Shown: piece after piece, positions 1 to 64,000 of the stretch
How positions within the stretch are numbered: the first letter of the stretch is position 1
Layout: each line of letters opens with the position of its first letter
Origin: SAR86 cluster bacterium
GTDB lineage: Bacteria; Pseudomonadota; Gammaproteobacteria; Pseudomonadales; Pseudohongiellaceae
DNA: 64,000 nt
Direction: 5' to 3'
Assembly: GCA_002401885.1 (NCBI GenBank)
Contig: NVUL01000046.1
Location: 1-64,000, forward strand
Program-made: the position numbers and the translations under genes
Notes under the pieces: generated by a model
The model's database searches: none
Told to the model about the DNA's origin: nothing
What the model saw: only the letters and a program-made list of their open reading frames with translations

Positions 1-1230
1 TCGATTACCTTGAGCTGAATAGGCATCGGCTGGGATGTCGGACCAACGCAACTGCTCATTACCTCTATTCAGCCACCACTGATAACCATAGGCTCTCTGA
101 TTCTCAGACGTATTTGGTGTTGTTGCTCTGCTCACCCAATCGTCAGTCATAATCCTCTCACCGTTAATGGTTCCACCATTCAGCATCAATTGACCTATGC
201 GTGCCCAGTCTCGCGCCGATGCGTACAGATAGGAGCTACCCATAAACACACCGCTGGCATCAACCTCGAAGATGGCATTCTGGAAAGCGAGTGATTGATG
301 AATACTCTCCATGTAGGCATCGTAATTTCCTTGGTTGCCACCCGCCTTTTCGAAATAGATTCGCGCGAGCAGGTTCGCCGTACCGGAGCTGTAGTTGAAC
401 CGACTTCCCGGCGCATGTAGCGCAGCCTTATCCATTACGAATTCGGAAGACGAGGGCTCGGTAAATAGCATGGCAGTCGCATCGTCGCCGGGATTGTATT
501 CCTCGGAGAAGGCGAGGCCATCGGTCATTGTTAGCATATCGCTGATACGAATTTGCGAACGCTCATCGCCCTGCCATAACTCAAATTCAGGAGACGCATC
601 CAAGTCCAATGCGCCGCGGTATTCTAGATTCGCCAACATGATTGCAGTCAGGCTCTTCGCCATGGACCAACCAAGCAGCGGCGTATCGGCATCGGCTCCC
701 TGACCGTAGGCTTCGGCAATGACCCTACCCCGATGTGCGACGAGGAAGGCTCGGGTGTTGAGGCCCTCGCCGTTGTCTGTGACGAGCAACTGCTCAAGTA
801 GGCCTTCCATGCCTGAGTCGGCAGCACCTACAGTATCTCCTGCAGGCCACGGTGCGTCGCTCGCAGGAGCTCGTGCTGTCTGCAATGAAGCGCGTTGTCC
901 AAAACCTGAGTAGTCGATCGCGCAGCCGATGTTAGGTAGATAGTTCGCCGTCTTCTCACTCAAGCCAAACAGAGAAGTCGTTACGGTCTTCTGCTCTTCG
1001 TCGTACTCTACCGCCAGCTCCTGCAGGATTCCCGAGTACTGAACTAGATCATCGAAAGACTGCTGCTGAGAAAACCCGGAGACATAACGCGCACTGCAGA
1101 GCAACTTCGAGCCAATTCCTGTCGCCACTCCCGGCGCAGCAACTAAGTAGGAAGGTGAGAAGCCTGCAATGGAAGCTAGTCCAAACAAGAGCGCGAGAAA
1201 GGCGATCAATCCGAAGAGTATTTTTTTCAT
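1..1230 (-). CDS. Serine hydrolase / class C beta-lactamase-family protein (truncated by window start)
   Basis: Reading frame from ATG at 1230 leftwards stays open to the window edge (so absent from the ORF track). N-terminal signal/TM (MKKILFGLIAFLALLFGLASIAG), SxxK in GWSMAKSLTAIM, FNYSSG, GYQWW motifs typical of the beta-lactamase/6-aminohexanoate-hydrolase fold. Confidence 0.85.
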   Translation of the reverse strand, partial: MKKILFGLIAFLALLFGLASIAGFSPSYLVAAPGVATGIGSKLLCSARYVSGFSQQQSFDDLVQYSGILQELAVEYDEEQKTVTTSLFGLSEKTANYLPNIGCAIDYSGFGQRASLQTARAPASDAPWPAGDTVGAADSGMEGLLEQLLVTDNGEGLNTRAFLVAHRGRVIAEAYGQGADADTPLLGWSMAKSLTAIMLANLEYRGALDLDASPEFELWQGDERSQIRISDMLTMTDGLAFSEEYNPGDDATAMLFTEPSSSEFVMDKAALHAPGSRFNYSSGTANLLARIYFEKAGGNQGNYDAYMESIHQSLAFQNAIFEVDASGVFMGSSYLYASARDWARIGQLMLNGGTINGERIMTDDWVSRATTPNTSENQRAYGYQWWLNRGNEQLRWSDIPADAYSAQGNR

Positions 1231-1283
1231 GATTTTAATTCCAACAGCTTAGCCACATTAATGTCGATCTAGCCATGTGAGTA

Positions 1284-2564
1284 TCAGAGTGCTCTTAATT
1301 TGCCACCGGTAAGAAATAGAATCAATCCGACGGCACCTGCAGATGCTGCTATCCAATAGGGCAGGCTGTACAGATTAGCATTCGCGGCGAATGCTAATCC
1401 CAAGACAGCGGGGCCGGCGGCGGTCCCCCAAGAAGACATGAGATTTGCCACCGAAAAAATCCTAGCATACTCACGAATGCCGAAAGCCTCTGCGATCAAG
1501 AGAGGCTGCAGCATCAGCAGATTACCCACGGAGGCACCGAACAGCGCGAGACCTAGGCAGAGGGTCAACACATTTACACCTGTGGCGAGCAAGGTGAGAG
1601 AAGCCGCTTGCAGAATCATTATGCCGATGGCGAACAGGCGAATCGACATTCTATCGATCAACCATCCACCGATCAGGCGGCCGACGATGCTGGAAAAAGG
1701 CAGTATCGCAACCGCCATGGCAGTCTGTGCCTCGCTTAACAATTCGCTCGCCAAACCGTATTGGTGAGCGATGCCTCCAACCTGCGCCATCATTAGAAAT
1801 ATATAAGCGATGCTAATGCCCCAGAAGAAACGCGTGCCTCGCGCCTGCTTAAAGGTAATACCATCTAACGCCAAATCTCTGGGAGCAACAACCACTTCAC
1901 TCCCTGCTACACCCTGTTCTGTGCCGACTGTTTCCAAGCTAGTTGGCGGTTCTACACCATCCGGCCTCAAGCCCATCGACTCGGGGCTCGCCCGCAGCCA
2001 AATCCAAGTTATAGGTATTACGCCTACTAGATAGAGCAATCCCATCAGCGGGGCGGCAAATTCGAAGCCCATGGACTTAACAAGTAACACGCACAGCGGT
2101 GTCAATACGACGCCACCGAGAGACAAACCAGTAGACGCGATCGACAGAGCCATAGCTCTTTTTCTATGGAACCAGCGAGTTACTAGTGTGGTAGCTGGAA
2201 TCAGTGAGGAGGCTGAGAAGCCGACACCGAAAAACATAAAGGCCAGATACAACTGCCAGATCTCTTGCACGAATGCCAGCGAACTCAGTGCGAAACAAGA
2301 AATTATTGCCCCAGCACTGATGCAAATTCTCGGGTCATAGTCCTGCACCCATTTCGCAACCCACAAACCGGTCACCCCACCTGAAAGGAAGAACAGCGAT
2401 ACTGCGAACGAGGCTGTCTGCACATCGAAGTTGGGATTGGCAGCCAGTGCAGTGAGATAGATGGCATGGTTATAGAAACTCAAGCCACTCGTAAACGTCA
2501 GCTGAGCCAAAATGGCGAAGACAATCTTCCATCCATAAAATAAGGGAGAATTACTATCAGTCAT
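1284..2564 (-). CDS. MFS transporter (OFA/monocarboxylate-like)
   Basis: About 12 hydrophobic segments; starts MTDSNSPLFYGWKIVFAILAQLTFTSG; RWFHRKRAMALSIASTGLSLGG motif. Start at 2564 preferred over the upstream M at 2663. Confidence 0.85.
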   Translation of the reverse strand: MTDSNSPLFYGWKIVFAILAQLTFTSGLSFYNHAIYLTALAANPNFDVQTASFAVSLFFLSGGVTGLWVAKWVQDYDPRICISAGAIISCFALSSLAFVQEIWQLYLAFMFFGVGFSASSLIPATTLVTRWFHRKRAMALSIASTGLSLGGVVLTPLCVLLVKSMGFEFAAPLMGLLYLVGVIPITWIWLRASPESMGLRPDGVEPPTSLETVGTEQGVAGSEVVVAPRDLALDGITFKQARGTRFFWGISIAYIFLMMAQVGGIAHQYGLASELLSEAQTAMAVAILPFSSIVGRLIGGWLIDRMSIRLFAIGIMILQAASLTLLATGVNVLTLCLGLALFGASVGNLLMLQPLLIAEAFGIREYARIFSVANLMSSWGTAAGPAVLGLAFAANANLYSLPYWIAASAGAVGLILFLTGGKLRAL

Positions 2565-2795
2565 AACTGCATATTTAACATCGTCGAAGAAAAAATAACT
2601 TGCTGCAGCTTGAATCAGCAATAAGCAACAGCAATCTATTCGGGGGCTCGATGCACTGCACATGGAGCGATGGTATAGAGAAATTTCTAGTCCGTTTTGA
2701 CCAGCTCTCTTTTTGAGCGTTCTTTTTACTCATTTTTACCGGAAATTCTTGATGCTTGTCCTAGCAAATCATGCTCGCCGGCGATTGTGTTTCGG

Positions 2796-4535
2796 TCACT
2801 GATTGTAGAACGTGAAGTAGCCAGTAAACATTTCTTCCCAGCTCTCTAAGCCGAAGGTGACCTCTTTGCTAGGATCCGGATTTGATGGGTTTGATAATGA
2901 GTTGTCGAAGGCGCCAATCACACGCAGAGTACTGCCAGCGGCTACGGGCTCTGCCTCATCTAATAAGTAGTCGGGCTGCCATCCGTAGTTGTAGGCGGGG
3001 ACACTAAATAGATCTCGTATCTGCCCCTGCGGATTTTCCACAACAAACTTCATGCGCTTGCCACGGAAATTCATTCTGGCGCGCACTCCTGTGACAACGA
3101 TATCTTGCTCAACCTTCTGCTCTGCCCGAAGCTCGAAATCATTATCATTTGGCGGCAGTAGGAAGCGACTTGCGACTGCCTGCGTTAGTATTTCTTTCAG
3201 GTCCGGCTCATCACTAAAATACAAACCGAATTGCGTTTCATCAACCGTAGACTGTCCGTTAGTCACATAGTGAAACTGCATCGACAGCCTGTGCCCTTGC
3301 GGAACTAGCACGCCAGTACCCTCATCGAATTCGATAGCATTGGTCTTTCCTGGAAGATAGCTCCCGACAAAGCGACGCGTAACAGACTCGCTTGTCCGCT
3401 CGGCTCCCCAGAAGTCTTCTTCCGGCGGCGTAACGAAGGTCACCAGGTGGTGCAAAACAGACTCATCGCCCGCAATGTATTGAATAGCGCGCAACCACTT
3501 GTCCTCTTCGAAGGGTAGTTCAGCATCATCATAGACATAGTCCATTACGCCGATCGGCGGTATCTCATTCCGTGGACCAGTCACAACATAGTCCGGTTCG
3601 CCGAAGGCCCACTCAGTACGATCTTGTGCAGCGAACACTTCCAAGGGATCGGCTTCGCTGTCGCCTCGTGGGGCGCGGTTGTTAATCCAATGCACAAGCG
3701 TCTGCAGATCGTCGGGATCAAGATAACGCGCCGATTCGGAGTGACCAATATAAGGATCGACCTGTGTTGGCGGCATGCGTTTATTTAACAGCACTTCCTT
3801 GATCATGGGTGACCAGCCAAGGACCATGATGTAACTGTCTAAAGCAAAGGGCCCTACTCCACCCTGGCGATGGCAGTCGCCACAATTCTCAATAATGATC
3901 GGAGCGATTTCGCTCGCATAGTCTGGCGGCGAGCCACTGTGCTTTTCTTTCAGAGGATAGTCGATAGCGCAGCCCGATCCGGATTGTCGGATCGTGTCGC
4001 TCACACCTTCGCCAGTGATAGAAGTCAGTGTCGACTCGAGTCCTTGCGATGGCTGGCCCTTAAAGAAAAGCGAGAGACGTTGAGGGTTCAGCACCAAAAC
4101 GTCTCCAGCATTTTCAATATTCAGTGTTTCCGATATCAACTGGCCATCGTCCTCGAGTATCGGTAACTCGACACCCAATTCGCTGAGTTCGGGCCGATCT
4201 AAATCTTGAGAGTCGATCAGTAGAAATTCGAAATCATTTCCGGTGTATTCGTCCGCGATGTTCTTATAGCTATCCAGCAGCGCGTCCATCGTAGCGCACT
4301 CAGCGGAGTAAGCCATGAGCACCAGCGCCTTGCGATGCTGATAGCGACTCAATTGATGGAACGTTCCCGCGTTGTCGAGTAGCGCAAAGTCGCCCACGCG
4401 ATCTAGAGCTGCTGGAGCGAGAGTCGAAAAGGCGCTAAGCAGTAGCCCGCTAATAATGTGTAGCGAATATTTCCTGCACTTACTGCCTGACTGAATGACA
4501 ACACTACCCGGTGACTGTTTACGCTTCAATTCCAC
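2796..4535 (-). CDS. Redoxin-like domain + c-type haem (CGDCH) + PHM/DBM-like copper monooxygenase C-terminal domain protein
   Basis: Signal peptide, thioredoxin-like N-terminus, ENCGDCHRQGGVGPFALDSY, MPP, SVLHHLVTF, MQFHYVTNG, ARMNFRGKRMKF, EEMFTGYFTF; same layout as the 6094 and 7702 genes. Confidence 0.75.
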   Translation of the reverse strand: MELKRKQSPGSVVIQSGSKCRKYSLHIISGLLLSAFSTLAPAALDRVGDFALLDNAGTFHQLSRYQHRKALVLMAYSAECATMDALLDSYKNIADEYTGNDFEFLLIDSQDLDRPELSELGVELPILEDDGQLISETLNIENAGDVLVLNPQRLSLFFKGQPSQGLESTLTSITGEGVSDTIRQSGSGCAIDYPLKEKHSGSPPDYASEIAPIIIENCGDCHRQGGVGPFALDSYIMVLGWSPMIKEVLLNKRMPPTQVDPYIGHSESARYLDPDDLQTLVHWINNRAPRGDSEADPLEVFAAQDRTEWAFGEPDYVVTGPRNEIPPIGVMDYVYDDAELPFEEDKWLRAIQYIAGDESVLHHLVTFVTPPEEDFWGAERTSESVTRRFVGSYLPGKTNAIEFDEGTGVLVPQGHRLSMQFHYVTNGQSTVDETQFGLYFSDEPDLKEILTQAVASRFLLPPNDNDFELRAEQKVEQDIVVTGVRARMNFRGKRMKFVVENPQGQIRDLFSVPAYNYGWQPDYLLDEAEPVAAGSTLRVIGAFDNSLSNPSNPDPSKEVTFGLESWEEMFTGYFTFYNQ

Positions 4536-4879
4536 TGCTTGAGTTTCCTAGATTTAAGTGAGGCCTCATGAGATACACTCGAATGAGGTTTTAGGCACCG
4601 TTATCTACACGGCTTATCGTTACTAAAATTGATGCGCGAATCCTCTCATACTCGGGTCAATGCTGACAATTCCTCAGCTTGTTACATTTTGTTTAAAACA
4701 AGCCCTCTAGCCTGCAGATTCTCGGCGGCTGCAAACTAGACTCCAAGTACAATGCCGTTTATCCTAGCGTCCCTGTTTGTTTGGATTCCGTAGTTTAGCC
4801 TTAATTACTGTATTCACTCGGACAGATTGACAATAAAGTAAGACAGAACAATCGAACCTGATCTTTGGAGAGAACACCG

Positions 4880-5818
4880 ATGCGACAGTATCAAAAAACC
4901 TTTGCACTATTAGCCTTTGCCCTAACGGCAGTTTTTAGCCTCACGGCACAAGCCCAATCTGCAGACAATGGCCGCTTCCTGAGCCTTGCACCACCTTCTG
5001 GCCTGCCAATCATCCCCGTAATGGAAGGATGGATTGCCAATCCAGACGGTACAGTGAGCTTTTCCTTTGGCTTCATCAATCGAAACGACGTGCCGGTTGA
5101 TATCCCCGTAGGTACGGCGAACTACATCGAGCCAGCCAAATACAGCGGCATGCAGCCCACACATTTCCCGGCAGGACGCTCAACTGGATTGTTCACAGTT
5201 ACGGTTCCCGCTGATGAAGCTAACGATGACATCTGGTGGTATATCAAGACCGGCAGCGAAGAAGCCTTGAAAGTCCCTGGCCGATACGGCATAGGTGCTT
5301 ACGAGCTAGACTTCATCCTGCCTCGTCCGCAGGGTGCCATGCAACCACTCGCCGGTTTCGGTGAAGACGGCCAAAGATCTGCTGGGCTTTTCGCGCAGGT
5401 GGGTGAATACCAAGGCACGGTTAGAGTAGGCGAGCCGGTGGTTTTTACGGCAAATGTCGAAGACATCTCGGTACGAGACACTACTGACCCCCGCTTCCTA
5501 GAGCCGATTTCAATAGGCGTCCAGTTCAGAAAGTATCAAGGCCCGGGCATGGTGGAGTTCACACATCATGAGAGCACCGCTATCCCCGAGAATCCTTACG
5601 AAGAAGATGACCGCAGATTCCGCTTCTTCCGTGAGATTACGCCTGGTCAGGTTAAGGTAGAGGGCGGCAGTGGTCTAGCCCATGTAATTGCCACTTTCTC
5701 TGAGCCGGGTGAATACATAATTCATACCAAGGTAGACAACTTCGGCGGCCCAGACAGCTCGAACGGCGACCAGTGCTGCTGGACGAATATTGTTCAAAAG
5801 GTAACTGTAAGCCCATAG
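4880..5818 (+). CDS. Secreted protein of unknown function, beta-rich, C-terminal QCCWTN motif
   Basis: Signal peptide MRQYQKTFALLAFALTAVFSLTAQAQ; clean 312-codon ORF; RBS-like ggagag upstream of ATG 4880. No family confidently recognised. Confidence 0.7.
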   Translation: MRQYQKTFALLAFALTAVFSLTAQAQSADNGRFLSLAPPSGLPIIPVMEGWIANPDGTVSFSFGFINRNDVPVDIPVGTANYIEPAKYSGMQPTHFPAGRSTGLFTVTVPADEANDDIWWYIKTGSEEALKVPGRYGIGAYELDFILPRPQGAMQPLAGFGEDGQRSAGLFAQVGEYQGTVRVGEPVVFTANVEDISVRDTTDPRFLEPISIGVQFRKYQGPGMVEFTHHESTAIPENPYEEDDRRFRFFREITPGQVKVEGGSGLAHVIATFSEPGEYIIHTKVDNFGGPDSSNGDQCCWTNIVQKVTVSP

Positions 5819-5835
5819 GTTGTTGTTATTAGTTT

Positions 5836-5862
5836 TCTGGCCGACCTGCACGGTCGGCCAGA
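5836..5862. other. Intergenic perfect inverted repeat (11-bp arms, 5-nt loop), no strong T-tract
   Basis: tctggccgacc-tgcac-ggtcggccaga just 3' of the 4880 gene. Confidence 0.6.
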
Positions 5863-6093
5863 GAGCAAACAAGGGCATTTCTTCGAGATCCCCAGCTGGG
5901 CAGGCGCTAGCCGCTGCATGCAGCGATAAAAATCCTCAAAAAGTGTTTCAATTTGTTGCAATCATGCCTCGTTAATGGCCGTATTTAATGGACATTTGGG
6001 GAGCAGCCAATTAAAATTTTTGGCAGGAATAAACACAAGAATACCCATAGAACTTTAATTTAGATCAATAACTCTCAATTTAAGGAGAAAAGC

Positions 6094-7449
6094 ATGAAAA
6101 CAGTACGCGTATTGACTGCTTCGGTAAGCGGCGTATTCCTCGCATTTGGCCTACAGGCTAGTGCACAGGACGACGCAGTTACCTACAACAGTCACGTTGC
6201 TCAGATTATCAACGAGAATTGCGTTGTATGTCACACGGAAGGCGGCATCGGCCCTATGCAACTCTCTAGCTATGATCAGGTCCGTCCTTGGGCACCTCTG
6301 ATCCAGCTTCGTGTTGCTAATCGCGAAATGCCTCCTTATGCATACGATCACGGTATCGGCATCCAGGACCTTCAAGGTGACTGGCGCTTAGAGCAGGCAG
6401 AAATCGACACTATCGTCGCTTGGGTTAACCAAGGCTCACCAATGGGTGATGCGGACATCGTTGCACCAGTTGCAGACGTTAAAGACCCAAGCGAGTGGAA
6501 TTTCGCTGCCAACTTCGGTCAGCCTAATCTAATCATTTCTTCTGTACCCATTGATATTCCTGCAAACGGTAACGACCTTTGGCACAAGCACTATGTTGAC
6601 ACTGGCGTCACTCAGGATCGTTGCATCAAAGCGGTTCAGGTTAAGCCACGCGGCGACGCAGCTGCGGTTGTTCACCACGCTAACTCTTCCGTTGACGCAC
6701 AAGATGAAAACGGCGAGTGGGAGCAGTATGGTCAGCTAACTGAATACGCTATGGGTAAGTGGGGCGAGCTAGTACCTGACGGTGTTTGCCGTACGCTGCC
6801 AGCGAACTCACGCGTTTCTTGGGATATTCACATGTTCCCAGGCGGTGTCGGCGCAACTGCTCCGGGCACAATGATCAAAGATAACGTTGTTGAAATCGGC
6901 CTTTGGTTTCACGATGACGATTACATGACTGCATCAGCAAAGACTCCTTACAAGCAGGATCTGAAACTGTATCAACTGCGTGAAGGCTATGAGAGCGGCG
7001 AACTAATCATACCTCCTAACGGTTACACGATGACTCAGGGTTTTCATTCTTTCGATCACCCGGTTCGCATCGATAGCTTCCAGCCACATGGCCACCTGCG
7101 CATGAATGCTGCCTCTCTGGAAGTGTTCTACCCAGAAACTGGCCGCACTGAGCAAATCAGCCAGATCTCTAACTGGAGTGCCACATGGCACCACAGCCAT
7201 CTGTATGAAGAAGATGTTGCTCCTTTGCTTCCTGCAGGTGCTGTATTGGTAATCAAGCAGTGGTACGACAACACAGCTAACAACCCAAATAACCCTGATC
7301 CTGATCAGTGGGTTGTAGGCGGAAGCCGTACTGGCGACGAGATGTCTCACGCTTGGATCGCGGTTACTCACCTCGATGACGAAGGCTATGAGAATATCGT
7401 TGCAGATCGCAGAGAAAAAGAAGAGCGTTCACTAGCCGGAAATGACTAG
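6094..7449 (+). CDS. c-type haem + copper type II (PHM/DBM-like) monooxygenase-like secreted protein, copy 1
   Basis: Signal peptide; ENCVVCHTEGGIGP (haem, 6220-6234); VVHHAN (6673-6678); WDIHMFPGG; QPHGHLRM (7087-7095); GDEMSHAW (7336-7344). RBS taaggag. Confidence 0.8.
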   Translation: MKTVRVLTASVSGVFLAFGLQASAQDDAVTYNSHVAQIINENCVVCHTEGGIGPMQLSSYDQVRPWAPLIQLRVANREMPPYAYDHGIGIQDLQGDWRLEQAEIDTIVAWVNQGSPMGDADIVAPVADVKDPSEWNFAANFGQPNLIISSVPIDIPANGNDLWHKHYVDTGVTQDRCIKAVQVKPRGDAAAVVHHANSSVDAQDENGEWEQYGQLTEYAMGKWGELVPDGVCRTLPANSRVSWDIHMFPGGVGATAPGTMIKDNVVEIGLWFHDDDYMTASAKTPYKQDLKLYQLREGYESGELIIPPNGYTMTQGFHSFDHPVRIDSFQPHGHLRMNAASLEVFYPETGRTEQISQISNWSATWHHSHLYEEDVAPLLPAGAVLVIKQWYDNTANNPNNPDPDQWVVGGSRTGDEMSHAWIAVTHLDDEGYENIVADRREKEERSLAGND

Positions 7450-7493
7450 TACTTAGCTCATTTGATTTGGGCTAACTTCTTCTAAGAAGTCAG

Positions 7494-7527
7494 AAAGGCC
7501 GGTTAATCTCGATTAACCGGCCTTTTT
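7494..7527 (+). terminator. Rho-independent terminator
   Basis: aaggccggttaatctcgattaaccggcctttttt: GC-rich stem followed by T-run, 3' of the 6094 gene. Confidence 0.85.
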
Positions 7528-7701
7528 TATTGCCAAAATTTGGCCAACATATGCGCTGTTACTGCTTCTTCCAGACGCTAAAAAAGGGTAAACTCAGGCC
7601 TGATTGACTGAAATTGTAGGATCTATCTATCCAATAACTGGAATACTCGGCCCAATCCCATTCGAGATTTCCTTAAAGAGCAAGATCAATAGGAGAGATT
7701 T

Positions 7702-9048
7702 ATGAGTATTTCGAAAGGCTGGTTAGGCCTCGCAGCGTTTGCCGCGGCAGGATTTCAGGTTACGGCTCTGGCTCAGTCAGCTGCCGATCATGACGTCACC
7801 TACAACGGTGAAGTCGGCAAGATCATCAATGAGAACTGCGTAGTCTGCCACCGCGAAGGCGGAATCGGCCCTATGCAGCTCACAAGCTACGATCAGGTTC
7901 GCCCTTGGGCACCGTTGATCCAGATGCGAGTCGCGAACCGTGAAATGCCTCCCTATGCCTATGACCATGGCATCGGCATTCAGGATCTCGAAGGCGACTG
8001 GCGCTTAGAACAAGAAGAGATCGATACCATCGTTGCTTGGGTAAATCAGGGCTCGCCAATGGGCGATGCGGATGTTGTCGTTGTTATGCCTGAAATGAAT
8101 GACCCTAGCGAATGGAACTTTGTGTCTCAATTCGGTCAGCCGGACAGAATCATTCCTTCCATATCTATCGATATTCCTGCCAGTGGCAACGATCTCTGGA
8201 GTAATCACTACGTAGAGAGTGGCATTACTACAGACCGCTGCATCAAGGCGGTACAGGTTAAGCCAAGAGGCGATGCCAAGGCTGTAGTTCACCACGCAAA
8301 CTCAACCGTTGAGATGCTGCAGCCAGACGGCACTATGGAACGGCAGAGCATGCTCACCGAATATGCTATGGGCAAATGGGGCGAGATCGTTCCTGAAGGC
8401 GTATGCCGCACAATCCCAGCAGGCGCTATGGTGCGCTGGAGCATCCACATGTTCCCTGGTGGCGTTGGCGCAACTGCTCCCGGCACTATGATTAAGGACA
8501 ATGTGGTTGAGATCGGCCTTTGGTTACACCCGGAAGGTTACGAGAAAGAAGCTCAATACAAGCAAGACCTGAGCCTCTATCAGATCAGCCCACAGGCAGA
8601 CATTGTTATTCCACCGAATGGTTATTCCATGACGCAGGGATTTCATTCCTTCGATCACCCGGTTCGTCTTGACAGCTTCCAGCCTCATGGCCACTTGCGC
8701 ATGAATGCTGCATCGCTGGAAATCTTCTATCCGGAAACTGGTCGCACAGAACAGATCAGCCAGATCTCAAAGTGGAGCGCTACATGGCACCACAGCCACA
8801 TCTACAATGAAGACGTAGCTCCCTTAATACCTACCGGTGCGGTATTGGTATTGAAGCAGTGGTACGACAACACAGCCGACAACCCCAACAACCCCGATCC
8901 GGATATGTGGGTAATGGGCGGCAGCCGTACTGGCGACGAGATGACTCACGCCTGGTTAGCCGTAACTCACTTAGATGACGAAGGCTTCGAGCAGATGGTT
9001 GCCGAGCGCAAAGAGAAAGAAGAACGTTCACTAGCCGGTAACGACTAG
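7702..9048 (+). CDS. c-type haem + copper type II (PHM/DBM-like) monooxygenase-like secreted protein, copy 2
   Basis: Highly similar along its whole length to the 6094 product; ENCVVCHREGGIGP, VVHHAN, WSIHMFPGG, QPHGHLRM, GDEMTHAW all conserved. Confidence 0.8.
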   Translation: MSISKGWLGLAAFAAAGFQVTALAQSAADHDVTYNGEVGKIINENCVVCHREGGIGPMQLTSYDQVRPWAPLIQMRVANREMPPYAYDHGIGIQDLEGDWRLEQEEIDTIVAWVNQGSPMGDADVVVVMPEMNDPSEWNFVSQFGQPDRIIPSISIDIPASGNDLWSNHYVESGITTDRCIKAVQVKPRGDAKAVVHHANSTVEMLQPDGTMERQSMLTEYAMGKWGEIVPEGVCRTIPAGAMVRWSIHMFPGGVGATAPGTMIKDNVVEIGLWLHPEGYEKEAQYKQDLSLYQISPQADIVIPPNGYSMTQGFHSFDHPVRLDSFQPHGHLRMNAASLEIFYPETGRTEQISQISKWSATWHHSHIYNEDVAPLIPTGAVLVLKQWYDNTADNPNNPDPDMWVMGGSRTGDEMTHAWLAVTHLDDEGFEQMVAERKEKEERSLAGND

Positions 9049-9069
9049 TAACGCCGCTTCAGAAAAACA

Positions 9070-9105
9070 AAAGGCCGAGAGTTTACACTCTCGGCCTTTT
9101 TTATT
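9070..9105 (+). terminator. Rho-independent terminator (possibly bidirectional)
   Basis: aaaaggccgagagtttacactctcggcctttttta between convergent genes. Confidence 0.85.
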
Positions 9106-9143
9106 GGTCTCGATTCTTGTTAACGATCGAATTACCTATTTAT

Positions 9144-9641
9144 CTACCTATCCAAGAAGTGAAAGTCCGCAGGACCACCGCGGCGCACCACAATAACCGC
9201 ATCCTCTCCGCCCTCTGGCACGTCCCAGGAGTGATTTAGCTTGCCAGGTATGACGATATAGCTGCCAGCACTCACCGAATGACTGTCCTCACCTAGAACG
9301 ATCGTCACACTGCCCTGCACCACCACCACGAACTCGTCATGCGTGTGCCAATGCATATCGAAATGCGAGCCCGCCGGAAACTTCGCATAGTAGGTTATGC
9401 CACCCGTGACTGGGTCGGTTCCCTGCCGCGCGGTTTGAACTCCTACGGGAGCGCCATTACCGCCGCCGGGTGGTCCCCACTCGATGTCTGCGAGCGGGAT
9501 GGCTAGAGGCTCATACTTACTAGTCGGAGATTCTTCTGCTTGAAGTATGGAATTGGCAATGAGTGTAGAGCTTAAAGCGAGGGCCAAATAAATTTTCTTA
9601 ATCACGGTGTTAGTCTCCAATCCTTGTGGGGAGTAGAACAT
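9144..9641 (-). CDS. Secreted cupin-domain protein
   Basis: Signal peptide; HWHTHDEFVVVVQGSVTIVLGEDSHSVSAGSYIVIPGKLNHSW cupin motifs. Confidence 0.85.
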   Translation of the reverse strand: MFYSPQGLETNTVIKKIYLALALSSTLIANSILQAEESPTSKYEPLAIPLADIEWGPPGGGNGAPVGVQTARQGTDPVTGGITYYAKFPAGSHFDMHWHTHDEFVVVVQGSVTIVLGEDSHSVSAGSYIVIPGKLNHSWDVPEGGEDAVIVVRRGGPADFHFLDR

Positions 9642-9693
9642 TAGAATGATTACTAAGCACTTGCAACGTTGCCATGATATTAACTAATGGTAT

Positions 9694-12300
9694 TCAAGCC
9701 TGTGAGCTATGCCCATTTTCTCGGCCAGAATAGAGTTGAACCTTTAATGATTCCAATTGAGAATAATAGTGTCTATATGATTCCATGCCCTCTATCTCCA
9801 CCGCTTGTTGAAAGTAAGACTGCCCAAGCTGAGAGTTCCCAGATTTCATTGCCAATTCTGCCAGTGCAATACCTGCTTCCCACTCGCTAAATTTAGCTCC
9901 AGTTCTCTTGGCGATAGACAGGGCTTCTTCCAGATCCTGCTCTGCTAGAGCATACTCATCATTTGCACTATGCAATTTTGCTCTACCGATTAAGCCGCTT
10001 GGTAGATATAACCACTCATTGGCCGCCTTAAAAAGTTCTACCTGTTTATTTAGATAATCTGACGCTTTTTTGAGGTCATCCAGTTTGAGATAGATTAATC
10101 CTAGTACAAGTAGGTCTGTCGCATACAATGATGTTGTATCCACTGCCACCTGCCAAGCATTCGTTTCCCTCCATTGTAACGTTAATAGAGCGCGTTCCAG
10201 AGCCTTCTCGACTTCTCCAGCATCCAATAAATACTTGCAGTAGAACGAACTAATAGTCGGGCATACTACTTCACAATCAGGCTCAAGCCTGTTTAGAGTA
10301 TTCTCGGAGTTCTCAAAATATCTGGATGCTCCAGTCCAGTCTCCCTCGAGAAAGCTTATATATGCCCCAATGCTAGTTGAGGCTGCCCCGAGTACTTCGT
10401 TGTCTGCCAACTCCACACTCTCCTGCCCTTTTTCCCATTCCGCTCGAGCATCATGCAGACGCCCAGCTGCGATCAGCATCGAAATGAGCGGACCGGCGGT
10501 AGCCGCCGCTTCGAACCAACGTTTATTAGCTCGAAACCATTGAATGCTTAGAATAGATGGCTCGATGGCTGCGTCTATTTGGCCCAAGTAAATTAAGTTT
10601 GATGCTGCACTGGAGAGTAAATAGAAACTAGCCGACTCTGAAAGCTGAGCTACGGGCTCGGTCCATGGGCTGCGAAAGAAGGCACGTATACAACTTTGAT
10701 CGGCATGATGAGAACCTTCGGTAAAAATTGAAAACTGTTTCCGTTTAATCCTTTCAAAGTAGAGCTGGAAGCTTTCTTCAACGAGGCCTGCCCTCACCCC
10801 GTGAATTACCGCTCGAAACAAAGGCTCCATCTGCACCATGGATACTGGATTCGCTACCGCGCTACGCTGCAAAAAATTGAATACAATCTTATTCCCCTGT
10901 CTCCAAGCATCAGGCTTCTCTCTCCGTAAGTGCTCGTTCAAGAAATCGCGCACTAGAGGATGGCAGTCAATCACATTGCTTTCGCCGGTTTTGGATGTGG
11001 ATATTAAGTTAGCGTCTTCCAATTTCTTAATCGCATAGCTCCACTCAGAGTGTGACAAGTCAACTAACTCTTCGGTAAGTCCAGATACGGACTCCGACGT
11101 CACTAGAGCTTTCACATCCACCAGAGTGATGCCCCGGCCAAATAGCCCAAGCAGATTCAACAAAGAAGTTTCCAGTGATGATTCAAACCAACACAAATAG
11201 GCCTGCACTATGCTACTAGCGTGTGTATCGAATGATTGAATATCAACGAGAGAATTCAAGTCTCTGTAGTTTGCAACATTTGCGTCGTGAACGACCGAAA
11301 GGTAGCCCGCTAGCAGTGACAAGCATAACGGATGTCCGGAATAGACCTCTACGGCGGACTGCATGTCACTCTTATCGCCACAGATACCCATAGCAGATAG
11401 CAACTGCACTCCATCTGCATTGCTCAACCGCTCTAGGTGCAGGGATTTCGTACGACCATCGCTAAAAGACACGAATTCTGAGATAGATAGCCGCGAAGTA
11501 ATTATGCACAAGCCATTGTTATTCGCTGCAAGTTCTCGCAGCAGGAGTGATACGGCAGGGTTTTCGATTTCACCTTGTTTGGGGCCCGGCGGATATTGCA
11601 GCGGTTCGAGACCATCCAGTATAAGCAGTGTTCTAGACTCTCGTATTAAGTCTGCGAGTCTATTCGCCTTCGCCCAAGGCGTTCCCTTGTCTGGACACTT
11701 ATCTCCAAACCATTCTAATGCTTGCTCTATAAATAAGTCCCCCGAAGAAATTACATCTGACCCTGTTCCTTGCCAATAGAAGGACCAGGCGTAAACCCTG
11801 TTCGCACCGGCGTAGCCCAACTTATCCATTCGCGATAGCCAGCTATTGACCAGACTGCTCTTTCCCACTCCACCGAATGCGATAATTTCCAAACAGTTGG
11901 TTATTTGTTCATCCCAGACTCGATCAATAGCATCTAGTTCTGTACTTCGACCGAAAAGATTCAGTCCTGTACATGGCAAGGACGAAAGAGAAATTTTATC
12001 TATGCGCGTAACAGATGCAGAGGGCTCAAGCTTTTGCTGCAATCTTTCTCCAAACTCACTTAACTCCAGCCCGAAACAGTAAGGCTCCATCTCAAACACT
12101 GCAGCCACTTCAAGAATTTGGCTATGCGGAATGGTATTTCCCGCGCTTGTTTCAGAGCCGTGGACCCATTTACTGATTGCCTGACGCGAGATACCAAGAT
12201 GCTTGGCTAGGGTAGCGTTGTTGCTTATAGAAGGATTGATACACGAGGTGTACAGCTGAGTGAGCTTCTTAGCGAGATGAGGATGCTTGCCTGCGCTCAT
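9694..12300 (-). CDS. STAND-type ATPase: N-terminal HTH, NTPase, TPR-like C-terminus
   Basis: LAKHLGISRQAISKWVHGSE (HTH); FGGVGKSSLVNSWL (Walker A); RTLLILDGLEPL (Walker B); C-terminal half of TPR-like helical repeats. Confidence 0.8.
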   Translation of the reverse strand: MSAGKHPHLAKKLTQLYTSCINPSISNNATLAKHLGISRQAISKWVHGSETSAGNTIPHSQILEVAAVFEMEPYCFGLELSEFGERLQQKLEPSASVTRIDKISLSSLPCTGLNLFGRSTELDAIDRVWDEQITNCLEIIAFGGVGKSSLVNSWLSRMDKLGYAGANRVYAWSFYWQGTGSDVISSGDLFIEQALEWFGDKCPDKGTPWAKANRLADLIRESRTLLILDGLEPLQYPPGPKQGEIENPAVSLLLRELAANNNGLCIITSRLSISEFVSFSDGRTKSLHLERLSNADGVQLLSAMGICGDKSDMQSAVEVYSGHPLCLSLLAGYLSVVHDANVANYRDLNSLVDIQSFDTHASSIVQAYLCWFESSLETSLLNLLGLFGRGITLVDVKALVTSESVSGLTEELVDLSHSEWSYAIKKLEDANLISTSKTGESNVIDCHPLVRDFLNEHLRREKPDAWRQGNKIVFNFLQRSAVANPVSMVQMEPLFRAVIHGVRAGLVEESFQLYFERIKRKQFSIFTEGSHHADQSCIRAFFRSPWTEPVAQLSESASFYLLSSAASNLIYLGQIDAAIEPSILSIQWFRANKRWFEAAATAGPLISMLIAAGRLHDARAEWEKGQESVELADNEVLGAASTSIGAYISFLEGDWTGASRYFENSENTLNRLEPDCEVVCPTISSFYCKYLLDAGEVEKALERALLTLQWRETNAWQVAVDTTSLYATDLLVLGLIYLKLDDLKKASDYLNKQVELFKAANEWLYLPSGLIGRAKLHSANDEYALAEQDLEEALSIAKRTGAKFSEWEAGIALAELAMKSGNSQLGQSYFQQAVEIEGMESYRHYYSQLESLKVQLYSGRENGHSSQA

Positions 12301-12684
12301 AAGCGCTCCTTCTAGAGTCTTTTCGGTTCTAGTGGTTGTCTTAGTTATTAGCTACGGATCCTGAGGGATAGGCGATAATTCCTTTAAAGATTTTTGTGAC
12401 CAAAGAACCAATTCGAGGTTACCCCACCGATATCGCGGGTACAAGAGATATGATGAATTTAGCGGCGAGCTGCTACCAACAAGAATGAGTGCAGAGTTGC
12501 AGAAGTATGCGCAGCCGCATTTGAGTAGCTATACGATATGCCGTTGTTATCATTGATAATTTCTATAAATCGTCTTAGCATTCGTGACTTTATTCATTAT
12601 CAGGCTACCTCCCTAAACCTTGAATCAGGGCACATATCTCTGGCGATCTTGCGCTACAATTGGCGCTCACTTTGGAGTAGGCAT

Positions 12685-13104
12685 ATGCCCAGAAAACAGC
12701 GTCAGCAAGGCTTTACCCTGATCGAACTAATGATCGTCGTGGCGATTATCGGCGTGCTTGCCTCTGTGGCTCTGCCGGCCTATACGCTGTATCAGAATAG
12801 TGCGCGCTTTACCGAGGCTATATTGGCTATTGGATCGAATCGCTCCGCCATGGCAGTTGCGTCTGCGGCAGGCCGCGTGGCCTCAGTCAACGACTTCGAT
12901 TCGAGTTCGAATGGCCTGCCACCCGCCCAGGTCCTTGCGGCTACTACACACGGCATTAGTGTGACCGATGGAGTTATCACCATTACTTGGCAGTCGGATG
13001 GAACTAGCCTCGATGGCGTAACCTATACATTGGCTGCTCAGGGTTTCGTTCCTCCTATACAATGGGTTAGCGGTGGCTCCTGTATCGCTGGCGGCTTCTG
13101 TTAG
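12685..13104 (+). CDS. Type IV pilin / pseudopilin-like protein
   Basis: [33 protein letters not shown] prepilin peptidase site and N-terminal helix; C-terminal Cys pair. ATG at 12685 (ggag upstream) preferred over the track start 12538. Confidence 0.9.
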
Positions 13105-13235
13105 GCGTTTACACTTTCTTTAGTACCACTTCCTGCTGCCCCTTTCTTCTGCAGCGCGTTTCGATCGGGTTTCAACACACTAAAAAGGAATTTGTTAAGA
13201 GTTCCTTTTTAGCTAAGCTCGAATGATCGACGTCA

Positions 13236-13850
13236 TTACGGTCTGCTGGGGGCGGCTTGCTGCGTAGCTCGCACGTTAAAACTGATGCTTACGCGGTCTT
13301 CAGTGCTCTGGTTCAGTTCGACACCGTGCTCTAACCAACCTGGGAATATGTACATCCTGCCTTCTTCTGGACGCATCCGGACCTCCTCAGCGGTGAAATC
13401 AGTTTGCTTTGTAATGGGCGAGGTAAACATTCTGGATGCCACCCGTGGGTCACGAAAGTAGATGCTGCCGCACTCTGGTTCCTTCAGGCTCACGTAATAG
13501 ACACCGCTGAAATGGCAATTCGCGTGGTAATGGAGCTTATTGGAAGCACCTGGTGGGCTGATATTCACCCATGCCTGATGGTCTAAGACCACGTTGGGTT
13601 GGAAGTGCTGTGATTCGGCGATACGCTGGCATACCTGCAAAATTCGTAGGTTTATGTCTTCGAATTCGGCCAGATCCTGGAGAATATTCGGGCTCTGCCA
13701 ACCTTTTACATTGGTATTGCTCACGCCATTAGGATCATTGCTTCTCATCTGATTGGCCAATTCCAATATTTTGGCGTTGAAGCTCACTCTGTCGTCAAAC
13801 AGGGTGGACCAGACTAGGCTGGGGAACAGCGATTGAGTGCCGATTTCCAA
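13236..13850 (-). CDS. Putative 2OG-Fe(II) oxygenase (TIGR02466-like)
   Basis: LFPSLVWSTLF start, AWVNISPPGASNKLHYHANCHFSGVYYV, GRMYIFPGWLEHGVELN, DRVSISFNVR. Confidence 0.8.
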   Translation of the reverse strand: MEIGTQSLFPSLVWSTLFDDRVSFNAKILELANQMRSNDPNGVSNTNVKGWQSPNILQDLAEFEDINLRILQVCQRIAESQHFQPNVVLDHQAWVNISPPGASNKLHYHANCHFSGVYYVSLKEPECGSIYFRDPRVASRMFTSPITKQTDFTAEEVRMRPEEGRMYIFPGWLEHGVELNQSTEDRVSISFNVRATQQAAPSRP

Positions 13851-14104
13851 TGAAATGTCCTCTCTAGGGTTAGTGGGAAGAATCTTGCTTTCAGAAAAGG
13901 CTAGCGAGATATCTGAAGTAGCTGACTCGAGGCGCTTAAATTATAAAGAAAATAGCCTGATTTTGCGATTTTGAAATATCATACTTGAGCACTAAAGACA
14001 GTACCTTAAATATTATTTGCGATGGTCGTTCGGAATCTCAGCTCTGGCTGGACTACCGACGCTGGAAAATTTTCCCAAGCATTAGGCTGTGCTGTTTTAG
14101 ATAC

Positions 14105-14136
14105 AAAAAAAAGGGGCTCTTTAAGAGCCCCTTTTT
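14105..14136. terminator. Rho-independent terminator, bidirectional-looking
   Basis: aaaaaaggggctctttaagagcccctttttt; downstream of the minus-strand TonB receptor. Confidence 0.8.
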
Positions 14137-14204
14137 ACTTCATCCGATCACCGAGGTGATCTTCAAAGTTGCCGCAGTAGTTAAACCTGCGGTTTCACGA
14201 TTTC

Positions 14205-17171
14205 TTAGAAATCGTATACGAATCGTGCATAGATGTTACGACCCATTGCAGTCTGAAGACCACCGATCAAACCGGCAAATTCCGGTGACGGCTGCGCATC
14301 TTTATCGAATATATTGCGCGAACCGATAGTAACGGCACCTTCACCACCGAACAGCTCTAGGCCACGGTAGGTATAAGACGCATCCACCAGAGTCCTAGAA
14401 TGAACCTCAGTCATATTTTGAGGACGTACAAAGCCACCGAAGAAGTCCAAGTGTGTAAACTGAGGACCATCATACGGCATCGCGTCAGTAAAACGTGAGA
14501 TCGTATTCACGGAGTGATTGCCCCTAGACCAACCTAGCGTCAGATTAGCCTTCCACTCAGGTAGCTCTGGCGCAGCACCGGTTACATCGTTGTACAAGCC
14601 AGCACCATCTACAATCGGCTGAGACGCATCACTCTGATAATAGAAGTGATCGATAAACGTCGCTTGCAGGCTCGCACGGAAGTTACCCCAATCATTGCTG
14701 TAGCTGTAGTTAGCCGCAATATCGATGGCTTCCACTTCTACAGTTTCTGCATTGATAGTACTGGTATTGTTCACCTGCAGAATCGTGGAGATATCACCCG
14801 GGTCACGAATGATGTCTTTGTTCGATGCTGGGTTATTAATCCAAGCTTGCAATTGATCCAGAGTGGGCTGACCACCAGAGCTTACGAAGCCGTCGCCAGC
14901 AAAGCCAGTCGCGGTCTGGAAGTTAAGGAAATCCAGATCCATAATATCCTGACCGCGTACGTCGATGATTCGATTCTCGAACTCCGTATTGTTCCAGGTA
15001 ACGGATAGGTCGAAATCACCCAGCGCAATATCGAAACCAATTTGCTGCGATTCCGATTCCTCATTCGTCAGAGTTGGATTACCGCCGCCACAAGCGGTGG
15101 TAAAGGCAGAGAAAGGCGAGAACTTGTCAGTTACTGTATTAAGAGTACAGGTGACCGGATCGAATAGGTCCTCAAGAGCCGGAGCAATGAAAGCGTCGCC
15201 CTGCGTAGCACGCAGTGTCAACCAATCAGTCGCTGCCCAAGTGACGCCGAATTTCGGGGTAGTAGCTTCTTGTCCAGTATTGAATTCTTCCCGACGTACC
15301 GCCAGTTCGACTTCGACATTGGATAGAACGGGAATTGAGAGTTCAATGAAATAGGCATCGACTTCACGACTACCGGAAGTGGGTCTTTCCCGCTCGGTTC
15401 CACCGATCCAGGTATCACCTGCAATCTCAGTAGCCGATGGTATGTTCGTGTACTTATCGTCACGGAACTGGTATCCGACAGCTGCAGCGACAGGTCCGCC
15501 GGGTAGTTCGAAACCAAATAGAGGCACTTCGCCATTCAACACGATATCGATAACATCGAGAGTGTCCGTAACGTTTTCCTTAAAACGCGCCGCGATGGAG
15601 TCCATCACCGCAACAGTATTGTTGTCTGCCTGATCAACTACAAAGAAAGGGTTGTAGCAAGCATCACGATCATTAACAGTGTCACAATTCAAACCCTGTA
15701 TCATCGCTGAGATGCTGTAGTTTTGATTTGACATGAAAGTGAAATCACGCACGTTATGCGTATAGGATGCCATGCCTTCCCAGCCGTCGAGGAAAGGCAC
15801 AGTGAAATCTGCCTGTGCTGTCCAGCGGCTAACAATATCCGTGGCATTACTCTTGTTGTCCCTGTCCTCAGTGTGACCGGATGATCGCGTGTGAGTCTTG
15901 TTGATAGGGCGCAGAGTACGAGGCGCTACATCTTCGTGCAATAGCACACCGTTAGGCGTAGTACCGGCGATTAGGTAGTCGAACGTGCCATCGTTGTTCA
16001 GGTCTTCAGTACCGCGATCGGGGACGCCATCACCATTCGCGTCAAAACCATAGAGCTGCTCGCCTAGGGAGTTGGTTGCGAAGAATGGGTTGCCCGGAAT
16101 CTCACCACGTACAGCTGGAAGCTCACCGATGCGGGAGTTTCCTGGGTTCGACGTAGAAGTAAACGTGTTGGTTCTTTGGTAAGTACGGAAGCCCTGAAGG
16201 CTCAGAGTCAGATCGTCATCTATCTCCCAAGTCGCATTACCGTAGTATTGGTTAACTTGCTGAGGCTCACGATAGCTGCGGTTGTCGCCGAAATCGAAGA
16301 AACAGCTAGTCCCTAACAAATTGCCAAAAGGGTTGGCTACTTGATCTTTAGTGTAAGCCGTTCGCTCTGAGCCTGGGGCACAGTTCGGATCTGGCGTGCG
16401 AGTTGATGTACCCAGATATTGGCCATCTGGACCACGGTCTGGTGTAAACCAGTTACCCGGAGCGTTAGAAGAAACTGTAAGACCGGCATTGGCTATGTCA
16501 CTACGCTCGTCCCAGCCCAGTCGTGTGTTTTCGCGATGCTGTGCTGCCACAACGACGTCTAGTACGCCTATTTGGCCGCCCCACATCATCTGTAAGGAGT
16601 GCTCATCGTAGTCACCACGCTCATCTTGCTCGGCGTAGGTGTCCATCTTGAAACCGTCGTAAGACTTGTAAGGTACGAAGTTGACCACACCAGCCACGGC
16701 CTCAGAACCGTAGAGAGCGGCAGCGCCGTCAGCCACAATGTCCATGCGCTGAAGCGCAATAGTTGGGATTAGTGCATTTACGTTTTGATTCACCAGGCGC
16801 TTGCCGTCGAGCAGTGTCAGAGTCGAAGTGTCACCGAGTCCACGCAGGTCGATAGTAGAAGTACGGGAACTCGTTCCCTGAATAGTGTTGGATATAGCGG
16901 AAGATGCGCCGTTTACGAAAGCAAGGTTCTTAATAACCTCACCGATGTTTAGTGTACCTTGAGCTTCCAATTCCTCAGCGTCAAGCTGAATGACTGAAGA
17001 CGCGCCGGTGAAACCTTCGGATCTTCTGATATAGGAACCAGTAACGACTACTTCTTCTACTGTGTCCTGTTGAGCTATTGATTGGCTCGCCAGAGGCAGT
17101 AGTGAAAGTGAGATCGCCGCGCATAGCAAGCTGCGCTTATGTGGGATTCTTCGTTGCATATTTCTCTCCAT
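14205..17171 (-). CDS. TonB-dependent outer-membrane receptor
   Basis: Signal peptide; EEVVVTGSYIRRSEGFTGASSVIQLDAEEL (TonB box/plug); DLRGLGDTSTLTLLDGKRLV; C-terminal aromatic residue (YARFVYDF). Confidence 0.93.
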   Translation of the reverse strand: MERNMQRRIPHKRSLLCAAISLSLLPLASQSIAQQDTVEEVVVTGSYIRRSEGFTGASSVIQLDAEELEAQGTLNIGEVIKNLAFVNGASSAISNTIQGTSSRTSTIDLRGLGDTSTLTLLDGKRLVNQNVNALIPTIALQRMDIVADGAAALYGSEAVAGVVNFVPYKSYDGFKMDTYAEQDERGDYDEHSLQMMWGGQIGVLDVVVAAQHRENTRLGWDERSDIANAGLTVSSNAPGNWFTPDRGPDGQYLGTSTRTPDPNCAPGSERTAYTKDQVANPFGNLLGTSCFFDFGDNRSYREPQQVNQYYGNATWEIDDDLTLSLQGFRTYQRTNTFTSTSNPGNSRIGELPAVRGEIPGNPFFATNSLGEQLYGFDANGDGVPDRGTEDLNNDGTFDYLIAGTTPNGVLLHEDVAPRTLRPINKTHTRSSGHTEDRDNKSNATDIVSRWTAQADFTVPFLDGWEGMASYTHNVRDFTFMSNQNYSISAMIQGLNCDTVNDRDACYNPFFVVDQADNNTVAVMDSIAARFKENVTDTLDVIDIVLNGEVPLFGFELPGGPVAAAVGYQFRDDKYTNIPSATEIAGDTWIGGTERERPTSGSREVDAYFIELSIPVLSNVEVELAVRREEFNTGQEATTPKFGVTWAATDWLTLRATQGDAFIAPALEDLFDPVTCTLNTVTDKFSPFSAFTTACGGGNPTLTNEESESQQIGFDIALGDFDLSVTWNNTEFENRIIDVRGQDIMDLDFLNFQTATGFAGDGFVSSGGQPTLDQLQAWINNPASNKDIIRDPGDISTILQVNNTSTINAETVEVEAIDIAANYSYSNDWGNFRASLQATFIDHFYYQSDASQPIVDGAGLYNDVTGAAPELPEWKANLTLGWSRGNHSVNTISRFTDAMPYDGPQFTHLDFFGGFVRPQNMTEVHSRTLVDASYTYRGLELFGGEGAVTIGSRNIFDKDAQPSPEFAGLIGGLQTAMGRNIYARFVYDF

Positions 17172-17767
17172 AATTTCAAATTGTTTACTTTTTATTAAAG
17201 CTTTAATTAGAGTAAATACAATAGGCGCACAAAGCTCAAATCTTCCGGAAGGCTTTGCAAAACCTATCTCTGCGAGCAGTCAATTTTTTATAAATCGATC
17301 TCTCACAGCACCGCCGAATAATACGAAGCAATTCAGCGATCGCACGAGTGTACCTACTTTAATAGAGCTTAAAAAGCCCTAATTTAAGACTCTTCTGTCC
17401 TATACTGGTGCTTATCCGCAAGAAAGCGGGACTCAGGGCTGCCCAATTTCGCCAATCTTCGGCAAGCACTCCATAAACAGCCAGAAATTGGAATGAAAAT
17501 ATTCATATTTTCTGTTTTATAACAACGTGTTAGAGATAATCGACAAGATTGATGTAACACAATTTAGAGCGACCGTTCGATCTAATTATTAACTTCCTCA
17601 GGGCCCGTATTTATTCAAATAAATAAATAGCGAGCCCCATTCTCACCAAACGAGTGATAAGCGGGCTGACCCGCAGAGAATGATGCTGCACAAGCGACAA
17701 ATGCGGCATATACTTTGTGCTAACCGCCTGGCTCGCAGACCATTACCGTAGCTATGAGGAAATCGCA

Positions 17768-18238
17768 TTGAAAAAATTACTGACCACCTACTTATCCGCT
17801 CTTTGCGGAGCAATCCTATTCGCCATAGGCTCAGCACAAGCCATGGCCGCCGAAGGCCAGATAGTTATAGAGGACTTGACGCCTTCGAAATTACGCGCCG
17901 AGATTAAGAAAATCGAAACCGAGTTCTATCGAGTATTCAATAGCAGTATTGAGGATGAGAATCTCGCAGTTGTCTGCTACAAATATACTCCTACCGGCTC
18001 CAACATCAGTGAAGAGACCTGCGAGCCGCAGTTCTTAATCGACAAACGCGGGGATAATGTTAACGATGCGCGTAATGGCTACGATACATTGCTCACGCCG
18101 CAGGGTCTGCGCAACGCCCTAGCACCTGAGTATGCGGCGTTAACTGCCGCCATGTCCGAAGTCTCTATAGAGAGCGAATATTTTCGGGAACTGAATGGGA
18201 TTCTTGGCGCTTTACGAGAAGAGCTAGAAAGCAGATAG
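17768..18238 (+). CDS. Small secreted protein of unknown function (probable TTG start)
   Basis: Signal peptide LKKLLTTYLSALCGAILFAIGSAQAMAAEGQ begins at TTG 17768 with gagga about 8 nt upstream; track ORF begins earlier at 17717. Confidence 0.65.
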   Translation: MKKLLTTYLSALCGAILFAIGSAQAMAAEGQIVIEDLTPSKLRAEIKKIETEFYRVFNSSIEDENLAVVCYKYTPTGSNISEETCEPQFLIDKRGDNVNDARNGYDTLLTPQGLRNALAPEYAALTAAMSEVSIESEYFRELNGILGALREELESR

Positions 18239-18290
18239 AACTCTGCCTGCGTCGCAAAAACAGTTTAGGTGCAGCGCTGATGCTGCAAAC

Positions 18291-18325
18291 AAAAAGGCCA
18301 GAGGGAACACCCTCTGGCCTTTTTG
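18291..18325. terminator. Bidirectional Rho-independent terminator
   Basis: aaaaaggccagagggaacaccctctggccttttt between convergent genes. Confidence 0.85.
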
Positions 18326-18350
18326 TTTTACCCGTTTGGACTCTTCGCAG

Positions 18351-19481
18351 TTAGCGCACAGAGTACTTAGTAAACGCACCACCTGCCTGCGATAGTGAGT
18401 TAGGTCCCTCTGCCGCATAGACATTGCCATCTGCATCAACAGCAATGCCTTCTCCTGCAGTGCCTTGATAGACCCGATTGTCACGCTCAAAAGGCTGGAT
18501 GAAGCCGACAATTCGATCTTCATTCAGAGGGCCAATGCGCACGCCGTTTCTCCAGCCTACGTGACCAGTCGGGCTCGACTCGGAATCGATTGCGTAGACC
18601 ATATCATCATCTGTGATAAACAGTCCGCTGATGCGTCCGTACATATAGCGCGACTCTAAATAGTTGCCCTCTTGGTCGAATATTTCGAGGCGATGATTAC
18701 CGCGGTCGGCAACCCAGAGACGACCCTGTGAATCGAACTCCATCGCGTGCGGCGTGCGGAATTCACCGTGTCTTACGCCGATGCTACCCCATTCTTTAAT
18801 GCGCGTGCCGTCGGGAGAGAACTTAATGATTCTAGCCGTACTGCCCTCTGCGCGGCCCTCCTCCATAGCCTGATTGCTGGTCATACCCTGACCATTGTGC
18901 CCATCGGAGACATAAATGCTGCCATCCGGTCCTACGATCACATCGTTCGGCTGATTGAATTGATTGGGGCCACTACCTGCCGAACCCGCCGTGCCAAGAC
19001 TCATCAGCAATTCACCGTCGGCGCTGAACTGGTGCACCTGTTGACCCTTGGTGCCATCTGAATTTGTCGCGAAGTCAGTTACCCAGACACTACCGTCAGC
19101 AGCAGCGTGAATTCCGTGGGGAGTCATCATGACACCGCCACCAAAATTCGCCAGCACCGCGCCCGTATTGCGATCGAATTTAAATATTGGATCTACTGGA
19201 TTCGTGTCACAGTTGATGGGAGTACCGCCACCGAATGTGCCTGCGCCGCAGCGTTCATAGGCCCAGATATGTCCGTCATTCGGATCGATGTCGATGCCAG
19301 CCGTTGAACCCCAGTTTCTTCCAGCGGGTAGGTCACCCCAATTCTGGGTGACGACAGGGGCGGGATTGGGCAGGCCATCGCCCGAGATAGGATTGCCGGC
19401 ACTTACGCAGCCGGTTAGCACCGCCGATACGCAGGCAAATAGCGTAAATTTGGATAGGGGTGACAGAGACAATGAAGTCAT
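18351..19481 (-). CDS. NHL-repeat six-bladed beta-propeller lipoprotein, peptidylglycine alpha-amidating lyase (PAL)-like
   Basis: Lipobox-type signal (VLTGCVSAG); TPHGIHAAADGSVWVTD, TPHAMEFDSQGRLWVADRGNHRLEIFDQEG blades. Start at 19481 (MTSLSLSPL). Confidence 0.75.
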   Translation of the reverse strand: MTSLSLSPLSKFTLFACVSAVLTGCVSAGNPISGDGLPNPAPVVTQNWGDLPAGRNWGSTAGIDIDPNDGHIWAYERCGAGTFGGGTPINCDTNPVDPIFKFDRNTGAVLANFGGGVMMTPHGIHAAADGSVWVTDFATNSDGTKGQQVHQFSADGELLMSLGTAGSAGSGPNQFNQPNDVIVGPDGSIYVSDGHNGQGMTSNQAMEEGRAEGSTARIIKFSPDGTRIKEWGSIGVRHGEFRTPHAMEFDSQGRLWVADRGNHRLEIFDQEGNYLESRYMYGRISGLFITDDDMVYAIDSESSPTGHVGWRNGVRIGPLNEDRIVGFIQPFERDNRVYQGTAGEGIAVDADGNVYAAEGPNSLSQAGGAFTKYSVR

Positions 19482-19784
19482 GGATGCTCCTTGGGTATTT
19501 TGTTGTTTTGATAAGAAGTACTGCGTCAGAGAATAAAAGCTATCCCGTTGCAAGTCCACTCGTTGCGCCGTCAGCACGGACAAAAACAGACTAATTGGAA
19601 GAGCGCAAGGTAGCGCCTGAGCTTTCTATCGGCGTTAGTTAGTAAGTACTAACAAATCTGAGTTTCAAGCCTGCCTTTTGCTCTTATTTAGCGCATTGCC
19701 TCTAGCGGCGAGTGCGGCAACTAGCAAGCCCCATAGATCCAGCGTCTACAACAATGGACGTTTGACCATCTCACTAGTTGCAGC

Positions 19785-20849
19785 TTACGGCCGAACACGA
19801 ACATATTTCTCGAAGCGCTGACGACCCACTTGCCCCGCATAGATACTGCCCTCGGCATCAGTCGCCAAGAACTCTATGCCGCTGCCGTTTTGTACCTCAA
19901 AGTCGGGAATGAAATCTGTAATCCAGCTAGTCTTGGCATCACCGATGCGAATGCCACGCTGCCAGCCCGGATTCCACTGATCGCCCGACATACCATCGGC
20001 GACGTATATCTTGTCGTTATCATCGATCCAAATGCCGCTCGGTCTGCCGAATTGAGTCCATATAGAAAGAAGCTCGCCCTCTTGATCGAATATCTGTATG
20101 CGATTGTTGCCACGATCGGCAACGAAGAGCCTGCCCTGGGAATCCATCTTCAAGTCATGTGGGTCATTGAATCTGCCCACCTCGCGACTGAGAGAGTCGA
20201 CACCGCCGCCCAGTTGCAACAGCAGTTTGCCATCGGCAGAGAACTTCAGGACACGATTGTTGCCACCACGATGCCCATCGGCTATCCAAACATCGCCGTT
20301 GGCTGCGACCTGCACAGCCGAAGGTCCATTGAAGTGAGTGGCATCATCACCGGCAACGCCTGCTTCACCCAAACGCATCAAAACCTCGCCATCTTGGTTC
20401 AATTTTATTACCTGATGTCCCATCCCTAGAGCGAAGCCATCTGCGCCTCTGTCATCACCCAGCGGTGCGCCTTCGGTCACCCAGAGGTTACCTTCACTAT
20501 CGAGATCGAATCCATGAGGCCATGCAAATAATCCGGCTCCTAAACTCTTTACCACTTTACCTTGGGCGTCTAGTTTGTGAATCGGCGGAAGATCGGAACC
20601 GGCACATTGATTTGTACTACAGCGCTCGACGATCCACATATGCTCTCCATCAGGATCAGGATGGACACCGGTGACTACTCCCATCTCTCGCCCACCTGAC
20701 AGTTCTCCCCAGTGATAGTTAACCTGATAAGGGTTTTCGGAGACGGCTTGTGCCAATGAATGAACGGGGACTAGCAGCGCTAGAATCGAGAGGACTAAGG
20801 CCATCTTTAACTCTGACATTTTACGATCGGGGAAACTTGAGAAGCGCAT
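19785..20849 (-). CDS. NHL-repeat beta-propeller secreted protein, PAL-like (paralogue of the 18351 gene)
   Basis: WPHGFDLDSEGNLWVTEG, ADGHRGGNNRVLKFSADG, DPHDLKMDSQGRLFVADRGNNRIQIFDQEG; overall similarity to neighbour. Confidence 0.75.
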   Translation of the reverse strand: MRFSSFPDRKMSELKMALVLSILALLVPVHSLAQAVSENPYQVNYHWGELSGGREMGVVTGVHPDPDGEHMWIVERCSTNQCAGSDLPPIHKLDAQGKVVKSLGAGLFAWPHGFDLDSEGNLWVTEGAPLGDDRGADGFALGMGHQVIKLNQDGEVLMRLGEAGVAGDDATHFNGPSAVQVAANGDVWIADGHRGGNNRVLKFSADGKLLLQLGGGVDSLSREVGRFNDPHDLKMDSQGRLFVADRGNNRIQIFDQEGELLSIWTQFGRPSGIWIDDNDKIYVADGMSGDQWNPGWQRGIRIGDAKTSWITDFIPDFEVQNGSGIEFLATDAEGSIYAGQVGRQRFEKYVRVRP

Positions 20850-21021
20850 AGTTTAGTCCGTGTAGTAAATTGAAATGTTGATAGCAACTACGGGCAGCCG
20901 CAGGACTTGAAGAATCTCCTACCGAATATAACGGAAAATGCAGGAGGAATCACGGCGGGGGTCTGCGGCGAATGCCTTCGCGTAATCCAGGAAAGGGATT
21001 GGCTGTGCCTAACAGCAGAGT

Positions 21022-24000
21022 CTACGGGGAAGTCGGACCGATGTAGATCTCTTGCCAGTTGATGACGCGATCGTGTCCGCGGTAGGAACCAAACTCGATG
21101 ATGCCGCGAGGGTTATCGGTGTAAACACCATCTGCGGCTTCATCATACAAATCGCCAGGCTCTACCGCACCGCCACGCCAGTCGTATTCGAGAAAATACA
21201 GAGAACTTGGTGAATCATCATCGTTAGGATCCAAATCTAGCTCGACCAGAACCCGGCCCACTGACTCAGGGTCTGGAGCTGAAGTGAAGAATGGCCGGTC
21301 AGAATCGTTGGTTAAGTCTGCATCCGAATCGGCTTCCGGATCGCTCTGCCCCTCGAACACAGTAACGGTAACATCGATGCCCGGAGCGCCTTCGATCTCC
21401 GTTACTCCATCCGCAAACGGGGCAAGTGGAGGGAGGTAGTCGGCGCCGGCATCCTCATAGGTACCAGGCACGTACGCTAATTCCTCTGCACCATTGGTCT
21501 GTACAATGGCGGTACAACTATCGGCGGCGTTAACTACGAAGTCATTGCCATCGTAGTATTCTATGCGTATGCCAATATTTAAGTCCTCAGATTCGGAACC
21601 GAAGGCATTCTCCACAATCAGTCTGCCGTAGCGGAATTCGTGCTCAGCAATTTCGGCAAACTGCCACGGACCTACTAATGGATCTACATCCGGCGCACCA
21701 TCATCCAATTCGACGTCGAAGACATCTAGCAAGACATCGTTGGATGCGACAAGATCGTCTGTGTCACCATCGTTGATGTTATTGTCAGTAGGGTTGATGG
21801 AAATTTTTACATTTTCTAGGGGCGCATCTTCAACGCCGCTGGCCTGGCGAGTTATTCGCAAATCTCCGGACAACAATATTTGCCCGGCACTCCAATCGTC
21901 CATAGTGCTAACCGTCAACGATCCAAATTCATCCGGAAAGGTGCTTCGCTCAAATCGCATATCCGCAACTAAATCAATATCTGCTCCAACATCGACATCG
22001 ATAATCCCGCGTATATCAAGTTCAACGAAACTGTTGAGCTTTGCAAAACCACCAAAGTAGTTCTGCAATGTAGTTGTCTGAAAATTCTTCGCCTCGAGCG
22101 TGATGTTGATAGTAAAGTCTTCACCCATATAGGTAAACGGGGAGGCCATGGCACAGACCATTTCCTGATTTGAGCGAGGCCCAAAGCTTGAGCTAATCAG
22201 CTCGAAGTTATTGGGGTAGATGCGCCCCACATTGCGTGCGCCACCGACCACACCCTCAACGGCTGTGTAGGGAACTGTCTCGAAGTAGTTGATTAGATTC
22301 CTTCCTATATCGTCATCGACTAGTTCGGCAGCAAGATCGAATATGCCGACCTCATCAATGGCTATGAATTGAGGCCCGCTCACACCATTGCTGAACGACT
22401 GAAAAACATCGCTGGAGCCGTCTACGATGACCATAGTGCCCACCACTCCAGCCGGCACGCCGGGGTTGGCCGCGCCGCCATTTGTTGGATCAGTTGTAAG
22501 CACACTGACTATAACGGTGTTGTTGTCTACAGCTTCGTCGCCGAAATTCGTTGCCACTAAATTATCCGATAGATCGGCTTCGAAATCCGCTATGCCGTCG
22601 TTGCCTGGCGAGCCATCTACTAGCTCCACATCATCACCCTGTTCCCAGATTACTGCTGAGACTGTTGCATTGAAGCCCACACCCGCGCGTGCAAAAGCCG
22701 AGCCATCCGCATCAGCTGCGAGAGACAGGTCGACAGAATTACCTCTGTCATCACTGAAATCGATATCGAAGGCAAAGGGCCTAACAACGAACGTGCTGCT
22801 CGCTCCATTAATTGTGTCGCCGGAAGCGGTGGCGATAACGTCTTCAAAGGGTAGATCATATTCAGCATGCAGTGAAATCTGCCCTGCATCGGGATAGATG
22901 AAATTGATTGGCGCACCGATATTGGCCTCACCATCGATTACCAGACCCAGATCAGAGAACTCCAATGTTAGATCGGTGGCTGTCACCTGTTGCTCTGGAT
23001 TCAATGTATTTCCATTGAATACCGGCACCGATCGTTCGACTAAACCTGAATCGAATATGGACATAGCGGAGACATCACAGCCCATGGGATCTATACAGAG
23101 CCCGGCGAATGTCACCGTGACCACATCGCCATCGTCAACAATTGATTCACAGGCTGCAGCCGCGTTCTCGCCCGGGATTGGCACACTACGCACGATCTGT
23201 AGTGTCACATTGCCCGACGCGGGGGCCGTCAGCGCAGGCTTGCCTGCGATCTGAAATGGCAACGTGGTACTCAGGGCGCCGGTATCTTGATCGTAAAACA
23301 ACAATCCCGCTTCGGCGAAATCGGAGTTGGGATCATGGCTGTCATCGAAGGGCAGCGCAGTCTGTTTGATTTCGGTAAATGTGCCATCGGTAAGATCGAT
23401 ATTGACCGTCGCTCCATCACCGGCTGGGTCTGTGTAGTTGAATGCTAGCTGCACAGAAGATTCTCCCCCTGGAAATATATAAGTTCCCATGCCATCTGTA
23501 TCAGATACAAGAGCACCGATATCAGTCAGGGTTCCTCCACCAGAGATAATTCTCGCCCAGGTGCCGGAGTTATTAAAGGTAGAAAGATTTAGAACTGTGG
23601 CTGGGTCAACATCAACCGGATTGTGCTCAAAGCTATGGGCCGTGATGGTAACCCCGGACGCAACACAGGCGAGCCCGGTTGACGGGATATCAATGTGGTA
23701 GTGATTCATTCCACCGGTGGCACAGGCGTTGGTGCTGGTCGTGATCTCGAAATTGTCGACCGTGAAGGTGCCCAACACATAACCGGAAACCAACACCCAG
23801 CGCACATACAGATTCGCGTCAGTTCCATCGATGATAATCAGGTTTGGGTCGTCGGGGATGTCGTCTGCCGCAACGTTCGATATAAATGCACTTATATCGA
23901 TCGTTTCATTAAAATCGGAGCCACTCGTTCCATCCAACATGTCATAGGTTTGAACCGTAACGTAGTCCACATCGTCGTTGGAAATTTGCAATTCGATGAC

Positions 24001-27000
24001 ATCGCCGGAATTACTGGCAGATTGGAAGCCGTAATCGAACTTAATCAGTACGGGTTCGGCATAAGTAAACAGTCCGAGGCCTGCTGCGCGCGTCATGCTC
24101 GGGTCGATAGCGCCACCATCCGTCGTTAAGTTAGACGTGAATGTCAGCTTGCCCCCCGTCATCTGTATATTACCAGTGCCCATGCCCAGCCCTGAACCCG
24201 GGCCTGTGGCCATGCCATTCAATGCATCGACCTCAGCCCAGTCGAACGACCAGCCTGCACTGCCGTCGTTGTTATTCAAAGCTGCCACTGCAAAATTATC
24301 TTGGTAGTCAACATCGGTACTGACTAGATTAAATACAAACGGGCTGTCGTTATCTTCATCGACGACGAAGCCATTGGTGACGCTGACGCTCACCGAATCG
24401 ATCACAGGCGTGACCTCTGAGACATCCAGAGTGAGAGTAACTTCACCGTTATCGGCTAAGGCAAAGGTATACAGCGCCTGGCCGTTATCTGTGCCACCAC
24501 CGTAGCTATTATCGAGGTTGGCAGGTGTACCCGTATCCACACTCCAGATGCCATTCTCCGGCATCGAGTCTGTAGTGATTAGAATGCTGCCTTCGTAAAT
24601 CGTATCTGTAACGTGGGTGTTAACTCCCAGGACTTTATGTTTACGAATCCGGATCGTGGCCGGTGCACAGGCATTGCCCGGTGTGATTTGTGAAATATCA
24701 AAGTGACCCAAATGCGCCGGCTCGATGAGATGCAACGCATTGAGCTTAAGATCGCCTTCCGCAGTATCGAATACACCGATAGGTATGCCGCCATTAAATA
24801 AATTTGTTGCCGTTGTTGCGGTGGGAGTAGGTCTGCTACCTGCATCGATAGTTATCTCGGCCACGTCATCTCGACCCACGACTACGTTGTTATCTCCCAG
24901 CACCGCACCCTGCACCTCCGATGACACGACGATGGTATCGAGCGCCAGAGTTGAGTCTGCAGGATCGACGCGCAGATACAACGCGTCAACCTGCGCATCG
25001 ACCGCGTCGAATACGTTGTTATCCTCGGCATCTAGATAGATCGAGAATGTGCCGGCAACGGGGTCGTACTGAACCAGGTCCGAATCACTCCATAAGACGA
25101 TACCCCCATCGCTCGCAGGGCCTGCCGTGGAGAATATTATCTTGCGATCAGCGAGCGCTAAACCCTCATCAAGCATATAGACAGCATCGATATTGAGATC
25201 GATGGCATCGCCGCCGTCGTCGGTAATCAGAGCGCCATCGAAGAGTAGCGTGGCTGTGTTTAACAACTTGTCGTATAAGACAATATCGTCTTTGTCGAAC
25301 GCCTGACCATTTGTGCCTATGGTGTTGCCATCTTCATTCGATGAGAGCAGTACCTGACCGTTGGGCAATAGATGAATAGCATTAGGATCGCTCACGTTGT
25401 AGCTCGGGGTCGTGGCACTATCTATAAACAGCGAAGCCGCATCCAGAGCAGGATCGTAGAGCACAATATCGTCATCGCTGAAATCCGACAATAATCCACC
25501 ACCCGAACCTAGCGAGGTCGTGTTCAGCGCGGCCGCTGCCGAAACAGAGAGCAGGAATTTATCGGTCACCGCAGCCGGAACCGGCTCTATATTGTCTGTT
25601 GTTCCTGAGGTGTTATTACCGGGCACGATATCGAAGTTGTAGGTGCCTGAAGATACTTGAGCGGTGTTGGTAACCGGGGTCGGGCTTGTGCCAAGCACAT
25701 CGCCCACTAGGGTAATTACTGAACTCTCGCCATTAAGCAGCGGCGTCATCAATCCCACTGAATTATCGAATGTACAAACCAACTGATCAGGCACTCCAAC
25801 ATTGACGTTACAAGTCCAGAAGTCACCGCTGGCACTATCGAAATTTAGATCAGACGGCTCATTATCTATAATCGTCATTGCTGGCTGAGTAAGGCCGGCC
25901 ACAATATCATCCGGGCCGTTGTTGGTTACCGTGATGGTGTAAAGAATCGTATCAGAGCTTCCCTCTTCTAAAATCGTAGTTACTTCTTTAACAACGGAAA
26001 GATCGGTTTCGATGCCTTGCACATTAGTCGTAATGCTATCAACGTTGTTGTTACCACCGGTCTTGTCATCAATATCGTTAATATCCAGCGTGCCGCCTTG
26101 CAGGTCGTTCACGTTATCAAATTCCGGCGGCTCACAATTGCTGGTAGGAGTAGGTAGGATGCCGGTGCTAGCGCCCAGGCAAGTACCATCGGAATGCTGG
26201 ACTCTGACGATCAGCTTCGCATCGTTGTTCAAACTTGGAAAAAATGCAGGCGGAGAAGCTATGGTCACTGTGGCACTCACGGTAGGAAGGCTCGCATCAC
26301 CCAAGCCGCCTATGCCGAGGTTTGCCGTGATGTCGTAGGTACAGGTGAAGGCAGTAGCCGAATTTCCCGAGTCGCTGCAGACCCAACCGGTTCCAGTTAT
26401 TTCACCGCCGCCATCAGCAAATGTCATCCCGGAGGGCAACTCGCCCACCAACTCAATGATGCCTGTGGCTTCGCCAAAGGTTACTGCTCCGTTGCCGTTG
26501 TTCTTGACCTCGATGTTATACACGCCGTTGCTGCCTACTTTATAGGAGGCGTCTGCTTCAGTAATGATTACCTCGATGTCTGCAATCGGTGCGTTGCTAA
26601 CACTAATTATTTCCGCAACCAACAGCACCAGATCCTGGTCAGCTGCGTAGCGTGTAGTAATCTCCTCGGCCAAGTCTGTTGGATCGGCAAATTCATAGAG
26701 AATGTCACCTATCTCATCGCCGTCAATAAAATGAGTATCTATATCCACGCCATAGCTCAAACCGTATTCGGTTAGAGCCGCTCCGGGAGGAGTGAATGGG
26801 AATACGGCGGGATTCGGAAAATCTATTTCAACACCATTGGATGGATTGCCATTTACTCCAGATGAGTCGTCGAAAATATACTTGTATTCAGTCGGCTCTC
26901 CGGTACCACCGGTGAATACATCTGTAAGTGCGTAGACTGGACGCGTAATGGTGCCATTAAATTCTTCGTCCGCTGGATTGAAATCCGTAGTAAGGCCATT

Positions 27001-30000
27001 GAATGTGCCCGGGTCGAAATCTCCGGGTGTATTCTGGATAGTTAGGGACTCGTTGGTTCCAGAAATAGCGGCATCCCCTTCAACGGTTATGTGGGTCACC
27101 TGCCCGTTAGGCGTATTGCTGACAGTGTCGCGCCCGGCAATTCGAAAATTTCGCGGCACCAAGGTAAATGCCGAGTGCTGAAAAGGCTGAAATCCATGAA
27201 ATAGATTGATCACCCGCAGTTGCTCATAAGGGTTCTCATAGACAACTACTAGTGCGAATCCGCCTGCACAGGAACCACGGTCGATCCAGGGTTCGTTATC
27301 GTCTATTTCGATGTTGGTGATGGTGTAGTCACCATTCGGGTCTTCATCCGAGCCTGTGCCTTCGTTGCTGGTCCCAACCATCAAGCCGGTCACATCCTTA
27401 TAAGCTACGTAAAAATCCGCGTTGCCATCGCTTCCCGCATTCTCGATAGCGAAAATATCGTCTGCTGTAATATTAGTAACATTGAAACCACCTAGGCCAT
27501 TCGGCGTACTGAAGGTAACGTTGTCAAAGTTGGCCGGCGTCTTAGTGTTCGGATAGGCACCGAAGCCGTCCATATTGGGCAAGTCGAATGATCCGGAAGC
27601 GAACCAGTAAAGCCATGCCGCCCGCACATCCGAGTCGAATTCTCCAGCGGCACTAAATGGCGCACCGTTTGCAGCCAAAACGCCATCGGCCGCATCGGGC
27701 AATTGCAGATCAGCCGTCGCCTCGAGCGGGCTAACCAGACTGCAGACGCCACTGGTGTTAGGTGCATCTTGATAAGAGGCACCTATTGCTCGATAGCTCA
27801 GGTTCCCGGAATAGGTTCGAAACAAGACCACCGGCTCGAAACCTACTGCAACTGCTGGCCCTGAGATCAGAGGATTAAATGCCGCAATTACATGCGTATG
27901 TCTAAACGTCGGGTCAATGCTCATAGTCTGGTCGATCGTAATCGCCGCCGCATTGGACGCGTTTCCAGAAGCTCCACCAAATCCAGCGCCGGGTGTATCG
28001 GTGGGCTGAGGACTAAAATTAACCATCGGAGGACTTGGCGAGACATCTGAGGTGTCGGCCGGGTTGCCGATGCCTACGATACTCAGAATTAGTGCATTGT
28101 TTTGAGTCGTTGTTAGAATCGTGGAAGCTATGGTGATGGCATTATCCGCAGAACCAGACGCATTTATCTGTCCATCATTAGGAGTTCCAACATCTTCAGC
28201 GGGAAAAGTCTGCTCTACATCGGTTAAGAAGAATGCACAGGCGGCCAATGCTTCGTCGTTGTTATGGAATATTTCCACATTGTAATTGTTTGCGAGCGCA
28301 GGTAATAACTGTTCATTCATGGCCCAAAGCGTCGTGTAGCTACTATTGGGGCTCTCATCTATTCGAGTTTCGATCAGACGCTCAGCTTGGCCGACGACAT
28401 TGAACGATTGCCCGTTAAATTGCACATCGGAAACTGTTAGCAATGATCCGTTTCCTGGCCCCTCCATACTCGTTCCTACCGCCACCATTCTCCCTTGAAG
28501 GTTCGGGTCAGTATCCTGCGCGGTGATTGGAAGTGAAATAGTAAATGAAGGGGCGTTCCCAGCAGCACAAACTCGCTGTGCTACAGCCGGTATACAAGAG
28601 CCAATTTCAAGACTCGGATCAGCCGCTCCTTCTTCTACCATTACCCCATCTAGGGCCAGCGCAATAACTTCATCGACTATGTCTATATTCACCGTTTCTG
28701 AATTCTGATTAGTGAAATCGAGAACTACAACACCGTTGTCAGCAGTATCGAAAAGGTAGGAGGCCTCACCTCCGTCTATCACAACGTTGGTCAGACCGTT
28801 GGTTCCAGTATTTACAGTCCAATTGCCATTGTTCGTATCCGTTGATAAATTCATCTGTCCTGCATAATTAAGAGCGATTGCTCCCGCACTATCAAACACC
28901 TCGATAGTTACCGCCTGAATTTCGCAGGCTGTTAGGCTAGCGTCGCTATGCAGAGACCCACCGCCACCATCGAAGCTAATCTGAAATGTACAAACATCTA
29001 TAACGAGATTTGGATCATCCGTACTACCTGGATTGCCTGGGTCAGTAGTAATCGTATCGCTGACATTGATATTCATTGCGGCTGCTGCGGCAGCAGTGTG
29101 CGTGAAATTTAGTATGACCACACCGTCGTCATCATCCACATCTGTACCAGGATTGGTATCGATGAAGGTGTAGCTAGCGGCGCCGTCTTCACCGAAGGAA
29201 TCTATTACTGTGCCAATGGCGGAAGCGTCTTCTGACCACGATCCGAACCCAGTACTGGTGCTGAGATTGATAGTACCGGTGTAGTCGGTTACCGGGTCGC
29301 CATCGAAATCCACCAGATCAATGCGCACCTGCTTAATAGAACAGACATCGGTCTCAAAAGGCGCCGTATCGCTAGGGAAACTGATGTTAAAAACGCAGGC
29401 TCGGTAGGTGAGCGTTGCGCTCGTATTGACCAGTGTAAAGTTCGATATCGTGGCGGTGAATGTTACATCGTCTCCCGCCGGAACCGCGAGCACACTGTAG
29501 TCGACGGTAAATTCGCCATCGTCATCGACATGAAATTTATAGCTGGCGAAGCCGTCATTGCCACCTGGACCCGATAACACGTTCGAGCCTGAGGTCTGCA
29601 CATAGTTACCTGCCAAGGTGGAGGTTTGTAGTATCACTGTGCCGTTGTAGTCGACAGCATCAGTGCCGCCGGGAGTTGTTAACTTGTAGGTCACAGATTC
29701 GCCAGCGCGGCAAACGTCTGCTGGAGCGCCAAAGTTAGCAGCAGTAACAGTCAGGATGCACTGTGCTACATCGATCGTTGGCGTAGCGCCACCCTGTGGC
29801 AGTGCGACTCCTTCATCAGTTAAGCCCGTCGCGCCGAAATCTAATCCAGTGACTGCAATGGAATTACGAAAATCGAAGGTAACTGCGCCGTTCTCAGTGC
29901 CATTGAAATCATAGCTAGCAGTACCGTCGCCGACGCCTCCTCCGGTTAGGGAACCCGGATAGGGTTGTTCGGCCAGGTTTTCGAACCAGAGACCTTGCCC

Positions 30001-32457
30001 GGCTAAGCCAACAGCCGCGGTGAGATTGATCACACCACTGAAATTCGTGATCGCTGAACCATTCGCCTGCACTTCGAAGGTCACTCGTGTCATTGTACAA
30101 ACATCCCGCGTCAAATCGGCATCGGGTAGAGTTACTATGACTTCGCAATTGCTGTAGGTGAGTGTTGCACTCGTGTTGACAAGCGTAAAGTTAGATAGAG
30201 TTGCAGTGAACGTTACATCGTCTCCCACTGGGACTGCGAGCACACTGTAGTCGACAGTAAATTCGCCATCGTCATCGACATGAAACTGATAGCTGGCTAA
30301 GCCGTCATCGCCACCAGCGCCCGATAGCACATTCGAGCCCGAAGTCTGCACATAGTTACCTGCCGAAGTGGAGGTTTGAATTGTCACTGTACCCTCGTAG
30401 TCGACAGCATCGGCACCGCCAGGGGTTGTAAGCTTGTAGGTTACCGACTCAGCGAGACAAACGAAGGCAGGACTTCCAAAGTTGGCTGCAGTAACCGTCA
30501 GTATGCACTGTGCTACATCGATCGTTGGTGTAGCGCCACCCTGTGGCAGTGCAATTCCTTCATCAGTTAAGCCCGTGGCGCCGAAATCTAATCCGGTTAC
30601 TGCGATATCATTACGAAAATCGAAGGTGACTGCGCCACCCTCGCTGCCATTGAAATCATAGCTGGCGGTACCGTCACCGACGCCACCTCCGCTTAGGGAA
30701 CCCGGATAGGGTTGTTCGGCCAGGTTTTCGAACCAGAAACCTTGTCCCGTCAAGCCAACAGCCGCGGTGATATCAATTACACCACTAAAATTTGAAACAG
30801 CTAAGCCACCCGCTTGAATCTCAAATGTTACTCGAGTCATGGTACAGACATCGCGGGTCAAATCGGCATCGGGTAGGGAAACTATTATTTCGCAGGCGGC
30901 TACCGTAAGTGAAATATTACCCGCGGCCTCGGGAAAGGCAAAACCAGAATCCTCGGTAAGCGCCAGATCTACGGTAGTAGTTGAGGTGCTGCCATGTATG
31001 TAATTCACCACCAACACATGAGGGGTGCCGGGAGTGCTGGGTGTGATCACGAAGGGGTAGGTTGCTATTCCATCGTCGACGGGGGTGTTGGTTAAGGCAA
31101 AACTGCCAGAAGTGAGTGTGTAGTTTCCAAAGGTGGAACCAGATCCGTTGTCGATTGTTAGGGTGCCGGTGTAGTTAGTAGCCGGATTACCCGCAGTATC
31201 TAGCAGAGAGATGGTCACCGCCTCCATCGCACAGGTTTCTACCTGATTTCCTGCTTCATTAGTAACTACAAATTCACAATTAAGAATAGTCAGTGTTGGA
31301 GATGTGTAATCTACATCATCTGGGCTCTCGCCGTAGATGCCGCCGCCAGTCTCAACAACATTGAAATCGATTGTCTGTGTGTGAGTAGGAACGTAAAACT
31401 CCAACGTTACGCTGCCTGCATCGCCGGCGACAAACTCAAAGGTTGCTGCACCATTGCCACCCACACCGCCTAAGAGTATCCCAGGTACACCGGCACCGGG
31501 TTCAACCCAGGTGGCTCCGGTTGCATCGACAGATGCTACAATTGAGAGATCCACTGTGCCTAAGTACCAGTCGAGCACATTACCGTTCGCATCCACTGCT
31601 TCAAGCGTTACCGATTGAACTCCACAAACGGATGAGCTTGCATCTAACATCGAAAAGCGGAATTCCGGAGCTGGGCGGATGCCGACGGTTCGTGTATGGG
31701 TTTGCTCCCCTCCTTCTCCGTTCCCGGTCAACGCCCAGTTAGCTTGTGCTACGAGCGTTGCTGCTGCTACTTGTTCGAGAAATCCGGAGGCGCCGCCAAC
31801 ACCACCATTTCCATTGCCGGCGTTGTCCGAATTAATTAGCGTAAAACCCGGCGTAGGTGTGCCAGCATTATCATTATAGGGGAATCTATCCGTGCTAAGA
31901 GTGCGAAGAACTAGTGTATTGTCGACTGTAGTAGTCAAGGCCGGTGCCTGTGGTGTCAAGCTGTTACCGTTAACTTGCCTCGTGCCGGGGTCAAAGGTCG
32001 CCGAGGCCCCTCGAAAGTGCAGTATGTATCCAAATGATCGCTCATTTCCTGTCCAACTGAACGTTGTATTTGCTGTCGGATCTCCGGCGGCAACTAAATG
32101 GAAAAACATCTGCGAATCAATAGTACCTGTATCAGAATTATCACCCAGTGCTGACCAATAGGGCCCTCCATCCTCCGAGAAGGTACCATTATTATTTGCG
32201 TCGTCTGTTTGTATTACTGCGATCAAGACGTCGTTAACGACAACTGTCGGAAGTGTTAGAGTTATAGATGCGCTATTGCTCGGAATGAATTCGGTACAGG
32301 AGACTAGTTCGATTGGTCCAGCAGTCGGCATGCCTCCAGCTGGGCAATTCTGCGCATTCGCCGAGGGTACAAAAATAAGTCCACTGAGAATAATCACAGC
32401 GAGGAGCGCGAAGAGCCTTTTGCTAAAAGCCGGACGACTGCCAATTTTATTGTTCAT
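21022..32457 (-). CDS. Giant (about 3.8 kaa) secreted surface protein: Ig-like Cys modules, DUF11-like domain, MshQ/DUF6701-like C-terminus
   Basis: Signal peptide; repeated C-x(3)-VT...NYxGT modules; DUF11-like DLSVVKEVTT...LYTITVTNNGPDDIV; C-terminus DNPRGIIEFGSYRGHDRVINWQEIY typical of MshQ/DUF6701 proteins. Confidence 0.8.
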   Translation of the reverse strand: MNNKIGSRPAFSKRLFALLAVIILSGLIFVPSANAQNCPAGGMPTAGPIELVSCTEFIPSNSASITLTLPTVVVNDVLIAVIQTDDANNNGTFSEDGGPYWSALGDNSDTGTIDSQMFFHLVAAGDPTANTTFSWTGNERSFGYILHFRGASATFDPGTRQVNGNSLTPQAPALTTTVDNTLVLRTLSTDRFPYNDNAGTPTPGFTLINSDNAGNGNGGVGGASGFLEQVAAATLVAQANWALTGNGEGGEQTHTRTVGIRPAPEFRFSMLDASSSVCGVQSVTLEAVDANGNVLDWYLGTVDLSIVASVDATGATWVEPGAGVPGILLGGVGGNGAATFEFVAGDAGSVTLEFYVPTHTQTIDFNVVETGGGIYGESPDDVDYTSPTLTILNCEFVVTNEAGNQVETCAMEAVTISLLDTAGNPATNYTGTLTIDNGSGSTFGNYTLTSGSFALTNTPVDDGIATYPFVITPSTPGTPHVLVVNYIHGSTSTTTVDLALTEDSGFAFPEAAGNISLTVAACEIIVSLPDADLTRDVCTMTRVTFEIQAGGLAVSNFSGVIDITAAVGLTGQGFWFENLAEQPYPGSLSGGGVGDGTASYDFNGSEGGAVTFDFRNDIAVTGLDFGATGLTDEGIALPQGGATPTIDVAQCILTVTAANFGSPAFVCLAESVTYKLTTPGGADAVDYEGTVTIQTSTSAGNYVQTSGSNVLSGAGGDDGLASYQFHVDDDGEFTVDYSVLAVPVGDDVTFTATLSNFTLVNTSATLTYSNCEVIVTLPDADLTRDVCTMTRVTFEVQANGSAITNFSGVINLTAAVGLAGQGLWFENLAEQPYPGSLTGGGVGDGTASYDFNGTENGAVTFDFRNSIAVTGLDFGATGLTDEGVALPQGGATPTIDVAQCILTVTAANFGAPADVCRAGESVTYKLTTPGGTDAVDYNGTVILQTSTLAGNYVQTSGSNVLSGPGGNDGFASYKFHVDDDGEFTVDYSVLAVPAGDDVTFTATISNFTLVNTSATLTYRACVFNISFPSDTAPFETDVCSIKQVRIDLVDFDGDPVTDYTGTINLSTSTGFGSWSEDASAIGTVIDSFGEDGAASYTFIDTNPGTDVDDDDGVVILNFTHTAAAAAAMNINVSDTITTDPGNPGSTDDPNLVIDVCTFQISFDGGGGSLHSDASLTACEIQAVTIEVFDSAGAIALNYAGQMNLSTDTNNGNWTVNTGTNGLTNVVIDGGEASYLFDTADNGVVVLDFTNQNSETVNIDIVDEVIALALDGVMVEEGAADPSLEIGSCIPAVAQRVCAAGNAPSFTISLPITAQDTDPNLQGRMVAVGTSMEGPGNGSLLTVSDVQFNGQSFNVVGQAERLIETRIDESPNSSYTTLWAMNEQLLPALANNYNVEIFHNNDEALAACAFFLTDVEQTFPAEDVGTPNDGQINASGSADNAITIASTILTTTQNNALILSIVGIGNPADTSDVSPSPPMVNFSPQPTDTPGAGFGGASGNASNAAAITIDQTMSIDPTFRHTHVIAAFNPLISGPAVAVGFEPVVLFRTYSGNLSYRAIGASYQDAPNTSGVCSLVSPLEATADLQLPDAADGVLAANGAPFSAAGEFDSDVRAAWLYWFASGSFDLPNMDGFGAYPNTKTPANFDNVTFSTPNGLGGFNVTNITADDIFAIENAGSDGNADFYVAYKDVTGLMVGTSNEGTGSDEDPNGDYTITNIEIDDNEPWIDRGSCAGGFALVVVYENPYEQLRVINLFHGFQPFQHSAFTLVPRNFRIAGRDTVSNTPNGQVTHITVEGDAAISGTNESLTIQNTPGDFDPGTFNGLTTDFNPADEEFNGTITRPVYALTDVFTGGTGEPTEYKYIFDDSSGVNGNPSNGVEIDFPNPAVFPFTPPGAALTEYGLSYGVDIDTHFIDGDEIGDILYEFADPTDLAEEITTRYAADQDLVLLVAEIISVSNAPIADIEVIITEADASYKVGSNGVYNIEVKNNGNGAVTFGEATGIIELVGELPSGMTFADGGGEITGTGWVCSDSGNSATAFTCTYDITANLGIGGLGDASLPTVSATVTIASPPAFFPSLNNDAKLIVRVQHSDGTCLGASTGILPTPTSNCEPPEFDNVNDLQGGTLDINDIDDKTGGNNNVDSITTNVQGIETDLSVVKEVTTILEEGSSDTILYTITVTNNGPDDIVAGLTQPAMTIIDNEPSDLNFDSASGDFWTCNVNVGVPDQLVCTFDNSVGLMTPLLNGESSVITLVGDVLGTSPTPVTNTAQVSSGTYNFDIVPGNNTSGTTDNIEPVPAAVTDKFLLSVSAAAALNTTSLGSGGGLLSDFSDDDIVLYDPALDAASLFIDSATTPSYNVSDPNAIHLLPNGQVLLSSNEDGNTIGTNGQAFDKDDIVLYDKLLNTATLLFDGALITDDGGDAIDLNIDAVYMLDEGLALADRKIIFSTAGPASDGGIVLWSDSDLVQYDPVAGTFSIYLDAEDNNVFDAVDAQVDALYLRVDPADSTLALDTIVVSSEVQGAVLGDNNVVVGRDDVAEITIDAGSRPTPTATTATNLFNGGIPIGVFDTAEGDLKLNALHLIEPAHLGHFDISQITPGNACAPATIRIRKHKVLGVNTHVTDTIYEGSILITTDSMPENGIWSVDTGTPANLDNSYGGGTDNGQALYTFALADNGEVTLTLDVSEVTPVIDSVSVSVTNGFVVDEDNDSPFVFNLVSTDVDYQDNFAVAALNNNDGSAGWSFDWAEVDALNGMATGPGSGLGMGTGNIQMTGGKLTFTSNLTTDGGAIDPSMTRAAGLGLFTYAEPVLIKFDYGFQSASNSGDVIELQISNDDVDYVTVQTYDMLDGTSGSDFNETIDISAFISNVAADDIPDDPNLIIIDGTDANLYVRWVLVSGYVLGTFTVDNFEITTSTNACATGGMNHYHIDIPSTGLACVASGVTITAHSFEHNPVDVDPATVLNLSTFNNSGTWARIISGGGTLTDIGALVSDTDGMGTYIFPGGESSVQLAFNYTDPAGDGATVNIDLTDGTFTEIKQTALPFDDSHDPNSDFAEAGLLFYDQDTGALSTTLPFQIAGKPALTAPASGNVTLQIVRSVPIPGENAAAACESIVDDGDVVTVTFAGLCIDPMGCDVSAMSIFDSGLVERSVPVFNGNTLNPEQQVTATDLTLEFSDLGLVIDGEANIGAPINFIYPDAGQISLHAEYDLPFEDVIATASGDTINGASSTFVVRPFAFDIDFSDDRGNSVDLSLAADADGSAFARAGVGFNATVSAVIWEQGDDVELVDGSPGNDGIADFEADLSDNLVATNFGDEAVDNNTVIVSVLTTDPTNGGAANPGVPAGVVGTMVIVDGSSDVFQSFSNGVSGPQFIAIDEVGIFDLAAELVDDDIGRNLINYFETVPYTAVEGVVGGARNVGRIYPNNFELISSSFGPRSNQEMVCAMASPFTYMGEDFTINITLEAKNFQTTTLQNYFGGFAKLNSFVELDIRGIIDVDVGADIDLVADMRFERSTFPDEFGSLTVSTMDDWSAGQILLSGDLRITRQASGVEDAPLENVKISINPTDNNINDGDTDDLVASNDVLLDVFDVELDDGAPDVDPLVGPWQFAEIAEHEFRYGRLIVENAFGSESEDLNIGIRIEYYDGNDFVVNAADSCTAIVQTNGAEELAYVPGTYEDAGADYLPPLAPFADGVTEIEGAPGIDVTVTVFEGQSDPEADSDADLTNDSDRPFFTSAPDPESVGRVLVELDLDPNDDDSPSSLYFLEYDWRGGAVEPGDLYDEAADGVYTDNPRGIIEFGSYRGHDRVINWQEIYIGPTSP
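29401..30895 (-). repeat. Two tandem copies of about 750 bp inside the giant gene
   Basis: taggtgag(c/t)gttgc(g/a)ctcgt at 29405 recurs at 30155; near-identical protein blocks DLTRDVCTMTRVTFE...FTLVNTSATLTY. Confidence 0.85.
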
Positions 32458-32969
32458 ACAAATCATAGATTACTGGATATTCCGACTGCTGGGAGCTGCA
32501 ATTCCTGAAACGCTGTGAAAATCGACTTTTTAGTTAATAAAACCTAATATTTTTAGTAACTTAGAACAATATCGACCTAGCGGTGTAATTATTAACCTCA
32601 GACGCTAAAAGGCGTCTAAAACTTTCTAAAAATGTCTGGTGACTTTAACCACAAAAGCATTTCTTACCCTGAAGAACATACGTGCAAACCACTGACTTTT
32701 CGACAAAAATTAGGGGTCGAATGGGGGCAGATGTGGCTTGTGTCACGGATTTTAAAGTCTGACTTCGAAGCCGCATTCCTAGCTCGTAGGGAATGGTCCT
32801 GCCCTCATAGCTATAGAGTGAATTCAGCCTAGTTTTTGTGCAGCTACAGGAAGCTTGCAACTCAAGCCCGAAAAAGCCTTTGCCGCTGTTTTTATTACAA
32901 TTTTTCATTCTATAATAGTTACTCGAGAATAGTTCGACCAAATGCCTCTTACTCAGTATTTGAAACTCC

Positions 32970-33485
32970 ATGATCAAGAGAAAAACCTTAGTCACAGCAG
33001 CACTGACCTTAGCCTTGCTGATTGCCATCGCCGTGCTCGGCCTGGGTGTGTTTAGCCGGACAACCCTGGACAGTAGTAGTCGAGAATTTGCTGTTTTTGT
33101 TACCCCGCTTATTCTGAGTGCAAACCCTGATGCAGCAGGCATTACTGAAGATGAGAATGCTGCGGCTATTGAGAGAATCGAGGGGACCCTTGCCTGGGAG
33201 ACTTATGCTCACCCGAGCCTACTGCGGCAGCAGTCCGCTGCAGACCGCTCAAAATATCTGCTCATGGTGACTAGAAACCTTGGCGCGCTGGAAGTCCTCG
33301 AAAGCATCAGCGGTGGTAGCGATGCGTCTTTCTCACCTCTTAATGATGGGCCTGCAAGAGCCAACTATAATCTACAGGTAAAATTCAGGCGCGCCGCGGC
33401 AGAGGTTCAGATCTCTATGCTCTACGAACAAGATCAGTGGCAGATTACCGCGTTTCAGGTGATTTCGGATGAGACTTCCGACTAG
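32970..33485 (+). CDS. Hypothetical membrane-anchored protein
   Basis: N-terminal TM helix; complete ORF ending in a stop overlapping the convergent gene. Confidence 0.6.
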   Translation: MIKRKTLVTAALTLALLIAIAVLGLGVFSRTTLDSSSREFAVFVTPLILSANPDAAGITEDENAAAIERIEGTLAWETYAHPSLLRQQSAADRSKYLLMVTRNLGALEVLESISGGSDASFSPLNDGPARANYNLQVKFRRAAAEVQISMLYEQDQWQITAFQVISDETSD

Positions 33486-34129
33486 ATCACTTGCGTGTCT
33501 ATTTCTACCGACCCATCTTCAGCCATCTCCCGCAGGTTAAGCTGTAGAAACAACAGGGCGCCAAACATTTCCAAGCCTTCCTCTAACGCCACAGCAAGGG
33601 TGTAGCCCCAACTATCGCTGTCCATGTCTTCGCTTAGCAATTCGGTAACGATAGCGCCCGAGACGAACAAGGCGCCGGAAAGGATAAATAGCAGCGCTAA
33701 TTTCCCCCTCAACGATAATAGAAATGGCACATACGCGGCTGCCAGAAACAGCACTAGAATAGCGCCGGGTATCGCCCAGTTTATCTCGATAGAGGAATTG
33801 AAGGATTCGTGCAGTCCGGCCACTTCATCGATCGCTAGCAGCAGAAAACCAAAAGCAATAAATTGCCAGTGCGCCTTTTTTTGCAAACCGGTTTTTTTCG
33901 ACGCGATAAACACGAAGAAGGCAATATTAAGCAGGATGAAACTCGCGTACCAGGTAGGCAGGTTATTCTCTTCATCAAGATCAAACAGCTGCAATAACAG
34001 CCACGGCAATTCCTCGACCTGATAGTTGTAAAAATACAGCCCGAGATGAATCGCAACAAACACGACAGCCAATGCAAACAAGCTTGCTGTGTAGTCACGC
34101 ACGGAAATAGTAAGTTGATGTCGCGGCAT
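33482..34129 (-). CDS. Hypothetical multi-pass membrane protein
   Basis: Several hydrophobic segments (ASLFALAVVFVAIHLGLYF, WYASFILLNIAFFVFIA, ALLFILSGALFVSGAIV). Confidence 0.65.
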   Translation of the reverse strand: MPRHQLTISVRDYTASLFALAVVFVAIHLGLYFYNYQVEELPWLLLQLFDLDEENNLPTWYASFILLNIAFFVFIASKKTGLQKKAHWQFIAFGFLLLAIDEVAGLHESFNSSIEINWAIPGAILVLFLAAAYVPFLLSLRGKLALLFILSGALFVSGAIVTELLSEDMDSDSWGYTLAVALEEGLEMFGALLFLQLNLREMAEDGSVEIDTQVI

Positions 34130-34201
34130 GGATCTATTGAGAATCGTTAGGATTAGTGAGTTTTCATTCTATTCAGCAATTGGGTATATGTATAGCAGAG
34201 A

Positions 34202-34232
34202 CAAAAAACGCAGCCTAGGCTGCGTTTTTTGT
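34202..34232. terminator. Bidirectional Rho-independent terminator
   Basis: caaaaaacgcagcctaggctgcgttttttg perfect stem with A/T flanks. Confidence 0.85.
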
Positions 34233-34261
34233 TTGTTACATTACTCGCGAGTAATAATGTA

Positions 34262-34813
34262 TTAATCCGATGGGCCACCACCTGGTGGTGGAGGTGGTGT
34301 TATGACGGTTGAACAGCTTAGTCCTAATCCCAGGTTGTAGGGACCAGAGCTCTGAGTACCAAGAAAATCACCAAGATTGCCGACAACAAAACAGGCAGTA
34401 TCAGGGAATCCCACAGGACTGAACCCTGTATTCCAAATTGTCGTTACTTCATCCGCACCACAGGCAATGCCTGTGATCTCACTGAAGGCGAAGCCGCTTT
34501 CTTCATCGTAGGGGCCCGCCGAGAACTCCCAATCGGAAAAACAAGATTGGTCCTTGTCGCTTTTACCACTTTTTCCGGATTTTCCGGACTTATCGCTTTT
34601 CCCGGATTTATCGCTTTTCCCGGATTTATCGCTATTCTTGCCTTTCTTGCCCCTCTTGCCTTTGCGACTCTTATCGCTCTTATCGCTCTTTTCGCTGTAT
34701 TTCGCGCTCTTGTCACTCTTATCGCTCTTGTCACTCCTACCCGCCATAGCAGTGCTGACAGAGAACGCGAGGCTCAGGGCTATCACCAACGTGATAAATC
34801 TCTTAATAATCAT
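34262..34813 (-). CDS. Secreted protein with Lys/Ser/Asp/Gly low-complexity repeat region
   Basis: Signal peptide MIIKRFITLVIALSLAFSVSTAMA then (SDKSDK/SGKSDK)n, then a Cys-containing domain and PPPPPGGGPSD tail. Confidence 0.65.
   Translation of the reverse strand: MIIKRFITLVIALSLAFSVSTAMAGRSDKSDKSDKSAKYSEKSDKSDKSRKGKRGKKGKNSDKSGKSDKSGKSDKSGKSGKSGKSDKDQSCFSDWEFSAGPYDEESGFAFSEITGIACGADEVTTIWNTGFSPVGFPDTACFVVGNLGDFLGTQSSGPYNLGLGLSCSTVITPPPPPGGGPSD
34553..34740. repeat. Short imperfect tandem repeats (cccggatttatcgctttt units)
   Basis: Repeated 'tatcgcttttcccggat' / 'cttatcgct' units encoding KSDKSGKSDK. Confidence 0.8.
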
Positions 34814-35036
34814 GGGGTGTCCTATTTTTATGTTGATTCGAAAGCAACTCGATATGTAGGTAATTTCTCACACTTTCTGCTTCCTGTCTGCCACAACACG
34901 GGACAAATAGGGAATAAGTAGTCAATATCTGACGCAGGTCACACTCTCTGGGCAGAAACGGGAAGATATTCCCCTCATCCGAAGCTGGGCCAATGGCGTA
35001 TAATTACAGGTGATCATCCTAGTCCAAGATATTCCC

Positions 35037-36026
35037 ATGAAATCCATAGCTATCATCGGTGCAGGACTTGCCGGGCTCACCCTCGCTAAGCAAATGCAGG
35101 ACATTGCCGAGATAAGCGTATTTGAAAAATCGCGAGGATTCGGAGGGCGAATGGCCACGCTACAGGCTGGGCCCTATCAGTTCGATCACGGTGCTCAGTT
35201 CTTCACGGCTCGCTCGACGCAGTTTCAGAGCCTTATAAAAGACCACATCGCAGAGAAGCAGATACAAGCCTGGCGGCCGCGAGTCCTCACGCTAGAAATC
35301 CAGAAGAAACCGTTTATAAGAGAATGGTTCGAGCCCCACTACATTGCCGTGCCCGGCATGAACAGCCTATGTAAGGCACTCGCGCTTGGGCTCGATGTAA
35401 ATTTGGAGACTCAGGTAGCTGACATAGAAGCGGTCGACCAAGGCTGGCTGCTTAGAGATTCCGCTGGGGAACGACTCGGCTTTTTCGACTGGGTGATTTC
35501 TACATTGCCTGCTCCTCAGGCAAATGAACTGCTGCCAGACTGCTTCGCCTACAAATCAGAGTTGAGCACGGTCGATTTCTCGCCCTGCTTCAGTTTGATG
35601 CTGGGCTTCCAGTCCACGCATAAGTTAAATTTTGATGCAGCCCTAGTTAGGAATTCACCCCTAAGTTGGATCGCCTCGAACTCCAGCAAACCGGGCCGCC
35701 CACCCTCCTTCTCATTAATGGTCCATAGCGACAATGCGTGGGCACGGACGCAATTCCCAAGCAACATCGATGAAGTGCTCCACGGGATGTTGGAAGCATT
35801 GGGCAAAGTAATGAGCGATTCACTGCCGCCGCCCGACCATATAGCGATTCATCGCTGGAAATATGCCAAGGCGGAAACAAGTTGTGAAGAGGCCTTTCTA
35901 CTCGACGAATCAAACAGGCTTGCTGCGTGTGGCGACTGGTGTGGAGGCAATCGAGTCGAGGATGCCTATCTCAGTGGGTTAAAACTCGGGGAACAATTAC
36001 AAACGCTCTGGCGCCGTAGGACTTAA
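35037..36026 (+). CDS. FAD/NAD(P)-dependent oxidoreductase (renalase/amine-oxidase-like)
   Basis: MKSIAIIGAGLAGLTLAKQ dinucleotide fold; FEKSRGFGGRMAT; C-terminal LAACGDWCGGNRVEDAYLSGLKLGE. Confidence 0.85.
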   Translation: MKSIAIIGAGLAGLTLAKQMQDIAEISVFEKSRGFGGRMATLQAGPYQFDHGAQFFTARSTQFQSLIKDHIAEKQIQAWRPRVLTLEIQKKPFIREWFEPHYIAVPGMNSLCKALALGLDVNLETQVADIEAVDQGWLLRDSAGERLGFFDWVISTLPAPQANELLPDCFAYKSELSTVDFSPCFSLMLGFQSTHKLNFDAALVRNSPLSWIASNSSKPGRPPSFSLMVHSDNAWARTQFPSNIDEVLHGMLEALGKVMSDSLPPPDHIAIHRWKYAKAETSCEEAFLLDESNRLAACGDWCGGNRVEDAYLSGLKLGEQLQTLWRRRT

Positions 36027-37258
36027 CCCGCTATCGCGTCGCCCTGCTTCTTGAAGAAAGAAAATACTCTCTTCAGATCTACCGGATAGTCGTTTTCGTC
36101 TAACACACGTTTGATGGTTCGATCAGAGTCGTCGCTTCCCTCGGACGAGGTATCGATGATGAGTGGCGTACGTGTATTCTTATTCTCGTCGAGGACGATG
36201 CTAACCTTGGGACTGAGGCGGCTGTTCCTGTTCGAGTCGATAACGACAGCCCCTTCGCCAGTCTTTAGCTCAACCAGAGAACCTGTCGGGTAGATCCCTA
36301 GACATTCTATGAATTTTTCAACGAGAATGGGTTCGAACTGGGTATCACGACAACTAAACAGAATCTTGATCGCCTCTGCCGCCGGGCGCGACTTGTCATA
36401 ACAACGAGTCGTGGTTATCGCATCGTAGGTGTCCACTATCGAGATCATGCGGGTATAGAGGTTCAAGGAGTTGGCTCGCACGCCTCTTGGATAGCCCAAT
36501 CCATCCATACGCTCGTGGTGACCGAATGCCGCTTCGATAACTACCTTCGGCATATTCTCATCTTTAGAAAGAATGTCTCTACCTATAAGGCAGTGACTCT
36601 TGATGACTGCGAACTCTTCCTCTGTGAGGCTAGCGGGCTTATCGAGAATCTTCTGATCCACCTCCAGCTTGCCAACGTCATGCAGCATGCCGCACATACC
36701 CAACATCTCCAACTCATCCAAGCTCATGTCGAGATGCCGGCCGAAGGCAATCGCCAATATGCCGACGTTGAGGCAGTGCTCCGCAATATAATTGTCTTTG
36801 GTGCGCAGGCGGCCTAGCCAAATGAGCGCGTTCGGATTGGTAATGATACTCTTGACGCAGGACTTAACCGAAGAACGAATACGGGTGACATTGATGCCCT
36901 CGCCTGCGACAAGGCGCTTTAAGTTTTCTTGAATCTGACTGCCCGCATCCACATGCGCCTTCTGTGCAGCAACAAACTCTTTCTCGATCGGCTTTAATAT
37001 AGGCGGCGGCGTAGTTTCAGTAGGCACGGGTTCTCGTGCCGTCTGAATTCTGCGGCTTTTTCCCTTGTTTACAAAGATATGCCGGCATTCCTTGCGCACT
37101 TCGCCGACCTGCTTGTCGGTAGTCAGTAACATCCCCTGAAACAGGAAGCGTGTCTCCAGCCAAGGGCGATCGGGAAATGACATATACATCCCCGTCTTAA
37201 TATCTGCAGCATTGACCTTTACAAGCCGTTCAGCGTTTGGTGGCACAAATTCTGTCAT
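36023..37258 (-). CDS. HD-GYP domain cyclic-di-GMP phosphodiesterase with DUF3391-like N-terminus
   Basis: HDVGKLEVDQKILDKPASLTEEEF, HHERMDGLGYPRG (canonical HD-GYP). Confidence 0.92.
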   Translation of the reverse strand: MTEFVPPNAERLVKVNAADIKTGMYMSFPDRPWLETRFLFQGMLLTTDKQVGEVRKECRHIFVNKGKSRRIQTAREPVPTETTPPPILKPIEKEFVAAQKAHVDAGSQIQENLKRLVAGEGINVTRIRSSVKSCVKSIITNPNALIWLGRLRTKDNYIAEHCLNVGILAIAFGRHLDMSLDELEMLGMCGMLHDVGKLEVDQKILDKPASLTEEEFAVIKSHCLIGRDILSKDENMPKVVIEAAFGHHERMDGLGYPRGVRANSLNLYTRMISIVDTYDAITTTRCYDKSRPAAEAIKILFSCRDTQFEPILVEKFIECLGIYPTGSLVELKTGEGAVVIDSNRNSRLSPKVSIVLDENKNTRTPLIIDTSSEGSDDSDRTIKRVLDENDYPVDLKRVFSFFKKQGDAIAG

Positions 37259-37601
37259 TTCATGAACCGTTGTGGGCTTATTCTCGCTAGTTTCTCAAAT
37301 TTTTACTTATGTGCATACAGTTAGCATAACTGTTATTTTCTAAATAGCAGAATTCCCTAAAACTGAGAACTGGCTAGAGTATTTCCCCGCGTGAGTGAGG
37401 AATTCTGCCTTGCCGAGTTGGCAGAGTAGGAAACTGACCGACTCCGCGACATTCTATGATTATCGGCAGCGTACAGCCATACAAGGCCAGTATCAATTCC
37501 GCTTCGCATACTTTCTTGCCCACGGACGGCGGTGTAGACTTGCAGCCTGAGATACAAAGCAATAAGCCCACTGAAAAATCAGGCCGGAGAGCTTAAAAGG
37601 C

Positions 37602-38627
37602 ATGTCCCCTAAAGACCCTAAAAACAGTCAGGAAGCGAGCGCGTCACAAGGGCAGCCGCACATGTCGATCCAAGACGGCTTGTCTCTTGCCAAACAGCAC
37701 CAATCTGCTGGCCGAATTGGAGAAGCCGAGCAAATCTACCGCCAGATTTTAGAGGTAGAGCCAAACCAGCCAGTCGCGCTGCACCTGCTGGGCGTGATCG
37801 CATACATGGCTGGACAGACTGACATCTCGATTCAGCTGATAAGAACTGCGCTCAGTCATGAGCCCGGATATCTTAGCGCGCATTCCAATCTGGGAAACGT
37901 ATTTCTCGACCTAGGCAAGTTTGATGAGGCGATTGCGAGTTATGGACAAGCTATCACTATCAAGCCAGACCATGCTGTGGCACATGCTAACCTCGGTCTC
38001 GCTCTACAAAAATCCGGCAAGCTCGATGAAGCCATATCGAGTTATTGCAGCTCTCTTCATAGCGACCCTAATGTGGCCAACACACACTACAACCTAGGGA
38101 ATGCATATTTACACAAGGGAGAGCTAGATGCCTCAGTAAAGAGTTACCGGAAGGCATTGGTGATTCGACCTGACTTTGCAGAGGTGCATTGCAACCTCGG
38201 TTCGGCCTTAAAAAATCAGGGCCTAGTAGATGATGCCATTGCCTGTTATCACCAGGCTATAGCGCTAAAACCCGATTACGCGGATGCGCACAACAATCTG
38301 GGAACCGCGCTACAAAAATTAGGGAATGTCGAAGAAGCGGCAAACAGCTACCGCAAAGCGTTGTCACTACGAGCCAACTTCGCCGATGCGCACAGTAATC
38401 TCGGAAGCGCGCTGTGGAGTCTTCGCAAGCTAAAAGAGGCCGCGGCTAGCTATCGCATGGCCTTAGAAATTGACCCCTCGATGAACGAGGCTGCTGGCTC
38501 TCTAGGCTCGGTGTTGCTCGGCATGGGTAAAACTAAAGAAGGGTTAGCGATGGAAAAAAGTGGTTTTGGTGTAATAAATTTCGATACTAGGAAAGGCGTC
38601 GACTACAGCTTTGGGGATAAACCATGA
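37602..38627 (+). CDS. TPR-repeat protein
   Basis: Multiple canonical TPRs (AHSNLGNVFLDLGKFDEAIASYGQAITIKPDHA...). Confidence 0.9.
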   Translation: MSPKDPKNSQEASASQGQPHMSIQDGLSLAKQHQSAGRIGEAEQIYRQILEVEPNQPVALHLLGVIAYMAGQTDISIQLIRTALSHEPGYLSAHSNLGNVFLDLGKFDEAIASYGQAITIKPDHAVAHANLGLALQKSGKLDEAISSYCSSLHSDPNVANTHYNLGNAYLHKGELDASVKSYRKALVIRPDFAEVHCNLGSALKNQGLVDDAIACYHQAIALKPDYADAHNNLGTALQKLGNVEEAANSYRKALSLRANFADAHSNLGSALWSLRKLKEAAASYRMALEIDPSMNEAAGSLGSVLLGMGKTKEGLAMEKSGFGVINFDTRKGVDYSFGDKP

Positions 38628-39229
38628 AACGCATCGACCTAGAATTGTCGAAACCCAGTCCACATTTCATAGGCAGCTGGAGTATCGAACCGCTGTCTAT
38701 CTGTGACGAGCTGATTCACTTTTTCGAAACGCATAAAGCCAATCACACGAAGGGCAGGACGGCTGGCGGACTGAATACCGAGTCTAAGAACTCTACCGAC
38801 CTTGCCATTCGGCCCCGAGACTTAGAACTGGATGATCATGAACCACTCCGAAACTATATTGAATCGCTGTTTGATTGTTACAAAGACTACTTAGAGCAGT
38901 GGCCTTTCTTGGAGAGTATCTTACTTAACGCTGAAATCGGTTCGTTCAATATTCAGAAATATGAACCAGGCGGACATTTTATGAAGGTTCACTCGGAACG
39001 CACGACGGTCGACACATCACACCGCGTGCTTGCATGGATGACTTACCTGAATGATGTCGAAGACGGAGGTTCTACTCGCTTCGAACATCAAGACTTTGAG
39101 AGTCAACCGCAGAAAGGAAAGACGCTAATCTGGCCCGGGGAGTGGACCCATGCCCATAGAGGAAATGTTGTGAACTCGGGAGTCAAATACATTATTACCG
39201 GCTGGATGCATTTCCCACCCTATACATAG
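38624..39229 (+). CDS. 2OG-Fe(II) oxygenase (prolyl-4-hydroxylase-like)
   Basis: ATGA overlap with the TPR gene; KYEPGGHFMKVHSERTTVDTSHRVLAWMTYLNDVEDGGSTRF, WTHAHRGNVVNSGVKYIITGW. Confidence 0.85.
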   Translation: MKRIDLELSKPSPHFIGSWSIEPLSICDELIHFFETHKANHTKGRTAGGLNTESKNSTDLAIRPRDLELDDHEPLRNYIESLFDCYKDYLEQWPFLESILLNAEIGSFNIQKYEPGGHFMKVHSERTTVDTSHRVLAWMTYLNDVEDGGSTRFEHQDFESQPQKGKTLIWPGEWTHAHRGNVVNSGVKYIITGWMHFPPYT

Positions 39230-39232
39230 CAG

Positions 39233-39507
39233 CTATTAATCGATACTAAAAAGTCATCCATGACTTTTTAGTATTTCGTGCGCCTAAAGCGGCGTAAAAA
39301 TGTCATTTCACTTGCTTTTGGCACTCTCGCATTGCCCTTAACGGGCAATGGTTGCACATCCCTGTGCAACTATTAATCGATACTAAAAAGTCATCCATGA
39401 CTTTTTAGTATTTCGTGCGCCTAAAGCGGCGTAAAAATATCATTTCACTTGCTTTTGGCACTCTCGCATTGTCCTTAACGGGCAATGGTTGCACATCCCT
39501 GTGCAAC
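39233..39507. repeat. Two tandem 137-bp units, each with three hairpins
   Basis: Copies 39233-39369 and 39370-39506 differ at two positions; stems atactaaaaagtca/tgactttttagtat, cattgccc/gggcaatg, gttgcaca/tgtgcaac. Confidence 0.95.
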
Positions 39508-39615
39508 TTCGTCAACCGCAAAAACGCTTGTAGCGGCAATTTTCTGGTCAGCACCTTAGCTACAGTTGAAACTAGGTAATTGATATCCACATCGAGACGC
39601 ATTTTTCAGGATCGA

Positions 39616-40353
39616 CTAACTATCTGAACCCGCAGCAAAAGATTCTATCTGCCGCAACATATCGCTGATAAAAACGTCGAGCATCTCTTCATCTTGTGTT
39701 CGCATGTGCACAAACTGGCAGCGCAGATAAGAAGTGCCGCTTTCCGCATCATTTACCATTCCGATTAGATGAGCTCCGGTTTGCAACGTTTCGCCGTTTG
39801 GGAGGCTTATCTTACAGGCATCGAGAACCTCCGGATCTTGCAGTTCCTGCCCCAAATCTTGATTAACTTTGAACTTTGCTCCAGTTGTAGAGATGTCTAT
39901 AACTACAGCTTCAATTAGAGCACCACTCACTAGATACAACACAACAGGAACTTCAGTTATAGCCTCTAAGTTGACACGCACAGTCTTTCGCAGCTGCGTA
40001 CAGGCAATTTTATAGGGAAGATCAAAGTGGTGGAGAGACGAAGTTTTCGAAAGAGTATCTTCGTCAGGCGATACATTGAGAATACTCTGAAAAATGATCG
40101 ACACCCCACCGCTCTGTGCGCGAAACATTAGCGGATCACTTATCTCCATCTGAGCAATGCTTGGTTCGTAGCCGATAGTGAACACCCCTTCGTTAGCTTT
40201 GACTCCTACTAGCTCCAAGGCCTGAGAGTTAACTTTCTTTCCCTGTGTTCTTACATAAGAGAATGCCCACTTTTGAGAAATCGCCATCTTTAGAAGCTGT
40301 ATGACTTCCTTCCGGTGTGTAATATCGCCATCTGTAAGGTTTATAGCATTCAT
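39616..40353 (-). CDS. PilZ-domain (c-di-GMP-binding, YcgR-like) protein
   Basis: RKTVR (RxxxR) and DISTTGAKF (DxSxxG) PilZ motifs. Confidence 0.8.
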   Translation of the reverse strand: MNAINLTDGDITHRKEVIQLLKMAISQKWAFSYVRTQGKKVNSQALELVGVKANEGVFTIGYEPSIAQMEISDPLMFRAQSGGVSIIFQSILNVSPDEDTLSKTSSLHHFDLPYKIACTQLRKTVRVNLEAITEVPVVLYLVSGALIEAVVIDISTTGAKFKVNQDLGQELQDPEVLDACKISLPNGETLQTGAHLIGMVNDAESGTSYLRCQFVHMRTQDEEMLDVFISDMLRQIESFAAGSDS

Positions 40354-40545
40354 TCTTTGAGTCCTTATTTCTAGTCTTTATTCCTTTGGCCATAGAGTTC
40401 TATAGCCTTAAAGCATGTCCAGATACCGAACACCGCCTGTTCAGCAACACAATACTAAGAAAAATAGAGTAAAAAGCATACCCGACTGGTTCTCAATTTT
40501 CAGGATACACTTGCCATGCCCTAAAATTCGCACGACGAGAAATAG

Positions 40546-41298
40546 TTAGCGGGGTAAGTTCCAGTCGAAGCGAAATAATACATCCTCCACTCTCACCGAT
40601 TCGCCAGATACGATCCTAGGTTCAAATCGTAGCCGCTGAGCGGCTCTAACCGCCTCCTCGTTGAACACACCCGGAGGCTCACTCTCATCGATGGCGATAT
40701 CTTGAACGGCACCAGTCTCGGTTACGGTAAACTTAACTACCACATACCCTTCTAGTTCCAGCTCTAAGGCTACATCGGGATAAGGCGGTGTAATTAGGCG
40801 CTGCGGCAACATCTCTCTGAATTGAATTATGTCGGGCGTAGAATCAGAGGGCGGTACAACATTCAATCCGTCAAGCTGATAGCGGAACACATAGCGCACA
40901 TCTTCAATCAGCTCGCCCCGAACATTCTGGAACGTTAGACGCCTAGCTGCACTCGCGGCAGAGGCCTCGAAAAAGCCCTCTGGCTGCTCTTGGAGTGTCC
41001 GAATACTGTTACTGACCACCTCGCCATCCGCATCGACGGAAAATCCAAGCATCACCCACCCCTCTATGCCGAGGTTTCTCGCCCGTATAGGATAGAGGGG
41101 CTGAGGTGCGCGTCGCTCTAATAAGCCCCGAGTAAAGTTAGGCGGTGGAGCAACGTCGAACGCTGCATCCACAGTCGCCATAGAAGACGCGATGTCCGTG
41201 GATGAACATGATACGAGCACAATTTGAGTGACGCCTAATAGGCAAACAAGTCGAACCAATCTGCCTGCCTGCCGGCTTTGACTAACCAAAATATTCAT
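40546..41298 (-). CDS. Lipoprotein with two TonB_C-like domains
   Basis: Lipobox LVSC; PLYPIRARNLGIEGWVMLGFSVDADGEV and PPYPDVALELELEGYVVVKFTVTETGAV. Confidence 0.8.
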   Translation of the reverse strand: MNILVSQSRQAGRLVRLVCLLGVTQIVLVSCSSTDIASSMATVDAAFDVAPPPNFTRGLLERRAPQPLYPIRARNLGIEGWVMLGFSVDADGEVVSNSIRTLQEQPEGFFEASAASAARRLTFQNVRGELIEDVRYVFRYQLDGLNVVPPSDSTPDIIQFREMLPQRLITPPYPDVALELELEGYVVVKFTVTETGAVQDIAIDESEPPGVFNEEAVRAAQRLRFEPRIVSGESVRVEDVLFRFDWNLPR

Positions 41299-41350
41299 TG
41301 CTTGTTCCATAGTTTTCACGCTATTTGGGACTCTACAGTGATTAGGGCTT

Positions 41351-43498
41351 CTAAAACGTCGTTCTCATTTTCAGCGCCAACTGCATACCGCCGCCAGAAC
41401 AATAGTTCTCGACTTCTTCTAGTATGCCGTCCGCTGTTGCTCCGACATATCGTGTACGCGTTCTACAAAATTCATTCTGACGAATATTGTTCGCCTCGAA
41501 GCGAAAAGTAAAATTCCCGAAGGCCTGTTTTTCTAAGAACGCCGATAACTGCGGCCCGAATATGCGTTCCTCCGTGTCTATAATGTCGATCTCGGTCCTG
41601 CCACTTCCGCCATTGGAATTCATCTCGTAGGAGAATCCATAGCTGAGACCGAGCCCGGTAACATCATGTCGAAAACTCGACCTGGCAGTCCAGCGACCGT
41701 TATTTCGCTGCCTGCGTTTTGTCTTAGTGAAGGGGTCCAACACCTCAGAATCCCTCAAACTCAGCCCCGTTGTGAGCAGAGCGTTCGGCAGGCCGAGGAA
41801 ACTCAATCTTGCACTGAGATCAAGATTTACACCATAGCGCTTGCCGTCACCGATATTACCGCGCGCCGATTGCAAGTTATCAAGGCCGGTAGAGACGTCG
41901 ATGCGATCGATAACATCTTCCAGATCTCTGTAGTAAAACTGTGAATTTAGCACGCCAACATCATTGGGCAAGCGAAGCTCCAGATTTATCTCGTAGCGCC
42001 ACGATTGTTCCTGTGCAATTCCGGGATTACCAGCCTGGGTGTTCTGATCCTCATCGTTGCCATCGACCGTTGCGCTGAAATCGGAAAAACTCAATTGCGA
42101 CACGTCTTTCTCGATGCCAGCGCGCAACTGAAGTGAGGGTGTGATATCGAAACGGTAGTCGATCTTCGGCCTAAGAAAGGAAAAGTCTCGCTCGTTACCA
42201 ACATCTCCGGACTGTTCAATGGTTGACGACTCATACACGAGCGAACTTTCCAGTGACATCTTGGAATTCAGCTGCCAGTTGTGCACGGCGAATAGTTCGG
42301 CCCGCAACTCTTCAACCGTGGATGTACTGTTGGAGATTGAAACCGGCACCAGTCCACCGACCTCTGGAGAACCCATACCTTCGGTATCCAGGCCTAACCG
42401 CAGCACGCCATCACGTATAGTCTGCGCCCCTTCGAAGCCTAGCTCTAAGCCCTGCGTATCGTTTACGTTAAACGTATAGGAAGTGCGAGCGATGCGCTCA
42501 CGGTCGCGTCCATAGTTAGAGAGAAATAGATTCTTGTTTTCGGATGCCTCTTCGACATCGAAGCGTTCCCGCGTGAACAGGAAATCACGGTCGTTTACGA
42601 TAAATAGAAAGCGGTACCTACTGCCACTGTCAAAGGAATACTCATAATCTCCCCCGATCTCCCAATTGTCTCGATCATTGGTATTGGCCTCACGTTGGTG
42701 GCTGATCGTGTTCGTTGTGAAATCATGAATCGTGCGGTCGATGTCGTTGGGCGGCGATCTTGTTTCCAGCAAAGCATTGAGCTGCACCCCGCTTTTTTCG
42801 AAGCTATAACCTAGGTTCATATTAGCCCGATAATCAGTCTGGTCTCTAACCCAGTCTTCTCGCCGCGCCTCGATTAGATTCTCATTCGCGTCAAAGCTAA
42901 ACTCTCGATTGATGCGACCGTTGTAATTGGACTCTGCCTCAAGCGCAAACAGGTAGTTAAAGTCGCCAGCCTGCCCACTGTAGGAAAGCTGTCCTCCCGG
43001 GTCTAAAGTGCCGTCTCGCGAATAGTCTACATTGAGTTCAACCGACGTACTCGATCGAGAAGGCATGTCCAAGAGCACGACATTGACTACTTGGCCAGCA
43101 CCGCGAACATCCAACTCCTCCGAGGTACCCCGTATGATTTCAATATATTCCACCTGATCGGCAGAGATACGACTGAGGAGGCTCTCACCTGTATTGCCCT
43201 TCCCTGTCGTGCGCTGCCCGTTGATGAGTATCTCGCCTTCACCCGACCCGAGTCCACGACCGCTATTGCCACCACGACGACCCATCGCAAGGCCAATACC
43301 GGGTATACGGCTTACCATGTCGTTGGCAGATACGGGCAGGAAATCCGCGAAATAGGCAGCTGGATATACTATGGTCGAATCGTCGGTGGGGTTTTCGATC
43401 TGGTCAATCTGCGCGCTCGCCATCGCAGTAATCGCCATCGAGACAGCAAAAACAAGGGAAGGAGCTAAGGATCGAGGTGTGAAGTTGCGCATCATCAT
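41351..43498 (-). CDS. TonB-dependent receptor (outer membrane)
   Basis: Signal peptide; plug (DMVSRIPGIGLAMGRRGGNSGRGLGSGEGEILINGQRTTGK); long beta-barrel; C-terminal F. Confidence 0.88.
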   Translation of the reverse strand: MMMRNFTPRSLAPSLVFAVSMAITAMASAQIDQIENPTDDSTIVYPAAYFADFLPVSANDMVSRIPGIGLAMGRRGGNSGRGLGSGEGEILINGQRTTGKGNTGESLLSRISADQVEYIEIIRGTSEELDVRGAGQVVNVVLLDMPSRSSTSVELNVDYSRDGTLDPGGQLSYSGQAGDFNYLFALEAESNYNGRINREFSFDANENLIEARREDWVRDQTDYRANMNLGYSFEKSGVQLNALLETRSPPNDIDRTIHDFTTNTISHQREANTNDRDNWEIGGDYEYSFDSGSRYRFLFIVNDRDFLFTRERFDVEEASENKNLFLSNYGRDRERIARTSYTFNVNDTQGLELGFEGAQTIRDGVLRLGLDTEGMGSPEVGGLVPVSISNSTSTVEELRAELFAVHNWQLNSKMSLESSLVYESSTIEQSGDVGNERDFSFLRPKIDYRFDITPSLQLRAGIEKDVSQLSFSDFSATVDGNDEDQNTQAGNPGIAQEQSWRYEINLELRLPNDVGVLNSQFYYRDLEDVIDRIDVSTGLDNLQSARGNIGDGKRYGVNLDLSARLSFLGLPNALLTTGLSLRDSEVLDPFTKTKRRQRNNGRWTARSSFRHDVTGLGLSYGFSYEMNSNGGSGRTEIDIIDTEERIFGPQLSAFLEKQAFGNFTFRFEANNIRQNEFCRTRTRYVGATADGILEEVENYCSGGGMQLALKMRTTF

Positions 43499-43698
43499 AT
43501 CTAATCGGCCGCATTGTACAGGCTAGACAGCATTTAATCTGTGACTAAATGATGCAAAATTATCCAAGATAAATTTTTAGATAAGGTTGAAAGGCCTCTC
43601 TCAGAGCTTGCGAGCCTGGCCTGCCTTTTTTCACCTGCAAATTTACGCGTTGATGATAATGTCTTGATGTCTGCATCATAGGTTTTCTCTATTAGGGG

Positions 43699-44877
43699 TT
43701 AGCTAACCACTGAACTCGCTCTCAAGCTTTCTATTTCTGCCGGTTTAAGTTTCAAGCGTTCGCTCAATATCTCATTGGTGTGCTCGCCTAGCTTCGCCGC
43801 CCAAGAAGCCGTTACATTATCCATGCCCGAAAGTTTAAAGGGCATATTCTGAATGAGAAAATCACCAAGTACGTCATCAAAAATGCTGGAAAATGAATTT
43901 CGCTCCACTACTTGTGGATGGGCAAACAGGTCGTCTACCTGCTGATACAAGCTGCAAGGAACTCCGGCACGGTTCAGCGCTGCTTCACATTCGCGAGCGC
44001 TAAGCGAGACAGACCAACGCTCGACTTCCTCAGCCAACAAATAGAAATTTTCGGTTCGCGGACCCCGCACGAATCGAGGATCCACTAACAAATCCGGCCG
44101 ACCAAGCGCTGCAGCCAGACATTCCAAATTCTTGTCCGAAACTACGCATACCATAACGAAGCCATCCTTCACCTTGGCCGGGAAGAACCTGCCTATCAGG
44201 GCAGGTTGCCCCATCTGTGCGGACTGTATATGGGCGGGAATTAGCGTCATCATAGATTCCATCATGCTGACATCGATATAGCTGCCCCCGCCTCCGCGCT
44301 CACGTCCGAGCAGCGCAGTCTGGATCGCGCCAAAGGCGTAACTGCCTGTAAGAATATCCGCGACCATGATCTCCCAATTGCTAGGGCGCATAAGTTTATC
44401 TTCGTTCGGCCCTTGCTGTGCCTGGGCGTGCACACTGTCGAATCCGCTAGCAGCATGAACTATTGGAGCATACGCTGCGCGATTCACATACGGACCACTC
44501 TGACCGAATCCAGAGATTGAACAATAGACGAGCTCGGGGTTTTTGGATTGTAGACTTTCAAAGTCCAGTCCAAATTTAGCCATTATCCCAGGCCTAAAAT
44601 TCTCTAGGACGATGTCTGCATCGCTTATCAATTGTTTGACCAATGACTGTCCTGCAGGTTGCTTCAAATCTACCGCGATACTGCGCTTGCCTGCATTAAA
44701 GTGAGCGAAGACGGGCGTAATTCCATCTACCCCACGAGTGATGTCTCCAACACCAGGACTCTCCACCTTGATCACTTCAGCGCCACAGTCGCGGAGGAAG
44801 CGAGAACATATAGGTCCAGCGAAAACAGCAGAGAAGTCGACGACCTTATAGCCATCGAGAGGTTTATTTTTACTCAT
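43699..44877 (-). CDS. CaiB/BaiF-type (class III) CoA transferase
   Basis: LDGYKVVDFSAVFAGPICSRFLRDCGAEVIKVESPGVGD, ADIVLENFRPGIMAKFGLDFE. Confidence 0.92.
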   Translation of the reverse strand: MSKNKPLDGYKVVDFSAVFAGPICSRFLRDCGAEVIKVESPGVGDITRGVDGITPVFAHFNAGKRSIAVDLKQPAGQSLVKQLISDADIVLENFRPGIMAKFGLDFESLQSKNPELVYCSISGFGQSGPYVNRAAYAPIVHAASGFDSVHAQAQQGPNEDKLMRPSNWEIMVADILTGSYAFGAIQTALLGRERGGGGSYIDVSMMESMMTLIPAHIQSAQMGQPALIGRFFPAKVKDGFVMVCVVSDKNLECLAAALGRPDLLVDPRFVRGPRTENFYLLAEEVERWSVSLSARECEAALNRAGVPCSLYQQVDDLFAHPQVVERNSFSSIFDDVLGDFLIQNMPFKLSGMDNVTASWAAKLGEHTNEILSERLKLKPAEIESLRASSVVS

Positions 44878-45065
44878 GCATTACACTCTGTCTAAACGGT
44901 GAGATGGCATTAGCGACTGGTGGGCCTGCCAGCACTAGGAATGGTGGGCAATCAATTGAGGAGAACTGAATTCAATCTTTAACAGTATTGCTACCACCTT
45001 TAAGGAGTGCCATTTTCGCAGGCCGTCCCTAAAGGCAATAATAAAGTATCGAGCTATATCTTCGC

Positions 45066-46103
45066 TTAGTTTGACTCTCGAGCAGCCTCTTCCATCTCTA
45101 ACCTGCGCGCTCCAGCCAATATGCCTGGCATCGAGTAGTTGCCTTCATGGCAGGCATACTCATACAAACCCTCGTCGGTCGCGTAGAAGCTTAACTCTGC
45201 AGTCCAGGGCTGGCTATATATATTGCTGTCCTCTACAGTAAACTGATAGAAGATTTCATCTTCGGAGTATCGACTGAATCGCTCGATAATATGGCCCTGC
45301 TTAGTTATCGGGATCGAGCTCTGACTGAGTTGCAGTGGGTCTATGTTCACTGTCTCCACAACAAGCACACCGTCCTCATACCATCCTACGGAATCACCGA
45401 ACCATTGTTCTAATACGAGGGGCCTACGATTAGCTCGCGCATCTGCCGCGGAATCGTAAATCGGAATTATACGAGCATCGTGAACCATTTCCACGAGGAT
45501 CATGACGTAGTCTTCGGTCTGGACGAATTGGTAAGTATTGTTATACAGGGCGGCCATCATGCCGGGACCTGCCTTATTTCCAAAACCTATAAGACAACGC
45601 TCCGCATTTGGAATCGCCTCAGGGCCTCGAGCATCACCAAAGCCAGTCGCATAGCGAGATCCGAAATTGCGCCGCTCGAAATCATAATTGGGATTCTCAA
45701 GACGGGGCACCTGACCGTTCTCAGGGATTACGACGTAGGAGGTACGATAATCTCCCTTTATCAGCGCCAGATTCGAGCCGGGGTCTACCCAGAAACTGTT
45801 GTAAGCACGGGTACCAAAATCTTCGCCGGCGGCGGTTGGCGTGTCGTTCACACCATCACCCTCGTCCAAGCCGCCTTCAAGACCGGCAATAGGCGTGTTG
45901 GCGGCAATCACTCTGGCTTCTTCTGGCGTGACTACCAATGTCTCGACTTCGCGTGGTCGGGAGAGTTTTGTCAGCGAGGCATTGGTCCAAATACCCTCTA
46001 AGTCAGGTCTTGCATTGTCCTGCGCCTGTGCAGGTAGAGCTAATAAGCCGACACATGCGAGTAAAACACTCAATTTAATTGGCATTTTCACCGAAATCAC
46101 CAT
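45066..46103 (-). CDS. Secreted protein of unknown function
   Basis: Signal peptide LLACVGLLALPAQAQ; NARPDLEGIWTNASLTKLSRP; no recognised catalytic motif. Confidence 0.65.
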   Translation of the reverse strand: MVISVKMPIKLSVLLACVGLLALPAQAQDNARPDLEGIWTNASLTKLSRPREVETLVVTPEEARVIAANTPIAGLEGGLDEGDGVNDTPTAAGEDFGTRAYNSFWVDPGSNLALIKGDYRTSYVVIPENGQVPRLENPNYDFERRNFGSRYATGFGDARGPEAIPNAERCLIGFGNKAGPGMMAALYNNTYQFVQTEDYVMILVEMVHDARIIPIYDSAADARANRRPLVLEQWFGDSVGWYEDGVLVVETVNIDPLQLSQSSIPITKQGHIIERFSRYSEDEIFYQFTVEDSNIYSQPWTAELSFYATDEGLYEYACHEGNYSMPGILAGARRLEMEEAARESN

Positions 46104-46375
46104 TCGTTACCTCCTAGCAGATTGGGACACTCAATTGATTTACACCCCGCTAAGCGAGCTAATTCACTGCACCAGTGAATGGGTGATAATGGGCAACCAT
46201 TTGAACCTTGATAAAGACAAAAGTCAAAGAAGAGCCAGCAAAACTGGATTGGCTAAATCTCGGCCAACTGTAGCTGGGCGGTCCTAATTCTTGGAAGTTC
46301 GTCAAAACTAAAAATTTAACGCAAAAAAAGACAGATAACGCCTTGTTAAGCGCAATCTGTCCTTCTACATAATCT

Positions 46376-48835
46376 CTATAAGCTATCCGCTATCCCCTCC
46401 AGCGTTTCCGCCAAAGACGCATAACGGATACCCGAGATGCCATTGTAATCACCAGCAACTTCGGAAAAATCATCTGCTAGGTTATTGAGCGCGCGCATCG
46501 TGCTACGCCGGTTGCCATTTTCTCCAGCTAATAAATCCTCGGCACGCTCTAGCGCATCGCTTAGCTCGCTCGCCTGACTTGTGGTGAGTCGGTTTTCACG
46601 TTGCAACTGATCCATATACGCTCGTGCGACAACTGGTACCGCAGGCCATTCGACAATCTCTTGCGTCTGCGCGTTGACGATGCCGTTTAACTCCGGCAAT
46701 GAGGCCGCTGCGATTTCGTTCTCGGTCAGATAATCGCTAGACTGCAGGGCGAACACATCGAGGCCGCGGGATATTTCCGTGCCGTAGATGTGGCCGTTAT
46801 ACCAGTAGGTGGACCAGTATCCTCCAGTAATCAATTCCTCTTCATCAATGGGCCCACGGTCGAAGAACGCGATCTCGATCGGATTCGCTGAGTCGGTGAA
46901 ATCTACGATGGACACACCGCCCTGATACCAGGCTTGAACGAATAGGTCGCGGCCGGGCACGGGAATCAAGGAGCCGTTGTGAGCAACGCAGTTCTCCGTA
47001 TCAGTTTGTGGGGCCGACATTTTATAGTGACTACGGAATTGTAGCTTGCCATCGACGATGTCATAGAAGGCATCCGCTCCCCAGGTTAGAGGATCTTGCG
47101 CTCTACATCTAGGACGGCCCCCACCGCCCCACTCGTCGGTAAAGATCACCTTGTCGCCGCGGTTATTAAAAGTAGCCGAGTGCCAGTAAGAGAATCCGGG
47201 ATCGATTACCTGATCCAGTCGTTCGGGATTAGTTGGATCGGAGATATCCAACAGAATGCCATTACCAGAACACGCGCCAGCGGCTAGGCCTATGTCGGGG
47301 AACGTAGTAATGTCATGACACTGATTTGTTTGTCTCGTAGTCTGCGTGTCGTCGCCGTGATCGCCCCCGCCCCACAAGCCCGCCAGTGTTCCGCTATCAG
47401 GGTCAGCGAAGATAAAGGGACGGTTAACAATGCGTGCTGCAGCTGGATTTTCTGCAGGAATTTCGATGACTTCTATGCGGAATAACGCCGAGTTCTCATC
47501 TTCGAAGGGTGAATCATTGGAACAACCTGCCAACTCCTCGTCATCTCGTACCGCACTCGTGCCGGATACATAGACATAGATGTTGCCTGAAACTGTAGTC
47601 GGGTCAGACACCACAGTATGTGTGTGTGAGCCGCGACAGGTTTGTACCGCGGCAACCTGAATTGGGTTAGTGAAATCGCTTACGTCGAAGATGCGAATTC
47701 CCTTCACACGCTCATCACTAACAGGTTCCGGCACTCCTTGTAGTCCGCAATCCAATCTTCCTCGAACTTCCTGAACAGACATAATCAGCAAGTTACCCAC
47801 TAGCGACACATCTCCCTGCCCACCAGGACACACCACTGAGCCAATATGCCGTGGCGCTTGTGCATTGCTGATGTCATAGGTATTAAAGCCGTGGTAGTTA
47901 CCTGCCACCATGTAGTTCCCAGAGAACAGTAAGTCAGTATTGGAGAAACTCAGCAAGGCCGGGCGCGGATCTGAATTTTCGTCCTCCTCCTCTTCATCTG
48001 ATGTCTCGGGGACATCACCATTTGCGGCTGCTTCAAGCTCGAGCAGGCGACTCGCAGAAAGGCCGGACGGTCTCTCGGGGTCGAAGAAGCCTGCCGGCTT
48101 AGGCAGTGATGCAACGATCCGCATATTTAGCGCGGCTTCGCCCGCATCTCGAAAGCCTGCGGCCAAACCAACTCGAGGATCGGGATTAAGACTTGCGAGC
48201 AGAAGGTCCATGCGCTCGATCTCCGATGTCTGATCGGAGGTCACATCGGACGTAAATTCGTAGAGGAGTGGGTCTTGCACAGACCCGCGCTGGTCTAACA
48301 ACATCTCCACCATGTCCAGAGCACCCTGATGGTGATCGATCATATATTCCAGATAGAGGCGGTTAAACTCGGGCCCGGATGAGGCAGTAAGTGTAGCCAT
48401 CTGCTCATCGCTGAGCATGCCCTCCATGCGCTCGAAACCGGGCTGATGATGAACATCCTCGGCAGGCGCCTCTAGCCCCTGATCGCGCAGCCAGCCCTGC
48501 ATCATAGAAATCTCATCGTCCTGCGAGAGAGTAATACGCGCGGCGACTGCCAGGACCATCGTGTGGTTAGTTCTACTGTCTGCGAGCGCCGACATTTCTT
48601 TCGCCTGCGCGTGATGAGGAATCATGCCGCGCAGGAACTGAATATCACCGAGAGAGTACGAGACATTAGCGAGATCGGAAGCCTCTTCTGCCGTAATAAT
48701 TCGGCCCGGCTGCCCTGGTGCGCCCGGCTGAATTATAGGTACCTGAGCCTGTAGCACCGAAGAAATACTAAATGCTGCCAGCGCAGTCAGCACGGCCCAG
48801 CCAGAATTAGAATGAATCCGTCTTGGGAAAGACAT
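46376..48835 (-). CDS. DUF305 domain fused to LVIVD-type beta-propeller, secreted
   Basis: IQFLRGMIPHHAQAKEMSALA and MIDHHQGALDMVEML (DUF305); NYHGFNTYDISNAQAPRHIGSV propeller blades. Confidence 0.82.
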   Translation of the reverse strand: MSFPRRIHSNSGWAVLTALAAFSISSVLQAQVPIIQPGAPGQPGRIITAEEASDLANVSYSLGDIQFLRGMIPHHAQAKEMSALADSRTNHTMVLAVAARITLSQDDEISMMQGWLRDQGLEAPAEDVHHQPGFERMEGMLSDEQMATLTASSGPEFNRLYLEYMIDHHQGALDMVEMLLDQRGSVQDPLLYEFTSDVTSDQTSEIERMDLLLASLNPDPRVGLAAGFRDAGEAALNMRIVASLPKPAGFFDPERPSGLSASRLLELEAAANGDVPETSDEEEEDENSDPRPALLSFSNTDLLFSGNYMVAGNYHGFNTYDISNAQAPRHIGSVVCPGGQGDVSLVGNLLIMSVQEVRGRLDCGLQGVPEPVSDERVKGIRIFDVSDFTNPIQVAAVQTCRGSHTHTVVSDPTTVSGNIYVYVSGTSAVRDDEELAGCSNDSPFEDENSALFRIEVIEIPAENPAAARIVNRPFIFADPDSGTLAGLWGGGDHGDDTQTTRQTNQCHDITTFPDIGLAAGACSGNGILLDISDPTNPERLDQVIDPGFSYWHSATFNNRGDKVIFTDEWGGGGRPRCRAQDPLTWGADAFYDIVDGKLQFRSHYKMSAPQTDTENCVAHNGSLIPVPGRDLFVQAWYQGGVSIVDFTDSANPIEIAFFDRGPIDEEELITGGYWSTYWYNGHIYGTEISRGLDVFALQSSDYLTENEIAAASLPELNGIVNAQTQEIVEWPAVPVVARAYMDQLQRENRLTTSQASELSDALERAEDLLAGENGNRRSTMRALNNLADDFSEVAGDYNGISGIRYASLAETLEGIADSL

Positions 48836-49138
48836 ATTGATAGCTCCCTAAGCTTAAGAGTGATCGTTGCTAAGTATTGGAAATATGGCCTAGAAGTATG
48901 CCTGAATCGGCGGGCAACACCAATACGGCAAATGGGTGTCTGACGGCAATCGCATTAGCGAATAGAGCAGTCAGTTTCAGATGCCGTTGTCCACGAAATA
49001 CCGGGAGGGGATCACGCTATCAGAAGCTGCTACCTGAAAACTCAGGAGACTACTGCTTCAACTCTGAACATGATTAATGGAGTAACTTTGTTCTCGTCTT
49101 AACAATTTGTGAATTTAATGCGTCTATTTCATTCAATA

Positions 49139-49172
49139 AAAAGCCCCATTCAGCGGTGCCGAACAGGGCTTA
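49139..49172 (-). terminator. Probable Rho-independent terminator for the YceI gene
   Basis: Minus strand: aagccctgttcggcaccgctgaatggggcttttta. Confidence 0.7.
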
Positions 49173-49196
49173 AGTATCATTGCAAGAAAATCGTGT

Positions 49197-49841
49197 CTAT
49201 TCAGGAACCGCCATAAACTCAACATGAATCTCAAGCTCGATATTATCTCCGACACCGAAGCTTGTGAATCTATCTAGGCCAAAGTCGGAGCGCAGAAACT
49301 CACCGCTTGCCGAGAAGCCCAGCGTATAGCTGCGAGTAAGAAAATTTCGACCGCCTCCATGGAAATTAATTTCCAAATTCATTGGAAGCGTAACACCGAG
49401 TAGAGTCATGTCGCCCTGAAATACGAATGTGTCTTCGTCGATCGCTTCGACAAAGGAAGTCGTCTTGAATGCAGCCTGTGGAAATTCTTCAACATTGAAC
49501 CAGCTGCCACCGCGCAACTCTTCTGCGAAGACATCATTATTAATATCCAAGCCAGCTGTATTAATTATTACTTCCAGAGTCGAATCCTCGATATTTTCCG
49601 GATCGAAATCCAAAGATGCATCGAAGTCGTTAAATCTACCGATGAAGGTGGAGAACCCTAGATGATTAATCTTCCACAACAACGTCGCATGATCTGGATC
49701 AAGCGTGTATGCGCCGCCTCTAAGCTCGGTTATGTCTGTGTTGAAATCAGGTGTCAGCAATCGATCGCATGAAACCAGGAATGCCGAACAAACTAGAATT
49801 AGTAAAAGACGACGTGTGTTGGAAAAAAATCGAGTAAACAT
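49197..49841 (-). CDS. YceI-family lipoprotein
   Basis: Lipobox LVSC; YTLDPDHATLLWKINHLGFSTFIGRFNDFDASLDFDPEN. Confidence 0.9.
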   Translation of the reverse strand: MFTRFFSNTRRLLLILVCSAFLVSCDRLLTPDFNTDITELRGGAYTLDPDHATLLWKINHLGFSTFIGRFNDFDASLDFDPENIEDSTLEVIINTAGLDINNDVFAEELRGGSWFNVEEFPQAAFKTTSFVEAIDEDTFVFQGDMTLLGVTLPMNLEINFHGGGRNFLTRSYTLGFSASGEFLRSDFGLDRFTSFGVGDNIELEIHVEFMAVPE

Positions 49842-49873
49842 TGATATAGCCTATTTGTTAGTAAACTTATTGA

Positions 49874-50455
49874 TTATTCTTGTACGGCGTAGACGTCTAT
49901 AGTGACGGTTACATCGTTTGGAACCTCGGAAGTATTCGCCCAGTAACCTTGGCCAACGCCGAAGTCGAGACGCTGAAGTATCACTTCGCTAGTGAGGTTG
50001 AAACAAACACTCCCATCGCATGTCTCGATACTCAGGTCGAATGGAAAAGTTAGCGGGTGAGTTTGGTCACGAATTGTTAATGTGCCGTCGGCTTCAAATG
50101 AAGTTACGCCAGTTAAGCGACACTCCTCAGCCTTAAAAGTTGCTGTCGGCCAAGAGTCTACATCGAACAATTCATAGTCGAGCAAGTAGTCCAGAACTTC
50201 CGGTGAATCGACATCAATATCAGCGATGTTAATAGTTACGTTGAATTCGCAACTAGTAGGGCGCATGGGATCGATATCGAAAGTAGCCTGTATATTTGTA
50301 AATCGGCCCTCGTAGGGATCCGTACCATAGGCATACTTAAATGTTACCAATGAATTTCCTGGATCAATTACCCAGTTCGCTGCCTGAACAGGCAAGCCGA
50401 TCAATAGCAAAGGTAGTGCCAGTACAGCTCGATTTAAAAAAGTTCGCATAGTCAT
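49874..50455 (-). CDS. YceI-family secreted protein
   Basis: WVIDPGNSLVTFKYAYGTDPYEGRFTNIQATFDIDPM; C-terminal NDVTVTIDVYA. Confidence 0.88.
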   Translation of the reverse strand: MTMRTFLNRAVLALPLLLIGLPVQAANWVIDPGNSLVTFKYAYGTDPYEGRFTNIQATFDIDPMRPTSCEFNVTINIADIDVDSPEVLDYLLDYELFDVDSWPTATFKAEECRLTGVTSFEADGTLTIRDQTHPLTFPFDLSIETCDGSVCFNLTSEVILQRLDFGVGQGYWANTSEVPNDVTVTIDVYAVQE

Positions 50456-50475
50456 AATTACTCCTAGTTTAAAGA

Positions 50476-52416
50476 TTACGGTAGGGCTAAGGCCACTAAC
50501 TGAGTAGCGCCAGCGTTACCGCTAACGAACATGGCAATGTACTGCTTGCCATCGACTTCATAAGTCATGGGCTGCCCAGATTGCATGTTGGGCAGATCTA
50601 TTTCAGCAACAATTTCGCCGGTTTGCTTATCGTAAGCACGGAATATGGGGCTAGCACCTGGGCCACCGCCACCTTCGCCAGCAAACAACAATGTTTTAGT
50701 TAGAACCAATCCCGCTCTCGTCGGCACTCCCGTGCGTGGGAGGTCCACTCCCTGCAAGGCAGGATGATTCTTGATGCGGTCTGGGGTATCGGCGTTCGCT
50801 ACCTGAAACACATGGTCGCCAGTATTCATATCGATAGCAGTGATGCGGCCGTAGGGAGGCTTAATAACATCCAAGCCCTGCACTCTCGGCACACGTACGC
50901 CGAAGGCCATACTATAGGCGAGGTCTGAATCCGGATCGTTGCCTACTGATAAGAGCGCCAGAGCCGTTCTTGAGGGTACGTAGATAATGCCCGTCTCAGG
51001 ATCCATTGCCGAACCTTCCCAGTTAGCACCGCCGGTAGACGAAGGCAGGCTCAAAACACCGCGCGTGCCGTCCGCTGCATCAACGAGAGATGGAGGCGTG
51101 TAAAGGTTGGGGCCGAAGCGAAAGTCTGAAACTGCTTCCATCGCCGCAGCTCGAAGCTCCGGTGTGAAATCGATTATGTCGTCTTCCGAAACTCCCTGAC
51201 GGTCAAATGGTGCTGGTTTCGTTGGGAATGGCTGTGTCGCTGCGTACCACTCACCGGGCACATCGCCGGCCGGAACCGGTAGTTCCTCGATTGGCCATAC
51301 TGGCTCTCCAGTGAGGCGATCGAAGGTGTAAACCCAGTTTTGTTTGGTGACTTGCATGACGATCTTGCGACCGTTTGGTAAATCCGCGACTACCGGAGCT
51401 GAGGGATTATCCCAGTCCCAGATGTCATGATGAATTAACTGGAAATGCCACTGTCGCTCTCCGGTCTTTATATCCACGGCAACTAGTGCGTTGGCGAATA
51501 GATTGTCACCCGGACGATCACCGCCGAAACGGTCACCCGTTGCTGATTCTACCGGCAGATAAAGGTGACCCATCTCCGGATCTCCTGACATTGTCGCCCA
51601 AACACCAGCATTACCCGTAAATTCAACGCCGCCATCTAGCCACGTTTCAAAGCCTACTTCGCCGCGCTCTGGAATAGTGTGGAAGGTCCATAAATGTTCG
51701 CCGGTACGCGCATCATAAGCGCGCACGTCACCCTTAACATTCGATTTGGAACGCGGGCGCATACCTACACGGTGCGCTGGCCCTACCACAACCACATCGT
51801 TCATCACGAACGGAGGCATGGAAGAACCTATATCGATGTCGTCGTATCTGTCGTCTTCGGCGTTTCTGAGCCCCATGAACAGGTCTACACTGCCATTTTC
51901 ACCAAAATTCGGATCAGGAATACCAGTCTTTGCATCTAATGAAACCAGCTGAAAGCCTGGAGTAATACTTAGGATGCGGTCTTCACCGTTTGATCGATAG
52001 TGTGACAAACCGCGGCCAGCACCTTTACGTGGTGCGTGATCAAATCTCTCACCTTCTTGCGGCCGCCAAAGCCACAATAGTTGTCCAGTAGCGGCATCGA
52101 TAGCCCCAACATTTCGCGTATTGCCCATGGTGACATAGAGCACACCATCGATTGCGATGGGTGTAGACGGATTATTGAATTCGGCCGAGGGGCCTATCGG
52201 ACCAGTGTTGAAACTCCAAGCGACTTCAAGCTCGCCAACATTTTCTGCATTGATCTGGTCGAGAGGAGAATAGCGCTGGGCAAATTTGCCGCCGTGATGA
52301 TCGGGCCAGTCTCCATCAAAGACAGTGGTGCCGGACTGGCTCCAAGCTACTGAGGTACAGGCTATGGCGCCGATACTCAGAATGAATGATGAAATCAGTC
52401 GTTTCGTTGCTAACAT
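50476..52416 (-). CDS. PQQ-dependent dehydrogenase (glucose-dehydrogenase-like quinoprotein propeller)
   Basis: W-motif propeller repeats; HHDIWDWDNPSAPVV; PGDNLFANALVAVDIKTGERQWHFQ. Start at 52416 (MLATKRLISS). Confidence 0.85.
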   Translation of the reverse strand: MLATKRLISSFILSIGAIACTSVAWSQSGTTVFDGDWPDHHGGKFAQRYSPLDQINAENVGELEVAWSFNTGPIGPSAEFNNPSTPIAIDGVLYVTMGNTRNVGAIDAATGQLLWLWRPQEGERFDHAPRKGAGRGLSHYRSNGEDRILSITPGFQLVSLDAKTGIPDPNFGENGSVDLFMGLRNAEDDRYDDIDIGSSMPPFVMNDVVVVGPAHRVGMRPRSKSNVKGDVRAYDARTGEHLWTFHTIPERGEVGFETWLDGGVEFTGNAGVWATMSGDPEMGHLYLPVESATGDRFGGDRPGDNLFANALVAVDIKTGERQWHFQLIHHDIWDWDNPSAPVVADLPNGRKIVMQVTKQNWVYTFDRLTGEPVWPIEELPVPAGDVPGEWYAATQPFPTKPAPFDRQGVSEDDIIDFTPELRAAAMEAVSDFRFGPNLYTPPSLVDAADGTRGVLSLPSSTGGANWEGSAMDPETGIIYVPSRTALALLSVGNDPDSDLAYSMAFGVRVPRVQGLDVIKPPYGRITAIDMNTGDHVFQVANADTPDRIKNHPALQGVDLPRTGVPTRAGLVLTKTLLFAGEGGGGPGASPIFRAYDKQTGEIVAEIDLPNMQSGQPMTYEVDGKQYIAMFVSGNAGATQLVALALP

Positions 52417-52810
52417 CTCTATCTCCAGAAAGTAATTCTTTAGTTCCAGCGTACCCGTCAAACGAGCCGACCGTGTTGTTTAGCCGCCAAAAATTACAGC
52501 AGTGTAGGTACTTATCTATGCCTGCAGTAATTGCCTGTAATAAGCGGGAGGAGAAGGATAAGCAATCTCTCCACTACAAGCAAGTGGGCAACAACAGTCT
52601 ATTTCGAAAACCATGATAGATATCAATTGCTTAACCAAATATGAATAAGCGGGTTTGTAATTCTTTGTAACGAGTAAAGCCGTGCGTCTGCCTGCCACTA
52701 AAAAACGTCCATACGTCTCGTCTGGCACCCAAAACGGCTATATATTCCTAGATTACTGATATAGACTCGACGAACTAAATTGCTCGGATTCCTGAGCTGA
52801 GGAGATCACC

Positions 52811-53206
52811 ATGAAGAATACAATCTTACAAAGATTCTTATTGATTGCCGTTATCGGACTGTTTTCACAGTTTTCAGTAGCCCAAGACAACAGCGCCAAT
52901 GCAGCTGCGGCCAAGCAGATAGCCGATATTGTTGCTAGCCTTAACCACTTCCCTTCGGATGCCGACAAATCTGCACTGAATGCGATCATCAGTGATTCCT
53001 CATTGGCAGGGGGTATCCACGCTATGGCTAGCGCCGTAGTCAATATCCAGCATTCGGCGAATATGGAAGGCAAAACTGCCATGGCAGCGCTTCAGGGAAA
53101 TGAGGAGGCTCCGGATCGAGCAAAGACATTGGCCGGAATCATCGCGAGCCTTAATCACACCGCCAGCGCTGATGCGAAAGCTGAGTTAGCACAGCTATTT
53201 CCATAG
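52811..53206 (+). CDS. Small secreted helical protein of unknown function
   Basis: Signal peptide; duplicated motif IADIVASLNH... / LAGIIASLNH.... Confidence 0.65.
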   Translation: MKNTILQRFLLIAVIGLFSQFSVAQDNSANAAAAKQIADIVASLNHFPSDADKSALNAIISDSSLAGGIHAMASAVVNIQHSANMEGKTAMAALQGNEEAPDRAKTLAGIIASLNHTASADAKAELAQLFP

Positions 53207-53295
53207 AGAATTAGAGTCAGGATTTACCCGTTTAACAGGCTCGCCTATCTAGTATGGGCGAGCCTGAATTGATTAGAACTAAAGAGGAATACCTT

Positions 53296-54465
53296 ATGTT
53301 TCGCAATTTGTTAAAACTTGCTGGTACCGCCGTACTAGCAACTGCCGCGGCTGGCGTTAACGCGCAGTCGGACGTATACCACGCAGCCAACCATGACTAC
53401 AAAGTCGTGGCTGTAGCCGACGATCTGGTCCAACCATGGTCCATGGCCTGGCTACCCGGCGGCGATATGCTAATTACAGAAAAACCTGGCCGCCTGCGAG
53501 TCGTTCGTGACGGACGCCTTCTTCCCGAAGCAGTTCCCGGGGTCCCAGACGTATTCTATGAAGGTCAGGGTGGTCTGTTTGACGTCTTGCCTCATCCAAA
53601 TTTCAACGATAACCGCTGGGTCTATCTAACCTATTCCAAGGAAACGGAAGGCAGCTCAGCAACAGCTATTGCACGCGGTCGTTTTGAGAATGACCGGCTG
53701 ACCAATGTCGTAGAAATATTCGAAGCACAAGCAAGAGGCTTCGGGCACTACGGCGGCAAAATCGTTTTCGATAACGATGGCTATATGTTTCTAACGCTAG
53801 GCGATCGCATGGCTCCACCGGTTGGAGATGAAGCTGCTCTGCGCGCTCACCCGGCACAGGATCGCAGCAATCACCAGGGCGTAGTCGTGCGCCTGAACGA
53901 CGATGGCACCGTGCCTGATGACAATCCGTTTGTGGGACAGTCTGGCATACTTCCTGAAATCTGGAGCTACGGCCACCGCAGCCCTCAAGGTCTAGCGATT
54001 CACCCGGAGACAGGTGATCTATGGGAGTCTGAACACGGTCCACAAGGCGGCGATGAAATTAACCGCATCGAGCCTGGCAATAACTATGGCTGGCCGGTAG
54101 TTGGTCGTGGCGCAAACTATGGCGCATTCGGCAGACCTATCCATATCGGTATCAGTGAAGAAGGCATGGTACAACCTGCGCAGTTCTGGGTGCCGTCAAT
54201 CGCCACATCTGGCCTCATGGTCTACTCAGGCGATAAGTTCCCAATGTGGTACGGCAACATCTTCTCTGGCTCGTTAGCTGGAGAGCAGCTTGCTCGCTTG
54301 CAGCTATCCGATGACTACAGCCGCGTAGTCGTAGAAGAAACGCTTGTGTATGACATCGGTCGAATCCGTGATGTACGTCAGGGTCCAGATGGCTATATCT
54401 ACTTAGCCGTTTCCGATCGCAACGGTGATCCAACTTCGGTTGTTCGCCTAGAGCCGGCTGACTAA
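53296..54465 (+). CDS. PQQ-dependent sugar (aldose) dehydrogenase family protein, soluble GDH-like
   Basis: LVQPWSMAWLPGGDMLITEKPGRLRVV; YGHRSPQGLAIHPETGDLWESEHGPQGGDEINRIEPGNNYGWP. Confidence 0.92.
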   Translation: MFRNLLKLAGTAVLATAAAGVNAQSDVYHAANHDYKVVAVADDLVQPWSMAWLPGGDMLITEKPGRLRVVRDGRLLPEAVPGVPDVFYEGQGGLFDVLPHPNFNDNRWVYLTYSKETEGSSATAIARGRFENDRLTNVVEIFEAQARGFGHYGGKIVFDNDGYMFLTLGDRMAPPVGDEAALRAHPAQDRSNHQGVVVRLNDDGTVPDDNPFVGQSGILPEIWSYGHRSPQGLAIHPETGDLWESEHGPQGGDEINRIEPGNNYGWPVVGRGANYGAFGRPIHIGISEEGMVQPAQFWVPSIATSGLMVYSGDKFPMWYGNIFSGSLAGEQLARLQLSDDYSRVVVEETLVYDIGRIRDVRQGPDGYIYLAVSDRNGDPTSVVRLEPAD

Positions 54466-54486
54466 GTCTTCCGCTCAGTGTTTGAG

Positions 54487-54516
54487 AAAAAGGGCCTCCA
54501 GGGGCCCTTTTTTTTG
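54487..54516 (+). terminator. Rho-independent terminator
   Basis: aaaaagggcctccaggggccctttttttt 3' of the sugar dehydrogenase. Confidence 0.85.
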
Positions 54517-54797
54517 GCTCACATTCCCGTTTCCCCGTCCCATGCCGAATATGGCGAATTTCATCAAACAATAGCCTTTTCGCACACACCGTCCGCAGCG
54601 CGGAGCGCATAGCGTCAAACAAAAATCCCCATTTTAGGGCCGAGAAGCCCATAGCTTAAGGGGTCCGTAGTCCCGCTCGTCCGACAGCCCGTGCTGGCGC
54701 GATTGTTGCTTTATTAGCTACTAGCAGAAGCTGACACGCGAGCACAATCTTGATTCAATCAAGGCTAGCTCTATAAGAAGTCTTAAGGAGACCTTTC

Positions 54798-55670
54798 ATG
54801 GCCGACATGCTGCAATTCGAATCGAAGGACGAAGACCCACAACAGCAAGATGCTGAGCAGCCAGATAAACAACGTCAGAGCACTGCGGACCGTCGCTACA
54901 GCAGCGACGAAGTCGCCGACATCATTCGCTTTAGTCTATTGGACGAATCTGGCAAGCCAGAAGAAGCCGTCGACCATGAAGAGCTCCTGTCTATAGGCAG
55001 GGAATTCGGCGTCGATAATACGCAGATCGATCGCGCCATTCACTCGCTCGAGGAAGAGCGCCGCACCAAGGACAAGGAGCAACATCTCTGGCAAAAGTTC
55101 AAAGCCCACTGCATGACTTCCGTCGCCATCATGGCCCTGTGCGTATTCATTAATATTTTTACAGGAATGGCAGTCTTCTGGGCAGGCTATGTCGTGCTCG
55201 GCATGGGTTTGTTTTTACTAGGGCACTATGCCGGCGTGCGTTACGCGCCGGAGTTTGTCGAGATGGCTTTCGAGCGAAGCCGTGGTCTCGCGCGAAACTA
55301 CTACGAAGATCAGTATGTGGACGACGTGAATGTGGCATTCAATGTCTGTGATAGTTCGGGGCTGTTAGAATCGGATGGCTTGATATCCTTCGCAGACGAC
55401 ACCCTAAAGGTTGAGTATCAGACAACCGATTCCGTACTTGGCGTATTCAAGACATCCGTGAAAGAAATAGAAATTGCACTAGGCGATATTCGACGGGCAA
55501 GAATGGAACGCAAGATGTTCGGCTCGGAACTCGTCTTACAGGGAAGTAGTCTTCGCATTTTTAGAAACTTGCCGGGCAGCAAGGGCGGAAATCTTCGTAT
55601 CAAGATTAGTCGTCAGTCACAGCTAGCTGCACAAAACCTTGTCGATGAGATTACAGCTGCCAAGAGTTAG
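54798..55670 (+). CDS. 2TM-domain-like membrane protein of unknown function
   Basis: RYSSDEVADIIRFSLLDE...VDHEELLSIGREFGVDNTQI followed by two TM helices. Confidence 0.65.
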   Translation: MADMLQFESKDEDPQQQDAEQPDKQRQSTADRRYSSDEVADIIRFSLLDESGKPEEAVDHEELLSIGREFGVDNTQIDRAIHSLEEERRTKDKEQHLWQKFKAHCMTSVAIMALCVFINIFTGMAVFWAGYVVLGMGLFLLGHYAGVRYAPEFVEMAFERSRGLARNYYEDQYVDDVNVAFNVCDSSGLLESDGLISFADDTLKVEYQTTDSVLGVFKTSVKEIEIALGDIRRARMERKMFGSELVLQGSSLRIFRNLPGSKGGNLRIKISRQSQLAAQNLVDEITAAKS

Positions 55671-56160
55671 CAGGTTTAGCTTAAAAAATTTGGCAATCAG
55701 CGGTGAAGATTTTCACACTTTCGTCTGGGCTGGAATCATTAGACCAAGGTAAATTATTCCATCATTGTGTTGTTAAACCGCTAAGAAATTGCTGGGCGCC
55801 AGAGAGCAGCGGCACGTAGTAGTATCGACTGCGAGCTTGCATATCGCCCGCACGCAGGATTGGAGTCTGCCACTCGTTCTGCGCCTGATTCTGAGTAAAT
55901 ACAGACAAAGGTAGCAGTGTGCTGCTCGCTGTGAGCCCTAGTCTCTGAACCAAACGTCTGAGAGTTATTCCCAAAGTTTTCTTTCCTGCCTGCTAACTGC
56001 ATCAAAATTTTACGAGTCATATTTTGACCACTCAGTTCATTGTAGTAGGCGTATCTTAATCTAGCCTATTCGCAACTTAGGCTTCATACTCAAAGGCACT
56101 CGCGCCGTGTGAAAACTGCTAGATATGAACCAGCAGTAAAAGAAAAATCAAGGATTCTCA

Positions 56161-57252
56161 ATGAACGAACTACAAATATTAAAGAGTGATATCACTCAAG
56201 CCCGGGTTGTTAGATCGGGGTTAGATATCGATGCACCTCTGGCGACTGGCGAAATTTTATTGAAGGTGGACAAATTTGGTTTTAGTGCAAATAACGTAAC
56301 CTATGCGGCAGCCGGTGACCAATTAGGTTACTGGCAGTTCTTTCCCGCCTCTGACAATGAGAGCAATACCTGGGGCATCATTCCCGTGTGGGGATTTGCT
56401 GATGTAGTGGCTAGCAGCGCGACGGGCGTCGACGTGGGCGAGAGAGTTTTTGGTTACTACCCTACCAATAGCTATCTTAAGATGGGCAACGTCAAGGTGC
56501 TAGAAAGTCGACTGATCGATGGTGCTGAACATCGATCCAAACTGCCTCCTGGCTACAACACTTATCGAAGGGTAGGCCTTGAGCCAGGCTACGACAGGAA
56601 CATGGACAATATGCGGATGCTCCTGTGGCCTTTGTATATTACGTCATTCTGTTTGTGGGACAGCTTGCAACACAATGGCTGGCATGGCGCAAAGCAGGTC
56701 GTCGTGATTAGTGCCTCGAGCAAGACCAGCATCGGGCTGGGCTATGCACTAGCTGCAGACACAGATGCCCCGACTTCGATTGGGTTCACCTCGAAAGGAA
56801 ATCAACAGTGGGTTGAGAATCTTGGCCTTTATGACCAAACAATCAACTATGATGCGCTCGAAGATATCGACGCATCGATACCCACGGTGATTGTGGACAT
56901 GTCGGGCAATTCGACATTGCTAGCGAACTTACACGCACATCTCGGCGAGAATCTGGCTCACTGCCTAAATGTCGGCCTAACTCATTGGAGCGAAGGCGGA
57001 AGAGATACCGGCATCCCAAAAGAGAAGAGAGAGTTCTTCTTCGCGCCCAGTCATATTCAAATGCGAATGAAAGAATGGGGGCCCGAAGAGTTCGACTCGA
57101 AGTCATCACAATTTATCACAGACTCATCTACACAGAGTGCAGACTGGATGAAAATTGAGAAGCTGGACGGTGTTGAGAAACTAGCCGACATTTACGGTGA
57201 TGTCTGTGCGGGCAAGTTACCGCCTGAGAAAGCGTTAGTGATTGAGCTATAG
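56161..57252 (+). CDS. DUF2855-family protein
   Basis: KVDKFGFSANNVTYAAAGDQLGYWQFFP... characteristic of DUF2855. Confidence 0.85.
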   Translation: MNELQILKSDITQARVVRSGLDIDAPLATGEILLKVDKFGFSANNVTYAAAGDQLGYWQFFPASDNESNTWGIIPVWGFADVVASSATGVDVGERVFGYYPTNSYLKMGNVKVLESRLIDGAEHRSKLPPGYNTYRRVGLEPGYDRNMDNMRMLLWPLYITSFCLWDSLQHNGWHGAKQVVVISASSKTSIGLGYALAADTDAPTSIGFTSKGNQQWVENLGLYDQTINYDALEDIDASIPTVIVDMSGNSTLLANLHAHLGENLAHCLNVGLTHWSEGGRDTGIPKEKREFFFAPSHIQMRMKEWGPEEFDSKSSQFITDSSTQSADWMKIEKLDGVEKLADIYGDVCAGKLPPEKALVIEL

Positions 57253-57270
57253 ACTCGCAAAGAATAGCTG

Positions 57271-58566
57271 ATGCCGAAGCAGAAGAGTTTCCCCAACTAC
57301 AAAATGAAAAGCGGCTGGAATGCGCTACTACCCGCACGCGAATCAAGTCCTGCCCTGGATAGAGATATCTCCGTCGATGTACTAGTCATCGGTGCTGGGT
57401 GGACGGGAATATCCGCCGCTAAACGCTGGCATAGTCTGTCTCCAGAGGCCGGCATTGCCTTGATAGATGCTAGCGAGATCGGTGAGGGCAATCCCGGCCG
57501 TAATTCCGGATTCTTATTAAGTATAGCGCTCGCTGAGGACGCCAATCCAGATCAGATAGAAAAGATGAGTCTCTGCAATCGCCTAACAGCGAGCACCATG
57601 GCAGAAATCCTCGCCGAGATTGAAGACTCCGGTCACGCGGTAGACATAGCCAAGGCTGGAACCTATCGCGCAGCCGCTAGCGAAGCTGGACTGAAGTCAC
57701 TACAAAACTACCGCGCCTTCCTCGAAGCCGCTGGTCTCGAGTATGAAAGCCTAGAGCGGTCTGCACTTAGATCAAGAATGGGTTCAGACTTCTATCAGGA
57801 GGGACTCTATTCTCCCGACTGCTACCTCGCACAACCCGCCGCTGCGATCCGCGCGCTCGCGTCACTGCTGCCGGAGTCGGTGCAGCTATTTGAGAACACA
57901 CCTGCGCTGAAACTAAAACAGCAAGCTGACGGCTGGCAGGTGCAGACGCCGAACGGTGTCATCAATGCTCATAAACTCGTACTGGCTAACAATGCCTTCA
58001 GCAAGGAGCTAGGTATCGCCCGCTCTCGCCTCGTAGCGATGCATACCTACGCTGGCCTAACTCCAGTGTTAGAGCAGTCTGTATTGGATGACCTGGGCAG
58101 CGATGAGAACTGGGGCCTACTCCCCACTCATCGACTCGGCAGCACCCTACGCCGAACCATCGATGGAAGGCTGATGGTGCGCTCCATGCATAGCTACGAG
58201 CAGGAAGCGCCAAAGGGAAAGATCGAAGGCGAACTCCAACACCGCCTCGAGAAACGCTTTCCACAACTGCCGAATTTTGACTTCGAACACTGCTGGGGCG
58301 GCGCAGTCGGTTTTACTTTCAATGGGGGCGCTGTATGGGGCAAATTCAAGCCTGGACTCTATGTGTCAGCAGGCTGCAACGGTGGCGGCACGGTCAAGGG
58401 GACGCTTCTAGGGAAATTGCTCGCCGAGGCGGCTCATGATCTAAAGGTGCCAGACGTCCCAGAATTATTCGGCCGTGCTAGCTGGATGCCGCCGGAGCCC
58501 ATTCGTCGACTCGGCTACAATATTAGCGCAGCGCTGGAAAGCCACAAGGGCCGACGTGAGCTATGA
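57271..58566 (+). CDS. FAD-dependent oxidoreductase (DAO family, PuuB-like)
   Basis: VDVLVIGAGWTGISAAKRWHSLSPEAGIALIDASEIGEGNPGRNSGFLL; GGAVGFTFNGGAVWGKFKPGLYVSAGCNGGGTVKGTLLGKLLAE. Confidence 0.9.
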   Translation: MPKQKSFPNYKMKSGWNALLPARESSPALDRDISVDVLVIGAGWTGISAAKRWHSLSPEAGIALIDASEIGEGNPGRNSGFLLSIALAEDANPDQIEKMSLCNRLTASTMAEILAEIEDSGHAVDIAKAGTYRAAASEAGLKSLQNYRAFLEAAGLEYESLERSALRSRMGSDFYQEGLYSPDCYLAQPAAAIRALASLLPESVQLFENTPALKLKQQADGWQVQTPNGVINAHKLVLANNAFSKELGIARSRLVAMHTYAGLTPVLEQSVLDDLGSDENWGLLPTHRLGSTLRRTIDGRLMVRSMHSYEQEAPKGKIEGELQHRLEKRFPQLPNFDFEHCWGGAVGFTFNGGAVWGKFKPGLYVSAGCNGGGTVKGTLLGKLLAEAAHDLKVPDVPELFGRASWMPPEPIRRLGYNISAALESHKGRREL

Positions 58567-58879
58567 GACAGGCCTGCTGTAGGGTTATTGCATCGTGGGC
58601 CCAACGAGTACAGATTGACTGGGCAGACTCCTAAGTATTTACTAATAATAAGAATAAGGATTAACGCGTGGAACCGACAGACTATACAGGCCCCTATCCT
58701 TAGTTCCTACAAGCGTGCAATCGTGCCTGCTTTCATTAGCCGCAATACAGACATCTCACCCGCCGTTGCCTGCCTGGCGAGCGTCTTGGTCGCGGATTCT
58801 AGACAAGACAAAAAGATTACATTTGACTACACTGTGAACGTTCAAATTTTCGACTGTAACAATAGTAACGAGGTTAATC

Positions 58880-59803
58880 ATGTCTAATAGAATACTTACC
58901 GCTTTGGCTACAGCGGTTGCTCTGGTAGTAACTAGCAGCTTCTTGAATGCCGCAGAAATAAAGTTGGTACGTTTTGGCCCTGTAGGCGAGGAACGTCCGG
59001 GCATAGTTGATGCGCAAGGTCAGATCCATGATCTTTCAGCACATATTGACGACATAACTCCCGATACGCTATCCGCTGCCTCGCTTGAAGAGATTGCACA
59101 AATTCCAATAAGCGAATTGCCACTCGTTCAGGGCAGTCCTCGACTCGGAGTGCCAATTACTGGGACAGGTAAGATCGTCGCCATTGGTTTCAACTACGTG
59201 AATCACGCGGCGGAAATGGCAGTAGAGCTACCTACTGAACCACTCGTTTTCATGAAGGCCACCTCTGCCCTCACTGGTCCTTTCGACGATGTGATTCAGC
59301 CGCGCAATGGTCATAAACTCGACTACGAATCAGAACTTGTCATTGTGATTGGACGCCGCGCCCAATATATATCCGAGAATGAGGTCTTCGATTACATCGC
59401 GGGCTTCACCGTTGGCCATGACGTGTCCGAACGTGCCTTTCAGCGCGAGCGTGGCGGACAATTCACGAAAGGAAAGAGCGCCGATACATTCGCACCTGTC
59501 GGCCCCTATCTGGTGACCCCCGACAATATCGAAGACGTGCAGAATCTATCTATCTGGTCGGAAGTAAACGGAGAGATGCGCCAGCAAGGCACCACCGCCG
59601 ACATGGTCTTCGGTGTGAAGGAAATCGTGAGTCACCTAAGCCAATTCATGACGCTCTATCCCGGTGACCTGATCTTTACCGGAACACCAGCAGGCGTGGG
59701 CGATGGCATGGTTCCCCCGAGCTACTTAAAGCCAGGTGATGTTGTTCGCGTTGGAATCGAAGGCTTGGAATTCCAGCGACAGACTATTGTAGCGCCGCGC
59801 TAG
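58880..59803 (+). CDS. Fumarylacetoacetate hydrolase-family protein with signal peptide
   Basis: KIVAIGFNYVNHAAEM, LDYESELVIVIGRRAQYI, GDLIFTGTPAGVGDGM; N-terminal signal-like helix. Confidence 0.88.
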   Translation: MSNRILTALATAVALVVTSSFLNAAEIKLVRFGPVGEERPGIVDAQGQIHDLSAHIDDITPDTLSAASLEEIAQIPISELPLVQGSPRLGVPITGTGKIVAIGFNYVNHAAEMAVELPTEPLVFMKATSALTGPFDDVIQPRNGHKLDYESELVIVIGRRAQYISENEVFDYIAGFTVGHDVSERAFQRERGGQFTKGKSADTFAPVGPYLVTPDNIEDVQNLSIWSEVNGEMRQQGTTADMVFGVKEIVSHLSQFMTLYPGDLIFTGTPAGVGDGMVPPSYLKPGDVVRVGIEGLEFQRQTIVAPR

Positions 59804-59833
59804 CTCTTATCTGTTTAGCCCTATTCCTTCCTA

Positions 59834-61462
59834 TTATTCTAAGCCGAATACGAATAGGGTTTGCCCACCAATAATTGCAACGCGTTGATTGCCACCCACG
59901 GAGAACCCCATGGGATTGGTGCGAATGTGTGCACCGGAATTAAAAAACCAGAGCGGGTCACCATCTTCTGCATCCAGCGCGAAGAAATTACCTTCGTTGC
60001 TAGAGCCGAATACCAGACCTCCTGCCGTAGCCATCACACCCGACCAGGGTGGTGTCTGCAACTCGAACTCCCACTGCTGCTCGCCGGTCATCACATCTAA
60101 CGCCAGGATAGCTCCAGACGCATCGTCACCATCCAACGGCTGTTCGCCACCACCTAAAAAAGGCATGCCGGGCTCGTACTCCACATCCGACTTAAAGTAG
60201 ATTGCACCCATGCGCCGATTGGGCACGAAGAGCTGCTCAGTCTGCGGATTGTACGAGGGAGAGAACCAGTTGGTAGCACCCTGAAGGCTGGGCCAAACAA
60301 GGTTTCCTTCGCGCATAGGCTCCGAGTTAGGAATGACAATCGGTCTACCGTTATCATCAATACCCTCAGCCCAGGTCTGAAATGAATATTCTTCGCCTAA
60401 CAAGTATTCTCCGGTTTCTCGATCTAACAAGTAATAGAACGCATTGCGATTAGCCAAAGCAAGAAGCTTGCGCTCCTGCCCCTCGAACTCACCGTCGACC
60501 AACACTGGAATCTGATTCGCGTCCCAGTCGTGAGTATCATGCGGCGTATATTGGAAGAACCATTTCATCTCACCCGTATCGGGGTCTAGCGCCAACACCG
60601 CACAGGTAAATAAATTATCGCCGGGTCGTAGGTCGCCATTCCAATCTGGCGCCGGGTTTCCCGTCGTCCAATACAGCAAGTCCAGCTCTGGGTCGTAGGA
60701 GCCAGTCAGCCAAGTTGAACCACCGCCAGTTTGCCAGTCGTCGCCTTGCCAGGTTTCACTGCCGGGCTCGCCAGGAGCTGGCACTGTATATGTCCGCCAC
60801 AGGCGCTCGCCGGTCACGGAATCGTAGGCATCGATATAACCACGCACGCCGGCTTCAGCTCCACTCACGCCCACTACAATCTTTCCATCCAATGCCAATG
60901 GAGCTAGAGTTAGTGAGAAGCCCACTGAGTTATCCGCGACCGTAGTCTCCCAGCGCACTGCACCGGTTGCTGCATCGAGAGCGAAAAGGCGCGCATCCAA
61001 CGTAGCCACATACACCTTGTCATCTAACAGGGCGACACCGCGATTGATTCGTGGAAAACCGATGTTCAAAACATCGTTCGTGATGTCTGGAACGAAATGC
61101 CACAACATTCTACCCGTGTGCGTGTCCAGTGCGGTCACGCTGCTAGGCGATTCCGTTATATACATGACATCACCCGCCACCAACGGTGTCGTTTCCTGCA
61201 AGGCTGCTCCGCTTATTCCTGTAGGCTGCATCTGATACGCCCACATCACTTTGAGCTGATCTACATTCAGGGTATTGATCTGGCTAAGTGGAGAAAACCG
61301 CTGCGATTTATATCCACCGGAATAAGAAAGCCAGTCGGCACCGTTAGCCTCATCCTCGAGAAGTGTCTCGAATGATGTGTCAGCCAGAACAGGACTGCCG
61401 CCTAGACAGGATAAGAAGAATGCGAAGAACAATTTGGTTATTGATATAGCAGAAAGCTTCAT
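59834..61462 (-). CDS. PQQ-dependent alcohol/methanol dehydrogenase-like quinoprotein
   Basis: GAEAGVRGYIDAYD, TTGNPAPDWNGDLRPGDN, YTPHDTHDWDANQ, ANRNAFYYLLDRETGEYLL. Confidence 0.9.
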   Translation of the reverse strand: MKLSAISITKLFFAFFLSCLGGSPVLADTSFETLLEDEANGADWLSYSGGYKSQRFSPLSQINTLNVDQLKVMWAYQMQPTGISGAALQETTPLVAGDVMYITESPSSVTALDTHTGRMLWHFVPDITNDVLNIGFPRINRGVALLDDKVYVATLDARLFALDAATGAVRWETTVADNSVGFSLTLAPLALDGKIVVGVSGAEAGVRGYIDAYDSVTGERLWRTYTVPAPGEPGSETWQGDDWQTGGGSTWLTGSYDPELDLLYWTTGNPAPDWNGDLRPGDNLFTCAVLALDPDTGEMKWFFQYTPHDTHDWDANQIPVLVDGEFEGQERKLLALANRNAFYYLLDRETGEYLLGEEYSFQTWAEGIDDNGRPIVIPNSEPMREGNLVWPSLQGATNWFSPSYNPQTEQLFVPNRRMGAIYFKSDVEYEPGMPFLGGGEQPLDGDDASGAILALDVMTGEQQWEFELQTPPWSGVMATAGGLVFGSSNEGNFFALDAEDGDPLWFFNSGAHIRTNPMGFSVGGNQRVAIIGGQTLFVFGLE

Positions 61463-61480
61463 TTCATTCGTCTCCAATCT

Positions 61481-62299
61481 TTATTTCAGACTCATGAGGT
61501 AGGACACCACATCGTCTATCTGTTGTTCGTCTAACACAGAGTTGTATCCCGGCATAAGAGAATGTCCTTCCACTTTCTCATAACTGATCAAGTCGGATTT
61601 TTCAAACGAATATATTTCACCTGCCATATCGCGCATCTGCACGGTGAAGGCATCTTCGTTGATGCGCAACCCTTCGTAAGTTCCATACTCTGAGACGATA
61701 CGCACAGTCAGAAAGGCTTTGAGCGAACCGCGGAAGCGATCTACTAAACGCGGCTGATCTGCTGCGGGATTGGTTACTGAGCGGCGAAGATACGCGGCAT
61801 TGCGTCGTTGACCCACATTGCTGAGCTCCGGACCGATACCGTATCCCTCGCCATTTAGTATGTGGCAGCTAGAGCAATTGCCGATGCTTCTATACACCTG
61901 CGCTCCTGCTATCGCGTCACCGGGCATTTCTTCCGGGGGCAGTTCACCCAAACTGCGAACATAGGCCGCCACATCAGGCCCATCCTGCCCGCGCAATTGT
62001 CGCGAGCCTGGCATACCAGTTCCCGGAATGCCGCCTACGATCACGGATACGAGGGCAGCGTCATCCGGAGCGTGCACAAGATTTGGCCGCGTAAGACTCG
62101 GGCCTTCGGAGCCTTCTCCCAGCATGCCATGGCAGCGGGCACAAAGAGTTTGAAAGAGTTGCTGCCCATTTTCCAAATTCTGCGCAGAAACCAGCGGGGT
62201 TGAAAGTAACAAAACCCCCGACACAATGAGCGCAGAGTATCGACTAAGGTATTTCTTGAGGAGCACTGAGAACCTCCCAATATTTTTCTTGATAGACAA
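61481..62299 (-). CDS. Dihaem c-type cytochrome
   Basis: CARCH and CSSCH motifs; signal peptide; directly downstream-adjacent on the minus strand to the PQQ dehydrogenase start. Confidence 0.9.
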   Translation of the reverse strand: MSIKKNIGRFSVLLKKYLSRYSALIVSGVLLLSTPLVSAQNLENGQQLFQTLCARCHGMLGEGSEGPSLTRPNLVHAPDDAALVSVIVGGIPGTGMPGSRQLRGQDGPDVAAYVRSLGELPPEEMPGDAIAGAQVYRSIGNCSSCHILNGEGYGIGPELSNVGQRRNAAYLRRSVTNPAADQPRLVDRFRGSLKAFLTVRIVSEYGTYEGLRINEDAFTVQMRDMAGEIYSFEKSDLISYEKVEGHSLMPGYNSVLDEQQIDDVVSYLMSLK

Positions 62300-62591
62300 T
62301 TCAACGACTTCCCTAAAAGTACACTAGAAACCTGTTATGGGCCATGCTTATACAGCTTCTCTGGGCTATATTCGAAGGATCGCAATCATCGCTTCGAAGT
62401 CTGCAGTCAACGGTGCGCTGAAAACGAGATCGAGTCGGGACGCGCAGCTCAATCTGAATTACAATTGGCAATACTTGGAGAAAGACAATGAGTTCGAGTA
62501 GGCGTATTCTCAGCTCATTGAGAAGCTCAGGCGCAGATTTCGCCTCTAGCGCGTTATCAACTAAACTATTTATTATGAGAAAGAGAGAGTC

Positions 62592-64000
62592 ATGACTCCA
62601 ACCAAGCCCATCTACATCTCCTACGCAGGCCCCTCTCTTCTGGAAACACCCTTATTGAATAAGGGCTCGGCTTTCTCGGGGAAGGAACGCCTCACGTTTA
62701 ACCTAATCGGACTCTTGCCGCCACGCTATGAGAATATCGAGGAACAAGTAAAACGGGCTTACATGCAGTACAAGAGCTTCGATGAACCAATCAATAAGCA
62801 CATCTATCTACGTGTAGTGCAGGACAACAATGAAACCCTGTTCTATCGATTGCTGAATGAGCATCTTGTCGAGATGCTGCCGATCATCTACACCCCCACC
62901 GTGGGCGAAGCTTGCGAACACTTCTCTGATATCTACCGCAGTGCCCGTGGCATTATTGCGTCCTATGAAGATCGACAGTATATGGATGAAATATTGCGCA
63001 GTGTCACCAAGGATAGGGTAAAGGTAATAGTTGTGACTGATGGCGAGCGCGTGCTTGGCCTTGGCGACCAGGGCGTTGGCGGTATGGGCATCGCGATTGG
63101 AAAATTATCTATCTACACCGCCTGCGGCGGAATCAGCCCCGCCTACACTCTACCTGTGGCCCTTGATGTAGGCACTAATAATAAAACGCTATTGGAGGAC
63201 CCTTACTATATGGGCACGCGCCATCCGCGTGTGACCAAGGCTGAATACGATGCCTTCGTTGATCAGTTTATCAATGCCGCACAGAAACGCTGGCCTGGTG
63301 TGTTGATTCAGTTTGAAGATTTCGCACAACCGAATGCCATGCCGATTTTGCAGCGTCATCGCGATAAAATCTGTTGTTTCAACGATGACATTCAGGGCAC
63401 TGCGGCGGTGACTCTAGGCACCCTACTATCAGCCTGCCGCAAGAAAAGCGAAGCACTCGGTGATCAGAAAGTAGTTTTCGTTGGTTCTGGCTCTGCAGGC
63501 TGTGGCATAGCTGAACTTATTATCAACGCGATGGTTATCGAAGGCCTTACGGATGCCCAAGCACGCGCTAGGGTGTTCATGGTCGACCGCTTCGGCCTAC
63601 TAACTGAGGGCATGTCAAACTTGCTCGACTTTCAAGAACGCTTGGTACAATCATCAACTGCTCTGAAAAAATGGAAGCTTACTTCGGACAGCGACTATGC
63701 CAACCTATTGGATGTAATCAACAATACTGAAGCGAGCATACTCATTGGTGTATCCGGTAAGCCCGGGTTATTCACAGAAGAAGTTGTTCGCCTGATGCAT
63801 GCCGGCTGTCCTCGTCCGATCATCCTACCCCTAAGCAATCCATCTCAGCATGTTGAAGCACATCCCAAAGACGTAGTAGCGTGGAGCGACGGCAAGGCCA
63901 TCGTTGCCACAGGCAGCCCATTCGAGGCAGTCGAATATAAAGGCGAGACCTTTGAAATATCTCAATGTAACAACAGTTATGTTTTCCCAGGCGTTGGTCT
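62592..64000 (+). CDS. maeA: NAD-dependent malic enzyme (truncated by window end)
   Basis: [79 protein letters not shown]. Open to window end. Confidence 0.93.

Follow-up and report, generated by a model that had tools for sequence, protein, structure and literature searches.

The gene cluster described here encodes two proteins, ORF C (6094..7449, + strand, 451 aa) and ORF D (7702..9048, + strand, 448 aa), that are homologous to the copper monooxygenases PHM and DBM, and we regard this homology as settled. Both carry an N-terminal haem c module fused to the PHM-like part, and in both the six copper ligands of human DBH have their counterparts. Based on the computational evidence set out below, we consider it probable that both work in the periplasm as hydroxylases of the PHM/DBM superfamily with a haem c attached, a superfamily whose members in animals are the copper enzymes that make noradrenaline and amidated hormones.

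Results

In the window (the whole 64,000-nucleotide stretch of DNA that was analysed), ORFs A, C and D are intact, and ORFs A, B, C and D all start with an export signal, as judged by inspection. ORF A (2796..4535, - strand, 579 aa) combines a degenerate redoxin-like domain, a haem c module and a PHM-like part that has no CuM His-x-His, while ORF B (4865..5818, + strand), an exported beta-sandwich partner of 317 aa, lies between A and C; ORF D is a second complete haem c and PHM/DBM-like protein. Each of A, C and D has a single CxxCH, at 3870-3884 (- strand) in A, at 6220..6234 (+ strand, residues 43-47) in C and at 7837-7851 (+ strand) in D; one haem site per protein is also what the first-pass annotation had read. 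Its description of three exported proteins sharing one layout holds for C and D; ORF A departs from it through its redoxin domain and the RMN at its CuM site. The cluster has two syntenic neighbours, each found in 15 of the 21 loci compared: an MFS transporter of the monocarboxylate/oxalate type (1284..2663, - strand; Pfam MFS_1, 1.7e-32; NCBIfam L-lactate MFS, 4e-32, a value under that model's cut-off) and an exported cupin protein (9144..9641, - strand; Pfam Cupin_2, 1.6e-10; protein cluster 3).

The homology of C and D to PHM/DBM rests on a structural model and on a sequence profile. The template-free AlphaFold2 model of ORF C (pLDDT 82.5) was compared with the PDB using Foldseek, and matches 1 to 31 were all PHM or DBH, the best being PHM (PDB 1phm/1sdw; E 8.7e-12, probability 1.0). 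Against PHM/DBH the global TM-score was moderate, between 0.37 and 0.46 by query and between 0.35 and 0.61 by target, and the rmsd was about 6-7 A, so the relative arrangement of the domains in ORF C may differ from that in PHM/DBH; the segment around Met417 was modelled with low confidence (mean pLDDT 58 for block 411-420). Independently of any structure, a profile of 21 paralogues matched human DBH by sequence (E 6.6e-6), and in this alignment six of six proposed copper ligands paired with H262, H263, H333, H412, H414 and M487, the known copper ligands of DBH. In the alignment these stand at chain positions 223/224 (the HH pair), 294 (the third His), 373/375 (HxH) and 448 (Met), the DBH numbering being chain position plus 39 (a 578-residue chain of a 617-residue protein). 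The first-pass annotation had proposed to check the fold against PHM and DBM, and the outcome favours its reading, with the model of ORF C matching PHM/DBH first and the profile aligning the very residues it had named. Judged from sequence and model together, both C and D are predicted to have the double jelly-roll, the CuH His-His pair with its third His, and the CuM His-x-His with its Met.

ORF C shares with human DBH (PDB 4zel) the PHM-type double jelly-roll core and the six aligned copper ligands, but it is a bacterial, exported protein, it has haem c in place of the N-terminal domain of DBH, and the identity in the structural alignment is 13%. With PHM the ligand pattern is alike, whereas the haem c at the N-terminus sets ORF C apart and identity is 10-12%.

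Searches of the PDB and Pfam with the single sequence of ORF C gave no PHM match, the PHM part being found by the profile and the model alone. This could be read as a sign that only the jelly-roll fold is shared with PHM and that the His/Met pattern is coincidental or structural, the more so as the double jelly-roll of PHM also occurs in PNGase F (PMC8812541). We reject this as an extremely improbable reading, strongly disfavoured by the profile match to DBH with its six of six aligned ligands, by the top 31 structural matches, all to PHM/DBH and none to PNGase F, and by the fact that the ligands are the only conserved His and Met residues of the PHM-like part. In Pfam, neither Cu2_monooxygen (PF01082) nor Cu2_monoox_C (PF03712) matched ORFs C and D. 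PF03712 did match 9 of the 21 paralogues (best 2.5e-6), two places in the genome of the window exceeded its curated cut-off, and it matched none of 14 well-known control genomes.

The conservation of individual residues was followed in two sets of sequences. The genome of the window has 24 matching places, which correspond to 21 paralogous proteins with 24-75% identity to ORF C. When these were aligned, the Cys, His and Met columns conserved in at least 90% of them were C43, C46, H47, M79, H194, H195, H246, H332, H334 and M417, that is, the ligands of the haem together with the six residues proposed to bind copper, with no others. Of the 15 His in the PHM-like part of ORF C, the five put forward as ligands and no others are conserved, and conservation across the family does not extend to the Cys of ORF C outside the haem site. 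In the larger set of 81 sequences, the haem residues and H194, H195 and H246 are invariant. This includes the CxxCH and the candidate axial ligand M79 (6328-6330, + strand), the pair expected of a c-type cytochrome and present in 81/81; weak Cytochrome_CBB3 matches were found in 18 of the 21 paralogues. It also includes the putative CuH ligands, H194-H195 (6673..6678, + strand; aligned with DBH H262/H263) and H246 (6829..6831, + strand; aligned with DBH H333). For the putative CuM site, H332-x-H334 (7087..7095, + strand; aligned with DBH H412/H414) is kept in 56/56 sequences of less than 540 aa as well as in five paralogues of the redoxin class, and M417 (7342..7344, + strand; aligned with DBH M487) in 80/81, with one gap. 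The full ligand set is thus intact in the 56 sequences of the class below 540 aa, one of them gapped at the Met. The motifs VVHHAN, W-x2-HMF, QPHGHLRM and GDEM, which the first-pass annotation had taken for a complete ligand set in the copies at 6094 and 7702, are present in both, and their six residues fall on the DBH counterparts and are at least 90% conserved in the paralogues. ORFs C and D are 75% identical, yet in the tree they form separate lineages, each conserved between species.

ORF A is a case apart. Its N-terminus is a thioredoxin/redoxin-like domain with a weak AhpC-TSA match (residues 46-143) that lies below the cut-off; the same family matches 7 of the 21 paralogues (best 4e-11). 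In the alignment of the own-genome paralogues, the redoxin region has no CxxC and no conserved Cys, and on this ground a peroxiredoxin function for ORF A was rejected. The haem, the CuH ligands and the Met are kept, and ARMN is found where other copies have PHxH, so that the CuM His-x-His is replaced by RMN. We found RMN or KMN in 19 sequences, namely ORF A, a paralogue encoded in its own genome (L022) and 17 syntenic orthologues from other species, and the loss is fixed in 18 of the 18 syntenic copies examined (ORF A and the 17 orthologues). In a tree built by a quick method and with some long branches, the 19 sequences form one clade (support 100) nested within the intact redoxin class, and the change of the CuM site in this class is of single origin. 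Going by its sequence, ORF A is related to PHM/DBM but does not have the whole active site of a member, as it lacks the CuM His-x-His that would stand with its Met. The loss of CuM on one occasion, with haem, CuH and Met kept across the genus, suggests that ORF A has a function other than hydroxylation that has been retained.

ORF B matched no Pfam family, and its alignment shows no conserved Cys or His and no conserved metal ligands. Its AlphaFold2 model (pLDDT 74) consists of beta-sandwich (Ig-like) domains, and its Foldseek matches, mostly multi-domain beta-sandwich proteins, are of low TM-score, so we draw no function from them. ORF B has 12 further homologues in its own genome, and all 13 are near a PHM-like gene of the 450-aa class; in the complete genome G025, 15/15 homologues are within 500 bp of a PHM-like gene, when 0.21 would be expected at random. 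The arrangement of the window, with A on one strand and B plus one to several genes of the C/D type on the other, recurs in 17 of 20 related loci, and in most of these ORF A is followed by the MFS transporter on its far side. A Gluconate_2-dh3 subunit (3.3e-19) and a GMC oxidoreductase (8.5e-22) extend the cluster in 7 of 21 loci, and a secreted protein is found in 12 of 21; in most cases it has a loop rich in Met and His, for example MDHGGHGGHGGMAMEMDM, which is a plausible copper ligand. Beside the cluster of the window and those of its three nearest relatives there is neither a GMC pair nor a Met/His-rich secreted protein. Other paralogue units have neighbours of their own: CopC-domain proteins (7e-6 to 5.5e-12) beside two of them (L015 and L020), and a pair formed by a PQQ dehydrogenase-like protein and a cytochrome c beside a third (L014). 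The CopC-domain and Met/His-rich proteins provide a copper context that speaks for the reading of C and D as copper hydroxylases. The conserved unit consists of PHM-like genes, the dedicated partner B and the MFS transporter, often with a GMC pair and a Met/His-rich secreted protein.

Several of these observations could also be accommodated by proteins that have kept the PHM fold and its coppers and that serve in electron transfer or copper handling, or as reductases of nitrite, NO or peroxide, with the haem passing electrons out. The ORF A type keeps CuH and haem without the CuM His pair, and the scaffold would then be useful without an O2 site; one class has a redoxin-like domain fused to it; and CopC-domain and Met/His-rich proteins are encoded nearby. 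We nevertheless hold such a role to be unlikely for C and D, since the CuM HxH and Met are kept in the smaller class despite deep divergence, as expected of an O2-activating site, and since the GMC/Gluconate_2-dh3 and PAL-like neighbours point to hydroxylated products.

The PAL-like neighbours belong to the NHL-propeller genes that are found near some PHM-like copies. The NHL protein of locus L013 aligned with the PAL structure 3fvz (E 5.3e-10) and has equivalents of R533, H585, Y654 and R706; equivalents of H690, with a one-residue offset, and of H786, which lies outside the local alignment and was read by eye, are probable. The protein of L019 looks similar, with equivalents of R533, H585, Y654, H690, R706 and H786, those of the last His and of H690 again by eye. 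In PAL these six residues are the Zn His triad and the catalytic Arg and Tyr residues. In L013 the PAL-like gene is directly upstream of the PHM-like gene on the same strand, and in G025 a PHM-like gene is found no more than 5 kb away from three of four close PAL-like relatives (against 0.20 expected; P 0.0006) and from 4 of 18 members of a looser NHL group (P 0.01). The two NHL genes of the window (18351 and 19785) were considered as direct PAL partners and rejected, being about 10 kb off and missing the third Zn His, a position occupied by E or by S/G in an alignment read by eye. A PAM-like two-step reaction is possible for some copies. Another proposal would be a bacterial analogue of the PAM pathway, in which PHM-like and PAL-like proteins together carry out two-step oxidative N-dealkylation, or the C-terminal amidation of glycine-extended peptides or N-acylglycines. 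The PAL residue equivalents in L013 and L019, the same-strand upstream placement in L013 and the proximity in G025 speak for it, but a minority of the PHM-like copies have a PAL-like neighbour, the NHL genes of the window are distant and without the third Zn His, NHL propellers are numerous in these genomes, and the equivalence of H690 and H786 was judged by eye. We consider this proposal quite improbable.

The cluster of the window is part of a genus-wide expansion. All of the 36 other genomes of the same genus that were searched contain relatives (11-29 matches each), and in G025, a complete genome of 6.6 Mb, merging of the matches gave 33 PHM-like genes. In other families of the order, 1 of 22 genomes had a match, a weak one, and a search of a plasmid collection gave one weak match only. 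In a search of 299 genomes from the phylum, G313 and G152 were the only ones beyond the genus to yield convincing relatives, the remaining matches being short and confined to the haem region. G313, from another family of the phylum, has three matches, and its redoxin-haem-PHM proteins have an intact PHxH. One of them (715 aa; L054) shows the order redoxin, CxxCH and PHM-like part seen in ORF A, with HH, His and PHxH present, but differs from ORF A in its intact CuM site and in a longer C-terminal extension, EF-hand-like in look. G152 encodes a 421-aa haem-PHM protein that passes the PF03712 cut-off (8.5e-15). With relatives in these two genomes, the architecture is wider than the genus, and it is the expansion that is special to it.

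Discussion

What the computation shows is the PHM-type fold with its ligands, the haem fusion, the shared synteny, the fixed loss in ORF A and the closeness of B-type genes to PHM-like ones; metal occupancy, the path of the electrons, hydroxylation and the roles of A and B are our inference. Each of C and D most likely binds two uncoupled coppers, CuH at H194, H195 and H246 and CuM at H332, H334 and M417. They would most likely use O2 to hydroxylate a C-H bond of a small organic substrate, and electrons would enter through the haem c module instead of coming from ascorbate. Most bacteria are not known to produce ascorbate, and a reductant that is part of the enzyme is for this reason an attractive idea. 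ORF A would most likely be a non-hydroxylating companion with a role in electron transfer, copper delivery or regulation, and ORF B a dedicated non-catalytic partner that may dock or stabilise the enzyme or present the substrate. The alcohol formed would in many relatives be taken on by the GMC dehydrogenase and subunit-3 pair next to the cluster and oxidised, and in other copies it would pass to the nearby PAL-like lyase. The likeness to PHM extends to the PAL-like lyase genes near some bacterial copies, with the difference that PAL is not fused.

A broader view, which we put forward tentatively and which has slightly less than an even chance of being right, is that these proteins form an expanded bacterial family of self-sufficient, ascorbate-independent binuclear-copper hydroxylases that work through a fused haem c, with a B-type partner in one class, a CuM-less companion, and dehydrogenases or lyases downstream, as a modular periplasmic system. 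The passage of electrons across the gap between CuH and CuM is still debated. Bacterial proteins that bring their own haem reductant, with as many as about 33 copies in one genome, would offer new, expression-friendly models for the mechanism, and the CuM-less series represented by ORF A would be a natural tool for telling apart what each copper does. The family may further reveal a way of oxidising C-H bonds in this genus that had gone unrecognised, and may have a bearing on how enzymes that process neurotransmitters and hormones arose.

The first-pass annotation had proposed the system as a candidate undescribed one, and this holds within the literature searched. We found no report of bacterial PHM/DBM-like or haem-PHM proteins in the open literature that was searched, a body of work that leaves most subscription papers and all preprints outside. 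In a 2020 review (PMC7435645, Table 3) PHM and DBM are entered for eukaryotes only, and in a 2022 paper (PMC8812541) PHM is said to be widespread among eukaryotes. However, PF03712 already matches some of the paralogues, and as part of the bacterial sequences is reached by Pfam models, databases already contain the homology. What appears to be undescribed is the haem-PHM fusion, along with the expansion, the dedicated partner protein and the clade without CuM. The haem module also has a likeness elsewhere, in the short CxxCH cytochrome module of hydrazine synthase alpha (5c2v, E 3.7e-4), an otherwise unrelated enzyme.

Other genes in the window and at related loci

Two neighbouring minus-strand genes of the window (18351-19583 and 19785-20849) encode exported NHL-propeller proteins that significantly match PAL, the lyase partner of PHM (structure 3fvz; 6.6e-20 and 1.5e-18, respectively). 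Compared with PAL, both lack the third Zn His, and the catalytic Tyr is replaced by His. At two paralogue loci in the same genome, PHM-like genes adjoin genes for PAL-like proteins in which the set of PAL residues is nearly complete (L013:4359-5549, minus strand; L019:12664-13854, plus strand).

CopC-domain proteins are encoded alongside PHM-like/partner units at L015 (13155-13775 and 14803-15357) and L020 (7201-7728). A secreted protein of ~390 aa (L073:490-1731), present at 11 further loci and assigned to no family by Pfam, possesses a Met/His-rich loop in most copies and is possibly a new copper-binding protein.

The cluster adjoins a minus-strand gene (9694-12300) that also lies near it in several relatives. 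Its 868-aa product combines HTH and TPR segments with a possible NTPase segment, and PADLOC returned a generic TPR match only. The window further encodes a giant secreted protein of 3814 aa with repeated internal segments (21022-32466, minus strand).

A functionally unassigned exported family of ~330 aa recurs in five copies (L013:5671-6642, without a Pfam match; L015:6114-6974; L016:15506-16495; L021:1619-2620; window 45066-46103). Finally, PQQ dehydrogenase-like/cytochrome c gene pairs occur in the window (59834-62299, minus strand) and at L014 (6901-9380, plus strand), the latter immediately upstream of a PHM-like/partner/NHL unit.
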